A stretch of DNA of 64,000 nt from the NCBI RefSeq assembly GCF_041146795.1, contig NC_135185.1, positions 10,349,529-10,413,528 on the forward strand, written 5' to 3'. The notes under the pieces were generated by a model. The model ran no database searches and was not told the origin of the DNA. It saw only the letters and a program-made list of their open reading frames with translations. Numbering within the stretch: position 1 is the stretch's first letter; each line of letters opens with the position of its first letter. A program made the translations under genes and the position numbers. Source of the DNA: Maylandia zebra (lineage: Eukaryota; Chordata; Actinopteri; Cichliformes; Cichlidae). Shown piece after piece: positions 1 through 64,000 of this stretch.

Positions 1-340
1 GTTTGATTTCTGTCGCTAGTATTCCTAACTTCCTAGGTCCTGGGCATTTCTTGTGTTCTCCTTCTTAGGTCGTGGTTCTGTGTTCTGTTAGTATACAGTC
101 GTCTCTGTCAGTGTGTCTCTTGTTCTGTCACCGTATCCCCTAGGTTAGTCCACGTCTGTTCAGTTTCCTGTTTTACTTTGAAAGTCTGTGTACTATGTCA
201 ATGTGTTGAGTTTTGCCTCGTCATGTCTGATGAGTCCCAGCTGTGCTCTCCTCCTGTTTCACATTCCCTAATCACCTCAGTATGTATTTAAGCCTTGTGT
301 GTTTCCCTGCCAGTTGGCGCGTTGTCCTCTGTTCTTGTTT
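1..340 (+). repeat. LTR-like dispersed repeat, partial
   Basis: This T-rich stretch resembles the solo LTR at 22,183-24,291. Both contain a block reading close to tttcctgttttattttgaaag, and both have a tatttaag-type promoter-like stretch followed by a CTGCCAGTT-like block. I take it as a fossil fragment of the same or a related LTR family, cut by the window edge. No gene is visible in it. Confidence 0.4.
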
Positions 341-389
341 GTCATTTGTTGTTCCATTTCTTTTATATTTTAATAATCTGGTGTTTTAG

Positions 390-3300
390 ATTACAGAGGC
401 CAATGAGGACTCAACTGGTGGAGAAGTTGTGCAGTCTGAGATGGCAATGTAAGTCTTTGACAACTGCCTTTGGACTGTAGCACTGTAAATGCATTACACC
501 CTCTCATCAACAATATTTACCATATTGCAGTGTGCTGCATGACACCGAGACACCTGACCATAGCAGGCACAATGTACAGGAGCCAGAGGTTATCAGGTAA
601 ATGGCACTCTGTTTGTTTATGAGTTGGAATTTTAATCTTAAACTATTGCACAATTTCATTTATTTTTTTGGTAAAAACTAGTTTGGTACAAACTAATTAT
701 ATCATTATTATAACTTGGATCATTTTGTGTAGTCTAGATCAATAAATATCTGCATTGGGGTCCTCTTCCTGCTATGAAATATTTCTGCTATTCCTTTGCA
801 GTGGTCTGCATGAAAACCATACAGCTCATTCTAGTAGGCATGGTCTCCAGGAACCAGAGGTTAACAGGCAAGTGGTAGTTGTTGAATAACATGCCAAAAC
901 TTAAGTGTAAACTGGAACTTATAAAGCACACACTATAGGTAAATAGACACTCAATAAGTACAATATACGGGGTGAGACCAGCGAATATTAAAATTTGAAA
1001 GGTTGCATGTATTGAACTGATAACATTTATGTGCTCTGAATATAGACCAATGGTTTAATTGCCTCATTCGGTTTCTGTTTTGCTTTTTCATGTTTTTCAG
1101 ATTTGTTGATGTCATGATATAGGTATTTTTAATTGCTGAAAATGCATCGATAACACTTTAGTCAGCCTGACCATTCAGACACTTGGAACTACAAATCACC
1201 CAAACTATTCCCAGTAAATGGGCAGTTCCTTATGTTTCACAAAAAAAGGAAAAGAAGACACTGCTGGCCTGTGATAATCTTTTGTGCGCAGGAAAACTGC
1301 ACTGTCAAAACTTGAAAGTTGCATTTTATAGTTTATTGATCCATTTTGGCAACCAATAACAAGATCCATTTTTGTTCCTTCATGCTGCTTGTCTCTCAAA
1401 TTAAAAAACAAACAAACAAAACAAAAGGCCCATCTCAGTGCATGCTGGTCTTATACCAGTCTCTTAAGTTATCAAAAATAGCCCTGAAATTCTTCCTGGC
1501 TGACTTGATAAGATAAACAACAAAACAATGAAGTGAGCATTAACCTACAAATAAAAAAATGATTAACCCAGAAATAGAAGTAAACTAACAACAAACTTTA
1601 TATTTTAATATTTTGAAATTTGTTTAAATCCAAATGGCTCCAACAGATGCAATCAAGGACCAAATAATGTGAAATCAGATTCTTTTATCAGATGAGTCAT
1701 TCCATTTCAGTATGTATACATGATATTAAAAAAATCAAATGCATTTGTTCTGTTTAGGGAAGAGTTTTACATCGACTCTGCAGAGTCAGAAGTATCAGAC
1801 CTGGATGAGGCTGTCCTGGCTTCCCCTGAACAAAATGACTCGCATGTATGTCTCATGAACAACACTGCCAGAACTGCTGTGTATGTGTTTCATGTAGTCA
1901 TGACCCTTCTCTCTCTCCCCCCTTCCCCCCCCCCCCCCCCCCCTTCTTCAGGACGAGATGGACCTTGCGACTGTGATGAAAGATTTCCAGGAAACGCATC
2001 TTGACACCAGCAATTATTGTGCAATAATAGCCCGACGTAGGAAAATCCTACATAGTGCCTGCATGGCACTTTCCAAGTCATATTTTGCCTGGCATAAATT
2101 GCCAAATATTGAATTTGTTGGTGAAATGGCCGATGATTATGGAGGCCCAAGGCGGGAATTTTTTCGGTAACCCATTCCCATCTCTCCCACACAATAATAG
2201 AATGCATGAATGTGTTTTTTGTTGTTGCAAAGATGAAATCACAATTTGACTCAATTTTTTTTTTTTTTTTTTTTTTTTTACTATCTTTTCCTGCAGATTA
2301 CTTATGGTCGAAACTCAGAATTCCCTAGGGATTTTTGAGGGGAAGCCTGGCAGTCTGTTGTTCAGCTATAGCCAGCAGTTGCTGTCAAGCAACAAGTTTT
2401 ATACGGCTGGTAAACTGATTGCTTGGTCGATAGCACACAATGGGCCAGGGCCACGGTGTATCAACAGACACCTGTTCTGTATGATGTGTGGCCAGAAGAC
2501 ATCTCTTGATGACTTCGATGTAGAGGTCTTCATGGACGAAGACGTCAAACAGAACATAGAAAAGGTAAAGCTGTGTGCATGCTGAGGTGTAATTAAATTC
2601 AGTGAAACACAATGCATAGCTTAACTCATCAGTGGAACGTCTCAAAATGTAAGTACACTTAGTGAATGCTTTAAACGTATGTATTTATGGAGGTGCCTAA
2701 TTTTCAAGGTTTCCAGCTGCAGCACCCCAGAAGACCTGGCAGACTTGAAAAGTCACCTTGGGGACTGGATTGCAGGCTGTGGTATCCCTGACATCTACAC
2801 TGCCACACTACTTGATGTTAAGAGGATAAGGGGCGAGATTGTATCTCATTTTGCGTTTCACAGGTGAGAATTTGTTAGAAAATTACAAAGTACTTTCCTG
2901 GTCAGTGCTCGTGTTCCCCCCTAATAGTTAACACTTAAACAAATCATCAATCTGCTGAGTTTATATCTGTATTGCAGTTAAGGTGGTGTTTAAATTGACA
3001 AAACTTTTTGTTTTGTTTCACAATTTTGCTATGTTGTATGAATTGAGAGTACAATCTGTGGTCAACAGGGTTGCCAGCATGATTCAGCAGTTTGTTGCCG
3101 GTATGGACTCATGTGGTCGGTTCTGGCAAATGGTGAAGAGATGCTGGAAGCAGTTCCTTCCTGTATTTACAAATGCAGGAAATAAACTTACAAGGAACAG
3201 CTTCCAGGATCTCTTCACCATTGGATGGAGTCCAGCTGGAAGTAACAGACGTGAAGAAGAGGAAGCAACCATCTTTCAGTGGGAATGGTGGCTTATGGCC

Positions 3301-4812
3301 ATTCAGGGTGAGTACATAGAATACAACACATGTCTTGTTTCTGTTTGAATTGCTTCAGGCATTTCATGTTAAATACAGTGTCCACAATACAAAATACAGA
3401 CAACTAAATCGAAACAACACTTGGGTGCAATAAAACCTTAGAACTTTGCAAAATCCACCCCTTCTTAGAGCATATGAGGAAGTTTTTGATTATTTTACCT
3501 TTTTAGGTGAGGTATTTGAAAGGAAACCACCTACAACAAATATTTTTGGAAGATTATTTCTTTTATCCTCTGTCATCTCTACCAGATCTTGCTTGTTTAG
3601 ACTGATAGATAGGATGTAATTTGATTTTCATTGTGATTTCTGGTAAAACATTAATTTTATTACATGACCGAAAACTTCTAACACTAAAATATTAAATAGT
3701 TATATTACATACTTGTATTTAAAATATGGTAAAATTTATGATTCAATTGTATTAGCACATCTGAGAATTAAGTAAATGGTAAATGGCCTGTATTTGTATA
3801 GCGCTTTACTAAAGCAGTCATCCACGCATTCACACACTGGTGATGGCAGCTACATTGTAGCCACAGCCACACTGACAGAGGTGAGGCTGCCGGGCACTGG
3901 CGCCACCGGGCCCTCTGACCACCACCAGTAGGCAACGGGTGAAGTGTCTCGCCCAAGGACACAACGACCGAGACTGTCCGAGCCGGGGCTCGAACCGGCA
4001 ACCTTCCGATTACAAGACTCAAGACTCTTGAGCCACGATCACCCCCAGTGTTTTTGCAGTGTTTAAGATAGAATAACACAATTTGAAACTTGTCTCCCTT
4101 TGAGACAAAGGTCATTTGTTAATTAGATGCACTGCCTAACTAGAACCTTCAGGTATTACGTTGACTATAACGAAACCTCCTGTATATTAGTGTCTTAGAG
4201 TAATCGAGTGGTGCAATGACAACACCCACGCAAATGTGACATCACTAGAAAGCCAATGTACTCTTGCAAGGACAGAATGAATAACTTCTTTAAAAAAAAA
4301 ATACACATTGCATAAACACTCCTTGACATATAGGTCTGACTCGGAGGACAAAATTAATTTCCTGTCTTAGCAGGGCAGGATTGCTTTAAGTAATTTTTTT
4401 TTTTTTTTTTTAATGCAATGCTTTGCAATAATTGTTTTGCCTAACAACCTGTTTTTGACTCCAAAATAGTCATTAACGCAACTGTTCTACTATGCAGTCA
4501 GTGTAACTGATTATAAATCTACACATTGCACCTTATTTAACACTTGTATGTATTTTAACAGAGCGAGAGGTGGACCACACATTTGAAGAGCTCCTCGTCT
4601 TTATAACTGGGGCTGACTTACTTCCACCACTGGGGTTCCCACAGTCCTGCAACATCGACTTCTACGATCAGGAGTCAGGGATGCGGCGTATCCCGTACAC
4701 ATCAACGTGCAGCTTATCCCTGTATCTCCCAAGAGGTGTTGCAGATGAAGATCAATTCAAAGATCTTATGAATGATGCCTTAAAAGGATCCCTGGGATTT
4801 GGAAAGGTGTAG
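390..4812 (+). CDS. HECT-domain E3 ubiquitin ligase-like gene (G2E3-like), multi-exon, 5' end unresolved
   Basis: HECT ligases carry ubiquitin on a cysteine before passing it to a substrate. Exons that join in phase with GT-AG (once GC-AG) borders are 390-448, 531-596, 802-867, 1758-1845, 1952-2166, 2297-2564, 2709-2863, 3069-3307 and 4562-4812 (stop 4810-4812). Exons from 1952 on encode a HECT domain: N-lobe motifs FVGEMADDYGGPRREFF and LFSYSQQLLSS, then ITGADLLPPLGF, the catalytic-type PYTSTC (Cys codon 4708-4710), LPRG and a C-terminal GFG. The cysteine is kept, so the domain looks catalytically competent. Exons before 1758 encode a short acidic or polar tail without a domain I know. I could not find a convincing start codon; the gene may begin left of 390 or outside the window. 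The likeness to fish G2/M-phase-specific E3-like multicopy genes is family knowledge; the substrate is unknown. Confidence 0.85.
531..867 (+). repeat. Tandem duplication of a 66-bp exon in the HECT gene
   Basis: Exons 531-596 and 802-867 have the same length and phase and encode related 21-residue peptides, with 11 of 21 positions identical and a shared QEPEV ending. The second copy uses a GC splice donor (gcaagt at 868) instead of GT. Because 66 is a multiple of three, either exon can be skipped without breaking frame. Confidence 0.75.
2251..2280 (+). repeat. Poly-T tract upstream of a HECT exon
   Basis: A run of about 27 T lies in the intron just upstream of the acceptor used at 2297. A similar poly-C run at 1926-1943 precedes the acceptor used at 1952. 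Both probably serve as long polypyrimidine tracts. Confidence 0.6.
3774..4048 (-). repeat. tRNA-derived SINE, minus strand, in a HECT intron
   Basis: Read on the minus strand, the head at about 4048 has a TGGCTCAAGAGT A-box-like motif and a GGTTCGAGCCCC B-box, the two internal promoter parts of RNA polymerase III genes. The tail near 3780 reads tatagcgctttac on the plus strand. Further copies lie at 60,112-60,394 and at the right edge of the window. Confidence 0.7.
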
Positions 4813-5222
4813 CTGCATACATGAACTGATGCTGGGAAGCTGTGGTTAAAACATGTGGGCTTTTGGGATGAAGTTCTTATTGTAAATGTTCTTAAAGGGG
4901 ATTGCTCCTGGCACTCAGGCTTCTTAAAGATTTTACATTTTAAAAGTGTTTTTACAAATGACTGTTCATTGTGTATATAGTTATATTTATAGTCCAGTTA
5001 AGACAACTAGGGTATTCATGCATCAAGCTATGCAAAATAAGTGGTGTTCAGAAAGTTTCCAGGAAATAGTTCAAATGACAATTCATCTAGAAATATTCTT
5101 TTGAAATATTGTTGTTTATGTTCAATTATAGTACACTGCATAGAGTGGTTTTTGTTTTTTATTTTCAAGATGTACAAGAGATGCCAGACAAACTTTGAAC
5201 TAAAAGACACTGACTTTTGTAA

Positions 5223-5228
5223 AATAAA
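5223..5228 (+). terminator. Poly(A) signal AATAAA of the HECT gene
   Basis: AATAAA lies about 410 bp after the HECT stop codon and is followed by a T/GT-rich stretch. It is the first canonical signal after the stop and implies a roughly 430-base 3' UTR. Confidence 0.5.
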
Positions 5229-5239
5229 ATATTGTAATG

Positions 5240-6050
5240 TCAGTTCTCATGGTGTCTTGTCTATTTAAAAATTAAATTTGAGGCTTACCTGTTACTGTCA
5301 AATACTGGTATTGGGTTCCATTGACGAGGGCTATGTAGTACAATTATGTGCTTAAGTCAAGGTAAAAGGTTAAATGAATTTACCCTCATCTGTTCTCAAA
5401 CCAAGAACTGAAGAATCAATCTCAACTCAGAATTAAAAGTTACGAATTAATTTTACTGGTTTCGAGAACAAAGCAGTTTTAACAAACTGACTTTAAGCTC
5501 CGGCGTTAACTCTGAGATTGACACCTGGCCTTTTACTATAACCTGGTTAAAAATCAATTATGTAATTGTGGTAGAATTATGTAAGAGGCTGTAAAGCTTT
5601 TTTGTAAAAAAAAAAAAAAAAAAAAGAATCACGTCAAGATAATGAACACTGGTATTAAAATTATATTTTATACATAAGGCAATAACTGTAATTACCAAAG
5701 TAAAGAAAATGATTTGTTAGACTCAGTTTGTTGGTGAACGATGCTTAAAAAGTGTGTAGCAATTTGGACAGTATATCCAGTGATTGCTTTGCTTTTTCTA
5801 TGGTCACGGCTTACCTACTTTATTACAGTCATTTGGCTGTACGTGAAAATATATTTAGCTAAAGTTCCTTCTGCTTGTTTAGGTTTATCTCTGTGTTATA
5901 GGTTCATTCAGCCCAACCTCAGGAAACTTGTCTGCTTGCCTACTGTCATCTCTACAAGCCTAAAAACAATTTTAAAAGAGGCTATACACATGACATTTTT
6001 TCTACTTAATTTACTCGTGTGTGCCATACAGAGGGAAATATCTCAATCAG
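5240..6050. other. Stretch without a recognised gene
   Basis: AT-rich DNA with a poly-A run at 5601-5624. A 155-codon open frame at 5741-6208 runs into a repeat and has no motif I recognise, so I do not call it a gene. Confidence 0.5.
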
Positions 6051-6310
6051 AATCGCATTTATTGGAAAAGTATATGCGCAAACACATACAAGGAATTTGG
6101 TTCCATTTGAGGGCGTCTTTCAAGCACAAAAAAGTAAAACACAATCCATATATGTGTATGGACATACATAAATACACACGCACACAGGTGTATAAACTAA
6201 CAATATAATACACAATCTAATTCTTTTACACAGAAATTACAGGATTACAGAAGTTGATACCAAAGAGTGCAGTTGCAGTCTAGCAGTGTGACAGTTTAAC
6301 CACTTAGGAG
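6050..6310 (+). repeat. LINE-tail-like dispersed repeat
   Basis: The segment reading tcagaatcgcatttattggaaaagtatatg (shown here only as far as its key blocks: CAGAATCGCATTTATTGG and CAAGGAATTTGGTTCC) matches from memory a common fish repeat that ends LINE copies. The family assignment is uncertain. Confidence 0.35.
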
Positions 6311-6589
6311 GGAGATGGCGGGGGAAAGAATTTTGATCAAAGTTAATGTCTCCACTTATTTCGAAAAGAAAAAAGTGGTATTACTTTAAACTGAGTAAAA
6401 CGGTATTTTGATAAAAGTTAAGGTCTCCGTTTGTTTCAGAAAGAGCATACTGTCATTTACTTGCTTTTATTATTTATTTATATGCCCTCCGCGGACCATC
6501 TCTGCACTGCGTGGGTGATTAGTGGCTCCCTGCACAGTAAGGGCTGCACACACAGGGACAAGACGCACTCGGTTACGATCGGATCTTCC

Positions 6590-7310
6590 CTGGGCAGGGG
6601 GAGGTGATGAACTGTATGCCACTTTTTCATTGGCATACATTAAGTACAATGTTTTATTGCCTACGGTGGGGGCAGGTCACATACTGGGTGAAGGTGGGCA
6701 GTGTGGAGTCCAGCGAGACATGATTAAAGTCCCCTGATATTAGAAGAAGAGCTCTCGGAGATTGCGTTTGCAGTCTGCGGACCACAGAGAGTCACAGGCT
6801 ACCTCCACGGATGCTAACCGCTAATAGCGCAATGTCTGTGTTGCAGAGTTGTTCTTTCACAGCGATGTGCCCAGAGATACCACAACCGTCTTTAACAAAC
6901 ACTGCCAGCCCCCCTCCTTTCCTCTCACCGCTGTCTCTCGTCTTGTCCGCCCGCAGCAGCTGGAAGCCGGGCAGCCTACTCACAGAGGGAGTACCGGGAT
7001 ACTGCCACTGTGACCGGGTTAGCGTCATTAGCTCCTCAATCATATCAGGGAGCGATCTCACATTTAAAGTGATTACAGGAAGGAGAGATGGTGTGTGAGG
7101 TGTCCTCGGGAGACATCACCCCCGTTTCTTCCCTCACTGGGGATGTAGGGTCTGTCTGCCGGTAGCGCAGCTGCAGGGCGCAGCGCTAACAGCTGATCCC
7201 TAATGTAAACAAAGGAGCCATGCGCCGAGTGTCCAAACACGGGTGAAAAAAGTGGAGACAAAAGAAGAGAAAAGTCAACATAACTAGCACGAAGCGGTAA
7301 TGCAAGATGG
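6590..7310 (-). mobile_element. Non-LTR retrotransposon (LINE) fragment, endonuclease region
   Basis: Minus-strand reading gives blocks typical of the apurinic-type endonuclease of fish LINEs: GFQLLRADKTRDSGERKGGG, then LAVFVKDG, LLAVSIRGG and, after a frame change, SGDFNHVSLDSTLP. The GDFN block is the conserved catalytic-region motif. No reverse transcriptase follows, so this is a broken 5' piece. The open frame 6792-7061 covers only the middle. Confidence 0.65.
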
Positions 7311-7670
7311 CAGGATCTGATTGCTAAAACATAAGTTAAAGGTTAAGAGAAGTAAAGAGGAAAATAAGAAAGAAGCTCAGAAATCATTACCTGTTAGCTG
7401 CCATAACAGGTAACACAGTTAAGGTTTCAGAAAAAGTATTCTGTCGTTTGTTTGCTCGATCATGCCTTAAACACATCAAAATGCATAGTGGGATTATAAT
7501 ACAAGTGAATACTGTGACAAGCACTGGTACTGAATAGGCAATCACTTAGCAGCAAGGTGAATCGGTGATGCATTAGTGTGGTCTGCACTTCCTCTTCTTT
7601 GATTGGGTGAAATGAGTTGAAAGTAATTGGATGAGGGAACCATGGGGAGTGCCCTGTATAATTTCAATAA

Positions 7671-7921
7671 AACGCCGTTTTAAACGCCGTTACAGCTGGC
7701 AGAGAACGCCGTAAAAAACGCCGTTCAAAGATGCATAAAAACGGCGTTTTGTGCCGAGTAACGTAAAAAACGGCGTTTCCGTCTGTCTTTGAACGCCGCT
7801 TTTTACGTCACTCGGATGGTGCGTTCAGGGCGCCATCCGAGTGGCGGAAAAAGCGGCGTTTGTCGGAACAGAACGCCGCTTTTTTCGGCGTTTTGAATAA
7901 TTAAACGGCGTTTTTTACGCC
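7671..7921. repeat. Dense array of inverted AACGCCG/CGGCGTT motifs with hairpin
   Basis: About eleven copies of aacgccg(t/c) or its complement occur in 250 bp, near 7672, 7683, 7704, 7717, 7740, 7769, 7791, 7853, 7871, 7886 and 7903, in both orientations and often flanked by A or T runs. An 11-bp perfect inverted pair (7809-7819 with 7833-7843) lies in the middle. A larger imperfect inverted pair joins about 7754-7775 to 7794-7816. No open frame is present. A likely role is a cluster of subterminal protein-binding repeats of a non-autonomous or foldback transposon; this is inference. Confidence 0.7.
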
Positions 7922-8189
7922 ATTTCTTCACCAAACGGGTTAGGAAAGTGGCGATTTATGGCTCTAACGGCTTGCCATACTAATGGCTTGCCATAACTTT
8001 ACATGTAAACCTGACGCTCTATTCGCGTCCATCGCGTTCGGTGTGAACACACCGTAAGGCTGTCATGGGTCTGTAGCTCTGTCACCGTTTTAGGGAACAT
8101 ATTTAGTTTTAAAGTAAGTTTCTGGGCATTTCCTGCCTTTCTGGAGGGATTATATTTCACTAAAAAACGATCTAATATGCATGTCCACA

Positions 8190-9840
8190 TAATAATTATT
8201 ATAATTATAATATATTAAAAAACACACGCTGTATTTTAAAGAACATACATTAAGAAGCAGATTATATTAGATTTATATTTTAAATAAGACAAAAGTTGGA
8301 TTTTACAGCAGTAAAATTATTGTATCTCTACAGTTTAAACATGTAATAAGCTTTGCCCTGCACAGAGTGGATAGTGAAACAAATGGAATCATCATAAATA
8401 CATTATTTCATATTTATTACTTCCCCCTCCTCTTTGCTTTATTATTGTAGCTCTAGTAATAAATAATAATGTAAGGATTCTGGATCAGCACCGTGATGCC
8501 CATAGTATATACAGTATTCTGAAGAAGGTCTAAAATGTCACTGTGTGTGCATGTGTGTGTTTTATTTAGCTGGATTTAAAAAAATATTACTCATGATATA
8601 ACATTGTGCAGACATGGCTGGTAAGGACATGAGGAGGAAACAGTAGGAGCTGTATGAGGCTACTAAAGGCAGTGCTATAACATTTTTCTGTCATCATTTT
8701 ATTATAGATTAAGTGCAAGAGTTGTTAGGTGTGGATAATTAGATTATAGTTTATTGCAATAGCAAGTTGTGCCTTGTTCTCAGACAGCAAGTGGAGAGTG
8801 ATGTATGAAATGATGGGAAGGAAGGAAGAAGAGAAGCAAAGAGTGATTCACAGGCAGAGCCGAGTTTATGTCACAGTTTTTCGTTGCCTTATGGTTCCAA
8901 GCGCTGTCACCAATCTTTGCATTTTGTTATTATCTCATGACACTTGTTTAATCAGCTACCATCTCTCCTGTGGACTTTTTAATGTCTACAGTCTCAGATC
9001 AACACAGCCCTGCCCTTCCCATATTAGATTCTTGATGAATGTGTGTTGTTGTTATTCAGCCTGGTTCAATGTGCCCCTTTTTAACTTTGAGCACCCGCCC
9101 CTTTAAACGTCTCTGCACGTCCCTGAGGAAAGGGGCGCCCCTCCAGCCCCCCCCCCCCCCCCCTGCATGTGCCTGTAACAGTGGGTGGATTATAGTCTTA
9201 AACTAAGTTACAGCGCTTTAAGAAAGACATCTACTGTTATAAAGTCTACTCTCCACTGCTGTGTAATCAATCGCCAAACTAACCTGTCTTTGGACAAAAG
9301 AAAACCATGTGAGCATGAGGAACATGAGCCCAGGAATCTCGGTTAAAAAAAGCACTAACTACTGCACATTACTTTCTTATGTCTACTATATAGGACTTGC
9401 TGCTTACACCCTGAGTTACACAATGAGTCTTTCAGATGTCTCAGATGGACTGTCCGTGGCACGCGTAGTCCTGCTGGACACCACATGGTCTTATCTTTAT
9501 TAGCCCTCGACTCAGCTGCAACGTGCTTACAGTTAGTTACGGGTTTAGTTTCCTTTTCATCAGAATTATCTGCTGTCATCCAGACATGAGCTAAACAATC
9601 ATTTAACCAATTTCCCATCAAACCATAAAGATTGATGGGAAAGTCACAGAACCATTGCTTACATGTGTGCTGATAAAATGTTTTTTCCATATTAGGTTTT
9701 AGCTTCTCTTGCATGCATAAGATGTGGGGGCTGGTCTCTTTGCTGTAATTTTCCATTGCACATAAGAAACCACAAGTTCCTGTTTTTATAAGTTCAGCTA
9801 TACCGCTCACTTCTGCTTTGTTGGTTCATTGAAAGCTCAC
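8190..9840. other. Stretch without a recognised gene
   Basis: AT-rich non-coding DNA with a poly-C run at about 9150-9171. The minus-strand open frame 9355-9810 (151 codons) is cysteine-containing but shows no motif I can name, and no splice or promoter evidence supports it. Confidence 0.5.
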
Positions 9841-9849
9841 GCCATATGT

Positions 9850-10080
9850 GGTGTGATAGCAAACGTCACACACACACACTCACTTGCTCACGTACGCGCG
9901 CCTTAACTGTCACATAACTAACGAGATGTTTTTATAACTGCTGTTGTCAATAAAAGAGACAAGTCAGGTTGGAAGTTGGCTGAGATCAGGTGAAGAGCTT
10001 TCAACTCTGAGACCCTGACCGGACATCTCTGCTGCAAGTAAAAAGACAAAGAGCGCTGTGTGGTCTTGCTTTGTTCACAC
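9850..10080 (+). mobile_element. Possible fossil LTR fragment
   Basis: A CA-rich stretch is followed by AATAAA (in gtcaataaaagag at about 9950) and a TTTCAACTCTGAGACCCTGA block. This arrangement is like the R/U5 part of retrovirus-like LTRs. Ends and target duplication are not evident, so the call is tentative and the element is clearly not whole. Confidence 0.3.
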
Positions 10081-10273
10081 GGATCTGTCTCTGAGTCAGC
10101 GGGGTTTAAGTTTTAGACCCAACAAACCATGGTGGCCCCTAGAGACAAAGCACGTACAAAACTCCAAAACACTTACAAACTCTGAACCGCGTACAAACCA
10201 TAACAAATATGAAGAGAATTATTTTTTCCAGCCCCACACTGCAAAAACTCAAAATCTTACCACGTCTTACCAG

Positions 10274-10293
10274 GTGTGTGTGTGTGTGTGTGT
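10274..10293 (+). repeat. (GT)n microsatellite
   Basis: A short uninterrupted GT run that follows a CCAG block. Confidence 0.8.
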
Positions 10294-11109
10294 AGAAATT
10301 CTGTATTCGTAGCTTAATTACAACCACAAACCCACAGATGTCCTGAAAGTGGTGTGTACGTGCTTTCTCTGTGACAGCAGAATGAAATCTGCTGCATTAA
10401 TGACACAGAAACACAAGAACGACCCTCTAAACCAATCAAGAGCAGGGACACATACCTGTACGTGTCCTGTAGCTGTGAGTGGCTAAGAATGGTCTCTGCT
10501 CCAAAGACAAGCGTGCACAGAGCACTACAAGCAGGATTCTGCAGAGACTTGAAAACTCAAAGTGACTTGTGAGGTTTGAATTTTGTAGGGTCCTGGAGTC
10601 TGTGAACTGCCAGGCTGGGAAATACTCCTCTGTGTTTGTGCATAATGCCCACGAACTGTTGACATCAGTTATGTAATTTTAAATTTTAAAGCAGAAAACA
10701 GATGTAAAAAAAACATCCCAAGATGTTGCAGTCAGTTAATGATGAACAGTAAGAGTAATTAGAGTTTCAGTATCAGCTACTGTAAACACTGAATGCTTAA
10801 AGCCTGGTTTTACAGCCAGCTGCATGAGTACAATGTAGAGTCTTATCATAGTTTCGATGACAGTCAGGTCACAGTGATATCTTCACTGACAAACTGCACC
10901 ATCTACAGCAGATGAACCCGGACTCACTGAGTGCAGTGAGTCTGGGTGAAGAGAATTAAGAAGAATAATGTGTCATAAATGACTCATGTGGTCAGTCTTC
11001 ATTCTGTTTTTGTTTTCACTTTGAGGCTGGAGGTGTTATTGACAGGATACAAAGCAGGTCTCCTCCTGCTGTGGCTGACCAACAAGGACATAATGACGTT
11101 TACATCTGC

Positions 11110-11300
11110 TCCAGTTTTATTTATACAGCACCAACTCACAAAAAGCTCAGTGAGATTTATATTAAAAGGTAAAGACCCTACAATGTTACAGAGAACACCT
11201 CAACAATCAGATGATGAGGAGCACTTTGGTACAATGGGGAGGAAGAACTCCCTTTTAACAGGAAGAGACCTCCAGCAGAACTAGAATCAGGGAGGATGAA
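11110..11300 (+). repeat. Common fish dispersed repeat (retroposon tail type)
   Basis: Blocks TTTATTTATACAGCACCAA, GGTAAAGACCCTACAATG and GAAGAACTCCCTTTTAACAG in this order match from memory a very frequent fish repeat. The 101-codon open frame here is incidental. Confidence 0.5.
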
Positions 11301-11394
11301 CTCTCTCCTGTGATTGGATTTGGGAGTTACGTTGAAACCAAGCACACCATTGTTTTTCTTGTCACATTACCAATAAGTTTGATGTGTCACATGG

Positions 11395-11578
11395 CCCTCT
11401 TCCTATTGAAAAACAAAAGTTGTATCCAAGATGGCCGACTTCTAAATGGCCACCATGGTCACCACCCATCTTGAGGAGTTTGCCCCCTCACATATACTAA
11501 TGTGCCACAAACAGGACTTTAATATATCACCAACCATTCCCATGTTATTACGGTGTATCCATATAAATGGCCCACCCT
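11395..11578 (-). mobile_element. Terminal piece of a mariner-like or MITE-type element
   Basis: On the minus strand from 11,578 the sequence begins acagggtgggccatttatat and continues through GGGAATGGTTGGTGATATAT and CATGGTGGCCATTTAGAAGT. I recall this as the end of a dispersed fish DNA element. The opposite end was not found, so it is a one-ended fragment. Confidence 0.45.
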
Positions 11579-11799
11579 GTACATCTGATGTTTTCCCATC
11601 TTCTGAGTCCTGTTGGTTGTAATGTTGCTTTGCTGTTTGCAGCTCATGTTTGTGTACTTTTCTGTTGTCTTGTAAGTAAGGGTCCCTGTCAGCTATTTGA
11701 GGCTCCCCCAGTTGTTTTTCACCCACCTCAGATTCCAGAGTTGGAGGGATAATGGTGTTATTGTTTCCTTGTGGAAAATTCCGTATAAGTTCATCTTCA

Positions 11800-12490
11800 C
11801 TCTCCATGTTCGTATGTTTCTGTAGTAGACATTGTTGAGCTTCTCCAACCTTTGTCTCAGGCTTTTACTTCTTTTGTTTTGCTCCTGCCTGTATGGTTTT
11901 TCCACAAGCGGTCAGCTGGAAGCAACAAGTTCCTGTGTGCTGTGAAACTCTTTCCTCCCTTCTCCGGTTTGATCTTATAAACTGAGATGTCAGGGCTTTT
12001 TTTTTTATCACTACCACATACTCTATATGCTTCCAGTATAACCAAAGCTTGCCTGCCCCTCCTAACTTTTTGCGGTTGCGCAGCAGGACTCTGTTTCCTG
12101 GATGAAGTTGAGCTCCAGAGCTTATGGTTGTAATACTGTTTTGATTCTTTTTGGGCTGCTCACGATTGCCATTTTGTCACATCCTCCTGGTAGCTCATTT
12201 GTTGTTACTGTGAAGGCAAGTTGAACAAAATGTCTACAGGAAGTCTTGGAGTGCGGCCAAACAACAAATAGTACAGGAAAAATCCAGTAACCTCATTCCG
12301 AGTGCAGTTGTAGGCGTGCACTACTTTTACCAGCAAGTCCTTCCAGTCCTCTTTTTCAATGCTTTGTCTCAACAAAAGGTTCTGTTGAAATGTTCCACTT
12401 GCCCATTTTACACAGTTACATTCATCATGGATACAAATCTCATGGGAATTTTGGGCTTTTAATGACTTCTTACAACTTTGCATCTCACCA
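11800..12490 (-). mobile_element. Fossil Ty3/gypsy-like retroelement, integrase region
   Basis: Minus-strand frames show an integrase C-terminal region: DWKDLLVKVVHAYNCTRNEV and YYLLFGRTPRLPVD, followed by a segment ending HRNLLLPADRL, as in fish gypsy-type Pol proteins. Only this part of the element remains and it is broken. No LTRs were matched to it. Confidence 0.7.
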
Positions 12491-12779
12491 CTGCATTGCT
12501 TTGTGCTTGTTCATCCTCCTGATGTTCTGTGTCTCTCTCCTGCAATGGTGCAGTTTGTCAGTGACTTAAGCTCATCACTGAACACGTGATTTCTTGTAAA
12601 TCAGCTGTTTTACAGATATTGCTGTGGTCCATAAAAAGTATCTGTCATATTCTGCTAACATGCAACGTGTTTTTTCTTTTTCAACATTAAAGTAATTCAG
12701 ACATAACAGCACGACTGAATTGTTTTCACCCTCTGATCAGCCCTCATCTCAGCAGCTGCATCACTCACACATTCAGTGT

Positions 12780-12948
12780 TTTAACCAGTTTCACTTTTAA
12801 TTCTTTCAAGGGGCGGAGCTTTAAGACAAATATAGGTGGGGTGACAGAGTCCGAAACAGGAGCAGCAGCTACAAGACTCGACTGTGTGCAGACTGACCTC
12901 CAACCTGTTATCACTCTATCACAGCACGCAGATAAACGCCATCATTTG
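12780..12948 (+). promoter_or_regulatory. Promoter and leader exon of the IRG gene, with ISRE-like site
   Basis: AGTTTCACTTTT at 12,787-12,798 is one base off the ISRE core (AGTTTCNNTTTC) bound by interferon-activated factors. A GGGGCGGAG GC-box follows, then an AT-rich AAATATAGG at about 12,828. A probable untranslated first exon from about 12,855 ends at 12,948 before gtgagt. The coding exon at 16,987 starts exactly after an acceptor AG with ATG, as expected if a leader is spliced on. Exact start of transcription is inferred. Confidence 0.55.
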
Positions 12949-13142
12949 GTGAGTGTTTCCAGTTTCTGTCTCTGTGCAAAATTAAATTTCCTCAAATTTA
13001 ATTTGATTCATTTAAAGTGAACTTTATTACTCTGGTGTACAATATGAATTGGTTAGTAATAGCATAGCTCAGTACATGAAGTTTTCTCTAAAGAATGACA
13101 GTGATTGGTGTGAAACTTAGACTTACGAGTCAATTTCAAATT

Positions 13143-13145
<3 letters not shown>

Positions 13146-13206
<61 letters not shown>

Positions 13207-13228
13207 CACACACACACACACACACACA
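13146..13228 (+). repeat. (TG)n(CA)n microsatellite abutting an R4-type LINE
   Basis: About 56 bp of TG, a TATA centre, then about 22 bp of CA, ending directly at the 3' end of the LINE copy that starts at 13,229. Confidence 0.9.
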
Positions 13229-16200
13229 CTTCAAGCTCGGGTCCTCTACCAGAGGCCCGGGAGCTTGAGGGTCCTGCGCAGTATCTTAGCTGTTCCCAGG
13301 ACTGCGCTCTTCTGGACAGAGATCTCCGATGTTATTCCCGGGATCTGCTGGAGCCACTCGCCTAGCTTGGGAGTCACCGCACCTAGTGCTCCGATTACCA
13401 CGGGGACCACCGTTACCTTCACCCTCCACATCCTCTCGAGCTCTTCTCTGAGCCCTTGGTATTTCTCCAGCTTCTCGTGTTCCTTCTTCCTGATATTGCT
13501 GTCATTCGGAACCGCTACATCGATCACTACGGCCGTCTTCTTCTGTTTGTCTACCACCACTATGTCCGGTTGGTTAGCCACCACCATTTTGTCCGTCTGT
13601 ATCTGGAAGTCCCACAGGATCTTAGCTCGGTCATTCTCCACCACCCTTGGGGGCGTCTCCCATTTTGACCTCGGGACTTCCAGGTTATACTCCGCACAGA
13701 TGTTCCTGTACACTATGCCGGCCACTTGGTTATGGCGTTCCATGTATGCCTTGCCTGCTAGCATCTTGCACCCTGCTGTTATGTGCTGGATTGTCTCTGG
13801 GCCATCTTTACACAGCCTGCACCTGGGGTCTTGCCTGGTGTGATAGACCCCAGCCTCTATGGATCTTGTACTCAGAGCTTGTTCTTGTGCTGCCATGATT
13901 AGTGCCTCTGTGCTGTCTTTCAGTCCAGCTTTGTCCAGCCACTGGTAGGATTTCTGGATATCAGCCACCTCCTCTATCTGCCGGTGGTACATACCGTGCA
14001 GGGGCCTGTCCTTCCATGATGGTTCCTCGTCTCCCTCCTCTTTCTTGGGTTTCTGCTGCCTGAGGTATTCACTGAGCACTCAGTCAGTTGGGGCCATCTT
14101 CCCAATGTATTCTTGGATGTTCGTTGTCTCATCCTGGACTGTGGTGCTGACACTCACCAGTCCCCGGCCCCCTTCCTTCCGCTTAGCGTACAGCCTCATG
14201 GTGCTGGTCTTGGGGTGAAACCCTCCATGCATGGTAAGGAGCTTTCTTGTCTTGATGTCAGTGGCTTCTATCTCCTCCTTTGGCCAGCCTATTACCCCAG
14301 CAGGGTACCTGATCACGGGCAGGGCGTAGGTGTTGATGGCCCGGATCTTGTTCTTACCGTTCAGCTGACTCCTCAGGACTTGCCTGACCCTCTGCAGGTA
14401 CTTGGTGGTTGCAGCTTTCCTAGCGGCCTCTTCCTGGTTTCCATTCGCCTGCGGGATCCCCAGGTACTTGTAGCTGTCTTCTATGTCTGCAATGTTGCCT
14501 TCTGGTAGTTCGATCCCCTCAGTTCTGACTACCTTCCCTCTCTTTGCCGAGCGCCTGGCAGCACAAATGAACCAGCTGCTAGTTGACGAGAGACACCCGG
14601 AATGGCTAACCGAAAGCCGGACAGTCCTGATCCTCAAGGACCCCAAGAAGGGACCGGTCCCCTCCAACTACCGACCAATAACCTGCCTCAGCACCACGTG
14701 GAAGCTCCTGTCAGGCATCATAGCGGCTAAGATGAACAGGCACATCTTCAGGTAGGTAGCCAGAACACACAGTTCTGACTACCTTCCCTCTCTTTGTTAC
14801 CATCCGACTACACTTCTCCAGTCTGAACGACATTCCAATGTCATTGCTGTATAGCCTGGTAGTGTGGATCAGTGAATCGATGTCTCGTTCACTCTTGGCA
14901 TACAGCTTGATGTCATCCATGTACAGGAGGTGGCTGACAACTGCTCCGTTCCGTAGTCGGTATCCGTAGCCAGTCTTGTTAATGATCTCACTGAGGGGGT
15001 TCAGGCCTATGCAGAACAGCAGTGGAGACAGAGCATCTCCTTGGTAGATCCCGCACTTGATGGTGACTTGTGCTATGGGCTTGGAGTTGGCCTCTAGTGT
15101 TGTACGCCACATCCCCATTGAGTTCCTGATGAAGGCTCTTAGGGTCCCATTGATCTTGTACAATTCTAGGCATTCCAGTATCCAGCTGTGGGGCATTGAG
15201 TCATAGGCCTTCTTGTAATCAATCCAGGCAGTGCACAGGTTGGTCAGTCTGATCTTGCAGTCTCGGCTGACTGTTCTGTTTACCAGTAGCTGGTGTTTTG
15301 CGCCTCTGGTATTCTTGCCAATTCCTTTCTGTGTCCCGCTCATGTATTGACCCATGTGCCTGTTCATCTTAGCCGATATGATGCCTGACAGGAGCTTCCA
15401 CGTGGTGCTGAGGCAGGTTATTGGTCGGTAGTTGGAGGGGACCGGTCCCTTCTTGGGGTCCTTGGGGATCAGGACCGTCCGACCTTCGGTTAGCCATTCT
15501 GGGTGTCTCTCGTTAACTAGCAGCTGGTTCATTTGTGCTGCCAGACGCTCGTGGAGTCCAGTCAGCTTCTTTAGCCAGTAGGCGTGAACCATGTCGGGCC
15601 CTGGTGCTGTCCAACTCTTCATACTGGAGACCCTTTCTTGGATATCTGCTACTGTGATGGTTACTGGACCCTGTTCAGGGAGGTCGCTGTGGTCTGCCCT
15701 CAGATCCACTAGCTACTGAGCATTGCCGTTATGGGTTGCGTCCTTCTCCCATGTGCTCTTCCAGTATTGCTCCGTCAAGGCCCAAGGCTCCGTCTCCAGC
15801 CTTGGGGGTGCTGTTCTCTTATTATTATTGTTCCCTTGCCACTGAGAGTACACCTTTGCTGGTTCTGTGGAGAACAGCTGGTTTATTCTCCTGCCTTCTA
15901 TCTCTCTGGTGTACCTCCTCAAGCGGCTGGCCAAGGCTGTGAGTGTTTGCTTGGCAGTTTCCAAGGCCTCAGGTATGGACAGCTTGCTGTATTTCTTATG
16001 CACCTTTCTGCAACTCCATTAGTTGGCTAACCTCCCTCCGTGCTACTTTGATCTTGCCCACTAGCCTCCTTCTCCATGGAGGGTACTGCCCCTTGTGGCT
16101 GTTCAACTTGTAGCCAAGCATCTCACTGATCACTGCTGCCGTATTGTAGATCAGCTTGTTAGTGTCGGTAATCGTGGTTGTAGGTATTATCCGTAGTGCT

Positions 16201-16250
16201 GCATTAACATCATCTAGCAGACCTTCTGGGGGTACTTCACGTAATCTTGG
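13229..16250 (-). mobile_element. R4/Dong/Rex6-type LINE, copy A (nearly full coding part, broken)
   Basis: The minus strand encodes, 5' to 3', an N-terminal part (16,003-15,713), a reverse transcriptase (15,709-14,711; motifs [29 protein letters not shown]), a linker, a CCHC-type [18 protein letters not shown] and a restriction-like endonuclease [18 protein letters not shown] (13,246-14,079). That order marks the R2/R4 group of LINEs, which cut target DNA with a C-terminal PD-(D/E)xK nuclease. An in-frame TAG separates the first two open frames, and the middle is disrupted by an inverted fragment at 14,545-14,770. The copy sits in the first intron of the IRG gene and its 3' end abuts a microsatellite. 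Confidence 0.85.
14545..14785 (+). repeat. Inverted LINE fragment inserted inside copy A
   Basis: Plus-strand codons here give AAQMNQLLVDERHPEWLTES and [20 protein letters not shown], the same region the minus strand encodes at about 15,350-15,550. It is bordered on both sides by a direct repeat containing cagttctgactaccttccct (about 14,519 and 14,771), so it is a short inverted insertion with a duplicated flank. Confidence 0.8.
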
Positions 16251-16254
16251 TAAC

Positions 16255-16924
16255 CGGCTACGGGGGATCCAGTGCAGGGACTGGGAATCTTGTCAAAGTT
16301 GAGGGACACATGGATTCCACTCAGTATCAGGAGATTCTGGAGACCAATGTCCAGGAATCAGTGACAAAGCTGAAGCTGTGCCGGGGCTGGATCTTTCAAC
16401 AAGACAACGACCCGAAACACTGCTCAAAATCCACTAAGGCTTTCATGCAGAGGAACAAGTACAATGTTCTGGAACGGCCATCTCAGTCCAGACCTGAATA
16501 TTATTGAAATCTGTGGTGTGAGTTAAAGAGAGCTGTCCATGGTCGGAAGCCATCAAACCTGAATGAACTAGAGATGTTTTGTAAAGAGGAACAGTCCAAA
16601 ATATCTTCAACCACAATCCAGACTCTCATTGGAACCTACAGGAAGAATTTAGAGGCTGTAATTTCTGCAAAAGGTGGATCTACTAAATACAGATTTCATT
16701 TCTTTTTTGTGGTGCACAAATTTTTGCACCTGCCTAATTTTGTTTAAACAATTCTTGCACACTTTCTGTAAATCCGATAAGCTTCATTTCACTTCTCAAA
16801 TATCACTGTGCGTGTCTCCTCCTAAGATATATTTAACTGACATTTTTTAATGTAACAACCAACGATTTATACAGCAAAATAATGACTATCAACAACGTTG
16901 CCCAAACTTTTGCATCCCACTGTA
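16255..16924 (+). mobile_element. Tc1-like transposon, 3' half only
   Basis: Plus-strand frames give Tc1 transposase blocks QEILETNVQESVTKL, GWIFQQDNDPKHCSKSTKAF and, after a frame break, LWCELKRAVHGRKPSNLNEL and IGTYRKNLEAVISAKGGSTK. The end at 16,905-16,924 reads caaacttttgcatcccactg followed by TA, the typical terminal repeat and target dinucleotide. The 5' half is absent, and the piece joins directly to the R4-type LINE. Confidence 0.8.
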
Positions 16925-16986
16925 TATACACACTGTAGTTGCAGATAATGCAGTGATTTTTATACTTTTTCTTTTTGTATTTAAAG

Positions 16987-19900
16987 ATGAGCATGGAAGA
17001 TCCAAATGATTCATTTGCAGAGGAAATCGCTGCCGTTAAAGAAGACCTGGAAAACAATGACACTGCTGCAGCAGCTGCAAAGATTCGAGAATATTTAGAC
17101 AAGCAAAATAACGTTCCACTAAATATCGCCATCACAGGGGAGTCTGGAGCTGGTAAATCCACCTTTATTAATGCCTTCAGAGGGCTGTCCGATGACGATG
17201 AGGGAGCTGCACCTACTGGTGTTACAGAATGCACCATGGTGGTTAAAGAATACCCCCATCCAAACTATCCCAATGTTACTTTTTGGGATCTCCCTGGAAT
17301 CGGCACCACCAAGTTTCCAGCTGATAAGTACCTGAAGCTTGTTGAATTTGAGAAGTTTGACTTCTTCATCATCATCTCAGACACTCGCTTCAGAGAAAAT
17401 GATGTGAAACTCGCTCAGGAGATTCAGAAGATGGAGAAAAAGTTCTACTTTGTTCGCTCAAAGATCGACAACGATATACGAGCTGAACGAAGAAAGAGAG
17501 ACTTCAGTCAAGAGAGGACCCTTTCGAAAATGAGGGAAAACTGCATCGGAGGTGAGTGTTGTTAGAGTTAATTCTTTTAAGATTGTCATTTGTGCAAAGA
17601 TATATATAACCATTGCTTGTGTATGTGCTGATAAAATGTCTTTTCCATGTCAATTCTACTTTTTCTGCATAATCCATCATACAAAATGTAATCAAATGGA
17701 AAAGTCTCATTTTAAACTTGTTTTATTAGTTTTAATCTTTAAAACAAATTAATTATATGCAACATTCTCTGACTTGAAGAAATTAGTTTAACATTTAAAC
17801 CTATTTTCTGCACATTCCAGCACATAAAATAATTTTTTGTGTGTGTTTACACTCACTCTTTCAAATAGATACAAGTAAAACACGGCAGAAAATAAAGTCA
17901 AAGACTAATAATAATAATGGATTGGATTTATATAGCGCTTTTCAAGGCACCCAAAGCGCTTTACAATGCCACTATTCATTCACTCTCACATTCACACACT
18001 AGCGGTCCTGTTGCTCTATTTTCACCTGTAAAGCAGGACTGGGGCACGCGGAGGTTTACCCTGGTGCAGGTGTGCCGCAGCGGTCAGTGGAAGAATCCGC
18101 GAGTTTCTCTGTGAGTTTCCCATCACGTCGTAGCTACTCGGTGCTTGCTCAGAAGTTTAGGGGGTTTTTTGCTGTAAAAAGAAGTTTTCTTCCCACGCAC
18201 AACGGACACTAATGTTTTTGTTACTTTTTATGGAATCAAACTCAAAGTAAGGTCAGTACTTCCACGCTTTAAACGCTGTACGCTCATACTCTCTCCCGCA
18301 CTCGATATATGATCCATTGTTGATCTGCACACAGCTGTTGCCACGAACGTCGCACTCGCTTACGTCACTGTCATGAGACACTCTCGCAAAAAAATCACGG
18401 GGCCTTTCTCAATATGCGTACTTGTGTGTACTTTCGTTCTCGTGTACTCGTGATACGTCATCAGTCAGAGACCAAGTACTGTTCCAATTCGAAGTACGCA
18501 TCAAGCCGAGAACGCGAAAAAGTCCCGGATGTGTTCTCGCTCCGCCCGTTTTATTGAGCATGCATTGGTGGTGACTTGTGTGGACTTTGTACAGCTAAAT
18601 ATCCCAGAATGCATTTAGTCCGAAACTCAAACGCGGCAATGGTGGACGAGCGGGGCTAAAAACTTTTAAATATTACTCTTTCTGGGTCACAAAATAAACT
18701 TTTAAGTTATTTTCCAGCGAGAATGTAGCTGTGTAAACTTCAAATATCTGCTCGATTTATCAAGATATCACATATTTCCAAACGCGCTCCGACGTTTTCG
18801 GAGACGTCTGTGACCCGCCCGCTCCATAGCAGACAGCGAGGTTGAGGATTATTAGAGCCGGCGAGAACAGCGGGCTCCCAGCACATCGTTTTCAACCCCC
18901 CCGCGGTCTTTTCGCTACTCAGGTTAAACAAACCCCAAACCCCAGTAGCTGTCTATTGTAATGAGTGTCCACTACAATAAAAATAAAAGCGTTCTAACAT
19001 CTCACCTGCTTGTTTTTATTAAGGTATGTACACGTATGTACATGTACACTACTTTTTTTAATAGAGATTTCACTACTGAGGTTAAACATGATATATAAGT
19101 CACTTAGATCACTTCTAAATGTTAATGTTTGGTTTTATTTGTTCCTGAGTAAACCGGTTTGGCTGCGATTAAAGTTAAGCTTCATAACATATTACTCACA
19201 GTTGAATTAAGAGGGGACGGCAGTAAAAACTCCAGACCGGTGACATCATCAAGTACGCTGGTGTTCCAATTGTACAAATCGCGAGTTCGTACTCGCGTAC
19301 TTGAGAATTGAGAAAGGGCCACGGTTTTAGTAACGCAGTAACGCAGCGTTCCTATGGGAAAGTAACGGTAATCTAGTTACCTTTTTTGCAATAGTAATCC
19401 CTTACATTACTCGTTACTTGAAAAAAGTAATCGCGTTACTGTAATCCGGCAGTAATGCGTTACTTGTAATGCGTTACTGCCCATCTCTGCCTATGAAATC
19501 CTTTATCACTAAGTGAGATTTGTGTGTCCATCATCCCAAACTCTGCACTGCAGAAAAAAGATTTCAATGCAGAGTCAACTCTGGTAAAAATCAGGGAAAA
19601 CTGTGTTCAAGGTGAGTCCCTTTTTAAAAATTTCTGTGGTAAAAAGTGTAGTTATTGCTCACAAACAAAAGCAAAAGCTCTTTTTAAAGTTTGTTTTCAG
19701 TATTAACACTGAACAACACCCAACAGATTACAATATTAAACTAAAAATAAAATTAAACAACTGAATTCAGTCTGGTTTGCAGCCTCTGTGTGTCCTTTCT
19801 AAAATCTGAACTTTGTAATTGGGTTCTTGTTTCACTGAGTCACAGTAAGGTGTGCAGGATCATTTGTTTAATGTTTAATTTTGCAAACTGAATATTAAAA

Positions 19901-20662
19901 TCATATTGTACATGTGCTTTCTCTGTTTTTTTTCCCCACATGGTTTATGTAAATACCATTTTACTAATCTTACTGATTCTCAATCATAAACTCTGAATGT
20001 TGTTGTTTCTCTTTTATAACTCAGGTCTTCAGGAACAAGGCATCAAGTCTCCACAGGTCTTCCTGGTGTCCAGCTTCGAGCTCCACTTGTACGATTTCTC
20101 TCTCTTACATGAGACCTTAGAGATAGACCTTCCTGCACAGCAGAGAGATGCTCTGCTGCGAGCCATGCCCAACATCAACCTGGAGATCATCAACAAGAAG
20201 AAAAAAGCGTTTCAGTCTAAAATAAAATACTGGGCTACTCTGTCTGCAGCTGCAGCAGGGGCTCCAGTTCCTGGACTTTCCATTTGTATGGACCTGTCCA
20301 TGATGGTTAATGTAGCCATAGATTATGTAGTTGGGTTTGGGCTTAATAAGCCATCACTGCAGAAACTCTCTGCCACCTCAGGTGTGCCCTACACTGAGCT
20401 GCTTAATGTCCTTAAATCACCACTGGCTGCAGCAAAAATAACCCCAGAGCTTCTCCTGAAGCTGTTGTCCCAACTGACCAGCACAGTTGCACTCATGGCG
20501 CTAGAGGAAGGATCCAGGTTGATTCCATTAATAGGAATCCCTCTGGCTGCGGGCCTCTCCTTCACCACAACCTACAGAGCTCTGAAATATTTCCTCACTG
20601 AGCTCGCTGATGATGCTCAGAGGGTGTTTAAAAGGGCTCTGGGTCTGAACACCTCAGTGTGA
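16987..20662 (+). CDS. Interferon-inducible GTPase (IRG family), two coding exons
   Basis: IRG proteins are interferon-induced GTPases that act on pathogen-containing vacuoles and membranes. Exons 16,987-17,551 and 20,025-20,662 join in phase (GG/GT glycine) to about 400 residues, the usual IRG length. G1 is GESGAGKS at residues 51-58 (GKS type), G3 is DLPGIG at 101-106 and G4 is RSKID at 157-161. The C-terminal exon encodes the helical IRG domain, with SPQVFLVSSFELHLYDF and a hydrophobic stretch around VPGLSICMDLSMMVNVAIDY. The ATG follows the acceptor AG directly, so a leader exon (12.86-12.95 kb) must precede it. The intron contains another IRG exon-end remnant (19,551-19,611), a Harbinger-like element and repeats. 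No frame break is seen, so the gene looks functional. Confidence 0.9.
17918..18000 (+). repeat. SINE-tail-like repeat
   Basis: TTTATATAGCGCTTTTCAAG and CAAAGCGCTTTACAATGCC, followed by a CATTCACTCTCACATTCAC block, resemble the tail of the SINE copies at 3.8 and 60.1 kb. No tRNA-like head is recognisable here. Confidence 0.4.
18400..19320. mobile_element. Harbinger-like non-autonomous DNA transposon, 921 bp
   Basis: The ends form an inverted repeat: left gggcctttctcaatatgcgt, right complement ggccctttctcaattctcaa. A 3-bp direct repeat ACG flanks it (18,397-18,399 and 19,321-19,323). GGGCC-type ends and 3-bp duplications fit PIF/Harbinger elements. There is no transposase. An internal block at about 18,660-18,810 is shared, inverted, with the element at 22,455-23,982. 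Confidence 0.65.
19321..19495. repeat. Dispersed repeat rich in GTAACG/CGTTAC
   Basis: A series of GTAACGCAG, GTTACTTG and AATGCGTTACT blocks ending GCCCATCTCTG. This looks like one half of a fish hAT-type MITE. A comparable repeat is at 29,880-29,996. Confidence 0.45.
19551..19611 (+). pseudogene. Remnant of a second IRG GTPase exon
   Basis: The peptide KKDFNAESTLVKIRENCVQG, followed by a gtgagt donor, is the counterpart of RKRDFSQERTLSKMRENCIG at the end of the neighbouring IRG exon. Only the last 20 codons remain; the GTPase part is missing. It indicates an earlier tandem IRG copy here. Confidence 0.75.
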
Positions 20663-20689
20663 TATTATAAATGGCAACTTCTTTAATGA

Positions 20690-21740
20690 CACTTAAAACT
20701 AGTTTAAACCAAAAAAATTAGATTTTGATTTTTTTTTTTTTTAAAGTAGACTGAATTAAATCTCCTGAAATCGATTGCTTAAATTATAACCGAGGCTTGT
20801 AGTGTAGAGTAGTTCCTCTGATCAGAGCAGAAACAGAAGAGTAACTTCTCCCAGCTTCTCACACTCAAACTCTCAAACTTTCCATCACATCACAGGAACT
20901 AATGTGATCTTATTATTCAGATATGAACTGTGTATACTGTAGAAGAGCTACTGAATCATTGCAATGATGTGTTTCTTTGTTCTTTGTGTTGTTGTTATTG
21001 CCAGCACTAGAGTGTGATGAGTCTGATTGTTTTGTTATCACATCATAGCATCCAGCATAATAAATACCAGCTATTAAAGAGTGGATGATGTAATGTGATA
21101 AAACAGAGGTGTGTAGAACAGAAACTGCTCTGTGGTGTTTGAGTCCTGTTGACTGTAATTTGTGATGAGTGTTTACCGCCCTCCAGCGGTCACAGTGAGG
21201 AACTACAACACAAATAATACAGATATGACTGCATGTTCATCAACGTTATTCCTGCTTGCTTATAATAAAATGTTATTAATAAAGATATTAACATTAATTG
21301 TTATTAGTAGTAGTAGTAGTAGTAGTATTTGATTTTGATGAAACAATAGATTCCACTGCACCAAACAATACATTATGAGTCTTATCTTCGGTGGACAAAA
21401 TATTAGAAACCTTAGTTTGACACTAATCGTTCTTCCCTACAAAAGACTTGAGCTTTTTCTGTCCTAATGTAGCTAAATAAAACATCTTTAAACGTCTGCT
21501 GCTGCAATTAATTATTTTCTTTCAAAGCTAATTGGTTTTTAGATATTTGGTCTATAGACAAATTAAGAAGCAGTGGAAGAATATCTGGTTTTCTCTCATT
21601 AAATTGCAGAAGAATTTGTCCATAGGGTCATCAATAAATGCACTCATACTTTCACTCAAGTGTTGTGATGAGAACGTGTTAACAAACCAACGCTATGTGA
21701 AAAATTGTCGGTATGTTACGCGTCCAGAGGCATGAGAGAA
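20690..21740. other. IRG 3' flank, no further gene seen
   Basis: AT-rich DNA after the IRG stop, with AATAAA-like sites near 21,060 and 21,279 and a short (TAG)n run at 21,308-21,326. Either AATAAA could end the IRG transcript; I cannot decide which. Confidence 0.4.
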
Positions 21741-21744
21741 TAGA

Positions 21745-21910
21745 ATTAGAATAGAATTCAACTTTATTGTCATTGCACATGCACAGGTACAGGGCAACAA
21801 AATGCAGTTTGCATCCATCCAAGTGCTTTAGTGATATAGATATATTACAATATAGAGAGAGCAGGTTGGAATGAATCTATAAATGTAAGTTCAGGGGCAG
21901 ATGTAGAAGG
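21745..21910 (+). repeat. Dispersed LINE-tail-type repeat
   Basis: TAGAATTCAACTTTATTGTC and CATTGCACATGCACAGGTAC mark a common fish repeat that I recall as a LINE 3' end. Confidence 0.45.
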
Positions 21911-22454
21911 GTGACATGTTACTCCCTAAAATGATCTCTTGCCTCCTTTAGTTCCACCCTAGTTTGGCATAACTGTGTTGATTATTAAAATAAGGTAGCA
22001 TTAACACTTTGAGTGCAGCTACAGTTAACACTGAATATAAATTCTAAAACTGAATATATTGCATACTGTTTTTGTTCATGGCAGCTTAGATTTCTGGCAT
22101 TTAGTGTAAATTTAAGCAACAATTTGATTTTTTTCTAACAAAAACGTGTCAAACTAAGTTAGACTTTGCTTGTAGTTAAACCTGTCATGATCTTGGGTCT
22201 TTTAACCCAGTATTTTGAATTTTAGTTTATTTTGATGTTTATAGTGTATGTTTAAGCTCAATAATTTACGAGTTCATTTGTTTATTTTATTCCACTTGTG
22301 TTTTCAACCCCTGTTAAGTCTCCCTTGCCCTTCATGTGTTTCATGTCTGTGTGTCTTATGTTGTCAAGTTCATGTTGTCATCTGCGTCTCATTATGTTTC
22401 CTGTTTTATTTTGAAAGAGGTCCCAGTTCCTGTGTTCATTGTGTTTAGTTTTAT

Positions 22455-23496
22455 GGCTGTGTCCCAAGTCAGGATCTGCACGCTTGAAGTACGCGCACTA
22501 CGCGTACTATGGTCGTGTCCAAATTCATGGGCTGCATCCTCCTGAGGACCCGGCCTTCGCGGTCTACGTGGGCCGGGTCCTCAGAAGGTCGGGTAGGCCG
22601 GAAGTAAACGGCCGTGAAATTGGACGGTCTAGCCTTCCGATTAGCGTCACCGCTGTCTCGGTGGAGTTTAATAAACTCAGCCGTCTGCTCCTTGCTATCT
22701 AAAATATAACAGGACACTGGCGTAAATTCTTGACCATCTCACACTTCTGTTTAATCAGTTTTCTGTTTGACGTTTATTCAGCTGTGTAAAAACCAAGGAG
22801 GAACCCGCCCGGGGGATTAATAAAGTTTTATTTTAACTAATCTAATCTAATAACTCTAATCTCAGCCAAACCGATTTACTCACGAACAAACAAAACACTG
22901 AAAAAAGCCCAACAATAACATTTTTAGGTTGTCTAAGTGACTTATATATTACGTTTAACACGAGCAGCGAAAGTCCGCGCTGATCTGAAAATGATGTGCC
23001 GGGAGTTGTGCCGTTCTCGGCCGCATCAGTAACCCTCGAGCTCCCGGCGAGCTATCGAGCTGGTGGGTAGAAGACGTCTCTGAAAACGTCGAAGCATTTT
23101 TGCAAATATGCGATATCTTGATAAACCGAGCAGATTTTTGATGTTTACACAGCTACTTTCTCGCCTGAAAATATGTTAAAAGTTTATTTTGTGACCCAGA
23201 AAGATTAGTATGAGTAATTTTAAAACTTAGTAGGTCAATCATTTTTGTCATGACATCACTGTGATTAGTTGAGTATCTGAGGCTGAGACCACAGGACAGT
23301 AAAACATGATTTTTGGGCTTCATTTCTGTGCTGAACAGTCATTTAAGATTAGTTAGTAAATAACAATTAGCTAATGTTGTTCATGAGACTAAAGTCATCT
23401 CACTGTGGTAATGTAAATATAATATGGCCAATATTATAGTATTGTCAGATTATTATGGTATGTATGTATGTATGTATGTATGTATGTATGTATGTA

Positions 23497-23567
<71 letters not shown>

Positions 23568-23982
23568 GCTCTAAAACCAAGTTAACGCTGAAAGTACAAA
23601 CATCACTAATGTCACACAACTTTGCCGACATGTGGCCAACAGCATGTTGTTGTTTTAATGTTCTTCATTATTAAACATTCGCACATGAATAAGTGACGTC
23701 ATATTGAGTACTTACTTTTGACAGTTCACTCTTCGGCCGCTCCCTTCTGCCGTATTTTGCAGCAAAATAATCCACACCCACCGCCGCGCTATGAATTGTG
23801 GGATATATGGGACCACGAAGCGTGCACCAGACCACGCTTGATATTTGGGGAAATCGACGGCGCATTTGGAGTACGCATTTGAAGTACACTTCGAATTGGG
23901 ACAGCCGTCGTCGCGTGGAGGTGATGTAATCGCACTTAAAATGCGTACTTCAAGCGTGCAGACCCTGAATTGGGACACAGCC
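22455..23982. mobile_element. Harbinger-like non-autonomous DNA transposon, 1,528 bp
   Basis: The ends are inverted: left ggctgtgtcccaagtcagga, right complement ggctgtgtcccaattcaggg, continuing through CTGCACGCTTGAAGTACGC. A 3-bp direct repeat TAT flanks it. Inside lie (ATGT)n/(TG)n repeats at 23,459-23,564. The block at about 23,060-23,200 matches, in reverse, the element at 18,400-19,320. No transposase frame is present. Confidence 0.65.
23459..23564 (+). repeat. (TATG)n(TG)n microsatellite
   Basis: About 43 bp of TATG units followed by about 62 bp of TG. Open frames through it on both strands are artefacts. Confidence 0.9.
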
Positions 23983-24299
23983 TATGTTTCCCCTGTGATG
24001 TGGTTAGGTTCATATGTGTCAGCTGTTTCCCCATGTGTTGCCATTTCCCCTGATTACCTCGTGTCTATTTAAGTCCTCTGTCTTCCCGTGTTCAGTGTTG
24101 TGTCCTCCCTCATAGCTGTGTGATTCTCCCTGTGTTTTCTTGTATGATTTATTATTAGTTTTCCCAGTTTGGTTTTGTTCTGTTTCCCTTCCACGGCAGC
24201 AATAAAGCTGTGGGGTTTTTTAGTTTACTTTTCGTCTCTGCCAGTTTGCGTTTGGTTCCTTCTCTTACCTGCACACAGCCGTTTTGTGACAAAACCGCC

Positions 24300-26110
24300 C
24301 CATGTTGTGTAGCTTTCTGGATTTTATACTTATTGGGCTACATATTTATTTATTATACAGGGTATACAGTAAAACCGAGTGCCACTATGTACAGGTGAAG
24401 GAAGGGGATTTGGGTCGTCCAGGGGTCACGAGGGCAGTGAGGGGAAAACACATGCGGGTGATTCACACACAGGACTCCTCCTCCCGGGGATTCCTCTTCG
24501 TGCTCACACTGCACCAACACACCACACTCACAACAGATCAGCAGCAGGTCCTCGGGCAGGGCATGCAGAGTCTGGCATGAAAAGAGGAGATTGGTATTAG
24601 AATAGCCCTTCAAAGAGAAACTTGAAGAAAGCTGATGACTACAGAAAACACTGACGAGGGTTACACAATAATCCAGCAACGAGGCATTCCCAGCAGCTGC
24701 CTTAAGTAGTGAGCCCATGAGAGTGTTGATCAGATGATTGTTTGCAGGGGCGGGAGTCACAATGAACTCCACCCCAGTAGAGCACAGGGAGCAAGAAGGG
24801 ACAAAATAAACAAAAACACTTGTAGCCATGCCGAGTCAGCCGACCGGTCCCTGTGCCTGTTGAGAACCTGATGATAACGCTCTGTTTCACCACTATTAGA
24901 GGCAGATCCAGAGTTGGCACCAGTGTAAACGAACTGGACTGGCACCCAGTCAAAGCTGGTGGCCATTTGGCACAGGTCACTTTACAAAGCTGCCCTGTAA
25001 AAATGGACAGACAGTGCAGTGAGGATACACAGGAGTAGTTTGCTCTCTCTTCCATGTTCCAGTTAAACGCTTTTTTGCCAGCTGTCTCAGATGAAAGAAA
25101 ATGGATTCCACCTGCTGATCATCCCGTCAACCAAGTAAAAAAAATGGCAGATTAGCTTCGGTAAAAGACCGAAAGTTGAGGCACACAACGATGGGTGCCA
25201 CAGGTAAAGTTTCTGGGCTGCCTCTCCTCATAACAGCCATCCCGCAAGATTTTCTCCATTTAAAGCAATGCATTATCAGGGATTGTAACATCTAGTCCTT
25301 TTACTGAATCTTATCATCCCAGCAGGGTATCTGATGAGCAGCAGGGTGTAGGTGTTGATTGCCCAGAGCTCAGTCACTGACAGGTCAGAGTCAGATAGTT
25401 TTCTCTCTCTCTCAGGGTAACACCAGGGCTGTGAGGTGGTGAAATGAGGTTGACTGCAAGTAAAACAGAGTCAACTTATTAATGTAGAGTAACTTCACTA
25501 ACATAGTGACTAACATGACAAACAGGTGAGCTCATTAAATTCAGGTGAAACAAACAAAGGGCAGGAAGCTAGAAGTGGTCCTGCCCAGCAAGACAATGGC
25601 ATGGTTAGATGCTCACACACATTCACACAGATACATAGAGAAAGACTGAAGGGCGGGGAAGCACAGGAGGACCATGACAGTTTCAGGGTTACAGCTCCTA
25701 ATGCTCCTTTCACCCCTGGGACCACGACATTCTTCATTATAAGAGACTTTATGGTATTAATCTATATGTTTAAGTCATTTTTCACATATAAACGTATTTG
25801 ATTTATGAATGTTGTCTTTTACCTTGCAATTACTTGTGACCATTAATTCTCTAAAGTACCGCTGTCCATGGACACCAGAAGGAATCAATGGATTACATGG
25901 AGGTCTTTTCCTGTTTCATATGTTAGGCTATGCCCTCTCTAGTTTTTGGTAATTCCACGCCGGTGGAAACTGTCAAGAGATGTATTCTAAAGAGAGTGAG
26001 AGAGTGAAAACACACACGCTGCAGTTTTTACTTGCAAGGGCAGTCACAGAGCGCTCATACGAGAGTGGGGGCCCTGTGACTCACGCTCTGTTTCTGCTCT
26101 TGTCTTTATT
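24300..26110. other. Non-genic stretch with old LINE relics
   Basis: At about 25,310-25,375, CCCAGCAGGGTATCTGATGA and GGTGTAGGTGTTGATTGCCC match the R4-type LINE at about 14,290-14,345. At about 25,680-25,735, CTCCTAATGCTCCTTTCACC parallels its endonuclease region at about 13,385. These are diverged relics. No other gene or element is recognised. Confidence 0.5.
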
Positions 26111-26114
26111 TATA

Positions 26115-27720
26115 CAGTGGGGCAAAAAAGTATTTAGTCAGCCACCGATTGTGCAAGTTCCCCCACTTAAAATGATGACAGAGGTCAGTAATTTGCACCA
26201 GAGGTACACTTCAACTGTGAGAGACAGAATGTGGAAAAAAAAATCCATGAATTCACATGGTAGGATTTGTAAAGAATTTATTCGTAAATTAGGGTGGAAA
26301 ATAAGTATTTGGTCACCTCAAACATGGAAAATCTCTGGCTCTCACAGACCTGTAACGTCTTCTGTAAGACGCTTTTCTGTCCCCCACTCGTTACCTGTAT
26401 GAATGGCACCTGTTTGAACTCATCATCTGTATAAAAGACACCTGTCCACAGCCTCAAACAGTCAGACTCCAAACTCTCCCATGGCCAAGACCAAAGAGCT
26501 CTCGAAGGACACCAGGAAAAGTATTGTAGACCTGCACCAGACTGGGAAGAGTGAATCTACAATAGGCAAGCAGCTTGCTGTGAAGAAATCAACTGTGGGA
26601 GCAATCATCAGAAAATGGAAGACATACAAGACCACTGATAATCTCCCACGATCTGGGGCTCCACGCAAGATCTCATCCCGTGGGGTCAAAATGATCATGA
26701 GAACGGTGAGCAAAGATCCCAGAACCACACAGGGGGACCTGGTGAATGACCTGCAGAGAGCTGGGACCAAAGTAACAAAGGTCACCATCAGTAACACACT
26801 ACAACGGCAGGGAATCAAATCCTGCAGTGCCAGACGTGTTCCGCTGCTGAAGCCAGTGCATGTCCAGGCCCGTCTGAAGTTTGCCAGAGAGCACATGGAT
26901 GATACGGCAGAGGATTGGGAGAATGTCATGTGGTCAGATGAAACCAAAGTAGAACTTTTTGGTATAAACTCAACTCGTCGTGTTTGGAGGACGAAGAATA
27001 CTGAGTTGCATCCCAAGAACACCATACCTACTGTGAAGCATGGGGGTGGAAACATCATGCTATGGGGCTGTTTTTCTGCCAAGGGGACAGGACGACTGAT
27101 CCGTGTTAAGGACAGAATGAATGGGGCCATGTATCGTGAGATTTTGAGCCAAAACCTCCTTCCATCAGTGAGAACTTTGAAGATGAAACGCGGCTGGGTC
27201 TTCCAACATGACAATGATCCAAAACACACCGCCCGGGCAACAAAGGAGTGGCTCCGTAAGAAGCATTTGAAAGTCCTGGAGTGGCCTAGCCAGTCTCCAG
27301 ACCTCAACCCCATAGAAAATCTGTGGCGGGAGTTGAAAGTCCGTGTTGCTCGGCGACAGACCCAAAACATCACTGCTCTCGAGAAGGTCTGCATGGAGGA
27401 ATGGGCCAAAATACCAGCTACTGTGTGTGCAAACCTGGTAAAGACCTATAGTAAACATTTGACCTCTGTTATTGCCAACAAAGGTTATGTTACAAAGTAT
27501 TGAGTTGTATTTCTGTTATTGACCAAATACTTATTTGCCACCCTGATTTACGAATAAATTCTTTACAAATCCTACCATGTGAATTCATGGATTTTTTTTT
27601 TCACATTCTGTCTCTCACAGTTGAAGTGTACCTCTGGTGCAAATTACTGACCTCTGTCATCATTTTAGGTGGGGGAACTTGCACAATCGGTGGCTGACTA
27701 AATACTTTTTTGCCCCACTG
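26115..27720 (+). mobile_element. Tc1-like DNA transposon, copy 1, complete (1,606 bp)
   Basis: It starts cagtggggcaaaaaagtatt and ends with the complement of the same sequence, flanked by TA on both sides. Long inverted repeats (over 150 bp) enclose one open transposase gene. The sister copy is at 40,112-41,715. Confidence 0.95.
26481..27503 (+). CDS. Tc1-like transposase, 340 aa, open
   Basis: This enzyme cuts and pastes its own transposon at TA sites. The N-terminus has a paired-type helix-turn-helix ([18 protein letters not shown] and a second one around [18 protein letters not shown]). The catalytic triad is DD34E: D153 (MWSDET), D244 (FQHDNDPKH) and E279 (NPIENLW), with 34 residues between the last two. 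The [15 protein letters not shown] box is present. The length is the family's full length and there is no stop, so this copy may encode an active enzyme. The overlapping 315-codon frame on the other strand is a shadow. Confidence 0.95.
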
Positions 27721-27748
27721 TATATAAGGGTAATACAACAGTGAATAC

Positions 27749-28550
27749 TAGGGGTGCAACGATACTCGTATCGATATTGAACCGTTCGATACAGTGCTTT
27801 CGGTTCGGTACGCATATGTATCGAACGATACAAAATTTTTAATTTATTTTATCAACTTTTCTTCTGACGATGCTGTCTGTGTTGAGCGCTCAGTGGATCT
27901 GCGCTCGACTACTCCGCCTAGGCTGCACTGTTGACCGCAGATCCACTGAGCGCAGCGCAAGCTAGCGAGACAGAAGTTAAGCTCTCCTTGCAACATGGCA
28001 AATTGAACCTCCCCCACCCTCATTCAGATCTGGCGTTTGGAGCTATTTTGGTTTTCATGTGACGTATGACCCTGAAGGTAAGCGCGTCATGGACAAAAGT
28101 AAAACAGTATGTTGGATGTACCACGCAATGCTCAATTACATGGGTGGGAGCTAGTGTGTTAGCGCAGTTAGCTCGTTAACGTGTTGGCCGTCCAGCCCCA
28201 CGCACGGGGCGATCCGCGGTAGCTCGTTAACGGAGATTTGCCGTGTTGTGGCGTTAATGTAATTTCAACGAGATTAACGCTGACAGCACTAGTGGGAACA
28301 CAATGAATATGACTGCACATTTACTCTGACAGCATCCTACATCAAACTCTTTTCCAAAGATGAGTGATTCCTCAATCAGATTCATTATAATAATTTAAAA
28401 ACTGTACTTTTTAGTTAAAATATATATTTATAATTTTAATAAATGACAAATTAAAAAGGCATGAACATTTTTTTTTGTATCGAAAAAATATCGAACCGTG
28501 ACACCAAAGTATGAACCAAACCGTGAATTTTGTGTACCGTTGCACCCCTA
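27749..28550. mobile_element. hAT-like non-autonomous transposon, 802 bp
   Basis: Left end taggggtgcaacgatac and right end gtaccgttgcacccctaa-type (gtaccgttgcacccta in the complement sense) form an inverted repeat. An 8-bp target duplication GTGAATAC/GTGAATAT with one mismatch (27,741-27,748 and 28,551-28,558) fits hAT elements. No transposase is encoded. Confidence 0.75.
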
Positions 28551-28584
28551 GTGAATATGTCTGTTCATATCAGAGGAATGTTGA

Positions 28585-28587
<3 letters not shown>

Positions 28588-28674
<87 letters not shown>
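28588..28674 (+). repeat. (TG)n microsatellite
   Basis: About 87 bp of uninterrupted TG close to the hAT-like element's right end. Confidence 0.95.
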
Positions 28675-28676
<2 letters not shown>

Positions 28677-29516
28677 CCGAGAAGCGGCTCCTCTTCCTGG
28701 TAGGGAGTGAAACTCTTATTATCGCTGTGGGAAGAAACTGCTTTGTATGATAAGAGGGAACAGAACAAGTCTTGTAGTGAACAACAGTCTGAGTCATCAA
28801 AAGGTCATCATGCAGTATTCTATCATATGCAAACTTATATCATTAAAAGTTTATACTGACCTCTAAGTACAATTCTCCATTGACAGAAACCCAAACAAAA
28901 CACGCATTAGAAGGCTCTAAAGCCCATGTCTCAATCCATGTAACCTCTACCGGCAGCCTGCATAATAATGTGAAGAAATATTTTTTAAATTATTATTCAA
29001 AAAGTTATTTAATATGAAGGCAATAGGCAGAGTGTTACAGGCATTGCCCTAAAGCATGTAGCCTGATCGGCAGTGTAGTCTGTGCTGCAGGGAGAATGGA
29101 CTGCCATACCCGTGATGTGTCTGTGAGCGCGAGGAGGGAGAAAAAGGAAAAGTACGAGCTGTCACCAAGCAGAAACAGGAGCTGGAAGCATGTAAATATA
29201 ACAATAACCACTGCAGCCAAAAAGAGAGCCTGACGAGCCCAGTTGTAAGTAAGCTATTAAGACTCGACTGTACGCTGTGTTCGTGCTCTGTTGGAGCAGC
29301 CTTTCAATGCCTCTCTCTGTCTCTCGCTAGCAAACTTGACCCAGACAACAAAGTAAAGCTAGTTTTCAGCTACGAGCCCGACACGAACCCAACGTATTAG
29401 CCAGAGGTCCCTTTACTACGGTTCGGAGCCGCGGACCTGTTTTATATACGCGCGGAATAGTTTTCTATACGAGATCGCTGCAAAAAGTGCAGCCTTACCT
29501 AATGTCCACTGTTACT

Positions 29517-29755
29517 CATTTATCCATCCATCCATCCATTCGCTTCCGCTTATCCTTTTTCAGGGTCGCGGGGGGCGCTGGAGCCTATCCCAGCTGTCAT
29601 AGGGCGAGAGGCAGGGTACACCCTGGACAGGTCGCCAGTCTGTCGCAGGGCCAACACACAGGGACAGACAATCATTCGCACTCACATTCACACCTAGTGA
29701 CAATTTGGATTATCCAATTAACCTATCCCCACAAGCTTGTGGGGTTACTCATTTA
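29517..29755 (+). repeat. LINE 3'-tail-type dispersed repeat
   Basis: The (CCAT)n start followed by CGCTTCCGCTTATCC, GGTCGCCAGTCTGTCGCAGG and a CATTCACACC block is a very common fish repeat, which I recall as the 3' end of an L2/RTE-type LINE. The exact family is uncertain. Confidence 0.55.
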
Positions 29756-29879
29756 TATTAAGATTTAAACATCTAGTTGGTGTTGGTATGGAGAGTAACC
29801 TTCAGTAATAGTAATAAATCACACAGCAATAGGACATTCATGTAGTTGTAAAACGCCTGATAATATATTAAGTAATCCA

Positions 29880-29996
29880 GAGTATTCAGAATACGTTACT
29901 CTTATTGAGTAATGTCACGGATTACATTACAAATACATTTTGAGGCATGTAATCTGTAATCTGTAATCATTTTAAAAGAACCTTCCCAACACTGAT
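29880..29996 (-). repeat. MITE-type dispersed repeat end
   Basis: On the minus strand it starts cagtgttgggaaggttcttt and continues with TTACAGATTACATGCCTC, a repeat end frequent in fish genomes. The other end is not clear. Confidence 0.45.
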
Positions 29997-29999
29997 CAG

Positions 30000-30800
30000 G
30001 TGTAGTGATGCAGCATGAACAGAAGGATCACAGCAATAATCACATAATAACTTGCTGCAATAAGATTGCTCTTACAATGGAGCTAACTGAATACAACAAT
30101 ATATATGCACATATTTCACATGCTATATGGTTCATTTCTCCCATATAGACAGTTTAATTACTATAAAAGCAAGATGTAGATGAATAAATCTAATCTAATC
30201 CTCCTCCTAACACTGACCATGAACACCACAGCTGCTCTGCACCAGTCCACAATAGTGCATCACTGTAAACGTCACCACAGTTCTGCATACTAATGACTAA
30301 ACTGTATTTTCATGCAACCTTTGAGTAACACAAAAGTGTTATATTTTAGTTAGTTTTGCAAGATGTTTCACAAAAACATCACTGGTGACCCTGCAGCCTC
30401 TGAGTAGATGCACCTATGGAATAAATATGAAAGTCCCAGCTGACTTCCTTCTTGTGTTATCATCTTTACAAGACTTTTAGAAAGGTTGACCTCCGACCTT
30501 CAGCTTGAGGTTAAGGTCAATGAGATTTGTACTCGTCTGAGGTTTTTACTAGATGCGTCTATGGTGTCCATCTGAAAATCCAACGTCACGTCGTTCTCGC
30601 CGAGATGATGACAATCCGCTATCAGCCTTTCACAGCTGAGGGGTGAAAGGATGTGTTGGTGTAAGCAGGCCGTGGCATCAATTACTGAGACAGTTTCTCC
30701 AAACATTACCAGAAGTTACACCAGGATGCAGCGCACAAAGAAATCCACAGTCAGATGTGTTAGTCTGCATTTCTCATTTAATCTTCACACCGTGTGTTTC
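30000..30800. other. Stretch without a recognised gene
   Basis: Non-coding DNA before the orphan IRG exon. I searched it for the GTPase motifs GESGAGKS and DLPGIG in all frames by eye and found none. Confidence 0.45.
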
Positions 30801-30813
30801 TTCTGTTACGCAG

Positions 30814-31442
30814 GACTCAGAGATTTAGGCATCGAGTCACCGCAGGTCTTCCTGGTGTCCAGCTTTGAGCTCCACCTGTACGACTTCCCTCTGTTACATG
30901 AGACCCTAGAGAGAGAACTTCCTGAACACCAGAGAGATGTTCTGCTGTTTGGCATATGCAACATCATCAAGAAGAAGAAAGAAGTTTTTCAGGCTGAAAT
31001 AATACTCTATGCTACTCTGTCTGCAGCTGTACGTACAGCTCCTCTGGGGATTTCTGCTCTGGTTGACAGCACCTTAAAGGCTGCTGTCACAGGTTATGTA
31101 GCTGGGTTTGGTCTTGACAGCCCATCGCTGAAGAGACTTGCTGCCATCACAGGTGTCTCCTACACTGATCTGTGCGCTGTCATCAATTCACCGCTGGCCA
31201 CAAACACCATAACTACAGATCTTATCCTGAATGAGTTGACGACACTTCCAAGCACAGCTAAAATAATGAGAGCAGATAACGTGTGCAGGTTCATTCCACT
31301 GTTTGGATCCCTGCTGACAGCTGGTTTCTCTTTCACTATAACCAGTCGAGCTCTGCAGTTTTTCCTCAGTGAGCTCGCTGATGATGCTGAGAGGGTGTTT
31401 AGAAGGGCTCTGAGTTTGACCACCTCAGTGTGGTACTGTTAA
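30814..31442 (+). pseudogene. IRG C-terminal exon without its GTPase exon
   Basis: After an acceptor (ttacgcag) the exon encodes GLRDLGIESPQVFLVSSFEL through ALSLTTSVWYC and a stop, homologous along its length to the IRG exon at 20,025-20,662. The frame is open for about 209 codons. No GTPase exon with P-loop lies between 20.7 and 30.8 kb, so on its own it cannot make an IRG GTPase. It could be an orphan or, less likely, be joined to the upstream exon by long-range splicing. Confidence 0.75.
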
Positions 31443-31449
31443 AATCTAG

Positions 31450-32265
31450 CATTCCTCACAAATTTCACCATTTTTAGACAAGCTGTAAACTGGAGGAAAA
31501 CCAGTGTTTCTCTGAGCTGTGGGTCGTTTAGTGTTCCATATCACTCTATATCTGGAAAAGTGCAGCAGTTTCCCCTCTTATCCAGGAGATTTGCTTCTAT
31601 CAGCGTCCACTGGTCTGTTTGTTTGTTCAGGTAGATCATTGCAGATGAAAGTGGAAAAAGGTTTAGAAATCCCAGAGTGCTGCATGATCCCAGTGTACCG
31701 AGCTAAGTGACCGACAGCAGGCATTCAGATAAAAACCAAATGTCAGCTCTTTTCTTCCAACTTCTTTTGGAAACAAGGTTGTACATAAACTGTTTACAGT
31801 GCAGCTGTTTAATCATTGTGGAGCTTTTTCACATTCTTTGTGTATCTGTTCAAATCTGCACTTTGTATGTGAGAAAAAGCTTTCTGTTCTCTGTTGAGAT
31901 GATCCCACACTGCTTCAGTAATGTTGAGGTCGAGGCTCTGGGGAGACCAATCCATGACTGATAATCTTCCACTGTGTCGTTTTTTGTGTGTGTTTGTTTT
32001 TGCTTTTACTGTACTGGTAGAGTTTTTGAGATCATCGTAATACTGAGAAATGAAGCTGTGGTCACTTCAAAATCTGACGTTACTTTTGTGACCCGACCCC
32101 CAAACACCACTGCCTGAACTTCACATTTTCCTAAGTAGAATCTCATTTAATATATTTCAGTGTGTTTGTGAGTCTTTGGCACACACAAAGTTAGTCATGG
32201 AGTGATGACGATAAACTCTACTTTTTATGTTTTGCATGCTTCCCTTTGGCAACATTATTAGAAGA
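31450..32265. other. Stretch without a recognised gene
   Basis: A-T rich non-coding DNA between the orphan IRG exon and the nested transposon block. Short open frames here show no known motif. Confidence 0.4.
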
Positions 32266-33359
32266 CATATACAGTCCCGAAGTTAAAGACCACCTGAAAA
32301 ATGGCAAAAAATAATATTTTGAGTGGTTGGATCTTAACAAGGTTCCAAGTAGAGCTTCAACATGCAACAAGAAGAAATGAGACAAAACATTTTTTGAGCA
32401 TGCAATTTGTTGAAAACAACACTTAAACTGAAACAGGCTGTTTTACAGCTGATCAAAAGTTTAGGACCACATCTCCACAAAAATCTGAAAACCTAAAATA
32501 AAAGTTCCAAACATGAACTCAGTAATGAGGAGCTGCAGCGTTATTGTTGATCACTTCAAAAATTTGTAGCGGCATGCTTGATGCAAGCATCTCCATGAGG
32601 TGAGTGGGAACATTTCTCCAAGTGGTGAAGAGCCGGCTCAAGGGCCGGTGTTCTGCAGGTTTTAGGTCTCACCCAGGGTCAACACACCTGAATCAAAGGA
32701 TTAGTTCATTACCAGGCCTCTGGAGAACTTCAAGACATGTTGAGGAGGTCATTTAGCCATTTAAATCAGCTGCGTTTGTCACGGTTTGCCAGGGCAAGCC
32801 GTGTGGAATATTTAGGACCAGGACGCGGCAGCTCTGGTTCAGGTGAGTATTTATTAACGAAGGGAAAAACAAACAACAAAGGCACTGGGAACATGAAACT
32901 GGAACCTAAACTGGGTAAAACTAACAAAACAAACCAGAAATGAAGATGCAGGGAGGACCGGGGAAATACACATGGAGAGATGCAGGGAGACCGAGGGGAA
33001 ACAATACAGACGAACCAGCAACTACTATGACAGAAGACACAACTTAAATACACTCAGAGAACACAGGGAGATCACACACAGGTGGGGAACACAGCTGGGA
33101 GTGATTAACGTGACGAGACTAGGGAGGCAAACTGAAAACACTCACATAAGACGCAGACCTTCGCAATAAAACAGGAAACACATACACGCAATGATGTAAC
33201 ACACCAACTAAACACAGCCTGGGGGACACAGAACATAGGAACATGAACCATGAAACAGAAGAGTACAAACACCCAAGGTAACCAAAATCACAGAATACTA
33301 ATAAACTAAACATAAACACGGAGTCGCAGACTCCGAACCATGACAGGACCCCCCTCCCC

Positions 33360-35570
33360 TCAAAGGCTGGCTCCAGACAGCCCAACAAGAACAAAACAGC
33401 CAGAAAAAACAGAAAACAACCCGACCAGGGCGGGCGGTGGGGGCCCAGGACGGAGGGCTCGAGGCAAAACAAAACAGGAGCACCAGAAGATCAAAAGACA
33501 AAAAGAAAAACAAAACACGAGTCCAAAACCAAAAGAAAAGCACACTAGAGCACAGGAAAACAGAGCCCAAAACAGAAGAGGCCAGGGGGCCGGCCAGCAC
33601 AGGAGTCCAAACAGTTCAGGGGGCCGACCGTGCGGACGGCAACGGCGGCGACGTGGACACAGTTCGGGAGGTCGGCCGTGCAGAAGGCAACGGTGGCCAC
33701 TCAGGCGAAGAGGGTCCGGGGGCCGGCCGTGCGGAAGGCAACGGCAACGACGACAGCACTGGTCCGGGGGCCGGCCGTGCGGAAGGCAACGGCGGCCACT
33801 CAGGCAAAGAGGGTCCAGGGGCCGGCCGTGCGGAAGGCCACGGCGGCCACTCAGGCAATGGCGGTCCAGGGGCCGGCCGTGCGGAAGGCCACGGTGGCCA
33901 CTCAGGCGAAGAGGGTCTGGGGGCCGCCCACGACGGCGCCTGGCCAGTGGCCTGGCCAGCGGCCTAGAAAGCGGCCGTTTAGCTGCAGACCCAAACGAGG
34001 CAGGGCCAGGCGACGCTGAAGGCAGAGACACGGAGGCTGGGCCAGGCAACGCTGAAGACACGGAGGCTGGGCCAGGTGAGGCTGAAGACACGGAGGCTGG
34101 GCCAGGCGACGCTGAAGACACGGAGGCTGGGCCAGGCGAGGCTGAAGACACGGAGGCTGGGCCAGGCGAGGCTGACGAGGCTGCAGCTGGACCAGACGAG
34201 GCTGACGGCTCTGCAGCTGGACCAGACGGCGCTGCAGGCGGCGGCGTGGAAGCCGGAGACGGAGGCGCTGCAGGCGGCGGCGTGGAAGCCGGAGACGGAA
34301 GCGCTGCAGGCGGCGGCGTGGAAGCCAGAGGCGCTGCAGACTGGACGGATCCCTTGGACCCTCCAGTGATGACAGGGGACGAAGGCCGGACGGGCCCCTT
34401 GGAACCTCCAGCGGACACAGGAGACGAAGGCCGGACGGGCCCCTTGGACCCTCCAGCGGAGACAGGAGACGAAGGCCGGAGCGGTCCTTCGGACCCTCCA
34501 GCGGGGACAGGAGACGAAGTTATCACTAAGCCAGCAGTCATGGAGGCCACTAGCTGACACAAAGGCGACTGGCAATGCACTGAGCACGGGCTCTGCCCAG
34601 GCAATGCTGACATGGTGCAGTTCTCAGGTGGCTGCTTAGACTTCAGGGGTCCAGAATCAGCTGGGGACTGAGACCTAGCCTCTGGGGAAGCCCTGGAGTG
34701 CAGAACGATGCCTGAAGCAGCTAAAGCGCGAGAAATTCCCTGACTGGAACTTAGACTTTCTCCCTGCATAGAGTGAGTGTGTGAGACCGGTGACACTGGA
34801 GCCAGAGCTGCAGGTAGCGGGGGCACTGGAGCTGCGGGTAGCGGGGGCACTGGAGCTACGGGTAGCGGGGGCACTGGAGCTACGGGTAGCGGGGGTACTG
34901 GAGCTACGGGGGCCTGAGAAACAGGTGACTCTGGAGCTACGGGGGCCTGAGCTACAGGTGACTCTGGAGCTACGGGGGCCTGAACTGAAAGTGGCACTGG
35001 AGGCGCTGGAGACTGAACTGAAAGTGGCACTGGGCACTGAAAAGAGGGAGACACTGGTGACCGAGCAGAGTGTGGCTGCGGGGCAGCTAACTGAGCAGAG
35101 TGTGGCTGCGGGGCAGGGGATACGTTGTTCACATAATCATCCGCCGCACAGAACACAGCCCCTGAATGAACAGTCATACAGTCCGAAAACGGAAAAGAGT
35201 CCTCACTCACCACAGCCGGCGAATTAGAAGCCCGAACGTCCGGCTGTGGGGTGGCGCGCCAGCGGCGCGATCGGCGTTTCCTCCCCGCAGACGGCTCCGA
35301 CGGGCCGGGCAAGATCACATCCGGCGAGTCGGGCAGCGAGGCAGGAGTGGCTGAGAGAAGGTGCGGTGTGTGCTGGGGAAAAGCCTGCATGGTCGGAGGA
35401 AGCGACTTCAGAAGCCATGGCAGGCCAGAAAAGAGCCGTTGTAGCCGACTTTCCACGGTGCGGCGAAGCTCCTCTGGAGGGTTCTCTAGCCACAGCCCGA
35501 GGAGAATCTCCACATTATATGTAATGTCGTCCCGGAGCTCCTCGGACGGATATACTGCCGCTGGGTCCAT
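33360..35570 (-). other. Long repetitive open frame inside the LTR element
   Basis: The frame starts just inside the 5' LTR (MDPAAVYPSEELRDDITYN) and is followed by a low-complexity Pro/Ala/Ser region with several tandem repeats of about 10-24 residues. The position matches a gag-type gene, but I recognise no capsid or zinc-knuckle motif. A 405-codon plus-strand frame through the same repeats is a shadow. It is treated as part of a fossil element. Confidence 0.55.
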
Positions 35571-36031
35571 GGTGGCTGGTTCGTACTGTCACGGTTTGCC
35601 GGGGCAAGCCGTGTGGAATATTTAGGACCAGGACGCGGCAGCTCTGGTGCAGGTGAGTATTTATTAATGAAGGGAAAAACAAATAACAAAGGCACTGGGA
35701 ACATGAAACTGGAACCTAAACTGGGTAAAACTAACAAAACAAACCAGAAACGAAGATGCAGGGAGGTCCGGGGAAATACACATGGAGAGATGCAGGGAGA
35801 CCGAGGGGAAACAACACAGACGAACCAGCAACTACTATGACAGAAGACACAACTTAAATACACTCAGAGAACACAGGGAGATCACACACAGGTGGGGAAC
35901 ACAGCTGGGAGTGATTAACGTGACAAGACTAGGGAGGCAAACTGAAAACACTCACATAAGACGCAGACCTTCGCAATAAAACAGGAAACACATACACGCA
36001 ATGACGTAACACACCAACTAAACACAGCCTG

Positions 36032-36971
36032 TCTGGGGATGGGCGTCCAGGTACACGCCGGCTCACTCCTTGGCGGCCGCTTATCGGGGCCTGGAGCCTG
36101 GGGCTCGCTCGGGCCACTTCGGAGGTGGGGTGCCCCCCGGCCTCTCGGCCTGGGGCTCGGTCACTCAGGCACAGCTGGCTGCCGGCGGAGCTCACGGGCG
36201 CGTCACTGCAACTCCCCCTGGCTTCTGCTCCGTGGCTGCTGGGTGAGCCCTCATCTGGGACTCTCCTCAGCTCTTTCTGGGACAGTGGCGTGGCTGCCCC
36301 TCTGTTAGTCTTCCTTGGTCTCTTGTGTTCTGGGGGCCTCTGGATGTCTGGAGTTTTGATCTCCTCCATACCTGCTTCATGCCCTGGAGGACGGGGCTGT
36401 GGCCCCCCCACACCCTCTAGCAGATCATTACATGAAGGAACCTTTTAAAAAAAAAAAACAAGCGCGTCCATGCTCACAGGTGTACACACGGGTGATCGCA
36501 CCCACAAACTACACCCTTTTGGCTCCTACCTCAAAGCACACTGTGTTCTGTTGATCTTATGTGCTATCATTGTGATGTTGTTTATTCTATTACTCCTGTT
36601 CTCTTCTGCTTGTTTTCTTTTTTCTTTCTCAACAGGTGATCCAGGTGATCGATATATGCATTTTTTTTTAATTTTTTTTAATTTTTTTTTTTCCTGCCCA
36701 TTCTGTTGGTTTTTGTTTTTTGCCCTTCTCCCCCGTCCCTCTTCTCAGCTGTTTCTCTTTCCCTCTTTCTTTCTCTCCTTCTTTCTCCAGTCAAGTCTGT
36801 CCCGTATACAGCAAGTGAAAATAAAATAAACAATAAAGGTTGAATCAAATGGACCATTATGGCAAGGCTGGGATGGTCAATTTGGTAAAGTAAATCCGTT
36901 GGGCATCTTTCTTTGCCTTTAGACAATAATTCTGATGGCAAAAGAGCCAAACGGGACAGGCAAAAAAAAAA
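36032..36971 (+). mobile_element. Poly(A)-tailed retroposed insertion in an LTR
   Basis: This 940-bp segment ends with an A-run and is flanked by a 16-bp direct repeat AACTAAACACAGCCTG (36,016-36,031 and 36,972-36,987). Both features are typical of LINE-mediated insertion. The content (GC-rich first 400 bp, then a T-rich part) contains no reading frame I can name. Confidence 0.7.
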
Positions 36972-37946
36972 AACTAAACACAGCCTGGGGGGACACAGAA
37001 CATAGGAACATGAACCATGAAACAGAAGAGTACAAACACCCAAGGTAACCAAAATCACAGAATACTAATAAACTAAACATAAACACGGAGTCGCAGACTC
37101 CGAACCATGACAGTGTTGGATCAAGGACACATCTAAAACCTGCAGGATACCGGCCCTCGAGGCCTGGAGTTGGACAGCCCTGGTCCAAACAGTCAGTTCT
37201 GTGGCGTTCAAGGAGACAAAGAAGTTTTTTTGTTTTTGAAGCCCTTCAGTGTCAGATGCCGTCTGATGGTTATGGGGCAACAGTAACGGCCTTAATTTGG
37301 GTTGAGGGTCTTGACTGACAGCCAATTGGATCCTCCAGCTCAGTAATGGTGACATTTTTTGGGTCTTCCACTTGACTTTTTTATTCCATAACCCTCAGGA
37401 TCATTTAAGAAATTCCAAATGACATTTTACTTTACATTTACATTTTTCGTCCCACCTCAGAGAGAAGCAGTTCATGAAGTTCAACAACCCAACCACGTTC
37501 AAAAAGGGAACATTTTTTTGCCTTTGCCATATAACATCATGACAGTGTAACTACCTGACATAAAATTGATTGATTGATTGAATCTTTATTTTGAACATGT
37601 TGAAAAAGTATAAAAAAAATAGAATTAAAAGAGACAAATGAACAAAGCAAACAAAAGGAAAACGAGCAACCACAACTCCAAATAACGTCCATGTTCAAAA
37701 AGGAGCAGGAAGAAGCATAAGCTTATTTAATCCCACCCCTTTTCCACTATCTAGTATCAATAGACTACAGAAATACCTCCTTGTAATTACATTATATGTT
37801 ATGTGTAATTTTTTTTTTTTTTTTTTTTAATATATACACATATATGTTTCTATCTATCCATACCTACGTATATACACACATACGCACATATACACATTTT
37901 CAATAACCCCATTAACACCTGAAGGATACACAACCTACAATTTTAT

Positions 37947-38014
37947 ATATATTTAATATATATATATATATATATACACACACATATACATATATATATA
38001 TATATATATATAAA
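37947..38014 (+). repeat. (TA)n microsatellite next to R4-type copy B
   Basis: TA repeats with a short CA interruption, directly adjacent to the 3' end of the LINE copy. Confidence 0.9.
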
Positions 38015-38015
38015 A

Positions 38016-39992
38016 AAAACACCCAGCACGCCCCTGCGGGCGGTTTATCCTTCAAGCTCGGGTCCTCTACCAGAGGCCTGGGAGCTTGAGGGTCCTGCGC
38101 AGTATCTTAGCTGTTCCCAGGACTGCGCTCTTCTGGACAGAGATCTCCGATGTTGTTCCTGGGATCTGCTGGAGCCACTCGCCTATCTTGGGAGTCACCG
38201 CACCTAGTGCTCCGATTACCACGGGGACCACCGTTACCTTCACCCTCCACATCCTCTCGAGCTCTTCTCTGAGCCCTTGGTATTTCTCCAGCTTCTCGTG
38301 TTCCTTCTTCCTGATATTGCTGTCATTCGGAACCGCTACATCGATCACTACGGCCGTCTTCTTCTGTTTGTCTACCACCACTATGTCCGGTTGGTTAGCC
38401 ACCACCATTTTGTCCGTCTGTATCTGGAAGTCCCACAGGATCTTAGCTCGGTCATTCTCCACCACCCTTGGGGGCATCTCCCATTTTGACCTCGGGACTT
38501 CCAGGTTATACTCCGCACAGATGTTCCTGTACACTATGCCGGCCACTTGGTTATGGCGTTCCATGTATGCCTTGCCTGCTAGCATCTTGCACCCTGCTGT
38601 TATGTGCTGGATTGTCTCTGGGGCATCTTTACACAGCCTGCACCTGGGGTCTTGCCTGGTGTGATAGACCCCAGCCTCTATGGATCTTGTGCTCAGAGCT
38701 TGTTCTTGTGCTGCCATGATTAGTGCCTCTGTGCTGTCTTTCAGTCCAGCTTTGTCCAGCCACTGGTAGGATTTCTGGATATCAGCCACCTCCTCTATCT
38801 GCCGGTGGTACATACCGTGCAGGGGCCTGTCCTTCCATGATGGTTCCTCGTCTCCCTCCTCTTTCTTGGGTTTCTGCTGCCTGAGGTATTCACTGAGCAC
38901 TCGGTCAGTTGGGGCCATCTTCCCAATGTATTCTTGGATGTTCGTTGTCTCATCCTGGACTGTGGTGCTGACACTCACCAGTCCCCGGCCCCCTTCCTTC
39001 CGCTTAGCGTACAGCCTCAGGGTGCTGGACTTGGGGTGAAACCCTCCATGCATGGTAAGGAGCTTTCTTGTCTTTATGTCAGTGGCTTCTATCTCCTCCT
39101 TTGGCCAGCCTATTACCCCAGCAGGGTACCTGATCACGGGCAGGGCGTACGTGTTGATGGCCCGGATCTTGTTCTTACCATTCAGCTGACTCCTCAGGAC
39201 TTGCCTGACCCTCTGCAGGTACTTGGTGGTTGCAGCTTTTCTAGCGGCCTCTTCATGGTTCCCATTCGCCTGCGGGATCCCCAAGTACTTGTAACTGTCC
39301 TCTATGTCTGCAATGTTGCCTTCTGGTAGTTCAATCCCCTCAGTTCTGACTACCTTCCCTCTCTTTGTTACCATCCGACTACACTTCTCCAGTCCGAACG
39401 ACATTCCAATGTCATTGCTGTATAGCCTGGTAGTGTGGATCAGTGAATCGATGTCTCGTTCACTCTTGGCATACAGCTTGATGTCATCCATGTACAGGAG
39501 GTGGCTGACAACTGCTCCGTTCCGTAGTCGGTATCCGTAGCCAGTCTTGTTAATGATCTCACTGAGGGGGTTCAGGCCTATGCAGAACAGCAGTGGGGAC
39601 AGAGCATCTCCTTGGTAGATCCCGCACTTGATGGTGACTTGTGCTATGGGCTTGGAGTTGGCCTCTAGTGTTGTACGCCACATCCCCATTGAGTTCCTGA
39701 TGAAGGCTCTTAGGGTCCCATTGATCTTGTACAATTCTAGGCATTCCAGTATCCAGCTGTGGGGCATTGAGTCATAGGCCTTCTTGTAATCAATCCAGGC
39801 AGTGCACAGGTTGGTCAGTCTGGTCTTGCAGTCTCGGCTGATTGTTCTGTCTACCAGTAGCTGGTGTTTTGCACCTCTGGTATTCTTGCCAATTCCTTTC
39901 TGTGTCCCGCTCATGTATTGACCCATGTGCCTGTTCATCTTAGCCGATATGATGCCTGACAGGAGCTTCCATGTAGTACTGAGGCAGGTTAT
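38016..39992 (-). mobile_element. R4/Dong/Rex6-type LINE, copy B, 5' truncated
   Basis: The 3' end (complement of acccagcacgcccctgcggg) abuts TA repeats, and the 5' truncation at about 39,992 also abuts TA repeats. It matches copy A over its whole length, without the inverted fragment. Confidence 0.9.
38067..39938 (-). CDS. R4-type LINE polyprotein, C-terminal 623 codons, open
   Basis: The protein copies LINE RNA into DNA at a nicked target. Visible parts are the reverse transcriptase palm ([16 protein letters not shown] near residue 47, [11 protein letters not shown] near 108, YMDD at 149-152), a thumb/linker, a CCHC-like [18 protein letters not shown] near 440 and the restriction-like endonuclease with [18 protein letters not shown] near 525. 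The first RT motifs and the N-terminal DNA-binding part are lost by truncation; the ATG used here is internal. The frame is intact to the stop after LPGLW, which suggests a young copy. Confidence 0.85.
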
Positions 39993-40000
39993 TTATATAT

Positions 40001-40065
<65 letters not shown>

Positions 40066-40111
40066 CATACATACATACATACATACATACATACATACAT
40101 ACACACATATA
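39993..40111 (+). repeat. (TA)n(CATA)n microsatellite
   Basis: TA repeats followed by CATA repeats, joining R4 copy B to Tc1 copy 2. The Tc1 duplicated a TA of this tract. Confidence 0.9.
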
Positions 40112-41715
40112 CAGTGGGGCAAAAAAGTATTTAGTCAGCCACCGATTGTGCAAGTTCCCCCACTTAAAATGATGACAGAGGTCAGTAATTTGCACCAGAG
40201 GTACACTTCAACTGTGAGAGACAGAATGTGAAAAAAAAATCCATGAATCCACATGGTAGGATTTGTAAAGGATTTATTCGTAAATCAGGGTGGAAAATAA
40301 GTATTTGGTCAATAACAAAAATACAACTCAATACTTTGTAACATAACCTTTGTTGGCAATAACAGAGGTCAAACGTTTACTATAGGTCTTTACCAGGTTT
40401 GCACACACAGTAGCTGGTATTTTGGCCCATTCCTCCATGCAGATCTTCTCGAGAGCAGTGATGTTTTGGGGCTGTCGCCGAGCAACACGGACTTTCAACT
40501 CCAGCCACAGATTTTCTATGGGGTTGAGGTCTGGAGACTGGCTAGGCCACTCCAGGACTTTCAAATGCTTCTTACGGAGCCACTCCTTTGTTGCCCGGGC
40601 GGTGTGTTTTGGATCATTGTCATGTTGGAAGACCCAGCCTCGTTTCATCTTCAAAGTTCTCACTGATGGAAGGAGGTTTTGGCTCAAAATCTCACGATAC
40701 ATGGCCCCATTCATTCTGTCCTTAACACGGATCAGTCGTCCTGTCCCCTTGGCAGAAAAACAGCCCCATAGCATGATGTTTCCACCCCCATGCTTCACAG
40801 TAGGTATGGTGTTCTTGGGATGCAACTCAGTATTCTTCTTCCTCCAAACACGACGAGTTGAGTTTATAGCAAAAAGTTCTACTTTGGTTTCATCTGACCA
40901 CATGACATTCTCCCAATCCTCTGCTGTATCATCCATGTGCTCTCTGGCAAACTTCAGACGGGCCTGGACATGCACTGGCTTCAGCAGCGGAACACGTCTG
41001 GCACTGCGGGATTTGATTCCCTGCCGTTGTAGTGTGTTACTAATGGTGACCTTTGTTACTTTGGTCCCAGCTCTCTGCAGGTCATTCACCAGGTCCCCCC
41101 GTGTGGTTCTGGGATCTTTGCTCACCGTTCTCATGATCATTTTGACCCCACGGGATGAGATCTTGCGTGGAGCCCCAGATGGAGGGAGATTATCAGTGGT
41201 CTTGTATGTCTTCCATTTTCTGATGATTGCTCCCACAGTTGATTTTTTCACACCAAGCTGCTTGCCTATTGTAGATTCACTCTTCCCAGTCTGGTGCAGG
41301 TCCACAATACTTTTCCTGGTGTCCTTCGAAAGCTCTTTGGTCTTGGCCATGGCGGAGTTTGGAGTCTGACTGTTTGAGGCTGTGGACAGGTGTCTTTTAT
41401 ACAGATGATGAGTTCAAACAGGTGCCATTCATACAGGTAACGAGTGGGGGACAGAAAAGCTTCTTACAGAAGACGTTACAGGTCTGTGAGAGCCAGAGAT
41501 TTTCCTTGTTTGAGGTGCCCAAATACTTATTTTCCACCCTGATTTACGAATAAATTCTTTACAAATCCTACCATGTGAATTCATGGATTTTTTTTTCACA
41601 TTCTGTCTCCCACAGTTGAAGTGTACCTCTGGTGCAAATTACTGACCTCTGTCATCATTTTAAGTGGGGGAACTTGCACAATCGGTGGCTGACTAAATAC
41701 TTTTTTGCCCCACTG
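40112..41715 (-). mobile_element. Tc1-like DNA transposon, copy 2, complete (1,604 bp)
   Basis: Ends cagtggggcaaaaaagtatt and its complement, flanked by TA in the microsatellite. It is the same family as 26,115-27,720 and almost the same length. Confidence 0.95.
40328..41350 (-). CDS. Tc1-like transposase, 340 aa, open (copy 2)
   Basis: The same protein as in copy 1, with about 10 substitutions in 340 residues (for example QLGVKKS for QLAVKKS and LWLELK for LWRELK). The D153, D244, E279 triad and both helix-turn-helix regions are kept. Two open copies with about 97% protein identity suggest recent activity of the family. Confidence 0.95.
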
Positions 41716-41766
41716 TATATATATACATATACACACACACATACATATATATATATACATATATAT

Positions 41767-41831
<65 letters not shown>

Positions 41832-41867
41832 TATATATATATATATATATATGTGTATATATATATA
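41716..41867 (+). repeat. (TA)n microsatellite between Tc1 copy 2 and R4 copy C
   Basis: Mostly TA with CA-containing interruptions. It ends at the 5' truncation point of LINE copy C. Confidence 0.9.
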
Positions 41868-42493
41868 CAGGCTGTGTAAAGATGCCCCAGAGACAATCCA
41901 GCACATAACAGCAGGGTGCAAGATGCTAGCAGGCAAGGCATACATGGAACGCCATAACCAAGTGGCCGGCATAGTGTACAGGAACATCTGTGCTGAGTAT
42001 AACCTGGAAGTCCCGAGGTCAAAATGGGAGATGCCCCCAAGGGTGGTGGAGAATGACCGAGCTAAGATCCTGTGGGACTTCCAGATACAGACGGACAAAA
42101 TGGTGGTGGCTAACCAACCGGACATAGTGGTGGTAGACAAACAGAAGAAGACGGCCGTAGTGATCGATGTAGCGGTTCCCAATGACAGCAATATCAGGAA
42201 GAAGGAACACGAGAAGCTGGAGAAATACCAAGGGCTCAGAGAAGAGCTCGAGAGGATGTGGAGGGTGAAGGTAACGGTGGTCCCCGTGGTAATCGGAGCA
42301 CTAGGTGCGGTGACTCCCAAGATAGGCGAGTGGCTCCAGCAGATCCCGGGAACAACATCGGAGATCTCTGTCCAGAAGAGCGCAGTCCTGGGAACAGCTA
42401 AGATACTGCGCAGGACCCTCAAGCTCCCAGGCCTCTGGTAGAGGACCCGAGCTTGAAGGATAAACCGCCCACAGGGGCGTGCTGGGTGTTTTA
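41868..42493 (+). mobile_element. R4/Dong/Rex6-type LINE, copy C, short 3' end, plus strand
   Basis: The sequence encodes the last ~190 codons of the polyprotein, from [13 protein letters not shown] through the PDIVVVD endonuclease to the stop at 42,441, and then the conserved 3' end. It is inverted relative to copy B. TA-rich repeats flank both ends. Confidence 0.9.
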
Positions 42494-42570
42494 TATATAC
42501 ATATACACATATATATATACATACATACATACATACATACATATACACATACATATATACCCATACCAAC
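42494..42570 (+). repeat. (TA)n(CATA)n microsatellite
   Basis: TA and CATA repeats at the 3' end of R4 copy C, passing into the 3' region of the minus-strand LINE. Confidence 0.85.
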
Positions 42571-42619
42571 AAACCCGTGCATGCGCACACACATGAAAAT
42601 ATTAGACAAGAACACCCTA

Positions 42620-44347
42620 TCAAATCTCTACCTTTTCCCTGTACCCTGTAAAAACCATATCCTTAAACCGCTTTTTAAACTGCGCCATGCTTGGACATTG
42701 CTTCATATCTTTACTTAGTCTGTTCCACAGCTTCACTCCACACACAGAGATGCAAAAACTTTTTAATGTTGTACGGATACGAGGATGTTTTAAATTTAAT
42801 TCCCCCCTCAAATTGTATCCCCGTTCCCTTTTAGAAAACATTTTTAGAATATTGTCAGGAAGCAGGTTATTTATTGCTTTATATATAATTTGTGCTGTGA
42901 GAAAATGAACCAGATCTGTGAATTTTAGAATTTTTGATTTTAAGAATAGTGGATTTGTATGATCTCTGTAACCAGTTTTATGGATTATCCTTATGGCCCT
43001 TTTTTGTAATATAAAGATTGATGATAGCGAACATTTGTAAGTATTGCCCCAAACCTCTGCACAGTAATTCAAATACGGTGCAATCAGGGAACAATAGAGA
43101 ATGTGGAGTGATTTGTGGTCCAGAATGTGTTTTACTTTACTCAAGATTGAGACACTTCTTGAAATTTTGTTATGTATATGATTTATATGAGACTTCCAGT
43201 TTAATTTATCATCTATAATCACACCAAGAAACTTATGTTCAAGTACTCTTTCAATTTCCACACCATCTACATGAATCTGCACTTGTGCATTTCTAAGGGA
43301 ATTCCCAAATAAGATAATTTTAGTTTTACTTAGATTTAGCGATAGTTTGTTCCTGTTAAACCATTTTTTAATTTTGCACATTTCTGAAGTAATTGTATCC
43401 AGCAGCTCCTTTAGATTCCCCCCAGAACAAAAAATATTTGTGTCATCTGCAAATAATACTAATTTTAATATATCAGATGCCTTACAAATATCATTTATAT
43501 AAATAATAAATATTTTTGGACCCAGTACAGAGCCTTGTGGAACACCACAAGCAATGTCCAAGCATGATGAGGAATGGACACCCAGCTTCACAAATTGTTT
43601 CCGGTCACTTAAATAATTTTTCACCCATTGCAGTACAACCCCCCTAATCCCATACCGTTCCAGTTTATTAATTAATATGTCATGATTGATTGTGTCGAAT
43701 GCTTTCTTGAGATCCAGAAATACTCCAGCTGCATACTGGTTCTGATCTATAGCATTCGTAATCTCCTCAATTGATTCGATTAATGCCAGAGATGTTGATC
43801 TTTTTGATCTGAATCCATATTGACTGTCAGAGAGTAATTTATATTTATCTAAGAATTTGTCTAATCGTTTATTAAACAGGTTTTCTAGGATTTTGGAGAA
43901 TTGTGGTAGTAAAGAAACAGGCCTGTAATTTGTGAAGTGGCGTCTATCCCCGGTTTTATACAGCGGCACAACTTTAGCTATTTTCATTTTGTTTGGCACT
44001 TTTCCCGTCTGAAATGATAAGTTGCAAATATATGTTAGAGGTCCTACAATTCCTTCAATGACCTTCTTGACGATTTTCATGTCAATATCATTACAATCAG
44101 TGGATGTTTTATATTTACACATGTGTACAATGTCAATTATTTCTTTTTCCTCCACTGATGTGAGGAACATTGAGTTAGGGTTCCTATCAATCAGGTTTTC
44201 ACTACATTCTACTGATGGCAGTGACTCATGAATTTGTTCTGCCAGTTTTGGTCCAATATTTACAAAATAATGATTAAAGCTGTTGACCTTATCAGCAGTG
44301 TTTTCCATAATATTGCCATTATTGATAATGAATCCACATTTTTGCAC
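42620..44347 (-). CDS. LINE reverse transcriptase, CR1/L2 (Jockey superfamily) type, 575 codons
   Basis: The frame holds the RT fingers and palm: [86 protein letters not shown] and the catalytic [10 protein letters not shown] thumb and a C-terminal part ending in [20 protein letters not shown] follow. There is no endonuclease domain: the copy is truncated at its 5' end near 44,360. The remaining frame is open, so the insertion is fairly young. Confidence 0.85.
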
Positions 44348-44739
44348 AGATTTGGTCTTTTAAAGGCATGTGGTCCTGAACTTTTGATCAGCTGTAAAAC
44401 AGTCTGTTTGAGTTTAAGTGATGTTTTCAATTAATTACACGCTCAAAAAATGTTTTGTCTCATTCTCATTTCTTCTTGTTGCACATTGAAGCTTTACTTG
44501 GAACCTTGTTAAGATCTAAACATGCAAAATATGATTTTTGACATTTTTCAGGTGGTCTTAAACTTTTGATCGGGACTGTATTTTCATTATTACGCAGATG
44601 AGAACCTGTTTTATTTATGTTATTTATCTTAATCACATAAATGTCTGAATGAATTGTATTTCTAAATTCAGAAAAAAACAAGGTTTTAAAATTTGTCCCT
44701 AAAAATCAGATTCTTAGTTTAGATCCAATTTCCCCTCCT

Positions 44740-44746
44740 TTCAGGA
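44740..44746. repeat. Target site duplication, left (TTCAGGA)
   Basis: TTCAGGA here and at 58,740-58,746 directly flank the 545-bp inverted repeats. The match is perfect over 7 bp. Confidence 0.8.
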
Positions 44747-45291
44747 CAACCCGTTCTCACTCCCGACGCGTAAAATAATGACGATTTGTCACGTCCCTTA
44801 ACTTCTCATGCTGACGCCTAAGGTACCCTTCCACGTTTTTATGTGACGCTGTGGGTTGTCAATTCATTCCAATATGAACCCGCTCGCGGCGATCAGAGAC
44901 GCTTCGAGCAGAGGCTCCAGCCATCCATTTACTCCAATAATAACCCCGTCACGGCGAAACATGACGCCGTGAAGCACAATCTAACTTGAGAACCGGGGAC
45001 CCTCTCCGCGAACGGGTTTTTCTCCCTAATTTAATGCTTTCTTTTAATGACATCGTTAACATTTCTCAACAAAAACACGAAAGTATCACTGATAATTCAA
45101 CAATAAAATCGCTTCATGTTGTGGCCATCACACAGTGTTTTCCAAACTGATTCACGATCTGAAAGTGCGCAGATTTAACGTACATAATCCTTTGTTAGGT
45201 TTATTATTTTCATTTCACACGTAAAACACATTTATAGATTCATTCACCACTCCTGCTAGTTTTGGATGCGCTTGGCTCCAACCAATCAGAC
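44747..45291. repeat. Left 545-bp terminal inverted repeat of the KDZ element
   Basis: It begins caacccgttctcactcccga. It aligns without gaps to the complement of 58,195-58,739. Confidence 0.9.
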
Positions 45292-45519
45292 CAATTTACG
45301 CAGACGCACTAATCCCGTAACTGCACACTACCCATAATCCTCAACCGCCGTCGCTATGGAAATGAAGATAACAACAGCTTGGTGCTACCCGTTATTCCTT
45401 TATTTACTCTAAAATAATAACCAGCGATAATACGAAATTAAACTGGCCCAGTGTTTAATTATGTAATTAAAAAATGCAAATTGTATTATTTTATTTTTTA
45501 CAAATTGCAATATTTATCT

Positions 45520-45672
45520 ACAGCGCGCCTTTAGCGACACGTCAACAGATCTTAAGCAAGGCGATTGGATGGTTTTTACTGCAATGCATCTTGGGAGTCG
45601 TAGTAAATGTATCTTTCAACTCACGGTCCTGCAGCGAAGTTTTCGACTGGACACGAGGCAGATCCTAGCTAA
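45520..45672 (+). promoter_or_regulatory. Probable promoter and leader exon of the plus-strand KDZ-element gene
   Basis: A GC-richer stretch with a CGATTGGATGG reversed CCAAT-like box precedes a candidate untranslated exon that ends at 45,672 before gtaagt. The next acceptor is at 46,108-46,109 (catttgcag), just before the ATG at 46,112. The start of transcription is inferred. Confidence 0.4.
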
Positions 45673-46111
45673 GTAAGTTGTGATAAACTGTGGGTAATTT
45701 GCATGTTCACTGAAATATTAATTTCAGTGATATTAAACTGATATTAAACTTGAAATGTTTTCACAGAGCAGTCTGTGTACCAAGAGAACTACTTCTGCAA
45801 AAGTTTATTTAAATTTTTTTGTGATGTATTCTCATGTGTAAGACACTTGCTTGGCCACCCAGCTAATGTTAGTACTGCTCTATTTTAGCAATGTATCTTT
45901 TCTGTAATCAATTCAGGGTTTTTTTTAACCCTATTCACGTAATTAACTCAATATTAATTACTTTAATCTCGTAATTGATTTTTTTCTTCTAAATATGGTG
46001 TAATACTGCCTCGTAATATAAGTTATTTCTTTGGTCATAAATTATTTTTGTAATCGTTTCACCAAAACAGACCTGAAATAATCCCTACATGTTCCATTTT
46101 CATTTGCAGAA

Positions 46112-49100
46112 ATGACAAAGCCAAAAACCAAACCATGCCCTTCCTGTCAGGCCCCAAACACCTGCAACAGGAAGACATGCAGTGGATGCCTGGGCAGCCT
46201 GAACCTAAAGGAGGGATTGAAAAAAAAACAAGAACAGTTTAAAAACAGTAACTGGGCTGCCTCTGTTAAAAAAAAACAGAAATGCGAGCAGGGTGGTTAA
46301 TTCAGCCCAGTTGTCAGTAAGTTTAAAAGTTCTGATCTAATAAGTGGTTGGTCTGGTAGACAATTCTTTATTAATCACAGTTGTCAATGTTTTCTTGTAT
46401 ATCATGAAGTAAGAAACTAACAAGACATGTATATACACATAAAATATTAATTTATAAAAGAGCATAAATAAAAAAGTTATTCACATCAGAATAACATCAT
46501 CACACTAAAGACATCAAACTAGAAAAAACTTGTTAAAAACTATTTTTATTCAAGCTACTTCTGATTTTTAATTTAATCGGCTATTAACTGAGAGACAAAA
46601 CATTTCAAGATGGATTTTATCATACATTTACAGGTTTGGTCACCATAAATACTTTTTAACTATCGACAACAATAAAACAACAAAGATGTGAAACTTAAAG
46701 GTTTGTTATACATCAATTTGCTTACATGAAAGACTGGCTGCATGTTTTTCTTTGTTGTTCTTGCAGGTTTCAAAGCTACATGCCCTGGGCTACCAACCAA
46801 TTCTGTTTCTTGGACAGTTTGACCGTAAGGGCCGTATAGTAGGGGATGTGATCACTCAGATCGAACCAGCAGAAGGTGCTGCACGTGACATCCTCATGAA
46901 GATGAGGAAGCTTTATGAACACCTTCTGAGAAGTAAGATATGCTTTGTCCATTATCTGTAACCAGGTGTCCTTATCAGGTAGCCTATCCTAGCTGTCTTT
47001 GGGTGATACTCATGGTACACCCTAGATAAGAAGGCAGATCATCACGGGGTACATAGAGACAAACAAGATGGTGAGGATGAGGATAGTTAACAGTCACCAG
47101 CTATTCTGTTCTACTCTACTCTATTCTGTTCTATTCTATTATTCAGCCAAGGTTCAGACCAGTAACCTTCTTGCTGTGAGGTGACAGCTGCCCTACGTGT
47201 CCTGTTGCTAACATGAAAATAGTGTTATATCTGCCTTATTACCTCCCCATGTGTCGGTCACATCACCAAAGCTAGCCATACTGAACCTCTGGTGTTACCC
47301 ACCTGAACAATTTTGTATGTGTGTGTGTATAGTATGGTCTTTCACACTCATGTATATACAAATGTAATTTTAAAAATCTTCACGAAAACCAGACCTGATA
47401 ATTCTCTTCGAGACTTTCTAGTATAACAAATGTTATATAATGTTACCAATATGAACACCAAGATTCTTAAATAACTTATATACTTCTTAAGAGGTTACCT
47501 GATTACCTCCCTGAGGTAGTTAGCATCACCATTGTACAAAACTCCTAAGTCACAGTACTAGCTTGAAGTGTCAAATGTTATTCACTACAAAGTCAGGAAA
47601 GTAGTGTCATCAGAGGAAAAAGTCATTATCTATCTGGATTTATAGTCACACTCATTAATTTATTAATGTATAATGTAGAAAAGCACTACAGATGTCACAC
47701 TACCCTAGAGGGCACTTGTACTGAATTATTTGGGTCAGTGAGTGTGCGAGATGACTTATTTGATGCCAATATTTACCAGTTGTATCTTTAGTAAAAACTT
47801 AACTGAAAACATGCAAATCACTACTTATTATGTGTTTATGTGTACTGTACATTTTTTCAACCCATTTTAATGAATGTTTAATATTTAAAATTTTTCAGAA
47901 TTACAAGCTTCACCTCCTGCTAAAAGTTCTACACCAGCAGCTGGACCATCCTCTGCTGACAGTGTCGATGCTGGACCAGTCCCAGACCCAGAGGCTCTAA
48001 ACGAGGAATTTATTCTTCATTTAGAGCCTGTACCAACATCTTCCCTCTGTCAGCCTCCTGCATCCTCCTCTCCATCTCTGCTTCCTCCTGCATCCTCCTC
48101 TCCATCTCTGCTTCCTCCTGCATCCTCCTCTCCATCTCTGCTTCCTCCTGCATCCTCCTCTCCATCTCTGCTTCCTCCTGCATCCTCCTCTTCATCTCTG
48201 CTTTCTCCTGCATCCTCCTCTCCATCTCTGCTTCATCCTGCATCCTCCTCTCCATCTCTGCTTCCTCCTGCATCCTCCTCTCCATCTCTGCTTCCTCCTG
48301 CATCCTCCTCTTCATCTCTGCTTTCTCCTGCATCCTCCTCTCCATCTCCACATCCTGCATCTCCCTCAATTTCTACGGTGTACACCTCGGATGTCCCAAA
48401 CAAAAAAAGGACAAGGAAAGGTTAGACGTTATGGTATTGTAAATGTACGAAACACATGACATGTTCGTTAAGTTTGTTAAGATTTCTTTTTCTTAATTTT
48501 TGCATTTTTTCCAGTTTTACAGAACTCATGTAAATATTTCATTTGTTATTTTTCAGAATGCCGAAAACACCGTACACAGAAGATTTTCAAATATGAAGAG
48601 ATAGTAGACAGGAGATTTGTAAATGTAAGTAATTTAGCCCGCTGTTGTGCAGATTTGTTTGCGTCTTTGGACTTCCCGGATTTGAACTGTGCCTGACTGA
48701 ATATCCATAAGCTTTTGTATTTGATGAATCTACACTAATTCAGCCACTGAGTCAGGATTTCACTCCAAATAGGACATTAAATAATAACAGACCACCTGAT
48801 ACGACTTGGTCATGCTGCCTTCCTGATGTTTACGTTCTTTAAAGTCCTCCTGACATCATGCTCAGAAGGAGTGATTGATGTGGAGGTGCTCCTTCCCATT
48901 CAGTAACATCTGCTTCAGTTAGTTTTGCTTGTGAGCCACAATGTAAGCAGTGTTGCTTTGCTGACATGCACTCGATGCTGGCAGTACAAGCATTGTAGTG
49001 GTTCTTATGTTTTTGTAAACTAATTGTATAATATATTGAGCCATTCAATAGTACACAAATGTTTATAAGCTCCTTTTTGTATGCAACTTGCATGTCTTTC

Positions 49101-49716
49101 TTAATTAATTGTTTGTTTATATCATGTTTTTCAGGAAAAAGAAGAAGTTAAAGTCAAGTGGAAGCCTTGCTCAACATGGTATGTAGTAACAACTTTGTTG
49201 GACGGGAACAGACATTCATATTGTTGATAAATAGTTATCAACTCAATTTGAATTCATGTATTTGGACTAAAGTAAATTGGGAGCTTTTAGCTATCGAGCT
49301 CCTCTTCTGTGAGGAGCTTGATAGCTGTCCACCTCCAAAGTCCATTATGAGTTTTTGGAGGTGGACATGGTCAACACTTTTAAGAGTAGGCATAAGACTT
49401 TACTTCTTTATAGAGCTTATAGTTAGGGCTGGTTCAGCAGGTTCCAATGGATCGTGGCTGCTGCTGTGGTCCTGCTTGACATCTACTACATATATTAATA
49501 CTCTCTGACTTGATTTGATTAATTTATATTACAATGAAGGTGTATAAAGCATGACATGAATATAGAAGATATTTCATCCTAAAAAATTGTCATATGTCAC
49601 AACCTAAATTGTCCTATTTTGTGTGTGGTTGTCGTTGTTGTTTGTTATGTTTTTCTCCTGACAGTGGCAAAGTGTGGGATGACACATGGGAACCTGCGCA
49701 GTTTTACACACAGTAA
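46112..49716 (+). CDS. Zinc-ribbon / chromodomain-like accessory protein of the KDZ element
   Basis: Function unknown. Exons: 46,110-about 46,297 (ATG 46,112; CPSCQAPNTCNRKTCSGC, a CxxC-x5-C-x4-CxxC zinc ribbon, then Lys-rich), 46,767-46,932, 47,899-48,420, 48,557-48,624, 49,135-49,178 and 49,665-49,716. The last five join in phase at GT-AG borders. The third holds about ten PPASSSPSLL-like units. The last three together encode FKYEEIVDRRFVN, then EKEEVKVKWKP and DDTWEPAQFY, which align with the chromodomain pattern (aromatic, E-x-x-D-R-R, VKWK, DxTWEP). Chromodomains bind methylated histone tails. The second cage aromatic after WK is replaced. The splice linking the zinc-ribbon exon to the second exon is not resolved; they could be separate transcripts. 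AATAAA follows at about 49,783. Confidence 0.65.
48051..48350 (+). repeat. 30-bp minisatellite inside the accessory gene
   Basis: About ten tandem copies of a 30-bp unit (cctcctgcatcctcctctcc plus ten more bases) encode a 10-residue Pro/Ser/Leu repeat in the plus frame. The unit length keeps the frame. The opposite strand reads as a Glu/Met/Arg coiled-coil-like frame, which is a shadow. Confidence 0.9.
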
Positions 49717-49780
49717 ACCAGGCACCACAGGTCGCAGAGATCGCACAGTTCACAGCTTGTAGTTCAGCATAAAAGTTCAA

Positions 49781-49788
49781 AATAAAAT
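49781..49788 (+). terminator. Poly(A) signal of the accessory gene
   Basis: AATAAA lies about 67 bp after the stop at 49,714-49,716, in caaaataaaatat, and is followed by a TG-rich region. Confidence 0.6.
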
Positions 49789-49829
49789 ATTTACTATACA
49801 TTTCAACCAGTGTCAGTCTCTGTTTCACT

Positions 49830-51225
49830 CTCTAATTGTGGCTTAAGTACCTAACATATTCATGAATCTGATCGATCAATAATATCTTCCCTGCACTCGA
49901 CATCTCATAGTTTTACATATCAGCCAACATTATTGTCTACATCCTCATAAATATAGAAGTGACTTGCTTATTATAACATATTACAAGGTAAAGTAATACT
50001 GCACTGCACGTATAGTGAGTAACACCTACTGTGTATGGGAGCCTAAAGCAAAGTTAACTGCACCAGTACCAGCTTCAGAACATATTGTATATTATATGTT
50101 TCTACCTTTTTGTAATGTGTCATGTTTAGATGCAGTGACAATTGCACATTTGGAGTTGTGGTCATATGTGGTCTTTATATACAGGGTATTAAAAAAAATT
50201 GACATTTTTTGCTATTTTTCTTGTTTGTTTGCACAATATTATTGTGTACATATTACATATGTAACATTATTGTTAATATTATTATTAGATATCAAAGATA
50301 CAATTTGATTGAGGGTTTTCCTGTCATAATTTCAATAAAAATGCAATTACACACGTAAACAATAGGATCAAAATAAACTTTTAAAAAGTCTGTTGATCAA
50401 ATGCTGATTTTCAAAACATTCTAGAGGAAAACAGAGATAAAATAATCTGAACAGTAACAGTGATTGTGGATGATGATGGAGGCTTCAATGGATTATTCTG
50501 TTTCAATCAATAGGTTTGTATCTATGACAATAATTTGATAAGTTTAACAGGTTGGTTTAGGCCTGGCAATACAGCAAATATTCACAAACTTTTGTTTTTG
50601 AAGAATGTTTATCTTTTTTGGGATGAAGCTATCTGGCAAAATGAGACAACCCTTTTAACCTAATCTTTATGTCTTTTTTGTGGCTATGATACTGGATTTT
50701 GGTTTGATGCATATGCAGGTTACAGCTGGGGAATGGCAGTATGTTGTGGATTGATTTGGCATGTTCAACCACTGTTACACCAAACTCTCTCACTTATAAC
50801 ATGATGAAGGCCTCTTACTCAGTGTCATGGATTTTCTATACTTTTGGGGACACAGGGCCAAAGTCTGAGGCAATAAGTCAGATCAAAGAAGGCAATGATT
50901 CTAAAATGGGAGTTTACTTATGTCATTATATATATCCAGGAATATGTGCCAGAGGATAGTTGTCATGAAATCAATATTAAATCAAAGTATTCCTTAATGA
51001 CCACAGCTGGCATGAGTTCTCCAAAGCTGCCTGCTGTCTCAGGATCTGTCTCCAAAAAGGACCAGGGAGCGCTAACATGTTATGTTCTAAACTGATGAAG
51101 AAAATGCACATTAAACATAGTATAAACTTACTGAGTGAAGTAATGTCAAGAGGATTCCTTTAGCTCCTATTGGGTTGGTTCCTTGATCAATGCAATACAG
51201 AATCATTAATCTGGTTTTATGTAAT
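49830..51225. other. KDZ-element interior without a recognised gene
   Basis: AT-rich DNA between the accessory gene and the Tc1-like fragment. A possible element end, acagggtattaaaaaaaatt, at about 50,186 has no visible partner. Short open frames show no known motif. Confidence 0.4.
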
Positions 51226-51229
51226 GTCC

Positions 51230-52010
51230 TCAAAACATGTCAAAATGAGGCTCACTAGTCTGTGTGGCCTCCACATGCCTGTATGACCTCCCTACAACAT
51301 CTGGGCATGCTCCTGATGAAGTGGCAGATGCTCTCCTGATGGATCTCCTCCCAGACTCCAGGACTAAAGCATCTGCCCACTCCTGGACATTTTGTGGTGC
51401 AGTTGGTGGATGGAGCGAGACATAATGTCCCAGATGTCCTCAATTGGATTCAGTTCTGGGGAATGGGCGGGCCAGTCCACAGCATCAATGCCTTCGTCTT
51501 GCAGGAACTGCTGACACACTCCAGCCACATGAGGTCTAGGATTGTCTTGCATGAGGAGGAACCCGGGGCCAACCGCACCAGCATATGGTCTCACAAGGGG
51601 TCTGAGGATCTCATCTCAGTACCTAATGGCAGTCAGGCTACCTCTGCCGAACACATGGAGGGCTGTGCAGCTCCCCAAAGAAATGCCACCCCACACCAAA
51701 ACTGACCCACTGCCAAACTCATGCTGGAGGATGTTGCAGGAAGCAGAAGGTTCTCCACAGCGTCTCCAGACTGTCACAAGTGCTCAGTGTGAACCTGCTT
51801 TCATCTGTGAGGAGCACAGGGCGCCAGTGGCAAAGTTTCCAATCTTTGTGTTGTCTGGCAAATGCCAAACATACGGCACTGTGTTGGGCTGTAAGCACAA
51901 CCCCACCTGTGGACGTCGGGCCCTCATACCACCCTCATGGAGTCCATTTCTGACCGTTTGAGCAGACGTGCACATTTGTGGCCTGCTGGAGGTCATTTTG
52001 CACAGCTCTG
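51230..52010 (-). mobile_element. Degraded Tc1-like transposon fragment inside the KDZ element
   Basis: The minus strand gives GPGFLLMQDNPRPHVAGVCQ, FLQDEGIDAVDWPAHSPELN, PIEDIWDIMSRSIHQ, RSMPRCCREVIQACGGHTD and, further upstream, TIGNFATGALCSSQMKAGSH-like blocks, as in a known fish Tc1-like family. Frames are shifted several times and both terminal repeats are missing or unrecognised, so it is dead. Confidence 0.75.
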
Positions 52011-52524
52011 GCCTTTCTTTCCTACCCCACAGTACCTTCCCTTACCATTTGTTTCCTACTCTTTTACTTCTTCTTTGATGACGGTTGTCTTTCTAGATAA
52101 GCAATTTCATTTGCTCTGGGGCGAGTCAATGGCTCGGGTGCATTCTGGGACTGTCAGTTCACCAGTGTGCTGGCATGCTTCTTAACAAACACACCACTAC
52201 AGCAAACATCTCAATTGTACTTGTTGATTTCTTGGACAAAACACTGAACAAAAAATGTACTTGTGAGTGTGCTGCCTGGTGCTTTTAAATTTTGTGATTA
52301 TTTGAGCAGCCCAGAAAGCATCCCATGAATTAAATTATGTTATCGTATCTGAACATGTGCACGAGTCATTAACTTAGATGGGAAATAATGATTCAGGGTA
52401 AACAACTGCACCAAGGAAATTCCATTTTTCTTCTCAAAATGTAAAATGTCTGTTGAAAAATCACATTGAACAGAGATGTGATTAACTTTTTATTTTACCA
52501 AACATAACATCAATGATGACACAA

Positions 52525-55319
52525 TCAGTCTTCATCAGAAGTGCTCAAATCACTCTCAGTGGCATCGTCTGGAATGTCCTCCTCCGAGTCCATTTCCAGG
52601 AGTGGTTGGTGGCTGAGGATTCTCTTGTACACGTCCTTTACTTTGAGCATTTCAGCTTTCAGTTCACTTTGTTTTTTTAAAACCAGGCTACAGAGTCCCT
52701 TCTGTGCATCCTCCGACATGCCAACAAAGGAGGCTGTAAAAAGAACAAAACAAATAAATATGAGAAAAGTAAAAAAAACAAACAACAAAAAAACATCACC
52801 TCATAAACACAAGGAATTAGGATGCTGTAATTAAACATTTTTTTAAAAGGGAGAAGGCAGTGTTAGCTAGCAATCTAGATATAGGTAAAAGATCCAGTAA
52901 GACTTTAGCATCTGCTCTTATTTTCAATCGATTCATCAAAAAATTAATAAATAAATAAAGTGCTTACAGTCTGAGGAGATTGTCCCCAACACCACAGAAC
53001 GCATTCGCAACACTGTCCAGTGATGCTGCATCTCCCTGCAAAGGATCATCTCCTCCTCTCTCAGGCGCCTCACAGCCATCACCTTCTCAAAGACCTCTTT
53101 GTCCGGAGGTCAGCAGCAGCTACAGTTTAACAACATCAGATGGGAAAACATAGCAGCATATTATGATTCAAGAACAAAACATTCAACTACTGCTCAGATA
53201 CTGGGAGTTTGTTTAAAAAGGATATTTAGAAATCAAGAGCTTACGTTCACTTGTGCTCTGCCAGGGCCAAATATCGGTCTGCATGAGGGCATCACTGGAT
53301 ACGATTTGCTTTGTTGGTTCAGCGAGCTTGTTGTAGTCGTCAACAGCAGCCGCCAAGCGTTTCTTCTCAACTAAGATGACCTTGCGAATTCTGTGTCGCC
53401 TCTTGTTGCTATCTGTAAATAATCATAAAAAATTCACACCTTCACATAATGTATATAGTTTCATTTTAATCTACACTCATCAATTTGTTTGCTAGAACAA
53501 ATCACATCCAGCTTAAACAAACCTGGATCTGATTTGATTCTGTTTACAAAGTAGCTGCACAAGCTGTACAAACTGAGCATCAAACGGTCCGTTTCAAAGA
53601 AACTGGGACGTACCATTTTGTCTGTAAAGACTTTGTGTTCGCACTCTGATGATGACGACAAGCTCCTCTATTCGTGCCTGCAACGCTCCAAGGCTGCCAT
53701 CAGTTAGATCACTTTCTAAGTGAGAGGAATATTAATCAGAATACAGGATGAGTAACAGTCACCAAACTACAGTGGACTCTGTAATCACTGACTTGATGAC
53801 ATTCATTATAAGACATCTGGAGCCTTCATGTGCTGCTATCTCATGATGATCATGAGATAACAAGTATGTTGGTGTTCAGGTTTATAAAACCAACTAGTAC
53901 GACATCATTTCAACCCAGGTTCTATCCAATTTGATGAAACGCAACAACTCTGCCATAAATTTGCTTTTACAAGGCTTATTTTTCATTGTTTGTTGACACT
54001 GTCAGAAAGATCTTAACTCTAAGTTCTTTAATGAGGCCATGGTGGGTCCTATTGTTATACATGAGTGCATTATATTGAGACTCACCTTCAGCCCATTTCT
54101 GCACATCGGCCACCCATTGCTGCAGTGTGTCGTCATCCACACCCAGCTCATTTCTGGTCGCATTCAGGCTCTCCACTTGTTCTCTAAGGATCCTTATGAT
54201 CTAAGAATGCATTCATAAATGTCATTCATATTGACATTAAAAGAGTACTGGTGTTTTCCCCCATTACCACACACATTAAAATGGGTGTTGAAAAAATGAC
54301 CTTTAGATATCGCTGGCTCAAAGTGCGGCCCAGTTGTTCCACTTTCCTTTTGTTCCACCCCAAAGCCAGGAGGGTCAGCATGTCTGTTCGCCCTGCATTT
54401 CAGTTAGTATACAAATTAGAATTAATGAGCAGGAGACTGAGTGGAATCTCAGACACGGACACACACCTGCTTTAGACATGTACTTCGTTGTGATGGCCGC
54501 CCTAGAAAGGAAACTGTTTACTTGTTCCACCTCTTCTCCAACTGTTGAACCGGCCCCATCCTGAAACGCACCTCCCCATTTGATCTATGGAAAGGAGGTC
54601 ACAATACATGACTGCTGAATTCATTCAACCTTATAACAAAATGTCTCAAACTAATCCAAAACTACAAGCTGCAGTATACCTCGCATTTCCAAGTGTGAGC
54701 CTTTGCATGCATGACGGAGAGAAAAGGACGCATTGACAAGAGGTTCCTCAGCTCAGGGCACTGCTGAGCCACCTTGGTTAAATAGGGGAAATATTTACAG
54801 GCCACATCGGAGCAAAGGAACGTAATATGTCCTGGGATGCTAGCTGCCAACTTCCTCTGGAGAAAAAGGGGGTAAGCAAAGATCTCCCCTCGAAACATGT
54901 TCAATGCAGCTAAGAGGACTCCGTGGCGACAAACAGCTATTTCCACGCCCTCCTCATCCAACTTCCCAGTGGACTTTTTGGACGACTCCTTTGCTGCAGT
55001 CCAAGATGAAGATCCGCACAACCCTTTCCCCGGGACCTATACACTCAAAGATTTTAACATAAAAGATATGACATGATTAAGCCCTATCAGGGACAAACTT
55101 TTTAAAACAAATGCATAACAATTAGCTGAATTAGCCTCGAGTCACACAAGACCTCAGATCTCCCCAGGACAGCACTGATAACACAAAATAAAAATCATGT
55201 TGTTTTTTTTAAATACACATGGTGACAAAATTAAGTAAACATTAAGATAAAGTAAAGTAAATAGTATTACGACAACACCAAGAGAAAAATAAAAAAAAAT
55301 ATCGACCCATCCATATATG

Positions 55320-55360
<41 letters not shown>

Positions 55361-57182
55361 ATGTGTATATGGTTACGGCATTAACGTCATTTTAACAAGA
55401 GTAACGCTAACAGCACTAATATATATATATATGTGTATCTTACATGATTTGTGTGTCTCTGGATGTATTTCACAAACTCAGCAACTTCCTCATCTTTTTC
55501 AATGAAGACACCTTCAAAGTTCCCCTGCTCTGAAGTGCTGAACGAACACAGTGACAGTTGTTTGAAAAGAAACATTAAAATACATTTTTCTACAAATCCA
55601 TATTTGACTTATGTACACAATGCATAACGTACCTTGCATTAGACTGAAAGCGATAAAGCTTGCGGTTTCCATCAACTGAGACGGCAAGCATGTCTGGAGT
55701 GCAGGCAGGGCAGCTAAAGCATGGCTCCTTGCACATCCTGTCCACCTCAAACTTTACAGCACTCCACTCCAAGAAACTTTTACTGAAGGCATCAGCTGAT
55801 ATTCGGCCATTCTTTTACATAGAGGACATACAACAGAATATTCAAGGACAGTCATCATAAACATTGATTTGCACAATTTCCTTAAACTTAGCAAATTTAG
55901 AAACTCACCCTTCCAAAATGGGCTGTTCGTTCATCCAGCATTTTGACAAATGCCTTAAGTGACATCCCTGGTGCAGCTTCTTAATGTCATAGAAAGACTG
56001 AAAGACATCCATTGAAAACAGGGTGCAGAAATTTAAGGTGCCAGGCCAATATCCACTACCCAGGATGTCCTTAACTGAGGGGGACCACATTAGGCTACAG
56101 CTGGTGCAGCTCACCACTGGCAGTGCAAGGTTATAACGGCCTTTAGAAAGGATAAGGATAAATTCAGTCATGGCTCAAAGCATTCATTTTTTTCATGTTG
56201 TTTTCAAATCGGTCTGGTAAATCCAAATGACCTTTGACAGGTGCCCACATATACTGCGGGCCGAGGGTAATTAAAACCAAGATAGCAATGCACAATTTGC
56301 AATAAAACCTCCAAACACATCTATTGTGTATGTAGTGTGTGACAAAAGGGCAACTTACCATTTATGGTTACAAGAGCCACAATTGCACCGGGTGAAACCT
56401 CAACGTTACCTGCTGGGCAGTCACACACAGTCTGGTCTTTGCACAGGCAACAGTCGAACTAACATTAAAACACACAATATATATAAAAAGAATTAGAAAT
56501 TAACTGATACACAATAAATATACAATAACAGCACCCACTCATACTCATACATAGCAAGAAATGCATAAGACTTAAAAACTGTACCTATTGGCTTGTGAAA
56601 CTCTGATGAAGGCTGCAAAAACCCTCCTGTTACTGCCTCTCTGTTGTGCAGGACAAAGCGTGTGTGAACTGCAATATCACAGTCAGCACAAAGGAATGGA
56701 AGAGGCAGGCAGTCCAGACACCTCACAACTACTTGTTTGCCACACTGACACACACGGTGTGACTGTGGATCCAGAGTAGCTAACATATTGTCTATAAGAC
56801 AAGGCCTGGCCTCTTTCCACTTTTGCGAGGACACCATATTTCTGATCGCCCAGTGAGTAGCAGCTGACTCAGACGACGTCTCACAAGTCATGGCTGCGTC
56901 CTCTTCTCCATCCTCCAACAACTGAAGGAGCTCCTGACGAAGCACCTCAGTTCCATACACTAACAGAAAAAAAATAAAGAAAGGAAGAAACTCTGAAAAA
57001 CACTCTAGGCAGTATGTTTCTTAGGACTCCACAAAAGCCCTGCATAACTCAACTATAACAACAAATATAAAAGTAAACAGAAATCACAATATATACAAGA
57101 AGGTAAAGTACCTTTTGTTGGGTTGACACTGGCAACATAACTAGGTTCTTCACGTGGACATTGATGCTGCTCTCTGGACAGT

Positions 57183-57213
<31 letters not shown>

Positions 57214-57994
57214 TGAAGAATATTTACTTACTGAAATTCTTTGGTGAAAACAAGTTGTGAGATAAAATCAATGGTTGTGTGAACACTGACCACGTGGCAT
57301 GCAACTAGTACTTCGACTGGTTGATGGTCTTTGAGGAATAAAAGCTCCCTGTCTGTCACGTTTTTTCCAGCGCACTGGTCTTGGCTGAGGTTCACTCTGT
57401 GCATCATTCTACGCAATTAACAAGGAAAAAAGGGAACACCTAAAATACAGTCTATGATTAAAGCAAAGATTATAAAACATGTTAAGTTAACCAACTTAAT
57501 TTGACATAAACTTAAAAAAAAAATTCAAATAACATAACGTTTACTCCGTACAAAATATTAGACAAGCGTGTTCCCTCTTTAACAACTGTTTCCACTAAAA
57601 ATGTTACCTGCATATCTTGAAGGAGTTCGTCAGCAGCCTGAAGCTCTTCCTCCAGCTCGGGATCCTCTGAATCACTCATTTGCAAGCTAAAGAGGAAAGA
57701 GATTTTTGCAGAACTCAGTGACATAAACACATAACTAACGCAATTCAAATGATTTTCAGTCTTGGCGCTCCGGTTAATGTTAGCAATTAACGTTAGCATC
57801 ATCAGTTTGTAAAGAGCTAGCAGAACTCTTAGCGCAAAAACTGCTTTACGCACCATGTGAGGGTATTTTGCAGCACACAAGTCCTTTAACGTTTGTAATA
57901 GATTTAATCCATCATCGTTGGATTAAATGGCTAATGCTGCAGTAGACACGTGTAGTCGTTACCTAGCAAGCATGCTGACGGTAGCTGTAGCCAT
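52525..57994 (-). CDS. KDZ-family transposase, about 16 exons
   Basis: Coding exons (all minus): 57,963-57,994 (possible first, MATATVSMLA), 57,608-57,686, 57,291-57,408, 57,112-57,171, 56,585-56,959, 56,359-56,458, 55,909-56,140, 55,633-55,811, 55,444-55,537, 54,680-55,036, 54,467-54,584, 54,301-54,392, 54,086-54,200, 53,614-53,715, 53,245-53,412, 52,968-53,096 and 52,525-52,733 (stop 52,525-52,527), about 840 residues. An acidic N-terminus precedes a CxC-type cysteine cluster (CQCGKQVVVRCLDCLPLPFL and CADCDIAVHTR). The core has VSVDGNRKLYRF (first Asp, 55,671-55,673), CRHGVLLAALNMFRGEIFAY, CSDVACKYFPYL (second Asp, 54,806-54,808), MHAKAHTWKCE and GEEVEQVNSFLS (Glu motif). The acidic C-terminus ends STSDED. 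Exon 55,909-56,140 contains a one-base frame change near 55,980, and the join 56,585/56,458 is out of phase, so this copy is probably inactive unless these are sequencing errors. Confidence 0.85.
55322..55358 (+). repeat. (AC)n microsatellite in a transposase intron
   Basis: A short AC run in the intron between the exons at 55,036 and 55,444. Confidence 0.9.
57183..57212 (+). repeat. Poly-G run
   Basis: About 30 G (poly-C on the transposase sense strand) just upstream of the acceptor used at 57,171. Such runs are error-prone in sequencing. Confidence 0.9.
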
Positions 57995-58194
57995 TTTTAA
58001 ATACATTACACCGTTTCCGAGATCAGTCACCTCTGTTTGTTTGAAGCGTTTATGAAAAAACAAACTTTGAAACACACATCAAGGTATTACTTTAAATATA
58101 TGTATTTTTTACATACCTGCATTAGAATCAATCAGTTCCGCCTCATTTTCTTATTCTTATAAATGGGTCTCTCTGTTCTCCCATCAGCCTTTGC

Positions 58195-58739
58195 GTCTGA
58201 TTGGCTGGAGCCGAGCGCGTCCAAAACTAACAGGAGTGGTGAATGAATCTATAAATGTGTTTTACGTGTGAAATGAAAATAATAAACCTAACAAAGGATT
58301 ATGTACGTTAAATCTGCGCACTTTCAGATCGTGAATCAGTTTGGAAAACACTGTGTGATGGCCACAACATGAAGCGATTTTATTGTTGAATTATCAGTGA
58401 TACTTTCGTGTTTTTGTTGAGAAATGTTAACGATGTCATTAAAAGAAAGCATTAAATTAGGGAGAAAAACCCGTTCGCGGAGAGGGTCCCCGGTTCTCCA
58501 GTTAGATTGTGCTTCACGGCGTCATGTTTCGCCGTGACGGGGTTATTATTGGAGTAAATGGATGGCTGGAGCCTCTGCTCGAAGCGTCTCTGATCGCCGC
58601 GAGCGGGTTCATATTGGAATGAATTGACAACCCACAGCGTCACATAAAAACGTGGAAGGGTACCTTAGGCGTCAGCATGAGAAGTTAAGGGACGTGACAA
58701 ATCGTCATTATTTTACGCGTCGGGAGTGAGAACGGGTTG
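58195..58739. repeat. Right 545-bp terminal inverted repeat of the KDZ element
   Basis: It ends gtgagaacgggttg. It is the gap-free complement of 44,747-45,291, and the target duplication TTCAGGA follows at 58,740-58,746. Confidence 0.9.
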
Positions 58740-58799
58740 TTCAGGAACTCTAAGGAACATTTAACCATCGACTTTTAATGTAGATATTTAAAAAAAATA

Positions 58800-59090
58800 T
58801 GTAGGACTGCTTTCTTCCATTTGCACAATATCTGTAAAATTATAAACATCCTGTCTCAGAGTGATGCTTAAAAACTAGTTCATGCATTTATTACTTCTGG
58901 GATGGACGACTGTAATTCATTATTGTCAGGAAGTGCTGTCTCTCAGGATCTCGAGTACTGAAGGGGACTAAAGTAGAGATCATATTTCCTCTATACAAGC
59001 TTCTCTTCTCTGGCTCCTGTTAAATGCAGAATTTAATTTAAAATCCTGCAGCTCAACAATAAAGTCCTGAATAATCAGTCCAACCAATAG
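58800..59090 (+). repeat. Diverged LINE relic (RT C-terminal type)
   Basis: Blocks such as GGGATGGACGACTGTAATTC, TTATTGTCAGGAAGTGCTGT and AAAATCCTGCAGCTCAACAA recall the 3' coding region of fish Rex1/L2-type LINEs (DYCNSLLSG motif region). The frame is broken. Confidence 0.4.
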
Positions 59091-59099
59091 GAGGGAACT

Positions 59100-60110
59100 T
59101 AGAAACAATAATTTTGAAACGAGGAACTAAACCCACGAATAAAAACTTCAGCAGCACCGAATAATGTAAAAGAACCAAAACTCAAATATTGCATCAAGAG
59201 CTAAACGCTCATCATCCTCCAGTGATAATAAAACAAAATGAGGAAGTTAAAACTCAAACAAACAAACATCAAAAATCTAAATGCAAATATTCCATTATAC
59301 CTCACTGAGTTTCCTGCCTTTAGGCTGAACACCAAAGGACATGAACTCTCTTTTATAGCGGTGCTTTTAAATGTTTTTATGAATGAACTGCTTATTTTAG
59401 GGTTCTTGTTTGTAATGATTGTGATTGTTTATTGCCTTTGACTCATTTCAGGAATTAATGTAAACACTTTTCATTTAATAATTAAACTTCAGACCTACAA
59501 GAAGAAATAAATTTGTGGTACATTGTCAGCTTCTGTCTTTGTGGTCAAACCCTTTCCTGCTTTCAGCTCCTGAACTCAGAGCTCTGACACACTGTGACAT
59601 TTTTCTCTTCCTCATCGCGGTTTATCATTAACAGGGTTTTTCTTTTTCCATCATTCTCTGTGAAATGCCTGCCATTTCTGTTATTTTCTAACAGATGAAT
59701 AATTGGACAGTTGTTATGAATGCGCCATATAAATAAAATTTAATTTAAACTTATTCAGTGAAATATGTTGTTGAATTAAAAACAAATCAAACACACTTAC
59801 ACTAATGCTAATATGTTTATAAAAAGCATTTTATTATTAACATGGCTGATGGTTATAAACAGTTTATATTGTGTTGTAGTTCCTGATTCTGACCACTGGA
59901 GGGCAGTGAACACAAACTGTTTTATCATTTTACTAAATCAAAAATAAAATACAAGTTCAGATAAATTTAGATGAATAAGCAGCAGCCGTCATATCAGCTG
60001 ATTACACACACAATGTGAAAAAGCATCACAGCAATGATTCAGCAGCTCCTCTACGTTATAAACAGGTTTTATCTGTCAAACAGGATCAAATTTATTCTGA
60101 TCACTGTGAA
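59100..60110. other. Stretch without a recognised gene
   Basis: AT-rich non-coding DNA. No motif, repeat end or splice pattern recognised. Confidence 0.4.
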
Positions 60111-60111
60111 A

Positions 60112-60394
60112 TGGTAAATGGTCTGTATTTATATAACGCTTTACTAGTCACTAAGGACCCCAAAGCGCTTTACACTACATTCAGTCATCCACACATTCAC
60201 ACACTGGTGATGGCAGCTACATTGTAGCCACAGCTGCCCTGGGGCGCACTGACAGAGGCGAGGCTGCCGGACACTGGCGCCACCGGGCCCTGTGATGACC
60301 AGCAGTAGGCACCGGAGACTGTCCGAGCCAGGGCTCAAACCAGCAAACTTCCGATTACAGGACGAACTGCCAACTCTTGAGCCACGATCGCCAG
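60112..60394 (-). repeat. tRNA-derived SINE, minus strand
   Basis: Same family as 3,774-4,048: A-box-like TGGCTCAAGAGTTGG at about 60,380 and a diverged B-box GTTTGAGCCC on the minus strand, with tail blocks CCCAAAGCGCTTTACAC. Confidence 0.7.
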
Positions 60395-60699
60395 TAAAGA
60401 TAAATGTGCAGCTACACCATGAATGTAACTCAGTACATATATATTGTTTTGCCTTTGTTAAATATTGCAGTGAGAGCGAGAGTGTGGAGCAGACACACAT
60501 CAGGGTCAGAGGTCAAATCCAGGACTCTGCATTTAGCCACACATGAGGTCACCTGTTGAACCTGTGAGCTAAACTGGTGCCTGGATTCAGTCGTTTAGGA
60601 GAATTTACACACAGCACACAGTCACTAAGCTTCATTTAACTTTCACTGACCCAGAGCTTTTTCAAACACACTCTGAGCATCTTCAGCGAGCTCACTGAG

Positions 60700-61335
60700 G
60701 ATAACATTCAGAACTTTATACGTTGTAGTGTAGTTCTGCTGCAGCCAGTGGTGAAATGATGACGGCCTGCAGATCAACGTATGACACACCTGTTCTGTCA
60801 GAAAGTCTCTTCAGAGACGGGATATCGAGACCAAACGCAAAAACATAATCTGTGACGGCACCAACCAGCACAGCAGCATCAACAGCAATAGAAAGACCAG
60901 GAAGTGGAACAGCTGCTCCAGCTGCAGACAGAGTGGCCAACCAATATAATCGGCGCTTGAAAGTTTTTTTCTTCTTCCTGATGATCTCTGGGTTTATGTT
61001 GGGCATGACGAACAGCAGAGCATCTCTCTTCTTTGAAGGAAGGTCTCTGTCTAAGGCAGGGGTGTCAAACGTATGGCCCCCGGGCCGGATCAGGCCCGCA
61101 AACAGGTTTAATCCGGCCCATGAGATGATTTTGTAAAGTATAAAAATGAGCAGCAATTTTTCAATAAAGAAACTGCTGTTCCAATTGTGTCCATTGGATG
61201 GCGCAATAGCAATTGTGAGCTAGTTTGTTTTGCCCGCGAAATTTAAACCTGATGTGCTTTGGCGCCCTCATTGCCCAAATAAGGTGGAGCTTAAAGCTGG
61301 ACACCAGGAACACCTGCGGAGACTCGACACCTAAA
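60700..61335 (-). pseudogene. Broken IRG C-terminal exon, minus strand
   Basis: From an acceptor at about 61,345 the minus strand encodes GLRDLGVESPQVFLVSSFKL, then is interrupted by an insertion of about 225 bp, then resumes LDRDLPSKKRDALLFVMPNI through SYVDLQAVIISPLAAAELHY and stops near 60,716, before the last ~60 IRG residues. It is homologous to the exon at 20,025-20,662. No GTPase exon is seen upstream on this strand to the window edge. It is a dead IRG copy. Confidence 0.8.
61057..61281 (+). mobile_element. hAT-type short element inserted in the IRG pseudogene
   Basis: It begins caggggtgtcaaacgtatgg and continues CCCCCGGGCCGGATCAGGCC, the typical start of a hAT-derived repeat. The second end is not recognisable, so it is truncated or rearranged. 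It splits IRG codons LHL and (T)LDRDLP. Confidence 0.6.
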
Positions 61336-61389
61336 TCTCTGAGTCCTGGCACAGAAAAAACACACAATATGATGTTAAGATACAAAATA

Positions 61390-62080
61390 ATAAAAACATC
61401 TAAAACTGCATTTTATCATTCAGCAGATTCAGTGAGCCGACTGACTTTATACATGTGTAAAGGATTTGAACTCATAGTGTAACTTGTAAGCCACCATGTA
61501 CAGACTGGAGTCGTGTTTTCATATTGGTGATTTTATAGCTTACTGTTGCTATATATTCCTTATTAAGCTTATTATATATTTATACATTTTATAATACACT
61601 GTGGCATTTTATGTGTAACATTTAAGCTAATGTGATGAGTAATAGTGATGAGATGGAGGACATGTATTGTGTTTTCCTCTCTCGTTTCTGTCAGATCTGG
61701 AGACAAGCGGTAATATCACAATAAACCATCTCACTAGGTGCCCCACGTAACTTAGGATCACACAACATGTTGGCTCTCCAACAAAAATCCCAAAATTAAG
61801 GCTCTTCTTTAACAAAACTACACCTGAAAACTTACACGGTATACAAAATGAATTCACATAATGTGACCACACATTACGGTGTGTCACAGAAGAACTTATT
61901 TTAGTTTAAGTTTCTGAGATCACAAAATCATTTGTTTTGTTTTCAAAATTATTTTTTATTTTAGGTCACTAAAATGATTATCCACATCTGTTTTTAGTAT
62001 TTAGTTTCACTGAACTATAATAACTTTAAAGTAAACACGGTTATGGTACCATAAAACATCCAGCAGTGCTCTGATTGGTT
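61390..62080. other. Stretch without a recognised gene
   Basis: AT-rich DNA between the IRG pseudogene and the leader exon. Nothing coding recognised. Confidence 0.4.
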
Positions 62081-62084
62081 GGAG

Positions 62085-62172
62085 GTCCACAGTAACTTCT
62101 GCTGCTGACAATTGAAGTTATAAACTGAAACTAAACTGAAACCAGAAAGAGCTCAAGAAACTGGAGACGCAG
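62085..62172 (+). promoter_or_regulatory. ISRE-like promoter and leader exon of a gene extending past the window
   Basis: GAAACTAAACTGAAACC followed by AGAAAG (about 62,127-62,149) is a run of GAAA units as in interferon-response elements. TATAAA lies just before it and ATTGG at about 62,080. A donor gtacgt follows at 62,173. The layout resembles the leader of the IRG gene at 12.8-12.95 kb, so an IRG-type or other interferon-induced gene may lie to the right. No coding exon appears before the window ends. Confidence 0.45.
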
Positions 62173-62511
62173 GTACGTGTAAGTTTGTATTTCTGTGGTG
62201 TGAAAATGCTTCATAAATCAGTCCAGATATGAAACTATAACTTAAGTTATATGTAGTGAAATGTAAACCTTTGTGTCTACATGGCAAAAATCAATGACTG
62301 TGATGCATTTGGGTGCGCCTCGTAAACGTAACAATCTCTACACAAATAGCTGGTGAGGTTGTTAAAAGCTGGTACATTCCTGTTAAACTTCTAATCATTA
62401 CTTTGTTGTTGCTTTGGTTTTTGAATATTTCAAACTTCTACACATTTAGTTCTACATGTTGCAACAACACTTATTATGGTATAATACTGCTACGGGGTGT
62501 CGTCCTATTAT

Positions 62512-62816
62512 TGTAATAGTTGGAAGGTTCACTAGTGTGAGTGCAGCGGCCGCCATTACAGGCGAGCACGTTGCTCTCCGTGCATCTGTTTACAGAGAAC
62601 GTAAAATGGCGTCGGTGACTACTTAACCCTGGCACATGTACGTATGTATGAACAGGGTAGAGCCGCGGAGACCTGGCTTGTATGGTCTTGTTCTGTTAAC
62701 GCCAAATAAAGGACTGTTACTTTGACTGACTGACCTCCGAGATGTCCGGCTAACCTTCACACCACGTGCCCCTCTGGACCTACTGGTCGCTCCTTCCTCG
62801 CCAGACCGCCGTTACA
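62512..62816 (+). mobile_element. Possible solo LTR
   Basis: About 305 bp beginning TGTAATAG and ending CGTTACA, with AATAAA at about 62,705 and a GTTACTTTGACTGACTGACC stretch. The ends fit TG...CA, but I could not find a matching target duplication. It is a fossil if correct. Confidence 0.35.
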
Positions 62817-62829
62817 ATGTGGAACTTTT

Positions 62830-63510
62830 AAATGTTCTTCACAAAAATTCATGTAACTAAATTATTATCAAGATTCTGGTTCATCATCAGTTACCTATAT
62901 GATTAGTTTTAACTTGTTGAACTGCAACATTTATCCCCCTTACTGTAAAAGTGAGGCTGCTGATTTACTGGGCAGTCTGCAGTTCTACCCCCAGCTGTCT
63001 GAACTTTTATCTTTTTTTAATTAAGGTTTTCTTCATTTAAAAGCTCTGAATATGCTACCTGACATTTTGATCTGCACTCCCTGCTGCTTTGTGGTTCTGT
63101 TGGATTTTAGCAATTTTTTGTTTGCCAACTGCCTCAAAGAAGAAGAGTCTCTGAGTTCAACAGCTTTCAGCATCTTAAGCTCAGCAGGACACGGACAGTT
63201 GGAACTACATATATAAAAGTTTCTTGATTCTGGCTTTTGACCAGCAGTTTCTGTTTTGAAACTTTTTATTTTTCCTTCTAATATATTACTTCTAGTTTCT
63301 TGGTAAAGGCTGAGTTATTTTCATTATGATAATGGCAGTGGCTTTACAGATACTTTGTTAGTGTACTTAAGTAGAATTGTAAAGTTCCTGCACTTTACTT
63401 GAGTGTTTGTATTTCTGACAACTTTTTCCTTTTAATCCCAACATTTTTAAACAAATATCTGTACTTTCTAGTACTTATATTCTCAAAACAGACTTAAGTT
63501 CATCTATAGC
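62830..63510. other. Stretch without a recognised gene
   Basis: AT-rich non-coding DNA; probably intronic if the leader exon at 62.1 kb is real. Confidence 0.35.
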
Positions 63511-63512
63511 TG

Positions 63513-63905
63513 TCATGGTCCCTGTGTCTACCCGGTCAGCTCAGGTGGGCTACGTGTTTTTGCTGTTGCTTTTCTCTCGCTCTCTCTCTCTCTCCTGTCT
63601 CCTTTCTGCCTGGGCGGAGCTTACTGTGGGCTCCAGCCTTTGGCCCACACACCTGCAAACAATCACTTACCTGTGGCTCGTTATCCTGCTTCTCATGGCC
63701 AATATTTAAGACAGTGGCTCAGAGCTTCTTGTCGCTGGCTTAAAGTATGATGAACGTTCCCTGGATACCTGTGCATGCGTGTGGCGAGAGCGGAGCGTGT
63801 GTACGGTTGTGTGTGGATCAACAATCGAGTGTGGTGTCCCTCTCCATCCCGTGGAACCCCTGGCCTTCCCCACATTTGTATATAGCTCACTTGATGTTGT
63901 AAAGA
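63513..63905 (+). repeat. LTR-like dispersed repeat, truncated
   Basis: It starts TGTCATGGTCCC, like the ends of the two LTR families in this window, contains a CTCT run and a CCAATATTTAAGACAG promoter-like block, and is cut on its right by a SINE. A fossil fragment; family not determined. Confidence 0.35.
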
Positions 63906-64000
63906 ATGGTAAATGGCCTGTATTTGTGTAGCACTTTTACTAGTCCCCCCTAGGGACCCCAAAGTGCTTTACACACCCAGTCATCCATCCATTCACACAC
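63906..64000 (-). repeat. tRNA-derived SINE tail, cut by window end
   Basis: ATGGTAAATGGCCTGTATTT, GGGACCCCAAAGTGCTTTAC and CATTCACACAC match the tails of the copies at 3.8 and 60.1 kb. Confidence 0.7.

Follow-up and report, generated by a model that had tools for sequence, protein, structure and literature searches.

A full-length copy of a probable cut-and-paste KDZ-superfamily transposon with 545-bp terminal inverted repeats in the cichlid Maylandia zebra

We analysed a 64,000-nucleotide stretch of DNA from the cichlid Maylandia zebra (the window) and found at positions 44747-58739 a transposon of 13,993 bp, bounded by the tips CAACCCG...CGGGTTG (that is, 5'-CA...TG-3' ends), which is very probably a KDZ-superfamily DNA element of the cut-and-paste type, full length but with a broken transposase frame. 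An inverted-repeat search returned one inverted pair in the window (44739-45291 and 58195-58747, 99% complementary), and the two terminal inverted repeat (TIR) arms differed by 5 mismatches in 545 aligned bases. This agrees with the sequence-only reading, which had described 545-bp inverted ends with about five mismatches and a flanking 7-bp repeat, TTCAGGA, found here as a target-site duplication (TSD). Allowing up to 2 mismatches, the 17-bp tip occurred in the window at the two element ends only, against 0.01 expected. The boundary features, together with an older insertion, are as follows.

44740-44746, no strand: left copy of the TSD, TTCAGGA, 7 bp, flanking the element
44747-45291, plus strand: left TIR, 545 bp, tip CAACCCGTTCTCACTCCC
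51364-52041, minus strand: old Tc1-like (DDE_3) fragment, interrupted by stops, within the element
58195-58739, minus strand: right TIR, 545 bp, 5 mismatches relative to the left arm
58740-58746, no strand: right copy of the TSD, TTCAGGA, 7 bp, flanking the element

The 545-bp end matched the host genome at 41 or more places, and 20 of these matches formed 10 inverted pairs 9.8-21.7 kb apart; 40 of 430 candidates were scored, so these counts are lower bounds, and the ends recur as flanking pairs in at least 10 two-armed copies. TSDs were read at seven of the ten, five of them 7 bp long (TTCAGGA at C19, GAGATTT at C15, GTCAAAC at C3a, TATGTTG at C2 and TCTCAGC at C33) and two 8 bp long (CTTTTTCC at C9 and GTTATGAA at C6), so that inspection of the flanks revealed both lengths within one family. 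The flanks of C4a and C4b, a single duplicated locus, carried no TSD, and C18 had lost its final bases at one end. Flanks were also inspected at the 18 of 21 unpaired end matches that were fetched, none of which is counted among the TSDs.

Searches with joined flanks found matching empty sites for three copies, backing a 7-bp duplication for C15 and C2 and an 8-bp one for C9. C15 is inserted in a repeat, Tc1-like as judged from its frame, and all 40 scored empty paralogues matched 100% across the joined flanks with a single GAGATTT, which was confirmed by eye in 5 of the 12 loci fetched. For C9, 9 of 11 matches were full length (97-99% identical), the remaining two being its own flanks, which overlapped by exactly 8 bp; the empty-site sequence was confirmed by eye in 2 of 6 fetched loci. 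For C2, the match list, rather than the sequences themselves, gave 39 of 40 matches crossing the junction at 81-94% identity, 36 of them with equal lengths. The junction query for C6 met partial repeat matches only, and its 8-bp TSD therefore rests on the flanks. Interiors were common to the copies, and aligned stretches were mostly 96-99% identical between them (alignments under 150 bases, or under 80 in a second pass, were excluded); seemingly unrelated interiors in C6, C2 and C18 were rejected, as the same element lies there in opposite orientation. This similarity and the 100% match of the C15 empty paralogues are in line with the recent movement proposed from the sequence alone, and a recently mobile KDZ family is the best reading of these sequences.

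The 17-bp tip occurred 689 times in the genome, compared with 4 times for a reversed control, and at least some of these occurrences sit on short elements. Two 433-bp elements with this tip were read whole, and both had 7-bp TSDs, as in five of the seven large copies with a TSD. They were homologous to the family TIR at their extremities only, for about 27 bp on one side and 46 bp on the other, and CAGAGCG stood in place of CAACCCG in one of the tips; such divergence would fit elements mobilised by a different transposon family, as yet unseen, whose tips alone resemble ours, a reading to which we give somewhat less than an even chance. Against it, the 433-bp elements had 37 and 28 identities to the TIR over the first 46 bases, exceeding the control maximum of 22 (6,286 positions), and their TSD length is the prevailing one of the large copies.

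The transposase gene lies on the minus strand and has 15-16 exons encoding KDZ and CxC3 domains.

57608-57679, minus strand: exon 1 (MSDSEDPELEEEL...); homologue P0001 starts alike
57291-57408, minus strand: exon 1b, AG/GT borders, P0001
57113-57178, minus strand: possible small exon (SREQHQCPREEPSYVASVNPTK), inferred from P0001 and hand-placed, which would give 16 exons
56585-56959, minus strand: exon 2, first cysteine cluster
56355-56458, minus strand: exon 3, frame-disrupted in the window copy
55909-56136, minus strand: exon 4, CxC3 region, frame-disrupted in the window copy, acceptor approximate
55633-55811, minus strand: exon 5, presumed first catalytic D (VSVDGNRK)
55444-55537, minus strand: exon 6
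54680-55036, minus strand: exon 7, KDZ core, second catalytic D (CSDVACKY)
54467-54584, minus strand: exon 8, catalytic E (GEEVEQ)
54301-54392, minus strand: exon 9
54086-54200, minus strand: exon 10
53614-53715, minus strand: exon 11
53245-53412, minus strand: exon 12
52968-53122, minus strand: exon 13, frame-disrupted in the window copy, acceptor approximate
52525-52733, minus strand: exon 14 and stop

The window ORFs matched Pfam KDZ (6.2e-19) and CxC3 (5.9e-11), and the spliced model from C15 matched KDZ (PF18758) over profile positions 3-217 of 217 (9.5e-34, 117.4 bits, cut-off 26.6) and CxC3 (PF18804), the KDZ-associated cysteine cluster, at 53.6 bits, bearing out the multi-exon gene with KDZ D, D and E motifs and a cysteine cluster that had been noticed by eye. 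Among 63 relatives, D341 and D462 were nearly invariant and E521 and E522 invariant; we take the D of VSVDGNRK in exon 5 to be the first catalytic D. The whole transposase model was open in one of the ten copies. The window copy is disrupted in exons 3, 4 and 13, and the parts recovered from C9, C6 and C2 were free of premature stops, with exon 7 only partly recovered in C9, the stop codon and one splice signal lost in C6, and exons 5-14 absent from the internally deleted C2. Selection among the copies was only suggestive (pN/pS 0.67, P 0.10; the variable-site counts were confined to sites present in at least four other copies, and C4b, as a duplicate of C4a, was omitted here and from the analysis of arm divergence). 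Foldseek with the transposase model (pLDDT 73.9) gave 159 matches at E up to 10, and no solved structure reached an E under 0.001, so the RNase-H fold is unconfirmed; the three matches from a PDB profile search, to CONSTANS zinc-finger proteins of plants, were weak (E 0.026 at best). A Ulp1 domain in the element was rejected, as all 9 PF02902 matches in the genome lie outside the copies; its lack had been stated correctly by the sequence-only reading.

That reading had overlooked a second gene of six exons on the plus strand, convergent with the transposase gene, whose predicted protein begins with a zinc-ribbon-like part and ends in one resembling an HP1 chromodomain. Its exon coordinates were placed by hand.

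46112-46316, plus strand: companion exon 1, zinc-ribbon-like CPSC...CSGC, frame shifts within an A-run
46767-46932, plus strand: companion exon 2
47899-48420, plus strand: companion exon 3, Pro/Ser-rich, containing a 30-bp tandem repeat (48054-48348)
48557-48624, plus strand: companion exon 4, start of the chromodomain-like part
49135-49178, plus strand: companion exon 5 (EKEEVKVKWKPC)
49665-49716, plus strand: companion exon 6 (GKVWDDTWEPAQFYTQ, stop)

Among chromodomains, CBX3 was the best match to the companion C-terminus (query residues 16-55, E 3e-4), and the last 60 residues of the companion scored 24.4 bits with Pfam Chromo, just below the cut-off of 25.1. The companion resembles HP1-type proteins (CBX3, CBX1) in this region and differs from them by a CxxCG-containing insertion ahead of DDTWEP. 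At E up to 0.1, Pfam Chromo matched 6 of 13 companion homologues, P0122 not among them; the structure model (mean pLDDT 47.1) was too low in confidence to judge a chromodomain fold. A-run and repeat-length changes vary the companion frame between copies, as might be expected of a passenger gene with no part in transposition, a possibility that we nevertheless consider doubtful: the gene has homologues in several other fish (26 proteins), and its C-terminal exons recur adjoining a second KDZ family, on the strand opposite the transposase of that family, which is 36-61% identical to ours when exons are compared one by one. The joined C-terminus from this second family gave no Pfam Chromo match.

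With a full-length KDZ domain bearing D-D-E, a CxC3 cluster and defined ends with a 7-8-bp TSD (at seven of ten copies), the element has the features of the KDZ superfamily. KDZ proteins with CxC3 numbered 279 at E up to 0.001, every named one among the 120 listed being from fish, and on these matches such proteins are common in fish. Those compared, for example LOC102077695 of Oreochromis niloticus and LOC112434374 of Maylandia zebra, the latter apparently corresponding to the C18 copy, have the same domain order as our model; P0001 (Oreochromis) was 90% identical over the best-aligned 47% and P0003 (Phoxinus) 70% over 97%. Their entries, uncharacterised or hypothetical, give no ends, TSDs or companion gene.

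The platyfish Zisupton, said to have been described by Bohne et al. in 2012, is reportedly 11 kb long, with subterminal inverted repeats of 99 bp, an 8-bp TSD and a single 24-exon gene, one splice form of which includes Ulp1. The cichlid element is likewise a large, multi-exon, recently mobile member of the KDZ transposase superfamily in fish, and that it is Zisupton in the strict sense, the differences being family-level detail, is conceivable on the strength of the same transposase domain; we think it less likely than not, since by these reported values the cichlid element differs in its length of about 14 kb, its two genes and its 545-bp terminal repeats, and moreover has 7-bp TSDs at five of seven copies and no Ulp1 match in any. 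Assignment to a Kyakuja-like lineage, to which the 7-bp TSDs and CA...TG tips would point, is unlikely, as such tips also occur on unrelated mobile elements and two copies have 8-bp TSDs. Published work gives 7-bp TSDs and 5'-CA..TG-3' termini, as in the cichlid family with its KDZ transposase, for the Laccaria families Kyakuja-1_LB and Kyakuja-2_LB, which unlike our element lack TIRs, although this absence may not define Kyakuja, and carry TET/JBP genes (PMC12730594); inspection of the cichlid element's ORFs brought no TET/JBP gene to notice. The same work reports 8 bp, the length in two of our seven copies, for Zisupton and Dileera (PMC12730594), which counts in favour of the Zisupton assignment. 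The sequence-only reading had set the element apart by its end length, by its lack of Ulp1, which stands, and by the size of its duplication, which does not: one family makes both 7 and 8 bp, so this difference does not mark a lineage, indicating that KDZ lineages cannot be sorted by TSD length alone.

An assembly or segmental-duplication artefact imitating a transposon, which the flanks common to C4a, C4b and one more C4 end, and to three further pairs of single ends, might suggest, is refuted by the empty sites of C15, C9 and C2 and is hardly credible beside the seven copies whose flanks all differ, each with its own TSD.

In the cut-and-paste transposition that we favour, the D-D-E transposase would recognise the TIRs both at their tips and farther inside, excise the element and join both 3' ends to the target with a stagger of 7 or 8 bp, repair of which would leave the TSD. 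Copies with a damaged transposase, such as the window copy and C2, and the 433-bp elements with the same tips would move in trans with the enzyme of an intact copy. The least certain step is that of the companion protein, which has an HP1-chromodomain-like end and may help or direct integration. We propose, very tentatively and as a model that may well fail, that the CxC3-type KDZ elements of fish work as two-component systems, in which a transposase with a flexible 7/8-bp cut works with a conserved zinc-ribbon/chromodomain-like, chromatin-reading partner that steers or licenses integration, and that in Malawi cichlids several hundred non-autonomous copies of 433 bp are at present driven by one such family. 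As eukaryotic DNA transposons go, KDZ elements are rather poorly understood, and the family described here suggests a conserved partner gene of chromatin type. It offers exact ends, junctions backed by empty sites, one uninterrupted natural frame and short elements sharing its tips, which makes cut-and-paste by a KDZ enzyme directly testable. If KDZ-driven and still moving, the short elements would contribute insertion variation to a rapidly radiating group of fish.

Enrichment of 5-mers in the TIR was unconvincing, the commonest occurring 6 times when the shuffle maximum averaged 6.7 and reached 11. The two arms within one copy differed by 1.03% on average, compared with 1.39% for permuted 5'-3' pairings (nine copies, P 5e-5), suggesting homogenisation of the arms, which are closer within a copy than opposite arms of different copies; the signal rests on this opposite-side comparison because, with indels ignored, 5'-side arms of different copies were on average equally close (1.07%, against 1.09% for the two arms of one copy). 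The long TIRs may thus be kept alike by gene conversion or recombination from arm to arm.

The KDZ element of the window is bounded by two inverted 545-bp arms that differ by 5 mismatches in 545 positions, and the direct repeat TTCAGGA flanks it on both sides, in agreement with the sequence-only reading, which had described 545-bp inverted ends with about five mismatches. The features located within it are as follows.

Features of the window copy (C19)
44747-58739: KDZ element, bounded by two inverted 545-bp arms
46112-49716, plus strand: companion gene, six exons, convergent with the transposase
48054-48348: 30-bp coding tandem repeat of the companion gene
51364-52041: broken Tc1-like transposase fragment (DDE_3), inside the KDZ element
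57679 to 52525, minus strand: transposase, 15 exons modelled from splice signals and homology

The terminal 17-mer, allowing up to two mismatches, occurs twice within the window (0.01 expected). Searching the host genome with the arm, with 40 of 430 candidates scored and counts therefore lower bounds, gave at least 41 matches, 20 of which form 10 inverted pairs lying 9.8 to 21.7 kb apart, so that the search proposed for other copies gave at least ten pairs with the window copy included. The KDZ profile had 21 matches in the host genome, all above the cut-off, and none across 14 control genomes. Where the compared copies align, identity is mostly 96-99%, the lowest values being about 92% in the arms of C6, where a gap is present, and about 94% in one interior stretch; indels and nested insertions distinguish the copies. 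Judged by their sequences, the ten pairs are copies of a single family. The cichlid KDZ transposon family is real and recently mobile, and its more novel parts are the companion gene and a set of short elements. The DDE_3 fragment lies in regions common to most copies and within the stretch deleted from C2. The C18 copy (L019-L021) carries a retrovirus-like insert between repeats of about 0.66 kb at element positions of about 13547-21027, and the C9 copy (L011-L012) has a lone repeat at 6483-7145 that is about 94% alike to them.

A target-site duplication (TSD) could be read in 7 of the 10 copies, with a length of 7 bp in C19, C15, C3a, C2 and C33 and of 8 bp in C9 and C6. C18 has lost terminal bases at one end, and C4a and C4b have no TSD at either copy and flanks common to both; since three ends at C4:2069539-2187622 (G000, the host genome) have the same left flank, this is one duplicated locus. 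When the flanks of C15 were joined with a single GAGATTT, all 40 scored matches (827 first-look candidates) were 100% identical over 125 bases, and the joined sequence was seen directly in five of 12 fetched loci by a one-strand text search; the repeat hosting C15, read by eye, is Tc1-like. Joining the flanks of C9 with one CTTTTTCC gave 11 matches, nine of them full-length at 97-99%, the remaining two being the flanks of C9 itself, which cover query positions 1-77 and 70-136 and so overlap by exactly 8, and the joined sequence was seen directly in two of six fetched loci. For C2, 39 of the 40 matches scored among 93 candidates cross the junction at 81-94% identity, and 36 are of equal length on both sides, going by match spans only. 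All 40 matches to the C6 junction query were partial. Taken together, the TSDs and the empty-site matches of C15, C9 and C2, which the earlier reading had suggested seeking, indicate that one KDZ family makes both 7- and 8-bp duplications; the proposed distinction between the two lengths held at the window copy, with 7 bp, but not for the family, in which C9 and C6 have 8 bp.

Between the arms of one copy the mean difference is 1.03%, whereas permuted 5'-3' pairings gave 1.39% (P 5e-5; nine copies, indels counted). With indels ignored and 10 copies included, the difference was 1.09% within a copy and 1.44% between opposite arms of different copies. Between copies, the 3' arms differ by 1.53% and the 5' arms by 1.07%, so that the 5' arms are equally close between copies as the two arms within one. 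Arm-to-arm gene conversion or recombination would be expected to lower the within-copy difference in this way.

The multi-exon KDZ gene with D, D, E motifs and a cysteine cluster recognized earlier was recovered as the 15-exon transposase model, with provisional acceptors for exons 4 and 13, AG being absent at the modelled position in all copies; the Oreochromis homologue P0001 suggests one additional small exon. The model reads through in one of the 10 copies, C15, giving an 832-residue protein and a stop, which matched Pfam KDZ with 117.4 bits across the entire profile and CxC3 with 53.6 bits. The recovered parts of C9, C6 and C2 contain no premature stop; exon 7 of C9 was recovered incompletely, C6 has lost one splice signal as well as the stop, and exons 5-14 are absent from C2, which nonetheless has a 7-bp TSD. 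Premature stops are present in the other six copies, and in the window copy frame-changing differences occur in exons 3, 4 and 13 and the frame ends at residue 200. E521 and E522 (P0002 numbering) are conserved in all 63 relatives, and D341 and D462 in nearly all; we take D341, D462 and E521/E522 to be the catalytic residues. Variable sites among copies were 79 of 2,496 in coding compared with 123 of 2,669 in non-coding sequence, with a pN/pS of 0.67 (P 0.10); constraint on the coding sequence among copies is suggested. An AlphaFold model of the transposase (pLDDT 73.9, pTM 0.71) matched no PDB structure with E <0.001.

The companion protein begins with CPSC...CSGC, followed by a middle part, a Pro/Ser-rich stretch encoded with the 30-bp repeat, and the C-terminus KYEEIVDRR...VKWKPCSTCGKVWDDTWEP. 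The homologues number 26 proteins, the named ones from fish, with some NCBI rows additionally labelled Mustela; one of them, P0122 (Oreochromis), is 90% identical across the entire query. The C-terminus matched CBX3 chromodomains (E 3e-4) and scored 24.4 bits against Pfam Chromo, slightly below the cut-off of 25.1; 6 of 13 homologues, P0122 not among them, had a Chromo match at E <=0.1. The front half matched Pfam MMU163 weakly in 8 of the 13, best in P0122 (E 0.0029, 17.3 bits, cut-off 26.6). The repeat-bearing frame, stop to stop, has 418 residues in C6 and 178 in the window, and A-run lengths in exon 1 shift the frame differently in C19 and C15, the two copies translated; some of these differences may be assembly errors in homopolymers.

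A second KDZ family was located on two host contigs.

Copies of the second KDZ family (G000, L072-L075)
C22:19562300-19578500
C1:35404400-35420600

The two copies are 98% identical to each other, and their transposase is 36-61% identical by exon to that of the window family, from which they differ in their ends. On the strand opposite the transposase, the second family carries companion-like exons CRRCSRQKVFQFEEVTESRI, EVKVRWLPCS and GKIWDDTWEPA (tblastn E of 0.036, 0.26 and 3e-4, respectively, in the C22 copy), in identical order in both copies; its joined companion-like C-terminus alone gave no Chromo score. These exons, together with the homologues in other fish, make the companion a likely conserved partner of the KDZ transposase, and it may have a role in transposition. 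Near one end, the second family has repeated GCCGAAAATGTTTTTGC units, and in the C22 copy there are also two 163-bp units in tandem.

In a transposase tree of 68 rows, supported by SH-aLRT only and built without fungal and original Zisupton proteins, the element falls in a nine-row clade (SH-aLRT 100) that also contains proteins of Oreochromis, Simochromis, Centropristis, Osmerus, Phoxinus and Leuciscus. A different M. zebra KDZ protein, probably of the second family, joins Xiphophorus elsewhere. Kyakuja is described as lacking terminal inverted repeats (TIRs) and having 7-bp TSDs and CA..TG tips, and Zisupton and Dileera as having 8-bp TSDs (PMC12730594); Zisupton in a nematode has TIRs, its TSDs not being detected (PMC9297572), and large zebrafish elements are classed as Zisupton (PMC11202377). 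The passages of PMC7599744, PMC3424704 and PMC4202336 contained nothing further on KDZ element structure. The cichlid family is a KDZ transposon family that may belong to Zisupton, Kyakuja or Dileera. Among the titles listed by literature searches none was on this fish family, which is not proof of absence; PMC11202377 also mentions a pangenome TE library covering M. zebra and Astatotilapia calliptera, which could already include it. The sole and cyprinid proteins P0040 (Solea) and P0104 (Onychostoma) are nested among percomorph rows at a distance from each other of just about 0.08 changes per site, a closeness that is a candidate for horizontal transfer.

The 17-bp tip of the arm, allowing one mismatch, has 689 genomic occurrences of all kinds, compared with four for the reversed control; element type was judged at four sampled extra sites, and all four were another element type. 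A search with the first 87 bases of this short element had 549 candidates, of which the 40 scored were all 100% matches, and two elements were read whole.

Short elements read whole
L080, positions 25-457: 433-bp element
L081, positions 25-457: 433-bp element

They are 98.4% identical to each other and have 7-bp TSDs, GCTAAGA and GAATAAC. Within the first 46 bases, 28 positions at one end and 37 at the other are identical to the KDZ TIR, compared with a maximum of 22 in controls (6,286 positions), and blastn aligned 27 and 46 bases. Next to one of the two lies a repeat unit that is unoccupied and has 2 mismatches.
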